44,508 nucleotides of DNA from Actinotalea sp. C106 (GTDB taxonomy: Bacteria; Actinomycetota; Actinomycetes; Actinomycetales; Cellulomonadaceae). A program made the translations under genes and the position numbers. The first letter of the stretch is position 1. The number at the start of each line of letters is the position of its first letter. Location: NCBI RefSeq assembly GCF_023630195.1, contig NZ_JALPKN010000001.1:1-44508 (forward strand). The letters are read 5' to 3'. The notes beneath the pieces are model-generated. The model saw only the letters and a list, made by a program, of their open reading frames with translations. It searched no databases and had not been told where the DNA came from. Below, piece after piece: positions 1 through 44,508 of the stretch.

Positions 1-176
1 CGTCCGGTCCCGCCGACCACGATCGGGTCGGGGCCGCCCTGGCGGCGGGGGGCCGCAGGCCGGGTACGGCTGCTCGGCGCGAAGGTGGGAGGGGTCTGCT
101 GAGGGGCGGGCCCCTGGTCCTCGCCGGAGCCCCGGGTGCTGCGTCGGTGAGGGCGGGGACGCTCGTCGTCGCTCAT
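1..176 (-). CDS. N-terminus of a cut-off protein, probably a second LCP-family protein
   Basis: An ATG at 176-174 opens a frame that runs off the left edge, giving 58 residues that start MSDDERPRPHRRSTRG. The visible part is charged and rich in Pro, Arg and Gln, as in the cytoplasmic tail in front of the single membrane helix of actinobacterial LytR-CpsA-Psr proteins; no domain is reached. It lies 5 nt downstream of the stop of the LCP gene on the same strand, with no clear ribosome-binding site, so translation is probably coupled. Tandem LCP genes are common in actinobacterial wall loci. Identity as an LCP protein is inference from position and tail composition only. Confidence 0.6.
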   Translation of the reverse strand, partial: MSDDERPRPHRRSTRGSGEDQGPAPQQTPPTFAPSSRTRPAAPRRQGGPDPIVVGGTG

Positions 177-181
177 GGGGC

Positions 182-1423
182 TCAGCCGCAGACCGTCTCG
201 AGGTCCGCCGCGTTGAAGGAGTCGCGATCCTCGAGGTCGGTGGTGTCCTCCGGCTCGCCGGCCTCCTCGGGGGGCGAGGTGGTTCCGCCGGAACCCTGGT
301 CCTCGGTCGTGTCCGGGGCCTCGGGCTCCTCGTCCTGCAGGGGCCGGTCCTCGGCGATGCGGGCCCACACGTCGGCGGCCTCGGGGGTCCACACCACGCG
401 GTTGGGGTCCGAGGGCGCGGCGCCGAAGGGGATCGTCATGAAGGTGATGATGCCACTCGGGACGTTCCGGAGGCTGAACGCCAGGCCGCTGAGGTCCGGG
501 ATCGAGGAGATCCCGTCGCTCACGGTCAACGAGCGGGTCACGGCGTTGAGGAAGCGGACGAGCTCAGGCACGTCGGTCAGCAGGTTCTTGGACAGCACGC
601 TGTTGGCCGTGGCGGCGATGAGGCGCTGCTGCCGGGTGATCCGGCCGGTGTCCGAGCCGTCCAGGCCCTCGCCCGTGCGGGCGCGGGCGTAGTTCAGGGC
701 TGTGCTCCCGTCGAGGGTCTGCTGGCCGGCCTCGAGCACCAGGTTGTTCGCCTTGGGGGAGTCGATCGGCTCAGGGAGGCAGATCGGGATGCCGCCGAGG
801 GCGTCGACCATGTCGATGAACCCGGCCATGTCGACCACGACGAACTCGTCGATCCGCACCCCGGTGTTCTGCTCGACCGTGCGGATGGTGCACGCGGCGG
901 CATCGGTGGTCTCCCCGGACTGGCTGCCGATGGTGAAGGCCGAGTTGAACATCGCGTTGGACTGCGCGTAGGAGGTCGAGCCGTCCGAGCGCGTGCACGA
1001 GGGGATCTCGACGAGGGAGTCGCGGGGGATCGAGACCATCTCGACGCGCTGCCGGTCAGCCGAGACATGGACGACGATCGTGGTGTCGGAGTGCTGACCG
1101 GCCTCCCCGTCCCCCTCCATCTCCTCGATGCCGTCACGGGTGTCGGTGCCCATGACGAGGATGTTCAGCGCCGTCCCCTGGTTGGGGTCGTTGGGGTCCG
1201 GGGCCGCAGCCGCCTCGGGGCGGTCCTCACCGAGGAGGTCGTCCACGTCCGCGGAGTCGATGTTGCCCTGCAGCCGCAGGTACGCCGTCGCGGCGCCCGT
1301 CCCGGCGAAGGACAGGACGCCCACCAGTGCCAGGGCGACGACGAAGCGCACCGGGTGGCGGCGCGCGCTACGGGCGTGGCGCACGGCGCGGGGGCGCCCT
1401 GAGGAGGCGTGGCGGGGGGTCAC
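182..1423 (-). CDS. LytR-CpsA-Psr (LCP) family polymer-peptidoglycan ligase
   Basis: LCP proteins move lipid-linked wall polymers onto peptidoglycan outside the membrane. The 413-residue protein has a basic cytoplasmic tail, one membrane helix at about 26-48, then an extracellular LCP domain from about 88: NILVMGTDTR, HSDTTIVVHV near 111, SIPRDSLV near 131 and, later, LNYARARTGEG followed by the GRITRQQRL block. The Arg and Asp residues in these blocks bind the pyrophosphate lipid in known LCP structures. The C-terminal tail is acidic and Pro/Glu/Thr rich. The GTG start is supported by a -10 box (TATGCT) 8 nt upstream, implying a leaderless message. Its neighbours (rmlB, ABC exporter) fit a role in attaching the polysaccharide made by this locus. 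Confidence 0.93.
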   Translation of the reverse strand: MTPRHASSGRPRAVRHARSARRHPVRFVVALALVGVLSFAGTGAATAYLRLQGNIDSADVDDLLGEDRPEAAAAPDPNDPNQGTALNILVMGTDTRDGIEEMEGDGEAGQHSDTTIVVHVSADRQRVEMVSIPRDSLVEIPSCTRSDGSTSYAQSNAMFNSAFTIGSQSGETTDAAACTIRTVEQNTGVRIDEFVVVDMAGFIDMVDALGGIPICLPEPIDSPKANNLVLEAGQQTLDGSTALNYARARTGEGLDGSDTGRITRQQRLIAATANSVLSKNLLTDVPELVRFLNAVTRSLTVSDGISSIPDLSGLAFSLRNVPSGIITFMTIPFGAAPSDPNRVVWTPEAADVWARIAEDRPLQDEEPEAPDTTEDQGSGGTTSPPEEAGEPEDTTDLEDRDSFNAADLETVCG

Positions 1424-1431
1424 AGGGACCG

Positions 1432-1437
1432 AGCATA
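1432..1437 (-). promoter_or_regulatory. -10 box of the LCP gene, leaderless type
   Basis: TATGCT on the minus strand lies 8 nt before the GTG at 1423, so transcription should begin at or next to the start codon. No clear -35 box is seen. Confidence 0.5.
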
Positions 1438-1555
1438 GGGCGGCACCTGGCGCTGTTGGGTGGACCTCACCCGGTTGCGTCGTGGAGGAGTCGTGGAGGA
1501 TCTCGCAGGTCGGGGCGGCGAGCGACGGCGCTCGTCACCCCGGCCGGCGGCAGCC

Positions 1556-2680
<1,125 letters not shown>

Positions 2681-2732
2681 TCACGCGGTGCTGAGATGCT
2701 TGACCGCAGGTCACCGGGGACTGACACTCCCC

Positions 2733-2738
2733 TAGATT
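2733..2738 (+). promoter_or_regulatory. -10 box of the amidase gene
   Basis: TAGATT lies 22 nt before the GTG at 2761. No well-placed -35 is seen; TTGACC at 2700-2705 is too far away (27-nt spacer). Confidence 0.4.
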
Positions 2739-2760
2739 CCTCTCGAGCCTGGGATGTGCC

Positions 2761-4947
2761 GTGCTTCTTCGCTTCGCCCTCTCCTTCGTCCTTTCCCTCA
2801 CTGTAGGTGTGGGTGTCCCTGCTGCGCCTGCCCCGACGACGCCGGACGCCGTCACCGACACCGCCGGGACCGCCCTGACGCCGACGAGCGAGGGCGCCGC
2901 GGTCGCAGGGGACACCGTGATCGAGGAGGACCTGGCCGTCGAGGAGGGGACGGGCGGACTGGCGCCGGCCGAGGGCTCGGTCGAGCTCGAGGAGCTCTCC
3001 GTCGTGGTGGCCTCCGAGGAGGAGTTGGCACAGCTCGCCGAGGAGGAGGTCACCGAGGCGCCCGCGGCCGAGGATCCACTGACCACCTCGGGCGAGGACA
3101 CGGCGACCGAAGAGCCCGCGACCGAGGAGCAGTCGGCCGACCTGACGGACGAGAGGGCGACCGAGGAGGAAGGCAGCGGAGACGGGGACCTGGCGCCGGA
3201 GCGCGAGCCTTCCCGGGCCCTCGCGCCCTCGTCCGTCGCGGGGGGCGAGGACGCCGACGTGCTCGTCGCGACGCCGAGCGAGCTCGACGACCGCGTCACG
3301 AGCGAGGTCGTCGAGACCGAGGAGTTCCAGACCCTGGGCCTGACCTGGTCAGGAGGTGCGGACATCGATGGCCTTGACGTGCAGGTCCGCACGAGGTCCG
3401 AGGGGGAGTGGGGGACCTGGATCGCCCTCGAGACGGCTGATGACTCGCCGGACGAGGGAACTCCTGACGCCGAGCAGGCCCTGAGGGCCGGCACCGACCC
3501 CGTCTGGGTGGGGGATGCTGATGCCGTCCAGCTCTCCGTCGCCGCGCAGGACGCCGCCGGCCCCGAGGGGCTGACCCTCGCACTGGTCTCCTCGGAGGAG
3601 GAGCCGCTCGACGCGACGACCGGGGACGTCGCCACGTCCGCCTCTCCGGCGGACGCCGTTGTCTCCAACGCCTTCTACTCCGGCGGCGTGCTCGCCGCGG
3701 CGCCTGCCGCACCGAGGATCGTGCAACGCTCGACCTGGGGAGCGCCTGCCCAGACCTGCCGGCCCGCGGTCGCCTCCTCGTTGGTCGGTGCGGTCTTGCA
3801 CCACACGGCCGGTAGCAATGCCTACTCGACGCAGGCGCAGGCCATGCAGCAGATCCGCAACGACGCGGCCTACCACATCAACGGCCGCGGCTGGTGCGAC
3901 ATCGGCTACAACTACATCGTCGACAAGTGGGGCAACATCTACGAGGGCCGCGCCCGCAGCGGCAGCCAGCCCGTGATCGGCGTCCACGCCGGCGGGTTCA
4001 ACACCGGGACCGTGGGCGTGTCGATGCTTGGGACCTACGGCTCTCGCCCGTCCGCTGCGACGGAGCGATCGGTCGCGCAGGTGATCGGGTGGCGCCTCGG
4101 CGCCTACGGTGTCAATCCTGCGACGTCGATGAGCTACCGGACTGGCGCGGGCCAGAACTCTCGATACACCAACCAGACGGTCTCGCTCCCTCGCGTCTTC
4201 GGGCACGGGACCGTCTCGTACACGGCCTGCCCCGGTGCTGGCGGCTACGCAGCGCTGCCCAGCATCCGCTCGATGGCCGCCACCTATGCGTCGACCTACT
4301 CCTACGCGACGCGCCTGCCGGCGTCCGAGTCGATCGTCAAGGCGCTCTACAGGGACCTTCTCGGGCGAGGCGTCGACCCGAAGGGGTTGTCGACGTGGTC
4401 CTCGCGGTTGGCGCGCAGCAACGACCAGCCCGAGCTCGTCAGCGTCTTGACGCGAAGCGACGAGTACATCAACATCCGCGTCCGCCAGGCCTACGTCGAG
4501 GTTCTCGGGCGCGAGCCGGACGCCCGCGGAGCTGCTGACTGGCTCCGGCGCATCCGCGCTGAACCGGCGCGCGTGGACGAGGTGCAGCGGCAGTTCTTCG
4601 ACACGACCGAGTTCATGACGAGGTCAGGGGGGACGACGAGGGGGTACGTGGCGAACATGTACCAGTCCATCCTCGGTCGTCGGGCCGCGGCCTCCGAGGT
4701 CTCGATGTGGACGGCGCGGATCGACGAGCGCGGCCGCTCGTGGGTCGTCGACCAGATCTGGTTCTCGCAGGAGGCGGCTCGCAACCGCGCGGGGAGCTAT
4801 TACCAGGTGTTCCTGAAGCGATCCCCGGACGGCGCCGGTCGTGCGATGTGGGGGCGTGTCCTCCTCGGCAAGGGCGAGGGGGCGGTGCGGACCGGGATCG
4901 CCGGGAGCAACGAGTACCGCAACCGCGCGATCGCTCGCTACCCCTGA
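2761..4947 (+). CDS. Secreted PGRP-type N-acetylmuramoyl-L-alanine amidase with C-terminal DUF4214 repeats
   Basis: Probable zinc amidase cutting the MurNAc-L-Ala bond of peptidoglycan outside the cell. The 728-residue protein has a signal peptide (about 1-24), then a long acidic Thr/Glu/Asp-rich region to about 200 and a less ordered stretch, then a PGRP/Amidase_2 domain at about 317-515. Likely zinc ligands are His347 or His348 (VLHHTAG), His482 and Cys490 (GHGTVSYTACPG); the 8-residue His-Cys spacing matches T7 lysozyme. Residues 522-728 hold four DUF4214 units of about 50 residues (pattern LLGRGVDPKG...W...SDEY). The same module ends the proteins at 9900 and 26439. It begins with GTG in a poor ribosome-binding context. 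Amidase activity is inferred from the intact ligands. Confidence 0.93.
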   Translation: MLLRFALSFVLSLTVGVGVPAAPAPTTPDAVTDTAGTALTPTSEGAAVAGDTVIEEDLAVEEGTGGLAPAEGSVELEELSVVVASEEELAQLAEEEVTEAPAAEDPLTTSGEDTATEEPATEEQSADLTDERATEEEGSGDGDLAPEREPSRALAPSSVAGGEDADVLVATPSELDDRVTSEVVETEEFQTLGLTWSGGADIDGLDVQVRTRSEGEWGTWIALETADDSPDEGTPDAEQALRAGTDPVWVGDADAVQLSVAAQDAAGPEGLTLALVSSEEEPLDATTGDVATSASPADAVVSNAFYSGGVLAAAPAAPRIVQRSTWGAPAQTCRPAVASSLVGAVLHHTAGSNAYSTQAQAMQQIRNDAAYHINGRGWCDIGYNYIVDKWGNIYEGRARSGSQPVIGVHAGGFNTGTVGVSMLGTYGSRPSAATERSVAQVIGWRLGAYGVNPATSMSYRTGAGQNSRYTNQTVSLPRVFGHGTVSYTACPGAGGYAALPSIRSMAATYASTYSYATRLPASESIVKALYRDLLGRGVDPKGLSTWSSRLARSNDQPELVSVLTRSDEYINIRVRQAYVEVLGREPDARGAADWLRRIRAEPARVDEVQRQFFDTTEFMTRSGGTTRGYVANMYQSILGRRAAASEVSMWTARIDERGRSWVVDQIWFSQEAARNRAGSYYQVFLKRSPDGAGRAMWGRVLLGKGEGAVRTGIAGSNEYRNRAIARYP

Positions 4948-4979
4948 CCTGTGTCGTGCCCACCGTGAGGTGAGGTCGA

Positions 4980-4997
4980 GACACGGACCGTCGTGTC
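4980..4997. terminator. Weak hairpin between convergent genes
   Basis: GACACG and CGTGTC pair across a 6-nt loop just after the amidase stop, with no T-run. It could end transcription of the amidase gene, but the stem is short. Confidence 0.3.
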
Positions 4998-5093
4998 CCC
5001 GACGACGAGGATCCGCCGTCCTGGCCGCGATCATCACCCGGCTGCGCACACCATGAGAAGGCACCCGAAGACGGCTCCCTGGCGCTGAGTGGA

Positions 5094-5456
5094 TCAGGAG
5101 AGTCCGTCGGCGCCGATGTGCCGGTGCGTCTGAAGGGCGCTGGCGCGCGAGACACCTAGTCGCGCGTGGAACTCACGATCATCGACCGCGCCCGGGCCGT
5201 GAAGGACCTCGTTCAACGCGTTGGCGACCGCGAGCCGATCGTCAGCGCTGAGGATGTACTGGTCCCGTGCGAGCCACTCTTCGGGAGGGCCGATCCAGGG
5301 GTCAGGCGGGACGCGATAGCGGCCAGCCTGCAGACACTCCGCGCACGCCCACGCGTCCTCGATGGACAGGCCCAGCCACCGAGACCTCGTCCGGGAGTGG
5401 TCCGTCAGCGGGCCGTAGCACCAGTCGCAGTAGTCCTGGACGTCCTCGCTCGTCAT
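5094..5456 (-). CDS. Small protein with two CxxC pairs, possible zinc ribbon
   Basis: I do not recognise a family. The 120-residue soluble protein begins MTSEDVQDYCDWCYGPLTDH and has a second pair in ACAECLQAG about 32 residues later; two CxxC knuckles at this spacing suggest one bound zinc. The C-terminal half (from about WIGPPEEW on) is mixed helical, includes EFHARLGVSRASA, which resembles a short helix-turn-helix-like stretch, and lacks membrane segments. The ATG at 5456 is supported by a -10 box (TACCGT) 6 nt upstream, suggesting a leaderless message. It lies 59 nt behind the membrane protein at 5516 on the same strand. A regulatory or protein-binding role is only a guess. Confidence 0.7.
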   Translation of the reverse strand: MTSEDVQDYCDWCYGPLTDHSRTRSRWLGLSIEDAWACAECLQAGRYRVPPDPWIGPPEEWLARDQYILSADDRLAVANALNEVLHGPGAVDDREFHARLGVSRASALQTHRHIGADGLS

Positions 5457-5462
5457 AGCGGC

Positions 5463-5468
5463 ACGGTA
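5463..5468 (-). promoter_or_regulatory. -10 box of the Cys-pair protein gene, leaderless type
   Basis: TACCGT on the minus strand ends 6 nt before the ATG at 5456. It supports that start over the longer open frame. Confidence 0.45.
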
Positions 5469-5515
5469 CTCCGGCGACCGATGAGCATCGCGACCTCGGG
5501 AGAAAAGCCCTAGTT

Positions 5516-7600
5516 CTATCCCACGTCCACCGGGATGACGCTTCCGTCCTCCTGAATCGTGCCGACCCACACCTGCGAGACACCGAGCACGGCCTCTCGC
5601 GGCAGGTGGGACAGCGCGTAGGTCCAGTTGGACGTGCCGTGCGTCGCCAGCGAGCTGATCGGCTCGCCATCCGGCCCCCGCAGAGCGTCCTCGTCGAAGG
5701 CCACCACGTCGAGGTCAGTGCCTCCCCAGCTCTGCCGGATGAGGGCCAGGTCCTCCTGGTTGGGGAGCCGACGAAGTTCCACCACCTCGACATCGCAGGC
5801 GCTGCGCAATGACTCGAGGTACGGGGGGCCGCCAGCACGGATGAGCAGCGCCCGGTCACCTTGGATCCCTGCGCAGACCGCCTGGAGCTGGCCCCAACGA
5901 CCTCCCTGCTCGGGCACGGTGTAGAGGTCGCCCCACGTGGTCAGGGGGTGCGCCGCGACGGCGACGGCGAGGGTCCCCGCGAGGGCCCGGGTCCAGATTC
6001 GCCGGGCGGCCCAGAGCGCGGCGAGCGCGATCGTGGCCATGATCAGGAAGCCGGGGATCGTGAGGGGCAAGAAGCGGCGCATCGCCCAGATGTGATCGGG
6101 GGTGATGCTGACACGCCACAGGTAGAGGGCCGAGGGGGCGGCGACGACGGCGAGGAGCACGAGGTAGCGGCCGTCGCGACGGGCGAAGGCCCGGTAAGCG
6201 ACCAGGGCGAGGCCCGCGAAGGCCAGCACGACCATCGGCCACCCGAAGTACCAGGACTGCCACGTGACGGAGTTCTGGTCGTAGCTCGCCGTCGGGTTCG
6301 GCTCGAGGCCCTCCCGCGCCTGCAGGCCCTGCACCAGCATCGAGTAGGGCGAGCCCTCCACGATGTTGTTCCCGGTGAACCACAACGGGCGGCTCGTCAG
6401 GACCGCGGCGACCACGACGACGAGCAGGGCTGCCCCGATCCCGAGCGTCCTGCGGTGCCGGAGGGCTGCACGACGCACCGGTGTCCAGACGGGAGGGAGT
6501 GCGAGCGCCATGCCGACGACGACGGTGGCCATGAGCGCGGCGGTCAGCATGCTGAAGCGCGGACCGAGGTCCGCCAGGTAGCCGGGGCTGTGGAGCCTGA
6601 GGTCGAGGTAGCCCAGCCCGACCAGAGCGAGGGCGGTCAGCGTCACCAGGACCAGGTTGCGCTGCATCGCCCGTCGTGGCCGCGGGGCGACCGGTGCTGC
6701 GGCCGCGAGAGCCATGCCGGCGATCAGGCCGATCACCACGGCACTTCCGTCGATGCGCACCAGGGCGATCGCGCCGATCATGCCTGCCGCGATCACATGG
6801 CGCCACCAGGTGCGTGTCGAGAAGGCAGACCACGACATCATGAGGCCGCCGAAGGCGAAGGCGACCGTCACCGGCTCGGTGTAGGCCGCACGGGAGAAGA
6901 CCCCCATGGGCATCGATGCGCCGAGGGCTGCCATGGGCAGGAGGGCCCAGAGCGGCCCGACGATCCGGCGGCTGAGGGCGTAGACCGCGAGCAGCCCCAG
7001 GGAGCCGAGCAGGAGGTTCCCCGCGAGCACGGCGGTCTCCCCCCCGACCCACCCGCCGAGGGCGAGCAAGCCAGGGAGCAGCTTGGCGCCCTGGGCGTGG
7101 AGGACGCCGTCGGCCGGGAAGTAGGCGCCGGTCCAGGCATACAGCTCGGGCATGACGGGCTGGAGGGCGTCCTGCACCTCCAAGGCTGAACCCATGGGGA
7201 TGCCGGGGTGCGAGTGGTTGCTGAGCCAGATGCCCTCGAGCGTCAGGAAGCCCGGGTCCCGTGTGACGGTCACGTAGCGCGAGGTGTAGGGGAGGTGCGC
7301 AGCGATCCACCCGAGGGTGAGGACCAGGGCGACGCCCGCCCCGAGCAGGCCTGCGCGGTCGGCCTGGAGGGGGGCGGGCATCAGGCGCCACGTCGCAGCG
7401 ACGGCCACGAGCAGGAGCGGAGCGACGAGCCACGGGGTGAAGACACCCGGCAGGACGGTGACCGTGACCACCAGACTGGTCCAGAAGAGCAGCATGATGA
7501 GCCGGTCGGGCGTGCTCATCAGGCCTCGGCCGAGCATCCCTCGACCGGGGCCCGTCACCTCGGTGGTTCTCGGCGCGTCACCGGACCCCGGCGTCGTCAT
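5516..7600 (-). CDS. Large polytopic membrane protein, probable GT-C type glycosyltransferase
   Basis: A 694-residue protein with about 11-13 hydrophobic segments and a soluble C-terminal domain of about 140 residues. Segments include ATVVVGMALALPPVW and ALLVVVVAAVLTSRP; the first large outer loop holds RDPGFLTLEGIW and NHSHPGIP. This layout is typical of GT-C enzymes, which use polyprenyl-phosphate sugars on the outer membrane face; the exact family is not clear to me. The ATG at 7600 overlaps the stop of the ABC ATPase gene (ATGA), so it is the third gene of the exporter operon. The open frame continues upstream through the ATPase gene, but that is a shadow. A role in modifying the exported polymer is inference from context. 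Confidence 0.85.
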   Translation of the reverse strand: MTTPGSGDAPRTTEVTGPGRGMLGRGLMSTPDRLIMLLFWTSLVVTVTVLPGVFTPWLVAPLLLVAVAATWRLMPAPLQADRAGLLGAGVALVLTLGWIAAHLPYTSRYVTVTRDPGFLTLEGIWLSNHSHPGIPMGSALEVQDALQPVMPELYAWTGAYFPADGVLHAQGAKLLPGLLALGGWVGGETAVLAGNLLLGSLGLLAVYALSRRIVGPLWALLPMAALGASMPMGVFSRAAYTEPVTVAFAFGGLMMSWSAFSTRTWWRHVIAAGMIGAIALVRIDGSAVVIGLIAGMALAAAAPVAPRPRRAMQRNLVLVTLTALALVGLGYLDLRLHSPGYLADLGPRFSMLTAALMATVVVGMALALPPVWTPVRRAALRHRRTLGIGAALLVVVVAAVLTSRPLWFTGNNIVEGSPYSMLVQGLQAREGLEPNPTASYDQNSVTWQSWYFGWPMVVLAFAGLALVAYRAFARRDGRYLVLLAVVAAPSALYLWRVSITPDHIWAMRRFLPLTIPGFLIMATIALAALWAARRIWTRALAGTLAVAVAAHPLTTWGDLYTVPEQGGRWGQLQAVCAGIQGDRALLIRAGGPPYLESLRSACDVEVVELRRLPNQEDLALIRQSWGGTDLDVVAFDEDALRGPDGEPISSLATHGTSNWTYALSHLPREAVLGVSQVWVGTIQEDGSVIPVDVG

Positions 7601-8808
7601 GTGGGTGAGCCCGCGAACTCCGCCTGGGTCCAGACGAAGCCGACGCTCCCGCCTCCGGTCGTGACGGTGAACTGCGCTCCCTCGATGAGGCGATGCAGCT
7701 CTGCGCCGGAGTCGGCGGCGATCGCACCGTGCACGGTGTACGCACCTTCTCCCAGCTGCAGCCCGGGGAGGCGGAACTCGACCTCCTTCCGGCCCGACAA
7801 GCTGTCGAGCCGTCGGCCGAGGAGCTTGGTGTTGGTGCCGAAGACGTTCTGACCGAGCGGGGTGTCGATGCCGACGCCGATGATCGGCTGATCGACGCGT
7901 TCGTCGGCCTGGAGGGTCAGGCCGATCCTCAGGTCCTGACCGGGAGAGATCTCCGAGACCGGCGTGCCGTCCTCGCCCATGAGCCTGATCGCCTCGACGC
8001 GCGCCTTGGAGGTGGGGAGGCTCCCGGCCTCCTGCCCGGCCTCCTGCTCGCGTGCGATCTCCTCCTGGCGCGTGTGCTCGAACTCGCCACGCAGCGTACG
8101 GAGGGCTTCGCGGGGCTCGCCGTCGGCGATGATCGCGCCGTGCTCGAGCACGACGGCGCGATCGCACAGCTCGGCCACCTGGTCGAGCGAGTGCGTGACC
8201 AGGACGATCGTTCGACCTTCGTGCTGGAAGCCGCGGATACGGTCCATGCACTTGCGCTGGAACGGCTCGTCGCCGACCGCGAGGACCTCGTCCACGAGCA
8301 GGATGTCCGGGTCGACGTGCACGGCCACGGCGAAGGCGAGCCGGACGTACATGCCCGACGAGTAGAACTTGACCTGGGTGTCGATGAATCTCTCGATCCC
8401 GGAGAAGTCCACGATCGCGTCGAAGTGCTTGTCCGTCTGCGCGCGGCTCAGGCCCAGGATCGACGCGTTGAGGTACACGTTCTCCCGGCCGGTGAGGTCG
8501 GGGTGGAACCCGGCGCCGAGCTCGAGGAGGGCCGCGAGACGGCCCCGGAGATGCACGGTCCCGGACGTCGGCTGCAGGATGCCGCCGATCATCTTGAGCA
8601 GCGTGCTCTTCCCCGACCCGTTGGCGCCGATCAGGCCGATCGTCGATCCCGAGGTGATGTCGAGGTCGATGTCGCGCAGGGCCCAGAAGTCGTCCTTGTG
8701 CAGGTTGGATCGACCGAAGTTGACCAGGCGCTCCTTGAGCGACTTCTCCTTGCGGATGATGAAGCGCTTGGAGACCTTCTCGATCTTGACGACGGTGGTC
8801 GCGCTCAT
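7597..8808 (-). CDS. Polysaccharide ABC transporter ATPase, Wzt-like with C-terminal recognition domain
   Basis: Energises export of a lipid-linked polysaccharide through the permease encoded just upstream. Of 403 residues, about 1-245 form the ATPase: Walker A GANGSGKST at 61-69, signature YSSGM at 149-153, Walker B ILLVDE at 169-174 and switch His206. After a Gln/Glu-rich linker, residues 270-403 form a beta-rich domain like the Wzt C-terminal domain that binds the chain end in O-antigen exporters (for example ISPGQDLRIGL and GEGAYTVHGAI). Short teichoic-acid ATPases lack this domain. The ATG at 8808 shares one base with the permease stop (TGATG), with AGGAG 6 nt upstream. Confidence 0.95.
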   Translation of the reverse strand: MSATTVVKIEKVSKRFIIRKEKSLKERLVNFGRSNLHKDDFWALRDIDLDITSGSTIGLIGANGSGKSTLLKMIGGILQPTSGTVHLRGRLAALLELGAGFHPDLTGRENVYLNASILGLSRAQTDKHFDAIVDFSGIERFIDTQVKFYSSGMYVRLAFAVAVHVDPDILLVDEVLAVGDEPFQRKCMDRIRGFQHEGRTIVLVTHSLDQVAELCDRAVVLEHGAIIADGEPREALRTLRGEFEHTRQEEIAREQEAGQEAGSLPTSKARVEAIRLMGEDGTPVSEISPGQDLRIGLTLQADERVDQPIIGVGIDTPLGQNVFGTNTKLLGRRLDSLSGRKEVEFRLPGLQLGEGAYTVHGAIAADSGAELHRLIEGAQFTVTTGGGSVGFVWTQAEFAGSPT

Positions 8809-9710
8809 CACAGCTCCTGGGCGAAGTTGGCCTGCAGGCGCGCGAACACTCGTTGGCACAGCCACAGGAGGAGGATGCCGACGAGCAGCGCGACCCCGAG
8901 CCGCTCGGCGAGGTGGTCGGGCTTGAGCTCACCGTCCCCCGAGACCCAGAAGGTCTCCTGGAAACCGAGGATCACCAGCGTCATCGGGTTGGCCAGGTAG
9001 AGCTCCTGGAGCCAGCGGCCGATCTCGCCCGAGGCGAGTGCCCACGAGTACACGATGGGGGAGGCCCAGAAGAAGATCATGAGCAGGATCTCGACGAGGT
9101 ACTGCACGTCACGCAGGTACACGTTGACCGCTGAGAGGAGGAAGGCGGCGGCGGTCGCGAGGACGAGCAGCACGGCCAGGGAGAGCGGCAGGTACAGCCA
9201 ACGGCTGCCGGTCGGGAAGGCGCCGACGGCGACGGTCGCGGCGACCAGCACGCCCAGCTGGATGGTGAAGTTGAAGAGGGCCGAGCCCACCACGCTGAGC
9301 GGGAAGACCTCACGTGGGAGGTAGACCTTCTTGATGAGTCCGGCGTTCACGACGATCGAGGCGGTGCCGCTGGCGATGATTTCGGAGTAGAGGGTCCAGG
9401 CCGTGAGCCCTGCGTAGATGAAGACCGCGAAGTCGGGGATCTCGCGGGCGGCACCGAGGAACCGACCGATCGCCACGTAGTAGATCAGCAGCAGGGCGAG
9501 GGGCTTGAGCAGGCTCCAGAGGAACCCGAGGGTGCTGTCCTTGTACTTGGCCTTGAGCTCGCGTCGCGTCAGCATCCCGAGCAGCTCTCGCTGGGCGTGG
9601 ATGTCCCGGATCGACTGCAGCGTCCCGACGACGAAGCCCGGTCGAGGCCCCGCGATGCGGAGGGGCTCTGAGGCGAGCGCCGAGCTCCGCGCACTCCGAT
9701 GATCGTTCAT
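8808..9710 (-). CDS. Polysaccharide ABC transporter permease, Wzm/TagG-like
   Basis: Membrane channel subunit for export of the lipid-linked polymer, working with the ATPase that follows. The 300-residue protein has a cytoplasmic start with the family block LTRRELKAKYKDSTLGFLWS, then six membrane segments (for example LALLLIYYVAIG and LLMIFFWASPIVYSW). The ATG at 9710 is preferred: GGGAG lies just upstream and the protein then has normal family length. The frame stays open for 2 kb upstream, antisense to the SpoIID gene, without meaning. It is the first gene of a permease-ATPase-GT-C operon joined by 1- and 4-nt overlaps. Confidence 0.95.
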   Translation of the reverse strand: MNDHRSARSSALASEPLRIAGPRPGFVVGTLQSIRDIHAQRELLGMLTRRELKAKYKDSTLGFLWSLLKPLALLLIYYVAIGRFLGAAREIPDFAVFIYAGLTAWTLYSEIIASGTASIVVNAGLIKKVYLPREVFPLSVVGSALFNFTIQLGVLVAATVAVGAFPTGSRWLYLPLSLAVLLVLATAAAFLLSAVNVYLRDVQYLVEILLMIFFWASPIVYSWALASGEIGRWLQELYLANPMTLVILGFQETFWVSGDGELKPDHLAERLGVALLVGILLLWLCQRVFARLQANFAQEL

Positions 9711-9762
9711 GTGCTCCCTGTCGACGGACGCTGGGGCGTGCTGGCGCCCGGGCCAGCGAGTC

Positions 9763-9768
9763 ACCTTA
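9763..9768 (-). promoter_or_regulatory. Possible -10 box of the exporter operon
   Basis: TAAGGT on the minus strand lies 52 nt before the ATG at 9710. TACCTT at 9767-9772 overlaps it on the plus strand and could serve the SpoIID gene. No clear -35 boxes. Confidence 0.35.
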
Positions 9769-9899
9769 CCTTCGGCAGAGCCTAGACCCGCCGATCGGGT
9801 GAATCCGGCGGGCCTGCCCAGCTCCGGGGTCGTGCCTCTGAGTGACGCGCGGTGGCTCGTGGTCCAATGGCAAGGATGCCTAGGACCCGTGGAGCTGTC

Positions 9900-11840
9900 A
9901 TGCAGGTGCACCGTCGATCGGGTCAGCGCGCGCTCGTCGCTGCGCTGGTCCTCACCCTGCTCGGTGCCACGGGAGGTCCCGCGGGTGCAGCCGAGCCGAC
10001 GGCGACTGCCCCAGCCCCTGCCGCGACGTCCCAGGACGTGCTGGCGGCGAGCCCGTCCAACCAGGCGACGTTCGTCGGCCGAGGGTGGGGGCACGGCCGC
10101 GGGATGGGCCAGTACGGTGCCTACGGGTACGCGACGGTCCACGGGTGGGGCTACCAGCGGATCCTCGACCACTACTACAGCAACACGACGATGGGGACCG
10201 CGTCGGGGGGTGCGATCGACGTCGAGCTCATGGCCCTCGCTGGCAAGGAGCTTCGCGTCATGGCACGGGGGCTGAGGATCAACGGGGTCACGATCCCCGA
10301 CGCCACCGCGGCGGGGACGGCCGTCCGGGTGATCCGGAACCAGGACGGGACCTACACCGTCCGTACCGGGTCGAGCTGCGCGACCTCGCAGCCCTGGACC
10401 ACACGGAGCGGGCGCCCCACCAAGGTCACGCTGGCCACCACGTCCCAGGCCAGTCCCGACCGATACCTGCGCCTGTGCGAGTCGACGGGCCAGCGCTTCT
10501 ACCGAGGCACGATGACCGTCCAGCCGCACCGGACGAGCGGCGCCCAGACGACCTTCAACAACGTCTCGGTCGAGGACTACCTGCGCGGTGTCGTGCCGCG
10601 CGAGTCCCCTGCGTCCTGGGGCAGCACCGCGCGCGGGATGCATGCCCTGCGCGCGCAGGCCGTCGCTGCCCGCAGCTACGCACTGTCGGGGACCCGGCCC
10701 TCGGGCGCCAAGACCTGCGACACGACGGCGTGCCAGGTGTACGGCGGCAGCGCGTGGCAGCCGAACGGGGGGGCACGCCAGTCCCTCGAGGAGACCAACA
10801 CGAACCGGGCGGTCGACGACACCCGAGGGCAGGTCAGGGTCCTGCCGGGGAGCACGGCCCCGTTGCGGACCGAGTTCAGCTCCTCGACCGGCGGTTGGAC
10901 GGCCGGAGGTGCCTTCCCCGCGGTCCGTGACGACGGCGACTCGGTGGCGCAGAACCCGAACCACACGTGGACCCTGAGCGTCCCGCTCAGCACGGTGGGC
11001 TCGGCGCTGGGCATGGGGACGATCCGTTCGCTCACCGTGACCGCGCGCAACGGTCTTGGTGCGGACGGGGGCCGGGTCCGGGAGATCGTGGCCCGGGACG
11101 TCAACGGAGCTACGCGCACCCTCACGGGCGACCAGTTCCGCTCGGCCCTCAACGCCGTCCCGGGGGTGACCTTCCGCAGCGACTGGTTCACCGTCTCGCT
11201 GGTCAGTCCGGCCCACGCCCAGGCTGTCGTGAAGGCGCTCTACCAGGACCTGCTCGGCCGTGGTGCGGACCCGACCGGTCTGCGGACCTGGTCGAACAAG
11301 CTGATGTCGGGGACGAGCCAGTCCGAGCTCGTCAGCACGCTGACGCGAAGCGACGAGTACATCCGGTTGCGGGTGGCCCGGGCGTACCGCGAGGTGCTCC
11401 TGAGGGAGCCCGACCCGGTCGGGGCGAACAACTGGCTGCAGAGGATCCGTCGAGGGTCGGCCACGGTCGACGACGTCCAGCGACGCTTCTACGACAGCAC
11501 CGAGTACTACACCCGCGCCGGCGGCACACGCTCGGGCTACGTCGCGCGGCTCTACCAGACCGTGCTGGACCGGCCTGCGAGCGCTGCGGAACGGGAGAGC
11601 TGGAGCCGCAAGTGGGACACCATCGGGCGTGCCGGCGTCGTGGACTCGATCTGGTTCTCCTTCGAGGCCGCCCGGATCCGAGCCGGCGCCTACTACCAGA
11701 CGTTCCTCCAGCGCGCCCCCGACCCTGCAGGCAGGGACAGCTGGGCGAGGGTGCTCCTCTCGCGCGGTGAGGGAGCAGTGCGCAACGGCATGGCCGGCAG
11801 CCAGGAGTACCGCACCCGCGCGATCGCCCGGTACCCCTGA
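9900..11840 (+). CDS. Secreted SpoIID/LytB-domain protein with C-terminal DUF4214 repeats
   Basis: SpoIID is a lytic transglycosylase that cuts peptidoglycan glycan strands in sporulating Bacillus; related domains occur widely in non-sporulating actinobacteria. The 646-residue protein has a signal peptide ending near AGA|AEP, the N-terminal block GWGHGRGMGQYGAYG, and the SpoIID core VEDYLRGVVPRE with Glu235 at the catalytic position, then AQAVAARSYAL, CQVYGG and SSSTGGWT. Residues about 438-646 are four DUF4214 units, strikingly like those of the amidase at 2761; both proteins end RAIARYP. ATG 9900 is chosen because GGAG lies 5 nt upstream; earlier in-frame starts lack one. Wall remodelling at sites of polysaccharide attachment is a reasonable inference. 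Confidence 0.93.
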   Translation: MQVHRRSGQRALVAALVLTLLGATGGPAGAAEPTATAPAPAATSQDVLAASPSNQATFVGRGWGHGRGMGQYGAYGYATVHGWGYQRILDHYYSNTTMGTASGGAIDVELMALAGKELRVMARGLRINGVTIPDATAAGTAVRVIRNQDGTYTVRTGSSCATSQPWTTRSGRPTKVTLATTSQASPDRYLRLCESTGQRFYRGTMTVQPHRTSGAQTTFNNVSVEDYLRGVVPRESPASWGSTARGMHALRAQAVAARSYALSGTRPSGAKTCDTTACQVYGGSAWQPNGGARQSLEETNTNRAVDDTRGQVRVLPGSTAPLRTEFSSSTGGWTAGGAFPAVRDDGDSVAQNPNHTWTLSVPLSTVGSALGMGTIRSLTVTARNGLGADGGRVREIVARDVNGATRTLTGDQFRSALNAVPGVTFRSDWFTVSLVSPAHAQAVVKALYQDLLGRGADPTGLRTWSNKLMSGTSQSELVSTLTRSDEYIRLRVARAYREVLLREPDPVGANNWLQRIRRGSATVDDVQRRFYDSTEYYTRAGGTRSGYVARLYQTVLDRPASAAERESWSRKWDTIGRAGVVDSIWFSFEAARIRAGAYYQTFLQRAPDPAGRDSWARVLLSRGEGAVRNGMAGSQEYRTRAIARYP

Positions 11841-11878
11841 GTGGGGTGCTCGTCGGGTCGTCCCGACGAGCACCCCAC
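11841..11878. terminator. Strong bidirectional hairpin terminator
   Basis: A perfect 17-bp inverted repeat (arms 11841-11857 and 11862-11878, 4-nt loop TCGT) starts directly after the SpoIID stop codon and sits 22 nt from the stop of the convergent GT4 gene. There is no T-run, as is usual for GC-rich actinobacterial terminators. Confidence 0.85.
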
Positions 11879-11900
11879 CCGGCGGCTTTGCCGATGGGTC

Positions 11901-13385
11901 TCAGCCGACGAGCAGGTCCCAGGTCTCGGCGGCGTAGTCGTCCCAGCTCCGGGGGGCGCGTGCCCGGGCAGCGGCGCTGAGCCGCGCGTGCAGGACGTCG
12001 TCGGTCACCAAGGCGCGCATCGCACGGGCGATGGCGTGGTCGTCCCTCGGGTCGACCGTCAGCGCCCCGCCGTCTCGCGCGATCTCGAGCATGCTGCCGA
12101 ACCCGGACGTGATGGCGGGGGTGCCCACGGCGAGCGACTCGGCGACGGGCAGCCCGAAGCCCTCGTTGAACGAGGGGAAGACCGTGCAGCGCGCGACCCG
12201 GTAGGCGGACCAGAGCTGGGCATCGGTGGCCCGGGACCGTGCGTCCACCGGTCGTCCTGCTCGTTGCAGCCCCGCGAGGGCACCCGTGAAGGCCTCGCTG
12301 CCCCACGAGTTGCCGCCGATGAAGGAGAGGCTGAACTCGACGCCGTCCCGCCAGAGCGTCTCGGCCGCGTGGAGGATGGCGAGGTGGTTCTTGCGCGGCT
12401 CGTGGCTGCCGACGACGAGCACGAGGGGGAGCGACCCGACGAGCATGTCTCGGCGGGCTGCCTCGACGTCCTGGGGGCTCGAGGCAGCTGCCTCGACCGC
12501 GAGGGGGACCGAGACGACGTCGGGACCGGACTGGCCGATGGCCTCCAGCATCGAGCGCCACCCTTGGTACTCCGTGCGCGCCGCGTCGGAGATGGCGGCG
12601 ACCACGTCGAAGTGCCGGACCGCGGCCAGGTTGCCGGCGAAGACCGCGCTGAAGCCGGTCGCGGTGGTCTCGGCCGAGGTCAGCGGGACGCAGTCGAAGC
12701 CGATCACTCCCGTGCGGTTGGGGGAGAAGCGGGCGAGGGCGAGGAGTCGAGTGCTCCGCCCGGGTTCGGCGGCGAGCTCTGGCACCGCGTAGGACGCCCG
12801 CCACGGGACGACGACGGTGGTCTCGGCGTCGTCGGCGGTGTCGACCGCGGCTCGCTTGAGGGTGATCCGGTCGTGCTCGAGGGGGGTCAGCTCCCGGATC
12901 GCCTCGAAGTCTCGGGTCCAGGCGACGGGGGTGCACTCCTGGTCACGCAGCCAGCGTCCGACGGTCTCGCGGGCGACGCGCTGGATGCCGGTGGTGAGCG
13001 GCGTCGACACGGTGTGGGCCACGTCGACCAGCACCTCCTCGACGGCGACCCTCACGTGCCACGTGGAGCTCGCTGCCGTCGTCTCTCGGGCCAGGGTCTC
13101 CCACAGGGCAGCGGTGTCCTCGAGCTCGCACGCACGGACGGTCTCCAGGACGGTCGTCTCGTCGGGCAGGCGGCCGGTCAGCACGGCGAGCAGGAGCCAG
13201 ACGTGGCCGTGGTCGTGCAGGTCCGCGACGCCACGCAGGGCTGCAGCGAGGTCGGTCGGACCGGCGAGCTCGCGGCGGGTCGGCCGACCGCCCGCCAACG
13301 CGCCGACGACGCTGGGGAGGCGGCGGGACCAGGCGTCGAGGTGCGCGCTCGGGATGCGAGGGGATCGGCGTAGGTTCACAGCCAC
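11901..13385 (-). CDS. GT4-family glycosyltransferase with N-terminal extension
   Basis: Retaining cytoplasmic glycosyltransferase, substrate unknown. The 494-residue protein has an alpha-rich N-terminal part of about 110 residues, the block VEEVLVDVAHT and GIQRVARETV, then a GT-B core: VGSHEPRKNHLAILHAAE for nucleotide-sugar binding and EGFGLPVAESLAVGTP, the E-x7-E motif. It is a paralogue of the next gene upstream and shares the same unusual N-terminal layout. GTG 13385 is chosen because GGAGG lies 4 nt upstream; GTG 13379 is an alternative. It overlaps the upstream gene by 10 nt and is last in the FkbM-GT4-GT4 operon. Confidence 0.9.
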   Translation of the reverse strand: MAVNLRRSPRIPSAHLDAWSRRLPSVVGALAGGRPTRRELAGPTDLAAALRGVADLHDHGHVWLLLAVLTGRLPDETTVLETVRACELEDTAALWETLARETTAASSTWHVRVAVEEVLVDVAHTVSTPLTTGIQRVARETVGRWLRDQECTPVAWTRDFEAIRELTPLEHDRITLKRAAVDTADDAETTVVVPWRASYAVPELAAEPGRSTRLLALARFSPNRTGVIGFDCVPLTSAETTATGFSAVFAGNLAAVRHFDVVAAISDAARTEYQGWRSMLEAIGQSGPDVVSVPLAVEAAASSPQDVEAARRDMLVGSLPLVLVVGSHEPRKNHLAILHAAETLWRDGVEFSLSFIGGNSWGSEAFTGALAGLQRAGRPVDARSRATDAQLWSAYRVARCTVFPSFNEGFGLPVAESLAVGTPAITSGFGSMLEIARDGGALTVDPRDDHAIARAMRALVTDDVLHARLSAAARARAPRSWDDYAAETWDLLVG

Positions 13386-14938
13386 GTGGCCTCCAGGGCG
13401 TCGGCCGTCGAGCTGCTCTCGTCGGGTTCGTCGATGTCGGCAGGGGCGATCAACGCGTCCCAGAGCTCCTCGGCGTAGGTGTCCCAGGTCCGGCTCGCCC
13501 GACCGGCCGCGGCGGAGCGAAGCCGGTCGAGCTCCGCGGGCTCGGTGAGAAGGCGCCGCATCGCTGCGGCGATGTCGTGATCGCTCCTCGGGTCCACGGT
13601 CACGCAGCCACCTCGCTCGGCGATCTCCTGCTGGCTGCCGAAGTTCGACGTGATGACCGGGGTCCCGCACGCCAGGCTCTCGGACACCGGCAGGCCGTAG
13701 CCCTCGTGGAGCGAGACGAAGACGGTGAAGTCGGCGCCGCGCAGCTCTTCCCAGAGCCGCTTCTCGCTGACCCGGCCGATGTCGTGGACGGGGCGCCCCG
13801 CGGCGAGGAGTCGGTCCACCACGGGCCGCAGAACCTCGTCGGACCATCCCTGACCGCCGACGAGGCGGACGTCGAAGTCGAGCCCGTCCCGCCAGAGCAG
13901 CTCGGCCGCGTGAAGCACGGCTCGCTGGTTCTTGTGCGGCTCACGGCTGCCGATGCACAGCACCGAGGGTCGTGCTCGCGCGGTCCGTCCCTGCCCCTGG
14001 GGTGCCGCGGGGGGAGCGTCCTCGGTGAGCAGGACCTCGGTGACGCGGGGGCCGCGCAGGCCCTGGGCGCGGACGGCGCTGGCGAACCCGGCGAACTCGG
14101 CGGTCGCCGAGCGGCTGATGCCGGCGACGCGGTGCGCGTACTTGACCACGGTGAGGTACTCGGCGAACGCGAGGGTGTCGCGGGCAGGCCGTGTGTCGGC
14201 GCTGGTGATCGGGATCATGTCGTACCCGATGATGCTCAGGGTGTTGCCGCTCGATGCCCCGAGGGCGGCGAGCTGGTCGCTGAAGCCTGGCTTGGGGACG
14301 TCGGGCAGGACGACGACGCTTCGCCACGGGACCACGAGGTTCGGCACGAAGCCGCTCTCCGCGTCGGGGTCGGCCCGCCAGGGCTCGCCGTGCTGGAAGA
14401 CGCGTGCGGACTCCCGGGGACTCAGGGTCCGCAGGGCCGAGGCCTGGTCCGTCCATGCTGACGCGGTGACCCCGTGAGCGGAGGCCCACCGGGGTACCGT
14501 CTCGCGGACCACGCGGTGGATGCCGGTGTGGGTGTCGTACCGCGCGCAGTGGTCGACGTCCACGAGGACCCCGTCCTCCACGATCTCGAGGTGCAGCTCG
14601 GCGTTGGCGCGGTGGGGCTCGTCCAGGGCGCGGCCGAGGACCCACGACTCGACGTCGTGCAGGGGGGCCACCTCGACGAGGCGGCCGAAAGACCTGACCT
14701 CGTCGAGGCGCGGGAACGCTCCTGTGGCCGCTGTCAGGAGCAGCCAACGCAGGTCGGCGCGGTCCGGTGCCGCGCAGGCTGCCACCAGGGGGGGCAGGAG
14801 GTACGCGGCGCGTGCGCCAGGGATGCCGTGGGTCTCGACGTCGAGCTCGACGTGCTCGAAGGCGACCCGAGCTGCTTCGCCGAGACGTTGGTCGAGCGCA
14901 CCGAGGAGTGCTTCTCGGTCGTGGGGGGAAGGGGTCAC
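13376..14938 (-). CDS. GT4-family glycosyltransferase, paralogue of the neighbour
   Basis: Retaining GT-B glycosyltransferase of 520 residues. It has an N-terminal helical part of about 130 residues, the block LVDVDHCARYDTHTGIHRVV, then the catalytic part with IGSREPHKNQRAVLHAAE and EGYGLPVSESLACGTP. The C-terminal tail is acidic (DIDEPDESSS). Start GTG 14938 overlaps the stop of the FkbM gene (GTGA), so translation is coupled; no separate ribosome-binding site is seen. Alignment by eye with the 11901 gene shows the same order of blocks, so the pair arose by duplication and may add related sugars in sequence. Confidence 0.9.
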   Translation of the reverse strand: MTPSPHDREALLGALDQRLGEAARVAFEHVELDVETHGIPGARAAYLLPPLVAACAAPDRADLRWLLLTAATGAFPRLDEVRSFGRLVEVAPLHDVESWVLGRALDEPHRANAELHLEIVEDGVLVDVDHCARYDTHTGIHRVVRETVPRWASAHGVTASAWTDQASALRTLSPRESARVFQHGEPWRADPDAESGFVPNLVVPWRSVVVLPDVPKPGFSDQLAALGASSGNTLSIIGYDMIPITSADTRPARDTLAFAEYLTVVKYAHRVAGISRSATAEFAGFASAVRAQGLRGPRVTEVLLTEDAPPAAPQGQGRTARARPSVLCIGSREPHKNQRAVLHAAELLWRDGLDFDVRLVGGQGWSDEVLRPVVDRLLAAGRPVHDIGRVSEKRLWEELRGADFTVFVSLHEGYGLPVSESLACGTPVITSNFGSQQEIAERGGCVTVDPRSDHDIAAAMRRLLTEPAELDRLRSAAAGRASRTWDTYAEELWDALIAPADIDEPDESSSTADALEATWL

Positions 14939-15891
14939 GAGCGGCCCCGGATCCGATCGATGGTCCGGCGGGCGAGCCGGACGGGCCGCGTGATCCGCCA
15001 CGAGAGCGTGTTGCGGATGGCGGCGAGCTCGGCGTTGGCGCGGGCGATCGCCTCGAGGTCCGACTGGCGACTCGGCGGGGTGGTGGCCACGCTCGTGCTG
15101 AGCGCACCGGCCCACTGGGTCAGCGCCTCGGTGCGCCAGTGGACGACCTGCCCGAGCAGGTCGACGCGGTCCTGGAGGACACGGTGGACGGCTGCCGGCA
15201 CGTGGGCGTCCAGGACGCACGCGGGGTACGACAACCGCGGCCCGAGGGTCGTCGCGTGCTCGGAGGCCACGTAGAACCGCGACAGCCCGTCGAAGAGGCA
15301 GAACTCGTACCCCGCCGCGAGGATGCGGGGCTCCCACTCGGCGTGCGTCTGCACCGAGGAGTTCGGTGCCGTCGACTCGACGACGAGCACCCAGGGCCGG
15401 GAGACGGTGAGGTCGATGCTCTGGAGCACCTTGGCCTCGGCCCCTTCGGTGTCGACGACCATGAAGTGGATCGTCTGGTCGAGCCCGCCGTTCTCCTGCA
15501 GGACGTCGGACAGCGGTAGCGAGGGGACGGTGCGTTCGACGACCTCGACCCCGGCCTCGCGGTGCTGCTGGCCCACCTCGTCGATGATCGACGAGAGGCC
15601 GGTGCCGGGCACCTCGTGCAGCACGATCTCGCCACGGGGGCCGTCCGTCACGACGGCCTGGACGAGCGTGTCGCGAGGGCGCTCGAGACGGTGGGCCTCG
15701 GCGAAGGCATGGACGGGCTCGACGGTGATGCCGCTCCAGCCTCGGTCGTAGAAGGCCCTGCTCACGGAGTCGTCCCGAGGGTGGTTCGCCCCCACCTCGA
15801 GGTAGCGGCCGTCGGGAACCTGTCCGAGGGCGCGCCACAGGACGACGTCCTCGCGGTTCTGCGAGTAGGAGATGAACGGGGTGTCGGACAC
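14935..15891 (-). CDS. FkbM-family SAM-dependent methyltransferase
   Basis: Probable O-methyltransferase acting on a sugar of the polymer. The 318-residue protein starts SDTPFISYSQNREDVVLWRA, has the SAM-binding motif YLEVGANHPRDD followed by ITVEP, and a second motif FMVVDTEGAEAKVL, all typical of FkbM enzymes. After the domain (from about 240) comes a tail with AIRNTLSWRITRPVR, a short basic segment that often ends wall-polysaccharide glycosyltransferases and may bind membrane. GTG 15891 is supported by a near-consensus -10 box (TATGAT) 6 nt upstream. First gene of an operon with two GT4 genes. Methylation as a chain cap is an attractive inference given the Wzt recognition domain. Confidence 0.9.
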   Translation of the reverse strand: MSDTPFISYSQNREDVVLWRALGQVPDGRYLEVGANHPRDDSVSRAFYDRGWSGITVEPVHAFAEAHRLERPRDTLVQAVVTDGPRGEIVLHEVPGTGLSSIIDEVGQQHREAGVEVVERTVPSLPLSDVLQENGGLDQTIHFMVVDTEGAEAKVLQSIDLTVSRPWVLVVESTAPNSSVQTHAEWEPRILAAGYEFCLFDGLSRFYVASEHATTLGPRLSYPACVLDAHVPAAVHRVLQDRVDLLGQVVHWRTEALTQWAGALSTSVATTPPSRQSDLEAIARANAELAAIRNTLSWRITRPVRLARRTIDRIRGRS

Positions 15892-15897
15892 CCGGAG

Positions 15898-15903
15898 ATC
15901 ATA
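15898..15903 (-). promoter_or_regulatory. -10 box of the FkbM operon, leaderless type
   Basis: TATGAT on the minus strand, one base from the consensus, ends 6 nt before the GTG at 15891. This is the best -10 in the window and implies a leaderless operon message. Confidence 0.6.
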
Positions 15904-15948
15904 GGCGTCCTCGTGCTCGACACGCCCTTGCGGCCGCCGTCGGCGGGC

Positions 15949-15977
15949 CTGACCGCACCGCCGGCGGACGGTAGGCT
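15949..15977 (+). promoter_or_regulatory. Promoter of the gmd operon
   Basis: CTGACC at 15949-15954, a 17-nt spacer and TAGGCT at 15972-15977 make a plausible sigma-70-type promoter. It leaves a leader of about 30 nt before the ATG at 16014. Confidence 0.55.
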
Positions 15978-16013
15978 CGCCCCGTTCTCTACTTCTCCGG
16001 CACTCGAGGGACC

Positions 16014-16997
16014 ATGCCCCGCGCACTCATCACCGGCATCACCGGCCAGGACGGTCTTTACCTCTCCGAGCTCCTGCTCGCCAAGGGCTACGAGGTCTAC
16101 GGGCTCATCCGTGGCCAGAACAACCCGAAGTACGAGCTCGTGCAGAGGACCGTCCCGGACGTGAAGCTGCTGACGGGCGACCTCACCGACCTGTCGAGCC
16201 TGCTCCGTGCGCTCGAGGTGTCCCAGCCCGACGAGGTGTACAACCTCGGAGCGATCTCCTTCGTCGCGTACTCGTGGGAGAACGCCATGCTGACCTCGGA
16301 CGTCACGGGCAAGGGTGTCCTGAACGTCCTCGAGGCGGTCCGGCTCTACTCCAAGGACGACCCCACCAAGGTGCGCTTCTACCAGGCGTCCAGCTCGGAG
16401 ATGTTCGGCAAGGTGCAGGAGGTCCCCCAGCGGGAGTCGACCCTCCTCTGGCCCCGCTCGCCGTACGGGGTGGCCAAGGTCTTCGGCCACTACATGACCA
16501 TCAACTACCGCGAGTCGTACGGCATGCACGCCTCGTCCGGCATCCTCTTCAACCACGAGTCGCCGCGCCGCGGCCCCGAGTTCGTGACGCGCAAGGTGAG
16601 CCAGGCCGTCGCCCGGATCAAGCTGGGGCTGCAGGACGAGATCGTCATGGGCAACCTCGACGCCAAGCGCGACTGGGGATTCGCCGGGGACTACGTCGAG
16701 GCGATGTGGCGGATGCTCCAGCAGGACACCGCTGACGACTACGTCGTGGCCACGGGGGAGACGCACTCCATCAAGGAGCTGCTCGACGTCGCCTTCGGTG
16801 CCGTCGGCATCGAGGACTGGTCGGGCTACGTCCGCCAGGACCCGCGCTTCATGCGTCCGGCCGAGGTCGAGCTGCTGATCGGTGACCCGGAGAAGGCGCG
16901 TACCGTGCTCGGCTGGGAGCCCAAGGTCGGGTTCTCGGAGCTGGTGGCGATGATGGTCGAGAGCGACCTGGCCGAGCAGCGTGCCGCAGGACGCTGA
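16014..16997 (+). CDS. gmd: GDP-mannose 4,6-dehydratase
   Basis: Converts GDP-D-mannose to GDP-4-keto-6-deoxy-D-mannose, the entry to GDP-fucose, GDP-rhamnose and GDP-perosamine. The 327-residue extended SDR has GITGQDG at 8-14 for NADP, SSSE with Glu129, and YGVAK with Tyr151 and Lys155, plus the family blocks NHESPRRG and [10 protein letters not shown]. All catalytic residues are present. ATG 16014 follows GAGGG closely and has family length. It is followed after 3 nt by a diverged second copy. No reductase, epimerase-reductase or aminotransferase that would use the product is visible in the window, except possibly the second copy itself. Confidence 0.96.
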
Positions 16998-17000
16998 CCG

Positions 17001-17978
17001 GTGACGCGTGTCCTGATCACCGGGATCACGGGTCAGGACGGCGGGTACCTCGCTGAGCAGCTGCTCGACGAGGGCGCCGAGGTCCACGGCCTGGTGCACA
17101 CCCAGGACGGGACTGCCCGGGCTCTGGCCGACGCGCACCCCCGGCTCCACCTGCACGGTGGGGACCTCGCAGACGCCGAAGGCCTCCGCGCCCTCGTCGC
17201 CGGCGTGGAGCCGGACGAGCTCTACAACCTCGGTGGGATCAGCTCCGTCGCCTACTCCTGGGAGCAGCCCGTCCTCACCGCTCAGCTGAGCGGTGTCGCG
17301 GTCGCCGTGCTGCTCCAGGCCGCGTGGGAGCTGCAGGAACGCTCGGGGCGTCTGGTGAGGTGCGTGCAGGCGAGCAGCTCGGAGATCTTCGGTCAGGCGG
17401 ACCGCTCCCCGCAGGACGAGGACACCCCGCTGCGCCCGGTCTCCCCGTACGGCGCGGCGAAGGCCTATGGCCACAGCATCGCCGCGGCCTATCGGGGCAA
17501 GGGCTTGCACGCGGCGACGTGCATCCTCTTCAACCATGAGTCCCCACGGCGTCCGGTCACCTTCGTCACCCGCAAGATCACCGCCGCCGCGGCGCGGATC
17601 GCGGTCGACGGGAGGGGGACCGTGGAGCTGGGGAACCTCGACGCCCGTCGGGACTGGGGCTGGGCACCGGACTACGTCGACGCGATGGTGCGCGCGGCAC
17701 GCCACACCGAGGCCGCAGACTTCGTGATCGCCACCGGCCAGACGCACACCGTCGCGGAGTTCGCGGAGGCCGCGCTGCGCCGGGCCGGAGTCGGTGATGA
17801 CTGGGCGGACCACGTCGAGGTCAACCCCGCCTTCCTTCGTCCGCTGGACGCCGAGGTGATGGTGGGAGACCCCTCCCGAGCGCGCCGTGAGCTCGGATGG
17901 ACGCCGACCGTGGACTTCGACGAGGTCGTCGGACGCATGGTCGACCACGACCTCGAGCTTCTCCGGGAGGGTGAGTGA
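17001..17978 (+). CDS. Second GDP-mannose 4,6-dehydratase-like protein
   Basis: A 325-residue extended SDR clearly from the Gmd family: GITGQDGGYL at 8-17, SSSE with Glu128, YGAAK with Tyr150 and Lys154, NHESPRRP and GNLDARRDWG. It is diverged from the preceding gmd, with roughly half the positions identical by eye, so it is not a recent copy. It could be a second dehydratase, a regulator or partner subunit, or a reductase that uses the Gmd product. GTG 17001 starts 3 nt after the gmd stop. The next gene overlaps by 4 nt. Naming it beyond the family is not safe from sequence alone. Confidence 0.88.
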   Translation: MTRVLITGITGQDGGYLAEQLLDEGAEVHGLVHTQDGTARALADAHPRLHLHGGDLADAEGLRALVAGVEPDELYNLGGISSVAYSWEQPVLTAQLSGVAVAVLLQAAWELQERSGRLVRCVQASSSEIFGQADRSPQDEDTPLRPVSPYGAAKAYGHSIAAAYRGKGLHAATCILFNHESPRRPVTFVTRKITAAAARIAVDGRGTVELGNLDARRDWGWAPDYVDAMVRAARHTEAADFVIATGQTHTVAEFAEAALRRAGVGDDWADHVEVNPAFLRPLDAEVMVGDPSRARRELGWTPTVDFDEVVGRMVDHDLELLREGE

Positions 17979-20476
17979 CCAAGCAGACGGACCGCGACGT
18001 CGCATCGGCACGCGCCGGCGTCGTCTCGGTGATCCTCGTCAACTACCGGGGAGCAGAGGACACGATCACCTGCCTTCGGGCGTTCGACGACATCGCGTGG
18101 CCGAAGGATCGCCTCGAGCTCATCGTCGTCGACAACGAGTCCGGAGACGGCAGTGCCGATCGCATCCGGACCGAGGTTCCTGGCGTCGTCGTCGTCGAGG
18201 CAGGTTCGAACACCGGCTTCGCGGGGGGCTGCAACCTCGGTGCCCAGCACGCGACCGGTGAGCACCTCGCCTTCATCAACAACGACGCACGCCCGGACCA
18301 GCGCTGGATCGAGGCGGCCGTCGCCGTCCTCGAGGCTGAGCCTGACGTCGGGGCCGTGGCCTCCAAGGTCCTCGACTGGGAGGGGCGTCTGATCGACTAC
18401 GTCGACGGCTCCCTGACCTGGTTCGGCATGGGGTACAAGCGCGAGGTCGAGAAGCCCGACACGGGGGCGTGGGAGCGACCCAAGGACGTGCTCTTCGGCA
18501 CGGGAGCAGCGATGTTCGTGCGCGCAGCCCTCTACCGCGAGGTGGGCGGGTTCGACGAGCGGTTCTTCATGTTCTACGAGGACGTCGATCTCGGGTGGCG
18601 ACTCAACCTGCTCGGGCACCGCGTGCGGTACGTCCCCGGGTCGGTCGCATACCACCGGCACCACGTGACCATGAAGAAGTTCGGCAACTTCCGCGAGAGC
18701 TATCTGCTCGAGCGCAACGCGTTGCTCATGATGTACAAGAACTACGACGACGCATCCCTGGCCCGCGCGCTGCCCGCCGCCATGGCTCTCGCGGTGCGGC
18801 GATCCGTGGCCCGCACGGAGCTCGACGCGACGATGCTCGACCTTCAGCGCTCGCCGGGCGGTGACGAGGTCGGGTCGGTCGAGGTCCCCAAGATGGCACT
18901 CACGGGCCCGCTCGCGATCGACTACTTCGTCGAGCAGCTGCCCTCCCTCCTCGAGTCGCGACGCGATCTGCAGGCCCGTCGGCGCCGCTCGGACCGGGAC
19001 CTGTTCCCGCTGTTCCGCGAAGCCATCGAGCCGGCCTACGGGATGCCCGCGTACCTCTCCGCGCACGACTCCTTGGTCGAGGCGTTCGCCATCGCCGAGC
19101 ACCTCACGGCTCGGCACCGCATCCTGGTCGTCACGGGCGAGCCGCTGCTCGAGCGGATGGCCGGGCCGGCGATCCGCGCGTGGGAGATCGCCAAGGCGCT
19201 CGCCTCGGAGCACGAGGTCAGGCTCGTCTCGACGGCGGGCGCCCGGCGTACGAGCCCCGACTTCGAGGTCGAGTACGCGGCCGGAACCGGCCTGCGCGAG
19301 CCCACCGACTGGGCTGACGTGATCATCTTCCAGGGCTTCCTCCTGGAGACGTCCCTGTGGTTGAAGGGGAGCGGCAAGGTGATCGTCGCGGACGTCTACG
19401 ACCCGATGCATCTCGAACAGCTCGAGCAGGCGCGTGACCTCGGTGAAGAGGGCCGCGCGCACGCCGTCGAGGTCACGACCCACGCCCTCAACGAACAGCT
19501 GCGTCGGGCTGACTTCCTCATGTGCGCATCGAGCAAGCAGCGCGACTTCTGGCTCGGTCAGCTCGCCGGCCAGGGACGAGTGAGCCCTGCCGTCTACGAC
19601 GAGAACCAGAACCTGGACAACCTGCTCTCGGTCGTCCCCTTCGGGATCCCCGACGAGGCACCGCAGCAGGCCAGGCACGCGATCAAGGGTGCGATCCCGG
19701 GCATCGGGCCGCAGGACAAGGTCATCCTGTGGGGTGGAGGCATCTACAACTGGTTCGACCCGCTCACGCTGATCCGCGCGGTCGACCGGCTCAAGGACCG
19801 TCACCCCGAGGTCCGGCTCTTCTTCCTCGGCCTCAAGCACCCCAACCCCGGGGTGCCGGCGATGACCGTCGCGTGGCGGACGCGGGAGCTCGCAGAGGAG
19901 CTCGGGCTCACGGGCCGGCACGTCTTCTTCAACGAGGGATGGGTGCCCTACGAGGAGCGAGCGGACTACCTCCTCGATGCCGACGTCGGCGTCTCGACCC
20001 ACTTCCAGCACATCGAGACGGAGTTCAGCTTCCGCACCCGGATCCTCGACTACCTGTGGGCCTCGTTGCCGATCGTCGCGACGGACGGCGACACCTTCGG
20101 GGGCCTCATCAAGGAGCGCGGTCTGGGGCACGCGGTGCCGGCCGAGGACGTCGAGGCGCTGGAGAGCGCGCTCGAAGAGCTGCTCTTCGACGAGGAGGCC
20201 GCGGAGCGTGCCCGGACGGCGGTCCGTGAGGTCGCCGAGGAGTACCGCTGGTCGAACGCCTTGCAGCCTCTGGTCGAGTTCTGTCGGCACCCACGCCGGG
20301 CCCTCGACCTCGCCGTGCCTGCTGCTGCCTCTGAGGCACGGGCGCCGCGACGGCGTCCGCGCCCGTCGGTCAAGGCGGACCTTGCGTTGGCGAAGGACTA
20401 CCTGCGTGCCGGGGGTGTCACCGAGGTGGCGCGTCGTGCGTCGGGGCGGGCCCGTCGGGTGCTCGGTCGGGGCTGA
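17975..20476 (+). CDS. Two-domain glycosyltransferase, GT2 fused to GT4
   Basis: An 833-residue protein with two cytoplasmic glycosyltransferase domains. Residues about 15-290 are GT2, rhamnosyltransferase-like: SVILVNYRG, VVDNESGDGS at 52-60, NNDARPD at 102-108 and FYEDVDLGWRL. Residues about 378-770 are GT4-like: ILVVTGEPLLERMAGPAIRA, WGGGIYNWFDPLTLIRAV and a variant ETEFSFRTRILDYLWA block in place of the usual E-x7-E. The tail is basic. Such fusions add two successive sugars. GTG 17975 overlaps the previous stop (GTGA) with GGGAGG 4 nt upstream. Third gene of the gmd operon, so one donor may be a GDP-6-deoxysugar. Confidence 0.92.
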   Translation: MTKQTDRDVASARAGVVSVILVNYRGAEDTITCLRAFDDIAWPKDRLELIVVDNESGDGSADRIRTEVPGVVVVEAGSNTGFAGGCNLGAQHATGEHLAFINNDARPDQRWIEAAVAVLEAEPDVGAVASKVLDWEGRLIDYVDGSLTWFGMGYKREVEKPDTGAWERPKDVLFGTGAAMFVRAALYREVGGFDERFFMFYEDVDLGWRLNLLGHRVRYVPGSVAYHRHHVTMKKFGNFRESYLLERNALLMMYKNYDDASLARALPAAMALAVRRSVARTELDATMLDLQRSPGGDEVGSVEVPKMALTGPLAIDYFVEQLPSLLESRRDLQARRRRSDRDLFPLFREAIEPAYGMPAYLSAHDSLVEAFAIAEHLTARHRILVVTGEPLLERMAGPAIRAWEIAKALASEHEVRLVSTAGARRTSPDFEVEYAAGTGLREPTDWADVIIFQGFLLETSLWLKGSGKVIVADVYDPMHLEQLEQARDLGEEGRAHAVEVTTHALNEQLRRADFLMCASSKQRDFWLGQLAGQGRVSPAVYDENQNLDNLLSVVPFGIPDEAPQQARHAIKGAIPGIGPQDKVILWGGGIYNWFDPLTLIRAVDRLKDRHPEVRLFFLGLKHPNPGVPAMTVAWRTRELAEELGLTGRHVFFNEGWVPYEERADYLLDADVGVSTHFQHIETEFSFRTRILDYLWASLPIVATDGDTFGGLIKERGLGHAVPAEDVEALESALEELLFDEEAAERARTAVREVAEEYRWSNALQPLVEFCRHPRRALDLAVPAAASEARAPRRRPRPSVKADLALAKDYLRAGGVTEVARRASGRARRVLGRG

Positions 20477-20508
20477 GCCTTTTCCAAGGTTGACGGGCTG
20501 TCAGGCTC
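20475..20508. terminator. Possible hairpin between convergent stops
   Basis: GAGCCT at 20475-20480 can pair with AGGCTC at 20503-20508 around a 22-nt centre that includes TTTT. It spans both stop codons of the convergent genes. The stem is short. Confidence 0.3.
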
Positions 20509-22930
20509 TCCCGAGGGGGAGCCGGCGCACGGCTCGTCGCACCACATCGGTCAGCGCGGCAGCGCGGACGGTCCTGCGCCGGGCGCGACGGTGCGGGGCT
20601 GAGAGCGCGAGGGCCTCGAGGACCCTGCGCCCAGCGGCCTCGGGGGAGTGCAGGGCAGCGATGTCCTGGGCGGCCTGCGCTCCCTTCTTCAGGGCGTTCG
20701 AGGGGTGCTCGATGACGTCCTTCATGGCGGCAGCCGCCGCGTCGAGGTCGGGTTCTGCCCACACCCCGCCGGGTGGGTAGGGCGCGGCGTCCTCGGGGAT
20801 GGCAGCGTCCGCGAACGGGACCAGGTAGCTGTTGCTCTCGGACATGAAGTCGAGGTTGCCGCTGTACGCCGTCGCGATGACCGGCTTGCCCCATGCCATG
20901 GCCTCAGCGATGGTGAGCCCCAGGCCCTCGGCGCGATGCAGCGACACGTAGGCGTCGCAGTGCGCGACCAGGGCATCTCGTGCTGCGGCGTCGAGGTAGT
21001 CCTCCAGGAGCACCACTCGCGGGGACGCGGCGGCTCGCAGGCGAAGTCGCTCGGCCTCGGCGGGTCGGCGGTCGGCGTTGATCGACTTGATGACCAGGTG
21101 CGGTTCCCCGTCCACGCCGAAGGCGCGCTCGAAGGCATCGATCAGACCGAGCGGGTTCTTCCGCTCGACGGTGCTGAGGTAGTCGAACGAGAAGAGGAAC
21201 AGGGGACCGGCGGGGAGCCCGAGGTCCTCACGTGACAGCACGGGATCCTCGCCCCGCTGAGGCAGCGGGGGAAGCACGGTGCGTACCGGTACCGGTGAGT
21301 GCGGCTCGATGGCTCTGCGGATGAACTCCGTCGCGACCCACACCTCGTCCAGGTGGTCGAAGCCGACGTGCTGGTCCGCGGGGAACTCCTCGACCTCCCA
21401 GTACCACATCCCGATCCGGTAGGTCTGGGAGAAGAGGGAGGGCATCGAGGCGGCGACCGACGGCGTGAGGTCGGCGTTGACGCAGATCAAGCTCGTGTCG
21501 CGCGTGGGGCCAGCATCCCCGCTGGCGTAGCTCGCGCCCTGACGGCTGGAGGCGTGACGGGCGACCGGGACCGTTCTCGTCGGCACAGCCGCAGACTGGA
21601 GGGCGTTGAGCATCTGGCGTGCTGACTCGCCGACCCCGAGCTCGCCTCGGAGGAAGCCGATGACGTTGACCCCGCGCGTGCTGGGCCCCGTGCGGGCCGA
21701 GGGAGAGGGTGTCGCCCCTGGTGCGCGGGAGTGGCGGTCGAGGGCGCCGTCCAGCAGAGCCGCCGAGTAGGCGGCCTCGCTGCGGCCGTGGTCCGCGACC
21801 CAGCGCATCAGGGCATCGGTGTGCTCGCCAGGGACGCCGGGGAACCGGTCCTGGAGGTCCTGTCGTCCTGCGTAGATCGCGGCCACGTAGCGGGCGGGCT
21901 CGCCGGCCGGGCCTGGCTCGAGGAGCCAGTCTGCGACATCTTGCGCGGCTTCCTCGCAGAACGGGTCAGGCGGTGCCGGAGCGCCTCTGTCGTGGGCGAG
22001 GCACGCGTCGCGATAGACGATCCGGAGCGCAGGGTCGACCTCGTCCCCTGTCGCGAGCACGGTCATGTCCCACGTCGGAGTCGGCCGCATCTCGTGAAGC
22101 TCCACGAGCCGGGAAGCGGCACGTGCGACGACTCCCGCCAGGGCCGGATGCTCGCTCAGGCGCCCACGAGGGTTGCCGTGCGGCACGCTGTCGAGCAGCC
22201 ACGGCAGGTGGTGGTCGAAGGCGGTGAGGTCGATGCCCACCACCTGCCTGCCATCGACCGTGATGCCGTGTTCGTCCACCGTCAACGCCTGGTCGGAGGT
22301 GAGCGACCAGGCTGAGACGAGACCTTCCTGGACACCCAAGGTCTGGTGAGAGACACGAGCGGCCGCGACGTCGAGCCAGCGTGCGTCGTCAGCCTCATCT
22401 GAGTCAGTGGGAAGCCAGAGGGGACGGGCGACGCATGCCTTCCAGAGCGCAAGGAGGGATGAGGTGTCTGGGGCTGCAAGAAGGGCGGCGGAGTAGGCGC
22501 CGCGGCGAGCTGCGTCGTGGACCTGCGGCCACAGGTCGTCGCCGGTGACGTCCGGGACGCGCGAGCAGAGGACGGGCTGCGTCAGGTCGTCGACGAGAGC
22601 TGCAGGTCTGCCGACGAGGAGGGCGCCTGGCCGCAACGCGATGACGGGACCCTTGGTGGGGGCCACGTGCTCGAGCAGTGCTGGATACGTGCGGCGTGCG
22701 AGCACAGCGGGACCGGAGGTCAACGCTGCCAGGTGCAGGTGCCGCTGGTCGATCCCGACGTCGGTGGGGGCGAGCACGGTGCAGCCATCCGCTAGCGGGA
22801 AGGTGCCGTCGAGGTCGAGGACGATCACGTGGGCGCCTGGCAGAGCCCGACGGGCGTGCTCGACGGCGAGTGCCGCGAGGGCGGCAGCCCGCTGGTGGCT
22901 GACGAGGATCACGGAGGGAACGGCGCGCAT
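20501..22930 (-). CDS. Large glycosyltransferase: degenerate GT-A-like N-terminus plus GT4
   Basis: An 809-residue protein. The first 280 residues or so (SVILVSHQRAAALAALAV, GPVIALRPGALLVGRPAAL, DARWLDVAA) follow the plan of a GT-A-like domain that normally carries an LDPD metal motif; here the place reads LRPG, so it may be inactive. From about 430, GVNVIGFLRGELGVGESARQ begins a GT4 domain, with ERKNPLGLIDAFERAF and EGLGLTIAEAMAWGKP. ATG 22930 is firm: AAGGAGGAGG directly precedes it. The tail is very basic. It faces the 833-residue fusion convergently and is divergent from the GT2 gene at 23190. Confidence 0.9.
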   Translation of the reverse strand: MRAVPSVILVSHQRAAALAALAVEHARRALPGAHVIVLDLDGTFPLADGCTVLAPTDVGIDQRHLHLAALTSGPAVLARRTYPALLEHVAPTKGPVIALRPGALLVGRPAALVDDLTQPVLCSRVPDVTGDDLWPQVHDAARRGAYSAALLAAPDTSSLLALWKACVARPLWLPTDSDEADDARWLDVAAARVSHQTLGVQEGLVSAWSLTSDQALTVDEHGITVDGRQVVGIDLTAFDHHLPWLLDSVPHGNPRGRLSEHPALAGVVARAASRLVELHEMRPTPTWDMTVLATGDEVDPALRIVYRDACLAHDRGAPAPPDPFCEEAAQDVADWLLEPGPAGEPARYVAAIYAGRQDLQDRFPGVPGEHTDALMRWVADHGRSEAAYSAALLDGALDRHSRAPGATPSPSARTGPSTRGVNVIGFLRGELGVGESARQMLNALQSAAVPTRTVPVARHASSRQGASYASGDAGPTRDTSLICVNADLTPSVAASMPSLFSQTYRIGMWYWEVEEFPADQHVGFDHLDEVWVATEFIRRAIEPHSPVPVRTVLPPLPQRGEDPVLSREDLGLPAGPLFLFSFDYLSTVERKNPLGLIDAFERAFGVDGEPHLVIKSINADRRPAEAERLRLRAAASPRVVLLEDYLDAAARDALVAHCDAYVSLHRAEGLGLTIAEAMAWGKPVIATAYSGNLDFMSESNSYLVPFADAAIPEDAAPYPPGGVWAEPDLDAAAAAMKDVIEHPSNALKKGAQAAQDIAALHSPEAAGRRVLEALALSAPHRRARRRTVRAAALTDVVRRAVRRLPLGRA

Positions 22931-22991
22931 CCTCCTCCTTCCGTCGAGTGCTCGGTCTGCTGTCTCCGTGGGGATGTCCGCAGCTTGGAGA

Positions 22992-22997
22992 AATCTA
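22992..22997 (-). promoter_or_regulatory. -10 box of the 809-residue glycosyltransferase gene
   Basis: TAGATT on the minus strand lies 61 nt before the ATG. The leader ends in a strong AAGGAGGAGG site. Confidence 0.45.
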
Positions 22998-23110
22998 GCC
23001 TGTCGCCGTGCGCACGACGCCGCCTCTGCGGCGACGGAGGTTCGCTCCTCACGGTGCGTGCGAGCGAAGGTCCCGGGCGGCCGTGCCGACATCTCACGTG
23101 GCTGGGTGAC

Positions 23111-23116
23111 TACCAT
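23111..23116 (+). promoter_or_regulatory. -10 box of the GT2 gene at 23190
   Basis: TACCAT lies 73 nt before the TTG start. No clear -35. The 22931-23189 region otherwise shows nothing recognisable. Confidence 0.35.
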
Positions 23117-23189
23117 GGTCGCGCGACCCGTCCCGAGAAGCCTCGGCCCCGCGGATCGGCGTTCAGCCCGACAGTCGACAGGACATCCA

Positions 23190-24134
23190 TTGAAGGTCTT
23201 CATCCAGGTCCCCTGCCTCAACGAGGAGGAGACGCTTCCCGCGGTCCTCGAGTCGATCCCCACCCAGATCGACGGCGTGGACGAGATCGAGATCCTCGTC
23301 ATCGACGACGGCTCGACCGATCGGACCCTCGAGGTCGCTCGCGCCCACGGGGTCACGCACTTCGTGCACCACACGAGGAACATGGGGTTGGCGCGGTCCT
23401 TCCGGGACGGCGTCGACTACGCGTTGAGCCACGGGGCTGACGTCGTGGTCAACACCGACGGGGACAACCAGTACCCGCAGAACCGCATCGGGGACCTGGT
23501 CCAGCCGATCCTCGCGGGGACGGCCGACATCGTGATCGCCGACCGCCAGACGCACACGATCGAGCACTTCTCGCCGTTTAAGAAGATCATGCAGCGCTTC
23601 GGCAGCTACATCGTCAACCGCGCGGCCAGCACCGAGCTGCCCGACGCCGCGAGCGGCTTCCGCGCCTACTCGCGAGCCTCGCTGTTCCACCTGAACGTCG
23701 TCACGCAGTTCAGCTACTGCATGGAGACGATCATCCAGGCCGGCAACAAGCGCCTGCGGATCGAGAGCGTGCCGGTCGAGACGAACGCGAAGACGCGCGA
23801 GTCCAGGCTGTTCAAGAACATCTTCCACCACATGGCGAAGTCCGGTTCTGCGATCACCCGCAGCTACCTGATGTTCAAGCCGTACGTCATCTTCACGACC
23901 CTCACGATCCTGTTCGGCGTGCTTGCGGCAACTCCTCTGGTCCGGTTCCTGTTCATCTGGCTCACCGGGGGCGACACGTCGGGCAACGTCCAGTCGCTGA
24001 TCTTCGGCGCCATCATGGCGGTCGCGGCCCTGCTCTCCCTCGCGCTCGGGGTGCTCTCAGACCTGCAACGCACCAACAGGGTGCTCCTCGAGGACCAGCT
24101 CGAGAGGATCAAGGCGATCCAGTACCAGCGCTGA
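23190..24134 (+). CDS. GT2 polyprenyl-phosphate sugar synthase, DPM1/GtrB-like
   Basis: Likely moves a sugar from a nucleotide donor to polyprenyl phosphate, making a donor for GT-C enzymes outside the membrane. The 314-residue protein starts with the GT2 strand KVFIQVPCLNEEETLP, has DDGSTDRT near 36-43 and TDGDNQYP (the DxD site), and ends with two membrane helices (YVIFTTLTILFGVLAATP and the following AIMAVAALLSLALG), the GtrB layout. Start is TTG at 23190, with AGGA 6 nt upstream; the frame is open further upstream but without similarity. It converges with the next gene, with 6 nt between stop codons. Confidence 0.92.
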   Translation: MKVFIQVPCLNEEETLPAVLESIPTQIDGVDEIEILVIDDGSTDRTLEVARAHGVTHFVHHTRNMGLARSFRDGVDYALSHGADVVVNTDGDNQYPQNRIGDLVQPILAGTADIVIADRQTHTIEHFSPFKKIMQRFGSYIVNRAASTELPDAASGFRAYSRASLFHLNVVTQFSYCMETIIQAGNKRLRIESVPVETNAKTRESRLFKNIFHHMAKSGSAITRSYLMFKPYVIFTTLTILFGVLAATPLVRFLFIWLTGGDTSGNVQSLIFGAIMAVAALLSLALGVLSDLQRTNRVLLEDQLERIKAIQYQR

Positions 24135-24140
24135 CCAGCG

Positions 24141-25181
24141 TCAGCGCAGCAGTCGCCCGACCTCACGGCGCGAGACCTGGGCCCCCCGCCACGTCCTGCG
24201 GCGTTCGCGCAGCGTGCGGGGGAGGCGGCGTGTGGCGTGCCAGAGTCCCCGGCAGCGGGCCCGACGGACGGCGGGAGTCTCCCTGCGCACCACGGCTGCC
24301 ACGAGGCCCAGGACCTGGCGAGCCGTCGAGCGGAGCACCAGACCGAGGGGAGCGTGCCGCCCGAGGACGATGAGCGAGTTCCGGGTGTTGTAGTAGCGGA
24401 ACACCGGGCTGCCCGTCCCGGAGCTCGCGGCGTGACGGTGCACGGCGACCGCGCCCGACTCATACCGTACGGTCCAGCCCGCGGCCCTCAGGCGGAGGGA
24501 CAGGTCGGTGTCCTCGTAGTAGAGGAAGAGGTCCGGGTCGAAGCCGCCGACCTGGTCCAGCGCCGCCCGTCGAAGGACTGCCGCACCCCCGCAGAAGCCA
24601 AGGACGTCGGGCCCCCCGGTCTCCTGGCCGTCGGTGACGAGCCAGTCGCGGTCGAGGCCGGAACCTTCTCGGCTCAGGACGTTCCCCGTCGAGTTCACGA
24701 GCAGCACCGCCTCCGGCGAGGAGGAGGGCAGAGCAACCCTGCCCTCGTGGCGGTAGGCCCCGTGCGGCAGGGGCCCGCCGTCGTCCGGGACCAGGAGGTA
24801 CCTGCCGGCGAGGAGGATCTTCGCGGTGACGGCGGCCACGCGCTGAGCACCCGGTGCGCGGAGCGCGTCGGCCATCCGCTGCAAGGCGTCGGGAGCCAGC
24901 GTCGCATCGTTGTTCAGCAGGAGGAGCAGGTCGCCGTCGTAGCCCTTGCAGCCCACCGCCGCACCGCCGGCGAACCCCAGGTTGCTGCCGTTCCGGGTGA
25001 CCTGCACCTGCGGGTAGCGATCGCGGAGCAGCTCGGTGGTGCCGTCGTCGGAGGCGTTGTCGACGACGAGGACCTCCAGCTCGACGTCGCTGACCTGCGC
25101 GAGCAGCGAGTCCAGGCACGGCGGGAGCATGTCGGCGCCGTTCCAGGTGACCACCACGGCCCTGGCGGACGTGGGCCTCAC
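24141..25181 (-). CDS. GT2 glycosyltransferase, rhamnosyltransferase-like
   Basis: Inverting GT-A enzyme of 346 residues. Motifs: AVVVTWNGADMLPPCL, VVDNASDDGT, NNDATLAPDA (metal site) and YYEDTDLSLRLRAAGW (acceptor site). The basic C-terminal tail may sit on the membrane. This layout is common in rhamnosyltransferases, which fits the rml genes, but the substrate is not readable from sequence. GTG 25181 overlaps the stop of the upstream GT4 gene (GTGA), so the pair form an operon. Confidence 0.92.
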   Translation of the reverse strand: MRPTSARAVVVTWNGADMLPPCLDSLLAQVSDVELEVLVVDNASDDGTTELLRDRYPQVQVTRNGSNLGFAGGAAVGCKGYDGDLLLLLNNDATLAPDALQRMADALRAPGAQRVAAVTAKILLAGRYLLVPDDGGPLPHGAYRHEGRVALPSSSPEAVLLVNSTGNVLSREGSGLDRDWLVTDGQETGGPDVLGFCGGAAVLRRAALDQVGGFDPDLFLYYEDTDLSLRLRAAGWTVRYESGAVAVHRHAASSGTGSPVFRYYNTRNSLIVLGRHAPLGLVLRSTARQVLGLVAAVVRRETPAVRRARCRGLWHATRRLPRTLRERRRTWRGAQVSRREVGRLLR

Positions 25182-26335
25182 CGTCGTCCACCCGAGGTGA
25201 GCGTTCGCTCGACGGCGTCACGGTAGGCCGCGACGTGGGCGGTGGCGCTCCTGGCCCAGCTGTACCGGGCTGCGTTCGCCAGGGCGTTGACCGCGAGCTC
25301 ACCGTGCTTGGCCCCAGCAGCCGCGCGCATCGCCTCAGCCAGCTCTCGCGTCGAGCGCGGATCCACGAGCAGGGCGCCGTCGCCCACGACCTCAGCCATC
25401 GAGGTCCCGGACGAGGTGACCACGGGTACCCCGTGCGCCATCGCCTCCAGCACCGGCATCCCGAACCCCTCCCACGTCGAGGGGAAGCAGAAGGCACGCG
25501 CACCGGCATAGGCCACATGCAGGTCGTGGTGGCTCAGCCGACCCAGGAGGTGCACGCGCCCTCCGAGCTGCTCGGCGTGGGCGGCCACGCGGGCGGCGAC
25601 GTCCCCCCAGCCCAGCGGACCGACGAGCACGAGGTCGAGGCCGGGGTCGTCCTCGGCGAGCAGCTGTTCGAACGCGCTGACGAGGGCCTCGAGGTTCTTG
25701 CGCGGCTCGAGGGTCCCGCACCACAGCAGGTAGGGGCGGGCGAGACCGTGCTCCCGGCGGAACCCCTCCACGTCGTGCTCGCCGATCAGGGGCACTCGCA
25801 CCCCGTGGTGGATGACGTGGATCCGTGCCTCGTCGATGCCGTGCGCGACGCAGTCCCTGGCCGTGACCGCAGAGGGGACGACGACCACGTCGGCCTCGGC
25901 ACGAACGATCGTGAGGGCGCGCCGGAAGAACGCGTTGCCTCGACGGGTGAAGTGGCTCGGGTCACGGAGGAAGGCGAGATCGTGCACGGTGACCACCAGG
26001 GGCGCTGTGCGGGGCGGGACGGCCCACGTCGTCGCGTGCAGCACCCGGTCCTGCTGCGCGGCGACCAGGGCCCGGTTCTTGCCTCGAGGACGGAACCGGT
26101 TCCACGCCTCGTACTGCACGGGCCGGGGAAGGCGACCGTGCCTCACCAGCACCTCGTGCGGGAGGCCGGTCAACGGCTGATCTCGTCGGGCCGCGACCCC
26201 GAGCAGGGATACCTCCTGATCCTTCGCCAGCTGCGCCGCGAGCTCGGTGATGTACGTCCCCGAGCCGCCCGGAGCGGGCTGGGCGAGCTGCTCGACGGTC
26301 ATCTCGATCCGCAGCTGTTCACGAGAGGTCGACAC
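25178..26335 (-). CDS. GT4-family glycosyltransferase
   Basis: Retaining GT-B enzyme of 385 residues, mannosyltransferase-like. It has PGGSGTYITEL near the N-terminus, VVTVHDLAFLRDP, WCGTLEPRKNLEALVSAFE and EGFGMPVLEAMAHGVP (E-x7-E). GTG 26335 has a -10 box (TAGGCT) 6 nt upstream, so a leaderless message is likely and this start is preferred over an internal ATG at 26302. It heads a two-gene operon with the GT2 at 24141. Confidence 0.93.
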   Translation of the reverse strand: MSTSREQLRIEMTVEQLAQPAPGGSGTYITELAAQLAKDQEVSLLGVAARRDQPLTGLPHEVLVRHGRLPRPVQYEAWNRFRPRGKNRALVAAQQDRVLHATTWAVPPRTAPLVVTVHDLAFLRDPSHFTRRGNAFFRRALTIVRAEADVVVVPSAVTARDCVAHGIDEARIHVIHHGVRVPLIGEHDVEGFRREHGLARPYLLWCGTLEPRKNLEALVSAFEQLLAEDDPGLDLVLVGPLGWGDVAARVAAHAEQLGGRVHLLGRLSHHDLHVAYAGARAFCFPSTWEGFGMPVLEAMAHGVPVVTSSGTSMAEVVGDGALLVDPRSTRELAEAMRAAAGAKHGELAVNALANAARYSWARSATAHVAAYRDAVERTLTSGGRR

Positions 26336-26341
26336 GCTCAG

Positions 26342-26347
26342 AGCCTA
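26342..26347 (-). promoter_or_regulatory. -10 box of the GT4-GT2 operon, leaderless type
   Basis: TAGGCT on the minus strand ends 6 nt before the GTG at 26335. Confidence 0.5.
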
Positions 26348-26438
26348 AGGGGGTTCCTCAGGATCGGTGGTCCTCGTCCGATACTGAGCGTGGGTCTCTG
26401 CTCGGCGGCCTGGGAGACGCGACGGAGGCCCGGCGACG

Positions 26439-28496
26439 ATGCGGGACGAGACCCACCAGACGGCGAGACGCCCGGCAGCGCTTCGAGGGGTGCTCGCCGG
26501 AGTGCTGACGGCGGTCGTCGGGGTGTCCACCGGGATCACGGCGCACGCGGCCGACGGCGGCCAGAGCGTCGTGACCGTCGACGGTACTGCGTGGACGGTA
26601 TTCGTCGACGCGCCCCACCCCCACCGGGAGGGACCCGAGCCCGACCACGCAGATCACGCAGATCACGCCAGCGACTCGCAGACCGTCGTCGTGCTCGAGG
26701 TGGACGACCAGCTGTACGAGCTCGCGGCTGGCTCCCCCTTGGAGGAGCTGCCCTCGGGGAGCGAGGTCACGCTGACCCTCGAGCTCGACCCGGGCGAGGA
26801 CGAGCTCGACGCGCTGGAGGCCTTGGGTGACGGGAGCAGCGCCGAGGCGAGCCCTCTCGTGGACGTGGTCGTGGCCGGTGGCCCCGCGTCGGGGCCCGGA
26901 ACCGACCAGGACGTCGCGACGGCCGAGGTGACGGGGTCCAGGACCCTGACCGTGCTGCCGGTCCACTTCGGGACGCCGGACCCTGCCGCGACCCAGGCCA
27001 AGCTCGGCGAGCTCGCGTCCAGCACGGCAACCTACTGGCGGGCGCAGTCCGGCGGGCAGCTGAGCCTCCAGACCTCGGTGCGCGGCTGGCAGGACATCGG
27101 ACCGGTGCAGGGCTGCGACTACCTGACCATCATGAGCAAGGCCCGCGCCGCCCACGGAGTCTCAGCCGAGCCGCGCCATCACGTGGTGGTGTACTTCCCC
27201 GAGCGAACCAGTTGCGGCTGGGCCGGTCTGGGCTCTGTGGGGGGCTCCCTCATGTGGGTGAACGGGTTGCTCTCCGCCGACGTCTTCGCGCACGAGTTCG
27301 GGCACAACCTCGGCCTGGGGCACGCCAACACCGCTACGTGCACCAGCGGCGGCCGCCGGGTCCCGCTGGTCCGGGCGAGCTCCTTCTCCTCGGCCTGCGT
27401 GGTGCGCGAGTACGCCGACCTCGCCGACGTGATGGGCGCGGCGTTCGTCAACCGTCCGACCGGCAACCTCAGCACGGGCTTGGCCGACCACCTCGGCTAT
27501 GCGCAGGTCAGGCGCGTCAGCGCCACCTCGGGCGTTCCTGTCACCGTCGACCTGGCTCCGCTCGCCAGCACGTCTGCGCTCCGCGCGCTCTCGATCGACG
27601 TCCCCGCAGGGCGGCTGTACGTGAGCTTTCGCCCTGCCGCGGGTCGAGACGTCCGCGTGCCGGAGTGGGCCGGGGTGCAGGTACACCTGCGCAGACCCGA
27701 CCGGATCGGCGCCCCCGAGACGGTCCTCCTCGACATGCAGCCCACGAGCTCCTTCGCGTTCTCGTCGGCGAACCTTCCGCAGGGCGGGACGTGGACGATC
27801 CCGGACACCGACCTGGCGCTCACGGTCGCCAGGACGGGCACCGTCGCACGGGTGACCGTGGGGCCGGCCGTCGGGGATCCTGCGATCGAGCGCTACGTCA
27901 CCACGGTCTATCTCGATCTCTTCGGTCGCGGCCCTGACGCGCGCGGCCTCGCCACCTGGACCTCCGCCCTGCAGTCGGGTGCCCCTCGCGCGGGCGTGGC
28001 CAACTCGATCACGGGATCGAACGAGTACCGCGGTCGACTCATCCGCGAGTCCTACCGCCAGTTCCTGGGCCGGGAGGCGGATCCGCACGGGCTCGCCTCC
28101 TGGCTCCGCGCGATGCGGCGCGGGGGGACGATCCAGCAGATGGAGGCGGGGTTCCTCGCCTCGAACGAGTACTACGTGAAGGCCGGAGGGTCCTCTGCGG
28201 GGTGGATCCGAGAGCTCTACGGCGACGTCTTGGGCCGGACACCCACCACGAGCGAGGTCCGCAGCTGGCAGGCGCGCCTGGGGTCGGGGTCGAGCCGCCG
28301 GTCCGTCGCGATGGGATTCCTGCTGTCCACCGAGTACCTGTCGACCGTGGTCGAGGGGCACTACCAGCACCTTCTCGGGCGGGGCCTCGACACCACGGGG
28401 CGACGCACCTGGGTGAGCAAGATCCAACGGGGAACTCGCACCGAGGCCGTCATCGCGGGGATCGTCGCCAGCAACGAGTACTACCGCAAGGCGTGA
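26439..28496 (+). CDS. Secreted metzincin metallopeptidase (M11-like) with C-terminal DUF4214 repeats
   Basis: Probable secreted zinc protease of 685 residues. A signal peptide (about 15-37, ending THA|ADG) is followed by a prodomain-like stretch with a DHADHADHA repeat, then a catalytic domain with HEFGHNLGLGH: His285, Glu286, His289 and His295 as zinc ligands and catalytic base, and a Met-turn candidate Met332 in ADVMGAAF. Together these define a metzincin; the spacing resembles gametolysin (M11). From about 478 on there are four DUF4214 units (DLFGRGPDARGL...W...SNEY), more diverged than those in the amidase and SpoIID proteins. The ATG follows GGAGG by 10 nt. Substrate unknown; a surface protein is likely. 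Confidence 0.9.
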   Translation: MRDETHQTARRPAALRGVLAGVLTAVVGVSTGITAHAADGGQSVVTVDGTAWTVFVDAPHPHREGPEPDHADHADHASDSQTVVVLEVDDQLYELAAGSPLEELPSGSEVTLTLELDPGEDELDALEALGDGSSAEASPLVDVVVAGGPASGPGTDQDVATAEVTGSRTLTVLPVHFGTPDPAATQAKLGELASSTATYWRAQSGGQLSLQTSVRGWQDIGPVQGCDYLTIMSKARAAHGVSAEPRHHVVVYFPERTSCGWAGLGSVGGSLMWVNGLLSADVFAHEFGHNLGLGHANTATCTSGGRRVPLVRASSFSSACVVREYADLADVMGAAFVNRPTGNLSTGLADHLGYAQVRRVSATSGVPVTVDLAPLASTSALRALSIDVPAGRLYVSFRPAAGRDVRVPEWAGVQVHLRRPDRIGAPETVLLDMQPTSSFAFSSANLPQGGTWTIPDTDLALTVARTGTVARVTVGPAVGDPAIERYVTTVYLDLFGRGPDARGLATWTSALQSGAPRAGVANSITGSNEYRGRLIRESYRQFLGREADPHGLASWLRAMRRGGTIQQMEAGFLASNEYYVKAGGSSAGWIRELYGDVLGRTPTTSEVRSWQARLGSGSSRRSVAMGFLLSTEYLSTVVEGHYQHLLGRGLDTTGRRTWVSKIQRGTRTEAVIAGIVASNEYYRKA
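26646..26669 (+). repeat. Short 9-bp tandem repeat inside the metallopeptidase gene
   Basis: CACGCAGAT occurs twice in a row (26646-26663) with a partial third copy, encoding DHADHADHA. Being a multiple of three, length changes would keep the frame. Confidence 0.7.
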
Positions 28497-28528
28497 CGGG
28501 GTCCCGCGGCGGCGAGCTGCGGCGCGGG

Positions 28529-28534
28529 TAGACT
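28529..28534 (+). promoter_or_regulatory. -10 box of the nitroreductase operon
   Basis: TAGACT in the context GTAGACTCGC, nearly the same as GTAGGCTCGC at the gmd promoter. The leader of about 70 nt contains a small hairpin at 28550-28565 (CCCGTG, 4-nt loop, CACGGG). Confidence 0.45.
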
Positions 28535-28611
28535 CGCTCGCGGCCAGGACCCGTGCGTGCACGGGCCGCGGGCAGCGCCCGGTGCCCATCCGTCGTCACC
28601 CTGAGGAAGCC

Positions 28612-29700
28612 GTGATCAAGAAGCTCAAGCGCATCGCCAAGGACCTCCTGGCGATCCCCGCCGTCCGCAAGACGTACGAGACCGCCAACCGCGGGGTCCT
28701 GGCCGTCGGGGGATCGACCCGCCTCGGCGCGACCCTCTACTCGATCCCCGGCTTCGGGACCTTCAACCGCGAGCAGTTCGCCGTCCTGTCGGGTCGACGC
28801 GCCTACTACGAGAACCTGCGGCGGTCACGGATCACGCACGTCGAGCTGCGCCGCAACGTGCACCGCCTCGAGAAGGGCATCCTCATGCGGCCGCGCCGTG
28901 ACGCGTTCGCCAAGGACTACATCCTCGAGACGGTGGAGTTCTACCGGACCGCCGTCCGCCGAGGCCCGCAGGACCCGGTCATGGACGCGAGCGAGATCCA
29001 GTGGGCCCACGACGTGCTGGCCGAGTACTTCGACGTCATCACGGTCCCGGACCCGGTCGTCGACCGGGCCCGAGCGGTGTTCACGTCCCTCGAGCACTCG
29101 CCGACCGACGGCACCATCAAGCCCTACGAGCACGGTGACATCAAGCGCAGCGACGTCACCTACGAGCAGCTGCTCACCCTGGCTCACCAGCGCCGCTCGG
29201 TGCGCTGGTTCCTGGACAAGCCCGTCGAGCGCGACCTGATCGACAAGGCGCTCCTGGTCGGACGCCAGTCCCCGACGGCGTGCAACCGCCTCCCCTACGA
29301 GTACCTCGTCTTCGACGACCCCGAGATGGTCAAGACCGTCGGCAGCATCCCGTTCGGGGCGGCCGGCTACTCCCACCAGATCCCCACCCTCATCGTCGTC
29401 AAGGGGCGGCTGGACAGCTACTTCTCGCCCCGGGACCGGCACGTCATCTACATCGACGCCGCTTTGGCGTCGATGGGCTTCATGTACGCCCTGGAGACCC
29501 TGGGCCTGAGCTCGAGCGTGATCAACTGGCCGGACTTCGAGCCCCTCGAGGCCAAGATGGCCAAGACCCTCAAGCTCGCTCCCCACGAGCGGGTGATCAT
29601 GCTCATCGCCGTCGGGTACGCCGACCCGACCGGCCTCGTCGCGTTCTCGCAGAAGAAGGACCTCGACGTCCTGCGCTCCTTCAACGCCCTTGAGTCGTAA
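28612..29700 (+). CDS. Nitroreductase-family protein in a polysaccharide operon
   Basis: FMN-dependent oxidoreductase fold, substrate unknown. The 362-residue protein is longer than usual nitroreductases (about 200): residues 1-185 form an extra N-terminal part with RRNVHRLEKGILMRPRRDAF, and the nitroreductase domain begins near HQRRSVRWFLDKPVERDLI, followed by RQSPTACNRLPYEYLVF and DAALASMGFMYALETLGL. GTG 28612 is chosen because GAGGA lies 6 nt upstream; GTG 28582 lacks such a site. It heads an operon with a flippase-like protein, a pyruvyltransferase-family protein and a GT4. The association suggests a redox step in sugar modification, which is inference. Confidence 0.88.
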   Translation: MIKKLKRIAKDLLAIPAVRKTYETANRGVLAVGGSTRLGATLYSIPGFGTFNREQFAVLSGRRAYYENLRRSRITHVELRRNVHRLEKGILMRPRRDAFAKDYILETVEFYRTAVRRGPQDPVMDASEIQWAHDVLAEYFDVITVPDPVVDRARAVFTSLEHSPTDGTIKPYEHGDIKRSDVTYEQLLTLAHQRRSVRWFLDKPVERDLIDKALLVGRQSPTACNRLPYEYLVFDDPEMVKTVGSIPFGAAGYSHQIPTLIVVKGRLDSYFSPRDRHVIYIDAALASMGFMYALETLGLSSSVINWPDFEPLEAKMAKTLKLAPHERVIMLIAVGYADPTGLVAFSQKKDLDVLRSFNALES

Positions 29701-30637
29701 GCGCCTGCTCCGCCTCGGCGCCACGATCCTGGTGCTGGGGCTGGTCGGGTACTTCTTCGGTCGCGCCCTAGCGGACAACTGGGACGCCGTCCGCGAGATC
29801 GAGGTCGAGGTCAACGGCTACTCGGTCGCCGCGGTGCTGCTCTTCGGCGCTGCCGTCGTGGTGTCTGGCCTGCTCTGGGGCTCGATGCTCTCCGGCCTCG
29901 GCAAGGTCAAGGTCACGACCGCGGACGCGATCAGGGTCCAGTGCGCGTCATGGTTGCTCAAGTACGTGCCGGGGCAGGTCGGCTCGGTGGCGAACAAGGT
30001 GCTCTGGGCCAAGCAGCGCGGCATCTCGCGCACCTTGGTGGTCATCTCCTTCGTCTACGAGAACGTCTTCCTGCTGCTGGGGTCGATCGTCCCCACGGCC
30101 GTGATCCTGCTCCTCCACGACTCCCTCGCAGCGACCGGAGACGCGCTCGGCACCTTCGTGCCGGTGCTCGTCGCCCTGGTGCCGCTGCTCCTGCTGACCG
30201 ACCGGCGTATCTTCCGTCGCGCCGTGAACCTGGTCGCTCGGCGGGCCCTCAAGCGGGACGTCCCCGAGGAGTACTTCCTCGGCTGGCGTGCTACGACCGG
30301 CTACCAGCTGCTCTTCCTCGTCCCGCGGATCATCAACGGTCTGGGTTTCGTCCTCATCGTCGCGTCGTTCCTGGACGTCGAGCCGTCGGCGTACGTGCCG
30401 CTCGCGGCGATCTACGTGCTCGCAGGTGCCGTTGGTATCCTCGCCGTCTTCGTCCCGAGCGGCCTCGGCGTGCGAGAGTCGGTCATCGTGCTCCTCGCGT
30501 CGCGCTACATGCCCGTCGAGCAAGCCATCGTGCTCTCGTTGCTCGCCCGTCTCTACAGCACGATCGGGGACGTCGTCGTCGCCGTCGTGTATGGCGCCCT
30601 CAAGGTCCGTGAAGCCAAGGAAGGACGTTCGTCATGA
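29690..30637 (+). CDS. Flippase-like membrane protein (LPG synthase TM / UPF0104 family)
   Basis: A 315-residue polytopic protein with about eight membrane helices. It carries the family block WLLKYVPGQVGSVANK and, near the end, VFVPSGLGVRESVIVLL. The family shares its fold with the membrane part of lysyl-phosphatidylglycerol synthase (which flips lipids); relatives in archaeal glycosylation loci act with polyprenyl-phosphate sugars. Start TTG 29690 overlaps the nitroreductase end by 11 nt and gives full family length; GTG 29729 is possible. The next gene overlaps by 4 nt. Flipping a lipid-linked sugar is a plausible role, not shown by the sequence. Confidence 0.85.
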   Translation: MSRKRLLRLGATILVLGLVGYFFGRALADNWDAVREIEVEVNGYSVAAVLLFGAAVVVSGLLWGSMLSGLGKVKVTTADAIRVQCASWLLKYVPGQVGSVANKVLWAKQRGISRTLVVISFVYENVFLLLGSIVPTAVILLLHDSLAATGDALGTFVPVLVALVPLLLLTDRRIFRRAVNLVARRALKRDVPEEYFLGWRATTGYQLLFLVPRIINGLGFVLIVASFLDVEPSAYVPLAAIYVLAGAVGILAVFVPSGLGVRESVIVLLASRYMPVEQAIVLSLLARLYSTIGDVVVAVVYGALKVREAKEGRSS

Positions 30638-31854
30638 AGGTCGCAGTCATCGGTTCGGCTCTCTCCGGCAACAAGGGGGCTGCGGCCATGCTCGAGAGCG
30701 GGGTGCAGCAGCTCTCGGCGCGCGATCCGGAGGCACGCTTCGTCCTGCTGAGCATGTACCCGCGGTCCGACGCGGCGCAGAACGCGTACCCGACGATGAA
30801 GGTCCTCGACGCCTCGCCCCTGCGGCTGGGAGTCCTCATCAACGGTGCCGCCCTCCTGCACCGCCTCCTCCCGCCCCTCCGCTCGGCCATCGAGGGCGCC
30901 GTCCCCGAGGTGCGCGCCCTCGCGACCGCCGACGTGATGCTCGACCAGGGCGGCATCACCTTCGTCGACGGACGCGGCAAGTTCCTCATCTACAACGTCG
31001 CCAGCATCCTGCCCGCGCTCTTCGTCGGGACCCCGGTCGTGAAGTGCGCGCAGGCGATGGGCCCGTTCCGCACCCCGCTCAACAAGCTGGCGGCGAAGGC
31101 GCTGCTGCCGCGCATGGCCGCGATCGTCTCGCGGGGCGCGGTGACCCACGAGCACCTCATGGGCCTAGGGCTCGACAACGTGACCGCCGGGGCGGACCTG
31201 GCGTTCACCCTCGACGTGACCGAGCACGACGCCGAGCTCGCGCGCCAGGCCGTCGACATGACCTTCTTCGACGACGGCGACGTCGTCGGGGTCTCGCCGA
31301 GCGCCGTGCTGCGCAAGTCGGCCGAGGCCGCTGGTGAGGACTACGTCGCCGAGGTCCAGCGCATGGTGGACCACCTGACGGGCACCCTGGGCAAGAAGGT
31401 GCTGCTCGTCGCGCACAGCGCACGTGCCCACACCGACAAGACGCACAACAACGACCTCCCCCTGTGCCGTGAGGTCTACGCGGGCCTCGCCCACCCGGAG
31501 CGCGTCCTGTTCCCCGACGAGGAGCTCAGCTCGCAGGCCCTGCGCTACCTCATCGGCCGTTGCGACGCCTTCGTCGCCTCGCGCTTCCACGCGATGGTCT
31601 CGTCCCTCGCCATGGGCGTCCCGACGCTCGTCATCGGGTGGAGCCACAAGTACCGCGAGGTGCTCGACATGTTCGGCCTCGCCGAGTGGGCCCTGGGCCA
31701 CGACGCCTACTCCGACGAGGTCTTCGCGGAGCGGGTAGGCGACCTGCTGGACCGCCAGAGCGAGGTCCGTGAGGCGCTGGAGAGCTCGCTGCCGAAGGTC
31801 AAGGCCAAGGCCCTCGAGCAGGTCAGCGTGATCGAGCGCGTCGCCCGCGGATGA
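30634..31854 (+). CDS. Polysaccharide pyruvyltransferase-family protein
   Basis: Members add a pyruvate ketal from phosphoenolpyruvate to sugars of surface polysaccharides, giving acidic groups; some instead act as glycosyltransferase-like enzymes. The 406-residue protein begins KVAVIGSALSGNKGAAAML, has LDQGGITFVDG, QAMGPF and VASRFHAMVSSLAMGVPTL, the typical block around the conserved RFH. ATG 30634 overlaps the previous stop (ATGA) with AAGGA 8 nt upstream. In an operon with a nitroreductase, a flippase-like protein and a GT4. Confidence 0.93.
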   Translation: MKVAVIGSALSGNKGAAAMLESGVQQLSARDPEARFVLLSMYPRSDAAQNAYPTMKVLDASPLRLGVLINGAALLHRLLPPLRSAIEGAVPEVRALATADVMLDQGGITFVDGRGKFLIYNVASILPALFVGTPVVKCAQAMGPFRTPLNKLAAKALLPRMAAIVSRGAVTHEHLMGLGLDNVTAGADLAFTLDVTEHDAELARQAVDMTFFDDGDVVGVSPSAVLRKSAEAAGEDYVAEVQRMVDHLTGTLGKKVLLVAHSARAHTDKTHNNDLPLCREVYAGLAHPERVLFPDEELSSQALRYLIGRCDAFVASRFHAMVSSLAMGVPTLVIGWSHKYREVLDMFGLAEWALGHDAYSDEVFAERVGDLLDRQSEVREALESSLPKVKAKALEQVSVIERVARG

Positions 31855-32978
31855 CCCCGCGGGTCCTGGTCGACGCGACGGCGATCCCGGCGGACCGAGG
31901 GGGCGTCGGGCGCTACGTCGATGAGCTGCTGCCTGCCCTCGGCCGGGCCGGGGCGGACCTCGTCGTGGTGTGCCAGGAGCGGGACGCCGAGCAGACCTCG
32001 GCGCTCGTGCCCTCAGCCGAGGTCGTCACGGCTCCGGTCGCCATCGCCCGCCGCCCGGCACGGCTGGCCTGGGAGCAGGTCGGCCTGCCGCAGGTCGTGC
32101 GGAGGACGAGGGCCGACGTGCTGCACAGCCCGCACTACACGATGCCCGCACGAGCCGGCGTGCCGGTGGTGACGACGCTGCACGACGCGACCTTCTTCAG
32201 CCACCCGACGCTGCACGGGGGCCTCAAGGCACGCTTCTTCCGACGGGCCATCCGCGGTGCGGTGCGACGGTCGGCATCCCTCGTCGTGCCGTCAGAAGCC
32301 ACGAGGGACGAGGTGCTCCGCTATGCCGGTGGTACCGCGGCTCGTTTCCACGTGGCCTATCACGGCGTCGACAGGTCGGTGTTCCATCCCGTCAGCGTCC
32401 AGGAGCGGGAGCGGGTGACCACGACGCTGGGGCTCGCACAAGGAGAGGCGTACGTCGGCTTCCTCGGAACCCTCGAGCCGCGCAAGAACGTGCCTGCCCT
32501 CGTGCGCGGATGGGTGCAGGCGGTCGGCGACGTCCCGAGCCCGCCCGCCCTCGTGCTCGCCGGGGGAGCGGGGTGGGACGAGGACATCGAGCCCGCGATC
32601 GCGGCTGTCCCCCCCCACCTTCGCGTGATCCGGACGGGCTACCTTCCGCTGACGGACCTCGCAGGCTTCCTCGCGGCGTCGACCGTCCTGGCCTACCCGA
32701 GCCACGGTGAGGGCTTCGGGCTCCCGGTGCTCGAGGCGATGGCCTGCGGCGCGGCCGTGCTGACCACCCGAGAGCTGTCTCTCCCGGAGGTCGGCGGGGA
32801 CGCGGTTGCGTACTGCGGCACCACCGAGCACGAGATCGGTGCCGCACTTCGTGACCTGCTGCAGGACGAGGAGAGACGGCGGACGCTCGGAGATGCAGCG
32901 GCACGGCGAGCTGCGCTCTTCACCTGGGACACCGCCGCGGAGGTACACCTCCGCGCCTACGCGGCCGCCGCGGGCTGA
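31851..32978 (+). CDS. GT4-family glycosyltransferase
   Basis: Retaining GT-B enzyme of 375 residues, mannosyltransferase-like. Motifs: RGGVGRYVDELLPAL, TTLHDATFFSHP, FLGTLEPRKNVPALVRGW and EGFGLPVLEAMACGAA (E-x7-E). ATG 31851 overlaps the previous stop (ATGA). Last gene of the nitroreductase operon; its stop codon directly abuts the stop of the convergent DUF2142 gene with no spacer. Confidence 0.94.
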   Translation: MTPRVLVDATAIPADRGGVGRYVDELLPALGRAGADLVVVCQERDAEQTSALVPSAEVVTAPVAIARRPARLAWEQVGLPQVVRRTRADVLHSPHYTMPARAGVPVVTTLHDATFFSHPTLHGGLKARFFRRAIRGAVRRSASLVVPSEATRDEVLRYAGGTAARFHVAYHGVDRSVFHPVSVQERERVTTTLGLAQGEAYVGFLGTLEPRKNVPALVRGWVQAVGDVPSPPALVLAGGAGWDEDIEPAIAAVPPHLRVIRTGYLPLTDLAGFLAASTVLAYPSHGEGFGLPVLEAMACGAAVLTTRELSLPEVGGDAVAYCGTTEHEIGAALRDLLQDEERRRTLGDAAARRAALFTWDTAAEVHLRAYAAAAG

Positions 32979-32992
32979 CTACTCGTCCCGCG
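32969..32992. terminator. Possible bidirectional hairpin over abutting stop codons
   Basis: CGCGGG and CCCGCG pair across a 12-nt loop that contains both stop codons. The 6-bp stem is short but entirely G-C. Confidence 0.35.
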
Positions 32993-34667
32993 CTGGCGAA
33001 CCGCCCGATCCCGCACCGGCTGGCGCGTCGGCGTCGGTGGCTGGTGCGCTCGACCTGGCACCCCACCACCCGGCGACGATCAGCAGCACGACGCCGAGGG
33101 GGAGGACCGCGAAGCACGCCAGGGTCACTGCGGGTGGTGTTGCGGACCACGCTCCCAGCGACTCCAGGCGCCCCATGAGGGTCTCACCGGCCCAGTGGTG
33201 CTCGAGGGCCTTCACGAACGAGAGGCCCGTGAATGCGAGTCCTCCTCCCACGATGACCAGCGCGGCCACCTGCCTGAGCTTGCCCCGGAGCGTGCCCATC
33301 AGGCCGAGACCGAAGGCGCCGGCGACGGCGGCGATGCCGGTGAAGAGGTACCTGCCCTGGAGCCCGCGCGCGAAGCCGGTGTCGAGGAAGAGCGACCACG
33401 TCGAGTACATGAGCACAGCGATCAGGGCGACGAAGGGCAGCGCCAGGAGCAGCCCGTCGGCCCGACGCGCGGAGTAGGACTGCCGGCGCACCACGAGGAC
33501 GAGCAGTCCCACGAGGAGGACGACGGTCAGCGCCCAGGTGACCGCGTAGGGGAAGGGCGCTTCTTCGTGCTTGATCGACAGCATCGCCCAGAAGCGCGTC
33601 GGCACGTACTCGGCGACAGCGCTGACGAACCGGGGGAGCGCGGCCGCGGGGTCGAGCGGCACGTCACGGCTCGGCAGGTGCCCAGCAGGCTGCACGGCGC
33701 CGAAGACGAGGTAGTTGCGTACCCACCACCAGGCGCCCAGGAGGGAGAGGGCGCCTGTGGTCACCAGCCCACCTAGGGCTCTGCCCCAACGGCGGGTGCG
33801 AGCCGCACCGAGCAGGTACCCGAGGCAGATCACCGGGATGAACAGGAGCGCCCAGGCCTTGGCGAGCAGCCCGACGGCCAGCACGAGCCCGAGCAGCACG
33901 GCCGTTCTGCGACGTTGGTCGCCCGTACCCACCCGGGTGATGAGGTAGGACATCGCGACACCCGTGAGGATCGCGAGGTTCTCGTTGTTGACCGCGCCGC
34001 CCAGTGCGCCCAGCTGGGGGACGAGCAGCGGGGTGGCAGCGCCGACGGCGATGCCAGCGCGATCGGCCCCCAGCCTGTGCACCGTCAACGCCATGAGCCA
34101 CGGGAGCGGGGTGATCAGCAGCACGTTGACCAGGCGGAGCAGCCACACGTGGAGGTCGAACGCGGTGCTCTCGGGCGTCAGGTGGCTCGCCGCCGCGGTC
34201 AAGGCGTAGTAGCCAGGTGGGTGCTGACCCAGGTTGTTCGTGCCGGAGGTCGTGACCTCACCGTCGACGACGAAGGGCGGGCGCGTCGCTCGGGGGACCA
34301 CGTCCTCCCGCGCCAGGGGGTAGTACTGGCCGTCGGCGTCGGTGTGGCCCGCGATGGAGCGGGTCTTGGAGACGTTGGTGACGATCGGCAGCTGCTTGTA
34401 GCCCGGCCAGTCCATCCCGTAGCGCAAGGACAGGGTGGCGCTCACCTGGGCCGGTTCGTCGGCGGACCGGTAGGTTGGCAGGACGAAGGTCCAGGTGAGC
34501 AGGACGCCGAGCCAGACGATGGTGATCGCTGCGACCAGGGCTCGCGGGAAGGGGCCGGTACGCGCGGTCCGCAGGTCGCGCGAGGGTCGCGGGGCTCGAT
34601 GCCTCGCCTCACCCGGGTGGGGCTCCGCTCCAGGCTGGTCGGTGGGCTGGGTCGCAGGACGTGTCAC
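32979..34667 (-). CDS. DUF2142-family membrane protein, probable GT-C glycosyltransferase
   Basis: A 562-residue protein with a cytoplasmic tail of about 42 residues and about 12 membrane helices. After the first helix comes the acidic pair Asp70-Glu71 (RSADEPAQVS), the expected position of the GT-C catalytic acid, then a loop with LGQHPPGYYALTAA, and late GLQGRYLF. DUF2142 proteins are widespread in actinobacterial polysaccharide loci and are thought to be polyprenyl-phosphate-sugar-dependent transferases acting outside the membrane; no activity can be read here. GTG 34667 overlaps the rmlC stop (GTGA), so it is co-transcribed with rmlC. Confidence 0.9.
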   Translation of the reverse strand: MTRPATQPTDQPGAEPHPGEARHRAPRPSRDLRTARTGPFPRALVAAITIVWLGVLLTWTFVLPTYRSADEPAQVSATLSLRYGMDWPGYKQLPIVTNVSKTRSIAGHTDADGQYYPLAREDVVPRATRPPFVVDGEVTTSGTNNLGQHPPGYYALTAAASHLTPESTAFDLHVWLLRLVNVLLITPLPWLMALTVHRLGADRAGIAVGAATPLLVPQLGALGGAVNNENLAILTGVAMSYLITRVGTGDQRRRTAVLLGLVLAVGLLAKAWALLFIPVICLGYLLGAARTRRWGRALGGLVTTGALSLLGAWWWVRNYLVFGAVQPAGHLPSRDVPLDPAAALPRFVSAVAEYVPTRFWAMLSIKHEEAPFPYAVTWALTVVLLVGLLVLVVRRQSYSARRADGLLLALPFVALIAVLMYSTWSLFLDTGFARGLQGRYLFTGIAAVAGAFGLGLMGTLRGKLRQVAALVIVGGGLAFTGLSFVKALEHHWAGETLMGRLESLGAWSATPPAVTLACFAVLPLGVVLLIVAGWWGARSSAPATDADAPAGAGSGGSPARDE

Positions 34668-35281
34668 GACGTCAGAGCCTCCAGGTACCCGCTGACGTCG
34701 GCCAGGGTGGGGAGCAGGCCGCTGCGCTCGGCCTCCCGCAGGCTGGGTGCGGCTCGGTCCTTCTCCGAGAGCTGAGGCGTCAGCGCGGACCCGTCACGTC
34801 CGACCGTGGGCCAGGTGATGCCCACCTCAGGGTCAAGGGGGTGCAGCCCGTGCTCACGGCCCGGGGAGTAGCCGGTCGAGCAGAGGTAGAGGACGGTGGA
34901 GTCGTCCTCCAAGGAGAGGAACGCGTGCCCCAGGCCCTCGCCGATGTAGATCGCGCGTCGGTCCACGTCGTCGAGCAGGACCGAGTCCCACTGCCCGAAG
35001 GTCGGCGAGCCGACGCGGATGTCGACGACGACGTCCAGGATCGCGCCCTTCGCGCAGGTGACGTACTTGGCCTGCCCGGGGGGCACGTCGGCGAAGTGGA
35101 TGCCGCGCAGGACGCCTGCCGCGGAGACCGAGCAGTTGGCCTGCTGGAGGTCGAAGGTGTGCCCGGTGGCCTCGAGGAACGGTCCGCCCTGGAAGTACTC
35201 GAGGAACACGCCCCGCGGGTCACCGTGGTGCCGAGGGGAGATCTCCCAGGCGCCGGGGACGCTCAGCTCGCGGTAGGTCAT
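34664..35281 (-). CDS. rmlC: dTDP-4-dehydrorhamnose 3,5-epimerase
   Basis: Third step of dTDP-L-rhamnose synthesis. The 205-residue cupin protein has RGIHF with catalytic His62, Lys72 (GQAKYV) and Tyr132 (VLYLCSTGYSPGREHG), matching the family. ATG 35281 is supported by GAGGA 6 nt upstream and family length. It starts 79 bp from the divergent rmlD gene, with back-to-back -10 boxes, so the two rhamnose genes are probably coordinated. The DUF2142 gene follows with a 4-nt overlap. Confidence 0.97.
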   Translation of the reverse strand: MTYRELSVPGAWEISPRHHGDPRGVFLEYFQGGPFLEATGHTFDLQQANCSVSAAGVLRGIHFADVPPGQAKYVTCAKGAILDVVVDIRVGSPTFGQWDSVLLDDVDRRAIYIGEGLGHAFLSLEDDSTVLYLCSTGYSPGREHGLHPLDPEVGITWPTVGRDGSALTPQLSEKDRAAPSLREAERSGLLPTLADVSGYLEALTS

Positions 35282-35309
35282 GTCCGTCCTCTCGTGTGGG
35301 TGCCCAGAG

Positions 35310-35315
35310 ATCGTA
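35310..35315 (-). promoter_or_regulatory. -10 box of rmlC
   Basis: TACGAT on the minus strand, 28 nt before the rmlC ATG, 10 bp from the rmlD -10 on the other strand. Confidence 0.5.
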
Positions 35316-35325
35316 CCGGCGCGAC

Positions 35326-35331
35326 TAGGTT
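35326..35331 (+). promoter_or_regulatory. -10 box of rmlD
   Basis: TAGGTT lies 29 nt before the GTG at 35361. Its -35 zone overlaps the rmlC promoter. Confidence 0.45.
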
Positions 35332-35360
35332 GTCCCCGTGACTGGACGACGGGAGACGAT

Positions 35361-36215
35361 GTGCGCTGGCTGGTGACCGGGGCGGGCGGAATGCTCGGCC
35401 AGGAGATGACCTCGCTGCTGCTCGAACGAGACGAGGCCTGCCGCGCGGTCGCTCGGGACGAGCTCGACGTGACCGACTCGGCGGCCACGGAGAAGGCCGT
35501 CGCGGGGTTCGACGTGGTGGTCAACTGCGCTGCGTACACCGCTGTCGACGCGGCTGAGGCCGATGAGGCCACCGCCTTCGGCGTCAACGCGGTCGGGGCG
35601 GCCAACCTGGCCCGCGCGGCAAGGCTCGCCGGTGCCCGGATCGTGCAGGTGTCGACGGACTACGTCTTCGACGGTGCCGCCACGCGGGCCTATCCCGAGG
35701 ACGCGTCCCTGGCGCCGGCGAGCGCCTACGGACGGACCAAGGCCGCAGGGGAGTGGGCCGTGCGGGCCGAGAACCCTGACCACCTCGTCGTGCGTACCGC
35801 GTGGCTCTACGGCGAGGCTGGCCCGTGCTTCCCGCGGACGATCGCCCGCGTGGCGCACCAGCGCGGTGCCCTCGACGTCGTCGACGACCAGTGGGGGCAG
35901 CCGACCTGGACCCGGGACCTGGCAGACCTGGTTCATCGCCTCGTCCGGGCCGACGCCCCCGCGGGCACGTACCACGGCAGCTCCTCCGGCCGGACGACCT
36001 GGCACGGGTTCGCTCGGGCGGTCGTCGCCGCAGCGGGCCTGGACCCCGCGATCGTCGCTCCGACGACGAGCGAGGCCTTCGTGCGCCCCGCCCCTCGGCC
36101 GGCGTTCTCGGTGCTGGGTCACGATGCCCTCGAACGGCACGGCGTCGTGCCGATCGGCGACTGGGCCGAGCGCTGGGCCGTGGCTGGTGCGGGGGTGCTG
36201 GCACCTGATCAGTGA
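35361..36215 (+). CDS. rmlD: dTDP-4-dehydrorhamnose reductase
   Basis: Last step of dTDP-L-rhamnose synthesis, NADPH-dependent. The 284-residue extended SDR has TGAGGMLGQEM at 6-16, NCAAYTAVDAAE, STDYVFDG at 98-105, and YGRTK with Tyr123 and Lys127. GTG 35361 follows GGGAGA by 7 nt and puts the Rossmann strand at the very N-terminus. Single gene, ended by a strong hairpin at 36218-36248. Confidence 0.97.
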   Translation: MRWLVTGAGGMLGQEMTSLLLERDEACRAVARDELDVTDSAATEKAVAGFDVVVNCAAYTAVDAAEADEATAFGVNAVGAANLARAARLAGARIVQVSTDYVFDGAATRAYPEDASLAPASAYGRTKAAGEWAVRAENPDHLVVRTAWLYGEAGPCFPRTIARVAHQRGALDVVDDQWGQPTWTRDLADLVHRLVRADAPAGTYHGSSSGRTTWHGFARAVVAAAGLDPAIVAPTTSEAFVRPAPRPAFSVLGHDALERHGVVPIGDWAERWAVAGAGVLAPDQ

Positions 36216-36217
36216 CC

Positions 36218-36248
36218 CGCCCGGGGCCCGCGCATCAGGCCCCGGGCG
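36218..36248. terminator. Bidirectional hairpin terminator between rmlD and the flippase-like gene
   Basis: Perfect 11-bp stem (CGCCCGGGGCC with GGCCCCGGGCG) and a 9-nt loop. It begins 2 nt after the rmlD stop; the stop codon of the convergent gene lies in the loop and stem edge. Confidence 0.7.
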
Positions 36249-37212
36249 AGGTCTGGGTCAGCGAGGACGCGCCGCGCCGTCGAGCGGCTAGCACCGCTGC
36301 TCCAGCACCGGTGCAGTCCGCCAGGAGCATGAGGAAGCGGCTCACGAGTGCGAGAACCAGGGCGTCATCTCTGTTCAGTGCGGTTGCGAGGACCAGGACC
36401 AGCGCGGCCTCTCGAGCGCCTGCACCTGCAGGCAGCACGACGATGACGAAGCCGACGACCCATGCCAGGGCGTACCCGCCGGTGGTGAGCAGCAGGAGGC
36501 CCTCGGTAGGGGCGCCCAGGGAGCGGGCGAGCAGCCACAGGTGCAGCCCGAAGGCAACCCACATGGCCGCGGTCCACACGCAGGCCTCGAGCATCGCGCG
36601 CGCGGTGATCGGTTCGATGCTGCCGCCGCGACGCACAAGGGTCAGGGCGGCCGGGAACCACCGGTTGAAGACCGCGGGGACCAGAGGGAGGAGCCCCGCC
36701 GCCGCGAGCAGCGTGAGCCACCAGTAGGCCCGCAGCGCCTCGGGAGAGGAGAAGGCGAGGGTGACCATCGCCACGGCCACGCCCATGACGACCAGGACCA
36801 CCCACCGGACCATGCCGGCAAGGACGGCGCGGGTGCGGCGCACGCCGTAGTCCCGCGAGAGCATGGACTGCGCGACCACGGGCCAGACCCCGCCGGGGAC
36901 GTACTTGCCCAGCTCGCCGAGCAGGAAGACGCGAGAGGCTGCCGGCACGGACAGCGGCGACCCCAGCCCCCGGAGCGCAGAACGCCAGGTCATCATGGTG
37001 CACGCGAGCCCGACGAGGACCAGGGCGAAGGCGGCACCGACAGCCCCCAGGTCGAGCTGCCCCAGACCCGCGGTGATGTCGTCCCACTCGTCGATCAGGT
37101 ACACCGTGGCGAACCCGGCGACGATGACGAGCGCCAGGGGGCGCAGGTAGCGACGTAGTCCTCTCCTGTGACGCGGGTGGGTGGCGGCCAGCGGCGCCGC
37201 TGAGGAACTCAC
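36235..37212 (-). CDS. Flippase-like membrane protein (LPG synthase TM / UPF0104 family)
   Basis: A 325-residue polytopic protein of the same broad family as the one at 29690. It has about eight helices, the block LGELGKYVPGGVWPVVAQS and the late VVLPAGAGAREAALVLV. The KYVPGG(V)W form marks a different subgroup from the 29690 protein. GTG 37212 begins one base after the stop of the DUF2142 gene at 37214, so the two are co-transcribed. This pairing of a GT-C candidate with a flippase-like protein fits outer-face sugar transfer, by inference. Confidence 0.87.
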   Translation of the reverse strand: MSSSAAPLAATHPRHRRGLRRYLRPLALVIVAGFATVYLIDEWDDITAGLGQLDLGAVGAAFALVLVGLACTMMTWRSALRGLGSPLSVPAASRVFLLGELGKYVPGGVWPVVAQSMLSRDYGVRRTRAVLAGMVRWVVLVVMGVAVAMVTLAFSSPEALRAYWWLTLLAAAGLLPLVPAVFNRWFPAALTLVRRGGSIEPITARAMLEACVWTAAMWVAFGLHLWLLARSLGAPTEGLLLLTTGGYALAWVVGFVIVVLPAGAGAREAALVLVLATALNRDDALVLALVSRFLMLLADCTGAGAAVLAARRRGASSLTQTSPGA

Positions 37213-37213
37213 C

Positions 37214-38794
37214 TCACGAGGGTAGTCGCCGGGCCGCAGGCGCCTGCTCGACGGTCGGGCCGCTCGGCGCGTCACGCCGTGCGCGCCAGCCGCCGACGAG
37301 CAGGACCACGACCGTGGTCACCCACAGCACCGCCGAGAGACCGAGGACCGTGCCGTTCGCCGGCGTAGAGGCCAGCCCCCACGCCCCCCACCGGGTCCAC
37401 GCCTCCTCGACCGTGCCCCCGGCAGGTCGGTACATGTGCTCAGCGGCCAGGACGAGGCTGAGCACGGCCACGGCCGCGGCGACCGCGGTGACGGCGGCGG
37501 GGAGCGCCGCGCGGACCGACGCCGAGGCGGCCACCAGATCGAGGGCGGCAGCCACCGCGATCCCCAGCACCACGAGGGCGCAGAAGAGGTAGCGACCCTG
37601 GAGCCCGGGGAACTGGCCCGAGTGGAAGTGCCGGATGCCACCCCCGACGAGCACGATGCCCAGGATCCCGGCGGGGAAGGCCGCGAGCGCCAGCATCGGA
37701 CCGACTCTGCGCCGGCGGACGGCCCACACCGCCGCGCCGAGCAGGGCGAGCAGGACGAGCGAATTCCCGGAGCGGACGAGCCACGCCGGGACCTCGAGCT
37801 CGAGCCAGCCGAAGGATCCCCAGAAGGTCTGCGAGAGCCGCACCGAGGCCTGGTAGAGGAACACGCGCAGCGTCTGCTGGCCGTCCCCCGCTGGCAGGGG
37901 CGGGTCGCCCGCGGGCTGGACCTCCCCGTAGAGGAGCAGGTTGCGCAACCACCACCAGCCCCCGACGACGAATGCCGTCGCGAGGGCGATCAGAGCGTTG
38001 CCCGTCCGGCGGCGCCAGCCCAGCCCGTGCGCGGGGAGCAGCAGGGCCAGGGCCACCATGGGGATCGCGGCGAGCATGAACCCTTTGGTCAGCAGCCCCA
38101 GGCCCAGGGCGGCGCCGAGCCCGAGCAGCGCACGGCCGCCCGGGGGGGTGGTCATGGTCCGGACGACGAGGTAGACGACCAGGCTCCCGGAGAGGGTGGT
38201 CAGGGCGTCGTTCGAGGCGCCTCCGGCGATGTGCGCCACCTGCGGTATGCCCAGGGGGATGACGGAGGCCGCGAGGGCGACGGGTCGCGAGCCGACCAGC
38301 CTCTCGACGCTGAGCCCGATGAGGGGCACGGTCCCGACGGTGAGCACGACGCTGAGCAGCCGGAGGGCCAGGAGCTGGCCGTCCCAGGCCCAGTCGTGGG
38401 CGCCGAGCACCGTCAGGAGACCGGCGCCGAGCGCGTAGTACGCCGGCGGGTGCTGACTCATCTGGTCATAGCTCTGCGTGATCGGTGCCGGGAACGGTGC
38501 CGTCATCGCGGTGACCACCGAGCGGCTGGGAGCGTCCCGCGGGGCGCGTACCGCCAGCGCGTCCAGGCCGACGTCGAAGCCGGCCTCCTGCGTCGCGAGC
38601 ACCGTCCCCTCGGTGAGGTAAGCAGCCCCCGGTGCGGGCCATCCACCGCCGTTCATGAGCCGCAGCACGCTGTTGTAGTGCTGGGGCTCGTCCGGGGCCT
38701 TGAAAGGCGGGGTGAGCACCGACCAGCACGTGGCCAGGAGCCCGAAGCACACCGTCAGCAGGACCAGCGAGGTCCGGAAGGTGCGGCGAGGCAT
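37214..38794 (-). CDS. DUF2142-family membrane protein, probable GT-C glycosyltransferase
   Basis: A 526-residue protein with about 12 membrane helices, starting directly with a helix. The first outer loop has KAPDEPQHY with Asp35, Glu36 and His39; then SQHPPAYYALGAG, WWWLRNLLLYGEVQPAG and GLQGRYLFCAL, the same order as in the 32979 protein. ATG 38794 has a -10 box (TACCCT) 6 nt upstream, so it is probably leaderless. The frame continues upstream but is antisense to the next gene. Probable polyprenyl-phosphate-sugar-dependent transferase. Confidence 0.9.
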   Translation of the reverse strand: MPRRTFRTSLVLLTVCFGLLATCWSVLTPPFKAPDEPQHYNSVLRLMNGGGWPAPGAAYLTEGTVLATQEAGFDVGLDALAVRAPRDAPSRSVVTAMTAPFPAPITQSYDQMSQHPPAYYALGAGLLTVLGAHDWAWDGQLLALRLLSVVLTVGTVPLIGLSVERLVGSRPVALAASVIPLGIPQVAHIAGGASNDALTTLSGSLVVYLVVRTMTTPPGGRALLGLGAALGLGLLTKGFMLAAIPMVALALLLPAHGLGWRRRTGNALIALATAFVVGGWWWLRNLLLYGEVQPAGDPPLPAGDGQQTLRVFLYQASVRLSQTFWGSFGWLELEVPAWLVRSGNSLVLLALLGAAVWAVRRRRVGPMLALAAFPAGILGIVLVGGGIRHFHSGQFPGLQGRYLFCALVVLGIAVAAALDLVAASASVRAALPAAVTAVAAAVAVLSLVLAAEHMYRPAGGTVEEAWTRWGAWGLASTPANGTVLGLSAVLWVTTVVVLLVGGWRARRDAPSGPTVEQAPAARRLPS

Positions 38795-38800
38795 CCGGTG

Positions 38801-38806
38801 AGGGTA
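38801..38806 (-). promoter_or_regulatory. -10 box of the DUF2142 gene at 38794, leaderless type
   Basis: TACCCT on the minus strand ends 6 nt before the ATG at 38794. Confidence 0.45.
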
Positions 38807-38818
38807 GCGGTCGGCCGC

Positions 38819-38824
38819 TAGGTT
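38819..38824 (+). promoter_or_regulatory. -10 box of the membrane protein gene at 38831, leaderless type
   Basis: TAGGTT ends 6 nt before the ATG at 38831. The sequence CTAGGTTG recurs at the rmlD promoter. Confidence 0.45.
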
Positions 38825-38830
38825 GACCCG

Positions 38831-39523
38831 ATGCTCGCCGACGACGTAGCCCGCCCCGCCCGGCCTCGTGCTCTGCTCCGGGCCGCGCCCTACCTGGCTG
38901 TGCTGGTCCTCTCGGCGGGACTGATCGGCGCGACCCTCGCCATCGGCGCGCGGCTCGACCTCACGACCTCGCAGCTCATGCGCGACCCCGCCACGTCCTT
39001 CATGGCCTCGCCCTTCATCGGGTTCCTGTCTCAGATCGGGATCTTCATCTGGTCCGGGACCGCCTCGATCGCCCTCTTCGCCGCTGCGGCCGGGGTAGGC
39101 GCGGCGACGCGTCGCCTCCGGGCCATGCTCGCGGCCACGGGCCTCCTCACGGCGGCGCTCGCCCTCGACGACCTCTTCCTCCTGCACGAGGCCGTGCTCC
39201 CGATGATCGGCGTGCCCGAGCTCGTGACCTACGGCGCCTACGGCGTGGCGGCGGTGGTCATCGCGCTGACGTTCTGGCGCGAGGCCCTGGCCTGCAGGCC
39301 CGGCCTGCTGCTCGTCGCGGGGCTGTTCCTCGGAGGGTCGGTCGCGCTGGACCTGCTCGACCCGTCCGGCATCGACCCGTACCTGTGGGAGGACGGCGCC
39401 AAGCTGGTCGGACTCGTCGCATGGTTCGTGCTGCACGTCGACGTGTCACGGCACGCGGTGCGGTGCGGTGCCGAGCCCTGCGGGTCCCGCTGCCCCACGG
39501 CGAGGCTCGCGGGCCGCCGCTGA
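38831..39523 (+). CDS. Uncharacterised polytopic membrane protein
   Basis: I do not recognise a named family. The 230-residue protein has about six helices: YLAVLVLSAGLIGATLAIG, a pair within FMASPFIGFLSQIGIFIWSG, LLTAALALDDLFLLHE, YGVAAVVIALTFW, LLVAGLFLGGSVALDLLD and LVGLVAWFVLHVDVSRH. Polar residues sit inside or at the edge of helices: DDLFLLHE, DLLD, EDGAK and HVDVSRH, a pattern of acids and histidines that could bind metal or substrate in the membrane. The tail has three cysteines (RCGAEPCGSRC). ATG 38831 is supported by the -10 box 6 nt upstream. It lies between a DUF2142 gene and rmlA, so a role in lipid-linked sugar chemistry is possible. Confidence 0.82.
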   Translation: MLADDVARPARPRALLRAAPYLAVLVLSAGLIGATLAIGARLDLTTSQLMRDPATSFMASPFIGFLSQIGIFIWSGTASIALFAAAAGVGAATRRLRAMLAATGLLTAALALDDLFLLHEAVLPMIGVPELVTYGAYGVAAVVIALTFWREALACRPGLLLVAGLFLGGSVALDLLDPSGIDPYLWEDGAKLVGLVAWFVLHVDVSRHAVRCGAEPCGSRCPTARLAGRR

Positions 39524-39524
39524 G

Positions 39525-40394
39525 TCAGCCCTCCTGCTCGAGGAGCTCGAGCAGGTAGGTGCCGTAGCCGGACTTGGTGAGCCCCTCGGCCCGGGCACGC
39601 AGCTCGTCGTTGCTGAGGAACCCGCGGCGCCAGGCCACCTCCTCGGGGGACCCGATCTTGAGCCCCTGGCGGTGCTCGACGGTACGCACGTAGTCGGAGG
39701 CCTCGAGCAGCGAGTCGAAGGTGCCGGTGTCCAGCCACGCCGTACCGCGGGGCAGGACCTCGACCTGGAGGCGGCCCTGCTCGAGGTAGGTGCGGTTGAC
39801 GTCGGTGATCTCGTACTCGCCGCGGGCCGAGGGCTTGAGCTCCCGGGCGATCGCCAGGACGTCGTTGTCGTAGAAGTACAGACCGGGCACCGCATAGTTG
39901 CTCTTGGGGTGGGCCGGCTTCTCCTCGAGGGACAGGGCCTTGCCCTGCGCGTCGAACTCGACCACGCCGTAGCTGGTGGGGTCGGCGACCCGGTAGGCGA
40001 AGACCGCGCCACCGTCGATGTCGCTGAACCGCGAGAGGCGGCTGCCCAGACCTGCGCCGTAGAAGATGTTGTCCCCCAGGACGAGGGCTGCGGAGTCCGC
40101 CCCGACGAAGTCCGCCCCCAGGACGAAGGCCTGCGCCAGCCCGTTGGGCTCGGCCTGCACCGCGTAGGAGATCGAGATGCCGAACTGCGAGCCGTCGCCC
40201 AGCAGGCGGTGGAACTGGTCGGCGTCGTGCGGGGTGGTGATCACGAGCACGTCGCGGATGCCGGCGAGGATCAACGTCGAGAGCGGGTAGTAGATCATCG
40301 GCTTGTCGTAGACCGGGACCAGCTGCTTGCTGACGCCCTGGGTGATGGGGTGAAGCCTCGTGCCGGACCCGCCGGCCAGGATGATTCCTCGCAT
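39525..40394 (-). CDS. rmlA: Glucose-1-phosphate thymidylyltransferase
   Basis: First step of dTDP-L-rhamnose synthesis: dTTP plus glucose-1-phosphate to dTDP-glucose. The 289-residue protein has [11 protein letters not shown] near 8-18, [43 protein letters not shown] and [12 protein letters not shown], all family blocks, and the usual length of the short RmlA class. ATG 40394 is the family start. One base separates its stop from the stop of the convergent membrane protein gene. It is divergent from manA across 120 bp. Confidence 0.97.
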
Positions 40395-40473
40395 GGGTGC
40401 ACATACTGGCCTAGTCAGCCGGGGATCACTAGCGGGTTACCGGGGTCCCACCACTGCGTCACTCGTACGGCGC

Positions 40474-40479
40474 TACCAT
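40474..40479 (+). promoter_or_regulatory. -10 box of manA
   Basis: TACCAT lies 35 nt before the GTG at 40515; no clear -35. The 40395-40514 region also must hold the rmlA promoter, which I could not place. Confidence 0.4.
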
Positions 40480-40514
40480 CTCTCGCAGTCCTGCCGCCGA
40501 GCCACGAGGGCACT

Positions 40515-41711
40515 GTGCTTCTGACGACGAACATGACCCAGCCGTACGCCTGGGGCTCGACCACCGCCATCCCCGAGCTCGTCGGCCTGGAGGCCACCGA
40601 CCAGCCGGTCGCCGAGTGGTGGCTCGGAGCTCACCCCAGCGCGCCCTCGGTCGTGCACGCCGAGGACGGTGCGGTCCCGCTCGATGCCTACCTGAGTCGC
40701 CACGCGGAGGCCGCGCTGGGGGCGGACGTCGTCGCGCGCTTCGGCACCGCGCTGCCCTACCTGCTCAAGCTCATCGCCGCCGAGTGCCCGCTCTCGCTCC
40801 AGGTCCACCCGCACGTCGATCGCGCCCGGGCGGGTTTCGACGCCGAGGAGGAGGCCGGTGTCCCGCTCGGTGCTGCGCACCGCAACTACAAGGACCGCAA
40901 CCACAAGCCCGAGCTGGTCTACGCCCTGACCACCTTCGAGGCGCTGTGCGGCTTCCGAGCCCCACGCCGGGCGGCCGAGCTCCTCGCGGGCCTCGACGCG
41001 CCGCTGGCCACCGAGCTGCACGACGTCCTCGCTGCCGAACCGTCCCCGGCCGGGATCCGTACGGCCTTCCAGCTGCTCCTCGAGCCCGCCACCCGTCCCA
41101 GCGCGGAGGCGGTGGGTGAGGTGGTCGAGGCGTGCCGGGCCCGGCTCGAGTCAGGCTCGCCGTCCCCGCGCGCCGATCGCACTGTCGCCTTGCTGGGAGA
41201 GCACCACCCGGGGGACCCCGGGGTCGTGACCTCGCTGCTGCTCAACCCCGTGACGCTCCAGCCCGGGGACGCGATGTTCGTCCCGGCGGGTGGCGTCCAC
41301 GCCTACCTGCGCGGACTCGCCGTCGAGGTCATGGCGAGCTCGGACAACGTGCTGCGCGCCGGCCTGACGCCCAAGCACATCGACATCCCGGAGCTGCTCG
41401 ACAACGTCGACTACGTCGCAGCCCCGCCCATCCGGATCGCGCCTGAGACCTTCTACGGCGCCACCAAGGTCTTCTACGCGCCGGTCGACGACTTCGAGCT
41501 CTCGGTCACGACGGTCGACGACGACGCCGTGCACCGCCTGCCGGGTCGGGGCCCGCGGGTCCTGCTGTGCCTCGAGGGCGAGCTCACGGTCGAACCGTCC
41601 CGCGGGCCTGGCCTCACGCTGCGCCGTGGGGCGACGGCCTTCGCTCCCGCGGACGACGGCATGCTCACGGTTCGAGGCAGGGGCACGCTCATTCAGGCCG
41701 ACGTGCCCTGA
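40515..41711 (+). CDS. manA: Mannose-6-phosphate isomerase, class I
   Basis: Zinc enzyme that interconverts fructose-6-phosphate and mannose-6-phosphate, feeding GDP-mannose for the Gmd proteins. The 398-residue protein has SLQVHPH with Gln96 and His98, NHKPEL with Glu133, and later PAGGVHAYLRGLAVEVMASS and GLTPKHID, the class I metal and active-site blocks. GTG 40515 is chosen because GAGGG lies 4 nt upstream; ATG 40533 lacks a site. Single-gene unit by spacing (125 bp to the next gene). Confidence 0.96.
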   Translation: MLLTTNMTQPYAWGSTTAIPELVGLEATDQPVAEWWLGAHPSAPSVVHAEDGAVPLDAYLSRHAEAALGADVVARFGTALPYLLKLIAAECPLSLQVHPHVDRARAGFDAEEEAGVPLGAAHRNYKDRNHKPELVYALTTFEALCGFRAPRRAAELLAGLDAPLATELHDVLAAEPSPAGIRTAFQLLLEPATRPSAEAVGEVVEACRARLESGSPSPRADRTVALLGEHHPGDPGVVTSLLLNPVTLQPGDAMFVPAGGVHAYLRGLAVEVMASSDNVLRAGLTPKHIDIPELLDNVDYVAAPPIRIAPETFYGATKVFYAPVDDFELSVTTVDDDAVHRLPGRGPRVLLCLEGELTVEPSRGPGLTLRRGATAFAPADDGMLTVRGRGTLIQADVP

Positions 41712-41823
41712 CGCCGCTCCGCCCGGACGACGTGCCCCTGACGGGGTGCGTCGGACCGGGATCCTCTCCTGACTCGCTGGATGCTGGCGGACCAACGGCC
41801 CACGGGGCACGGGCAGTCTTCGC

Positions 41824-41829
41824 TACTGT
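41824..41829 (+). promoter_or_regulatory. -10 box of the GT2-DUF2304-DUF2142 operon, leaderless type
   Basis: TACTGT ends 7 nt before the ATG at 41837, implying a leaderless operon message. Confidence 0.5.
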
Positions 41830-41836
41830 CTCGCCC

Positions 41837-42577
41837 ATGGCGTCCCCGCTGGACCGACGTGTCCTGGTCGTGCTCCCCGCGTGGAACGAGGCAGAGTCCC
41901 TCCCCACGGTCCTCACTGAGATCCGTACCCACCTCCCTGGTGTGTCCGTCTTGGTCGTCAACGACGGCTCCTCCGACGAGACGAGCGCCCTGGCGCGGAG
42001 GCACGACGTCGAGGTCCTCGACCTCCCGTTCAACCTGGGTGTGGGAGGTGCGATGCGTGCCGGCTTCCGGTACGCCCTGGCCGAGGGGTTCGACGCGGTC
42101 GTGCAGGTGGACGCCGACGGTCAGCACGACCCCCGGGACGTGCCGAGCCTGGTCGAAGGCCTCGATCGGTCGGACATCGTCATCGGAGCCCGGTTCGCCG
42201 AACGCGGTGAGTACGAGGTGCGCGGACCACGCCGCTGGGCGATGAGGGTCCTGGCTGATGTCCTGAGCCGACTCGCCCGGACCCCCCTCACCGACACCAC
42301 CTCGGGGTTCCGGGCGTCGGGTCCGCGGGCGATCCGACTCTTCGCCGTGCACTATCCCGCCGAGTACCTCGGGGACACCATCGAGTCTCTCGTGCTCGCC
42401 GTCCGTGGTGGCCTGACCGTCGAACAGGTCGGCGTGGCGATGCGGGCCCGGTCGGCGGGACGTCCCTCGCAGCACCCCGCCAAGGCGGCGGTCTACCTGC
42501 TCCGTGCCTGCCTCGCCCTCGGCATCTCTCTCACTCGGCGATCCCAGATGCTCGTCACGGCCGAGGTGGCTGCGTGA
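41837..42577 (+). CDS. GT2 glycosyltransferase, polyprenyl-phosphate sugar synthase-like
   Basis: A 246-residue GT2 enzyme of the dolichol-phosphate-mannose-synthase type: LVVLPAWNEAESLPTVL, VVNDGSSDET, VQVDADGQHDP (DxD) and TSGFRASGPRAI. Unlike the 23190 enzyme it has no membrane tail; the overlapping DUF2304 gene (GTGA) could supply the membrane part. ATG 41837 is supported by the -10 box 7 nt upstream; the frame is open further upstream inside manA without meaning. First gene of the right-edge operon. Confidence 0.93.
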   Translation: MASPLDRRVLVVLPAWNEAESLPTVLTEIRTHLPGVSVLVVNDGSSDETSALARRHDVEVLDLPFNLGVGGAMRAGFRYALAEGFDAVVQVDADGQHDPRDVPSLVEGLDRSDIVIGARFAERGEYEVRGPRRWAMRVLADVLSRLARTPLTDTTSGFRASGPRAIRLFAVHYPAEYLGDTIESLVLAVRGGLTVEQVGVAMRARSAGRPSQHPAKAAVYLLRACLALGISLTRRSQMLVTAEVAA

Positions 42578-42981
42578 ACGGGCACCTGTTCGCACTGTCC
42601 TGCGCGCTGATCACCCTCGTCTTCATGGTCGAGCTGCTCCGGCGCCGTCGGCTGCGGGAGAAGTACGTCGTCCTGTGGATCGCGGTCGCGGTGGTCGTGC
42701 TGGTCAGCGCGGTCTTCCCGCACCTGCTCGAGCAGCTGTCCGCCCTCGTCGGCATCACCGTCCCCGTCAACCTGCTCTTCTTCGCCGGGTTGCTCCTGCT
42801 GCTGGTGGTCTGCGTCCAGCTCAGCGCCGAGGTCAGCACGCTGGAGCACGAGAGCCAGACCTTGGCTGAGGAGACGGCGTTGCTCCGCAACAGGGTGGAG
42901 AGGCTAGAACGGGCGAGTGGCGCAGCGCCCGGTCCGCCGCTCGTCGCGGATCCCGACGTGAGTCGTCGCTCGACCACATGA
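42574..42981 (+). CDS. DUF2304-family small membrane protein
   Basis: A 135-residue protein with three membrane helices (about 5-19, 28-48, 62-83; for example KYVVLWIAVAVVVLVSAVF) followed by a heptad-like coiled coil (STLEHESQTLAEETALLRNR) and a polar tail. DUF2304 genes typically stand next to GT2 genes, as here. Function is unknown; anchoring the GT2 or helping move its lipid-linked product are both possible. GTG 42574 overlaps the GT2 stop and its own stop overlaps the next start (ATGA). Confidence 0.92.
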   Translation: MNGHLFALSCALITLVFMVELLRRRRLREKYVVLWIAVAVVVLVSAVFPHLLEQLSALVGITVPVNLLFFAGLLLLLVVCVQLSAEVSTLEHESQTLAEETALLRNRVERLERASGAAPGPPLVADPDVSRRSTT

Positions 42982-44508
42982 CGGAGGTCGTGATCGTGAA
43001 CCGGCATGCGCTCGGCCGTCGGCTCCGCCCCCTGGCGATGCCCTTCGGTGCTCTCCTCCTCCTGGCGGCCCTCGCCTCGTGGGCACTGGCCTCACCCGTC
43101 GGGTCCTCACCCGACGAGGACTACCACCTCGTCAGCATCTGGTGCGGCGGCGGGATCGACGAGGGGGTGTGCGAGGAGGGCGCCGGCCCGGACGACCGAC
43201 GCGTGGCCGAGGCCCTCGTCGACTCGTCCTGCTACGCGTTCGACGCGGACCAGAGCGCGAGCTGCCAGGAGGACGTCACGTCGCTCGCCGCGCAGGAGCA
43301 GGTCCTCACGCAGCGCGGGAACTTCACGGGCAGCTATCCGCCGGTGTTCTACGCCGTGATGAACCTCGTCGCCGGGGACGACCTCTCGCGTTCGGTGATC
43401 GCCATGCGGCTCGTCAACGCGGTGCTGTTCGTCGTGCTCGGGGCGGCGGCCTACGCCCTCTCCTCGCCGGGTCTGCGGCGCGGCCTCGTCGGAGGGGTCG
43501 TGGTGACGATCGTGCCCCTCGGCATGTTCATCGTCCCCTCGCTGAACCCGAGCAGCTGGGCCGTCATCTCGGCGGCGCTGCTCTTCGTCTCGCTCGTCGG
43601 CTTCATGACTGCGCCGGGCGTCAGGCGTGTGCTCGGGCACGGTGGGCTCGCTGCTGTCGCCGTGGTCCTCGGTGCGGGGGCGCGGGCTGACTCCGCGATG
43701 TACGCCACCCTGGCTGTGTGCGCGGCACTGGCCTGCACGGTGCGCTGGCGACGGGAGTCGCTGCTGCGCGCGGGCTACCCGCTGCTGCTCGGTGTCGCCG
43801 CAGCGGCGTCGTACCTCTCGTCCGGGCAGTCCGACGCCGTGACCGGCGTGGCGCCCCGCCCCCTCACGGGCGCCCTCGCCGTGGGCACCATGCTCGACGT
43901 GCCCGACCTGTGGGTGGGAGCCCTCGGCGGATGGGGCCTGGGATGGCTGGACACCGCGATGCCCCCGCTCGTGCCCTTCGTCACCGTGGCCGCGTGCGCC
44001 GCGACCGTGATGATCGGGCTTGGCCGGGTGTACCTCGGACGAGGTCTCGCGCTCGTCGGCGTCGGCGTCGCGGCGTGGGTCGTCCCGGCCTACGTGCAGT
44101 ACCTCTCGGGCCTCCCTGTCGGTTCTCACGTCCAGCCGCGGTACGTGTATCCCTTGATCATCCTCTTCGTGATCGCGGCCGCGGTCCGCGTCGGTCGCGT
44201 CGAGGCCGGTGGCGCATGGAGCCGACCGCAGCGGATCGTGCTCGCCCTCGCCCTGGGGGCAGCGCACTCGGTCGCCCTGCACGCGAACCTCCGGCGCTAC
44301 GTCACGGGCACCGACGTCGGGGGCCTCGATCTCGACGGCGCGATCGAGTGGTGGTGGGGTGTCCCGATCTCACCGATGGGGGTCTGGATGCTCGGCTCGG
44401 TCGCGTTCGCCGCGGCGCTCCTGCTGCTCACGCGCGAGATGGAGCGCGGCGGGACGCGCCGACCCGTGGCCGTGCCCAGGGCGACCGCGGGGGAGGCCGT
44501 GACGCCGG
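42978..44508 (+). CDS. DUF2142-family membrane protein, 3' end outside the window
   Basis: The frame opened by ATG 42978 stays open for 510 codons to the right edge, so the gene is incomplete. After one helix (about 20-38) comes SSPDEDYHLVS with Asp46, Glu47 and His50, the probable GT-C active-site loop; a Cys-rich outer loop with four cysteines follows, then NFTGSYPPVFYAVMN, many helices and QPRYVYPLIIL. This is the DUF2142 plan. The overlap with DUF2304 (ATGA) and the upstream GT2 suggest a donor-synthase / helper / GT-C set. The Cys-containing loop is not present in the two other DUF2142 proteins here. Confidence 0.92.
   Translation, partial: MTEVVIVNRHALGRRLRPLAMPFGALLLLAALASWALASPVGSSPDEDYHLVSIWCGGGIDEGVCEEGAGPDDRRVAEALVDSSCYAFDADQSASCQEDVTSLAAQEQVLTQRGNFTGSYPPVFYAVMNLVAGDDLSRSVIAMRLVNAVLFVVLGAAAYALSSPGLRRGLVGGVVVTIVPLGMFIVPSLNPSSWAVISAALLFVSLVGFMTAPGVRRVLGHGGLAAVAVVLGAGARADSAMYATLAVCAALACTVRWRRESLLRAGYPLLLGVAAAASYLSSGQSDAVTGVAPRPLTGALAVGTMLDVPDLWVGALGGWGLGWLDTAMPPLVPFVTVAACAATVMIGLGRVYLGRGLALVGVGVAAWVVPAYVQYLSGLPVGSHVQPRYVYPLIILFVIAAAVRVGRVEAGGAWSRPQRIVLALALGAAHSVALHANLRRYVTGTDVGGLDLDGAIEWWWGVPISPMGVWMLGSVAFAAALLLLTREMERGGTRRPVAVPRATAGEAVTP

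What the first reader, a model, noticed from the sequence alone, without database searches (positions are those of the whole stretch)
28612..32978. Nitroreductase, flippase-like, pyruvyltransferase and GT4 genes form one overlapping operon
All four genes overlap (11, 4 and 4 nt). A nitroreductase with a 185-residue extra N-terminus has no obvious role in polysaccharide synthesis; the tight link suggests an unknown flavin-dependent sugar or lipid modification that works with pyruvylation.
Basis: partly seen in the sequence, partly recalled or inferred. Interest (0 to 1): 0.6.

Follow-up and report, generated by a model that had tools for sequence, protein, structure and literature searches.

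The report
Nitroreductase paired with pyruvyltransferase, probably lactyl-making
A flavin enzyme and a pyruvate-transferring enzyme travel together through many distantly related bacteria, and the best explanation is that they work in sequence to put lactic-acid groups on surface sugars.

Summary
The four overlapping genes are real (28612-32978). The nitroreductase (NTR), a flippase-like protein and the pyruvyltransferase (PVT) form a conserved cassette; the GT4 gene is local. A PVT lies near full-length NTR homologues in 46 of 47 loci (the miss is a 3-kb contig), in 14 of 15 further loci from genome draws (one NTR shortened), and in 0 of 18 ordinary actinobacterial nitroreductase controls. 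Three NTR homologues are fused to a PVT. In 200 family genomes, window-type NTR and PVT occur in the same 8.

Proposed mechanism (inferred): PVT transfers enolpyruvate from PEP to a glycan hydroxyl; NTR reduces it with FMNH2 to a lactyl (1-carboxyethyl) ether. Support: FbiB's nitroreductase-fold domain does such a reduction in F420 synthesis; Klebsiella K22 has a lactyl ether, no pyruvate, yet a PVT gene; on E. coli plasmids NTR or an FrhB flavoprotein fills the slot between flippase and PVT in partly broken modules homologous to the O124/O164 O-antigen cluster, whose glycan carries a lactyl ether (recalled). Caveats: that swap is in a PVT clade distant from the window's; 4 of 14 opened plasmid loci and one genome locus have NTR without PVT; no biochemistry.

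The parts
28612..29700 (+). Long nitroreductase (NTR): about 190-residue mostly helical N-terminal extension plus nitroreductase domain; proposed enolpyruvyl-glycan reductase
   Evidence: Pfam PF00881 67.8 bits at residues 193-336; 42-sequence alignment with invariant R53, E54, R81, H84, R85, E87, K88, R194, R195, S196, R198, A223, C224, N225, R226, R276, H277, N305, W306; AlphaFold mean pLDDT 86.8; the 50 PDB matches listed are nitroreductase-type proteins
28861..28878 (+). HRLEKG signature (residues 84-89) in the N-terminal extension; H84, E87 and G89 invariant and K88 nearly so across 15 very diverse long NTRs
   Evidence: H65, E68, G70, K69 in the numbering of its first row
29188..29619 (+). 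Nitroreductase domain (residues 193-336): RRSxR (FMN site, recalled motif), TACNR and RDRH motifs
29690..30637 (+). Flippase-like membrane protein (LPG_synthase_TM, PF03706), proposed to translocate the modified lipid-linked glycan
   Evidence: 60.2 bits vs cut-off 33.4; a homologue by profile in 43 of 47 loci, in the order NTR-FLP-PVT on one strand in 36 of 47
30634..31854 (+). Pyruvyltransferase (PVT, PS_pyruv_trans), proposed PEP-dependent enolpyruvyl transferase acting on the glycan
   Evidence: PF04230 110.1 bits vs 25.3; PEP-site residues of CsaB (R148, H308, R306, K328; PMC10435577 passages) correspond, by motif and spacing, to R167, H319, R317, K339, kept in 100, 100, 86 and 86% of 72 NTR-linked PVTs (its numbering minus 7)
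31851..32978 (+). GT4 glycosyltransferase, overlapping here but not part of the conserved unit
34664..40394 (.). Surroundings: dTDP-rhamnose-type genes (34664-35605 -, 35280-36215 +, nucleotidyltransferase 39525-40394 -), a second PF03706 protein (36235-37275 -) and a DUF2142 membrane protein (37214-39436 -); shows that the unit lies in a surface-polysaccharide locus

Best explanation
The unit makes lactyl (1-carboxyethyl) ethers on a cell-surface glycan in two steps. The PVT transfers the enolpyruvyl group of PEP to a hydroxyl of a (probably lipid-linked) sugar; the NTR, with FMNH2 and with its N-terminal domain helping to hold the glycan, reduces the C=C bond to a lactyl ether; the flippase-like protein takes the product across the membrane. 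Shown here: the conserved pairing, fusions, co-occurrence, conserved PEP-site residues, a nitroreductase domain, and interchange of NTR with an FrhB-type flavoprotein in homologous E. coli modules. Inferred: the enolpyruvyl intermediate, the reduction, the lactyl product, the role of the N-terminal domain and the flippase role. The acceptor sugar is unknown.
For: (1) PVT near NTR in 46/47 named loci of Actinomycetota, Pseudomonadota, Bacteroidota and a few bins of unclear placement and in 14/15 other loci; 26 of the weaker or divergent PVTs (from these sets, plasmids and L166) checked in Pfam were all PF04230 above cut-off; 0/18 ordinary nitroreductases. (2) PVT-NTR fusions in Paracoccus and Gemmobacter plasmids and in genome G153. 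(3) Window-type NTR (over 500 bits) and PVT (over 600 bits) in exactly the same 8 of 200 family genomes (1.8e-14 if independent; they are adjacent, so this is co-transfer). Pairwise identities of NTR and PVT over 72 loci (two duplicates included) correlate, r=0.90. (4) Chemical precedent inside the nitroreductase fold: FbiB's C-terminal domain uses FMNH2 to reduce the PEP-derived enolpyruvyl group of dehydro-F420-0 to lactyl (PMC6450877, abstract and passages). (5) Klebsiella: K8, K22, K37, K66 have PVT genes but no pyruvate, and 2 nitroreductase genes occur in 79 cps loci (PMC4616057 passages); K22 contains 4-O-[(S)-1-carboxyethyl]-GlcA (title of its reference 36) and K22 and K37 have the same cps genes but for an acetyltransferase frameshift (PMC3857182 passages). 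(6) The O124/O164 O-antigen cluster, whose polymer carries a lactyl ether (recalled; O124/O164 and an FrhB-type alternative were written down before the cluster was seen), has wzx-FrhB-PVT-GT2-GT32; E. coli plasmids carry Wzx-NTR-PVT, Wzx-FrhB-PVT and PVT-GT2-GT32 pieces homologous to it (33-55% identity); on one plasmid the PVT beside FrhB is 99.7% identical over 337 residues to the PVT beside an NTR remnant.
Against: The PVT tree puts the window's PVT in a clade split by a long branch from the clade where FrhB and NTR interchange, and loosely with WcaK, annotated as colanic-acid pyruvyltransferase; transfer of the argument to the window rests on NTR homology (20% identity between window and E. 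coli plasmid NTR). The 99.7% identity of the two plasmid PVTs could come from a recent duplication or recombination in an insertion-element-rich plasmid. FbiB's substrate-site residue R337 has no Arg at the aligned column in the window or E. coli NTR, and the NTRs match FbiB no better than BluB or other nitroreductases. Four of 14 opened plasmid loci (Ruegeria, R. leguminosarum, R. etli, R. gallicum) and one genome locus (L141) have a long NTR and no PVT nearby. Rhizobium makes up over half of the plasmid matches (24 of 45 records), so PVT-free NTRs may not be rare there. That the two Klebsiella nitroreductases are those of K22 and K37 is inferred, and no glycan structure from a window-type locus is known to me. 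The O124/O164 structure is recalled.
Confidence: 0.55

Rival explanations
1. The PVT makes an ordinary pyruvate ketal and the NTR makes a second, independent change on the same repeat unit (for example reduction or desaturation of a sugar), the two being linked because both decorate one glycan.
For: The window PVT is loosely nearer WcaK than the O124 PVT in the tree; cell walls of Promicromonospora strains carry pyruvate ketals (PMC6801904 section 23); some NTRs occur without PVT.
Against: Does not readily explain the fusions, the scarcity of NTR without PVT in the genome loci (1 of 15 plus a 3-kb contig of 47), or the FrhB/NTR exchange beside nearly the same PVT.
Confidence: 0.2
2. The NTR acts on the pyruvylated product in another way, for example reductive opening of a ketal to a lactyl ether, or control of the stereochemistry of the ketal carbon.
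For: Same linkage evidence; the K22 glycan has a lactyl ether.
Against: No precedent known to me for flavin-dependent ketal opening; the enolpyruvyl route has precedents in MurA/MurB (recalled) and FbiB.
Confidence: 0.1
3. The NTR (and FrhB) serves a redox or maturation role for the PVT or for the cell envelope and does not touch the glycan.
For: Many nitroreductases are promiscuous (recalled); no assay of this subfamily is known to me.
Against: Conservation of CNR and a later Arg across the diverse set, and of RDRH and NWPD in the window clade, beyond the FMN site points to a defined substrate.
Confidence: 0.08
4. No functional link: the genes only travel together in exchangeable polysaccharide islands.
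For: The cassette is patchy (4 of 19 genomes of the genus) and found in distant taxa.
Against: NTR and PVT stay together in several orders and orientations while GT4 does not, and they fuse.
Confidence: 0.04

Closest known systems
FbiA/FbiB C-terminal domain (F420 synthesis)
   Same: PEP-derived enolpyruvyl group reduced to lactyl by an FMN-dependent nitroreductase-fold domain (PMC6450877)
   Different: Substrate is the precursor of cofactor F420, not a glycan; not a member (scores far below the TIGR03553 cut-off); no PF04230 transferase in that pathway (recalled)
MurA/MurB (UDP-MurNAc synthesis)
   Same: Enolpyruvyl transfer to a sugar hydroxyl, then flavin-dependent reduction to a lactyl ether (recalled; MurA step in PMC6801904)
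   Different: Unrelated protein families (recalled, not tested); acts on a nucleotide sugar
PS_pyruv_trans ketal pyruvyltransferases (CsaB, WcaK, Pvg1p)
   Same: Same family, corresponding PEP-site residues
   Different: CsaB and Pvg1p make cyclic ketals; no flavoenzyme partner is known to me; the window PVT is far below the CsaB and WcaK equivalog cut-offs
FrhB-PVT pairs in E. coli O124/O164, IAI1 and plasmid loci
   Same: Flavoprotein-type gene between a flippase gene and a PVT; plasmid and O124/O164 modules homologous
   Different: FrhB belongs to other families (PF04432/PF04422)

Membership tests
PS_pyruv_trans (PF04230) | Profile score above the gathering cut-off | tested here: met
   110.1 bits vs 25.3
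PS_pyruv_trans (PF04230) | PEP-binding R, R-x-H and K of CsaB/Pvg1p | tested here: met
   R167, R317/H319, K339 by motif and spacing (CsaB itself was not aligned); R and H in all, the others in 86% of 72 NTR-linked PVTs (residues named in PMC10435577)
Ketal pyruvyltransferase CsaB or WcaK | Equivalog score | tested here: not met
   79.4 vs 213.1 (TIGR03609) and 62.9 vs 727.1 (TIGR04006)
Ketal pyruvyltransferase | Formation of a cyclic pyruvate ketal | not testable with these tools
   needs biochemistry
Nitroreductase (PF00881) | Profile score and fold | tested here: met
   67.8 vs 23.5 bits; VIA-align Z 18.8, rmsd 2.3, 166 aligned with 3e10_A
Nitroreductase | FMN binding and reductase activity | not testable with these tools
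   only the conserved RRSxR motif (recalled as the FMN site)
FbiB C-terminal domain (TIGR03553) | Equivalog-domain score | tested here: not met
   8 of 15 diverse NTRs match at E 0.001 or better, best E 3.2e-6 (the one score shown is 19.7 bits; cut-off 249.55); the window NTR itself had no NCBIfam match
FbiB C-terminal domain | Carboxylate-binding R337 | tested here: not met
   at the aligned column the window NTR has F and the E. coli plasmid NTR G or Q, not Arg, in an alignment with indels; other invariant Arg exist (R226, R276)
LPG_synthase_TM (PF03706) | Profile score | tested here: met
   60.2 vs 33.4 bits; flippase function not tested
Lactyl-ether biosynthesis module (proposed) | PVT plus dedicated flavoenzyme in a locus whose glycan has a lactyl ether and no ketal | tested here: inconclusive
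   fits O124/O164 (gene content; glycan recalled) and K22/K37 (NTR placement inferred); no glycan known to me for the window clade

The most novel reading that the evidence does not exclude
A general, MurA/MurB-independent route to lactyl-ether sugars: members of the PS_pyruv_trans family act as enolpyruvyl transferases when coupled to a dedicated flavin reductase, and two unrelated flavoproteins (the long nitroreductase described here and FrhB-like proteins) fill that reductase slot interchangeably in capsules, O-antigens and actinobacterial wall glycans. Many genes now annotated 'polysaccharide pyruvyl transferase' would then make lactyl ethers and not pyruvate ketals.
Probability: 0.5. Interest if true: 0.75.

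Novelty: new variant of a known kind. Interest (0 to 1): 0.62.

Why it matters
If true it assigns a function to a nitroreductase subfamily with a conserved N-terminal domain, lets one predict from sequence whether a 'pyruvyltransferase' locus yields a ketal or a lactyl ether (which matters for capsule and O-antigen typing), and makes the origin of lactyl-ether sugars in capsules, O-antigens and cell-wall glycans directly testable with a two-enzyme assay.

Tried and rejected
Membership of FbiB: rejected on score and on R337. GT4 as a core part: rejected. DUF4214 proteins (three in the window) as possible binders of the modified glycan: no DUF4214 hit in any other locus then held in the ORF set, dropped. 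A counterpart for the N-terminal domain: predicted alone (mean pLDDT 75.7, 33 sequences), no Foldseek PDB match with E at or below 0.001; inconclusive at that model quality. E. coli chromosomal NTR genes: none by DNA similarity with three NTR queries, which would miss diverged genes. The main texts of two further Klebsiella genomics papers and K-PAM have no 'nitroreductase'. In print: nine paper searches combining terms such as nitroreductase, pyruvyltransferase or pyruvyl transferase, carboxyethyl, lactic or lactyl listed no paper that, from titles, abstract starts and the passages I opened, links an NTR or a PVT to lactyl ethers; the FrhB link was not searched for. Dropped rows: of 20 chosen control loci two (L166 with a long NTR, a PVT 3.2 kb away and an FrhB gene; L167 with a partial long NTR and no PVT) proved not to be ordinary nitroreductases and were left out of the 0/18; L143 and L149 duplicate L048 and L026 and were left out of the 14/15, in which L140 has a shortened NTR. 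Domain-only hits were not opened, apart from those fetched as controls. Of 45 plasmid records, 14 were opened. The phylum draw used the window-clade profile and may have missed distant long NTRs.
Full report
Observation. Pfam gives a nitroreductase domain at residues 193-336, an LPG_synthase_TM protein, a PS_pyruv_trans protein and a GT4 protein. The window is a large surface-polysaccharide locus with a LytR-CpsA-Psr protein, an ABC-2 transporter domain, nucleotide-sugar genes and several glycosyltransferases. The genome held is 3.6 Mb in 661 contigs; the nearest named NTR relatives are in Actinotalea species (90 and 88%).

Conservation. A scan of GTDB species genomes with the NTR found 47 loci with (near) full-length homologues (45-90% identity for the 41 that were aligned), in Actinomycetota, Pseudomonadota (Luteimonas, Qipengyuania, Roseivivax, Wenzhouxiangella and others) and Bacteroidota (Dyadobacter, Salinivirgaceae). 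With profiles for NTR, PVT and the flippase-like protein, 46 of 47 have a PVT in the locus; the miss (L058) is a 3,031-base contig. 43 of 47 have a flippase-like homologue and 36 of 47 keep the order NTR-flippase-PVT on one strand; others are divergent or lack it, so the NTR-PVT pair is the core. In broad draws with a diverse profile, full-length homologues were found in 5 of 368 other genomes of the class of Wenzhouxiangella, in 2 of 294 others of the class of Dyadobacter plus one shortened, and in 2 of 288 others of the class of Qipengyuania; with the window-clade profile in 1 of 395 other genomes of the phylum (which may miss distant ones); the genus has a long NTR in 4 of 19 genomes, the window's included. 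Together with family members, 17 regions were opened, 15 of them not duplicates of the first set, and 14 of 15 have a PVT, fused or within about 1.6 kb; L141 has none. Ordinary nitroreductases of Actinomycetota give 0 of 18 within about 8 kb. Divergent PVTs from both sets were confirmed as PF04230. Of 45 plasmid records matched 14 were opened: 10 have a PVT (L067-L070, L072-L075, L181 2.6 kb away, L182) and 4 do not (L066, L071, L076, L183). Three proteins fuse PVT and NTR: Paracoccus, Gemmobacter and genome G153.

Co-occurrence. In the draw of 200 genomes of the family (the listed handles coincide in both calls), NTR matches over 500 bits and PVT matches over 600 bits occur in the same eight genomes. 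Pairwise identities of NTR and PVT correlate (r = 0.90 over 2,556 pairs, two duplicate loci included). Both are expected from a cassette that is inherited or transferred as a unit.

Proteins. Across 15 very diverse long NTRs the N-terminal H-x-x-E-K-G motif (K nearly invariant), arginines of the FMN motif, P-x-x-CNR and a later Arg are kept, so the extended protein looks like one family with a defined substrate; the Pfam and NCBIfam scans of these 15 hit nitroreductase-type models only. The AlphaFold model is a helical N-terminal region plus a nitroreductase domain. The PVT keeps residues corresponding to the PEP site probed by mutagenesis in CsaB (passages), and a PVT profile finds Pvg1p in the PDB (E 1.8e-7).

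Mechanism. A PEP-using transferase coupled to a flavin-type enzyme suggests enolpyruvyl transfer followed by reduction. The precedent lies within the nitroreductase fold: FbiB's C-terminal domain reduces the enolpyruvyl group of dehydro-F420-0 to the lactyl group of F420-0 with FMNH2 (PMC6450877, abstract and passages). On glycans the product would be a 1-carboxyethyl (lactyl) ether. Klebsiella supplies one test: K8, K22, K37 and K66 have a PVT gene and no pyruvate, and two nitroreductase genes and one F420-hydrogenase-type gene exist in 79 cps loci (PMC4616057, passages); K22 contains 4-O-[(S)-1-carboxyethyl]-glucuronic acid (reference title in PMC3857182), and K22 and K37 have the same cps genes apart from one frameshift. 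That the two nitroreductases are in K22 and K37 is inference.

E. coli supplies the second. Before seeing any cluster I noted O58, O124 and O164 as lactyl-ether antigens and FrhB as a possible alternative reductase (from memory; read back). A PVT search then hit a galF-gnd cluster whose wzx and wzy are annotated as O124/O164 family: wzx, FrhB-type flavoprotein, PVT, GT2, GT32. E. coli plasmids carry homologous modules (Wzx 33-36%, FrhB 45%, PVT 43%, GT2 41-42%, GT32 55% identity to O124/O164) in which the slot between the flippase gene and the PVT holds an FrhB or an NTR; on one plasmid the PVT next to FrhB and the PVT next to an NTR remnant are 99.7% identical over 337 residues. These plasmid modules are broken by insertion elements, no single plasmid shows the whole module, and the near-identity could be a recent duplication. 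Even so, nearly the same transferase stands beside either flavoenzyme, and the FrhB version stands in a lactyl-ether cluster (glycan recalled). A further FrhB-PVT pair is in the galF-gnd cluster of E. coli IAI1, product unknown to me.

Limits. The FrhB/NTR exchange lies in a PVT clade separated by a long branch from the window's clade, which holds WcaK loosely (many long branches, so placements are unsure). The NTRs of the two clades align over most of their length but are only about 20% identical. FbiB's own substrate residue is not kept. Rhizobial and Ruegeria NTRs without PVT show that the family has other uses or distant partners. No experiment was done.

Verdict. The GT4 gene is incidental. 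I found no report linking these enzymes to lactyl ethers in nine searches of an open-access library, which misses most subscription papers.

Noticed in passing
window 2761-4947 +, 9852-11840 +, 26439-28496 +: Three proteins (amidase, SpoIID-like and metallopeptidase-like) share C-terminal DUF4214 repeats; none found in the other loci examined. Possibly a wall-glycan-binding domain, in analogy to SLH domains.
   Followed up: partly
window 36235-37275 -: A second PF03706 (LPG_synthase_TM) protein in the same polysaccharide locus.
   Followed up: no
L066 (Ruegeria sp. B32 plasmid) 1-17059: Inverted duplication carrying two copies of a long NTR with an ATP-grasp protein and a HAD hydrolase but no PVT within 8 kb.
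   Followed up: no
L071, L076, L183 (Rhizobium plasmids): Long NTRs without PVT and not in polysaccharide clusters, near ABC-transporter, amidohydrolase, racemase or DNA-polymerase genes: a possible second function of the family.
   Followed up: partly
L166 (G034) 7958-13486: Long NTR, FrhB-type flavoprotein and PVT together in one locus in the window's own family.
   Followed up: partly
L185 (E. coli IAI1 galF-gnd): Flippase-FrhB-PVT-EpsG module; product structure not known to me, a candidate for checking lactyl ether against ketal.
   Followed up: no
L180 8148-9283 (E. coli TUM18780): The O124/O164 PVT is annotated as two pieces in this strain while strain WEC (L186) has it as one CDS.
   Followed up: partly
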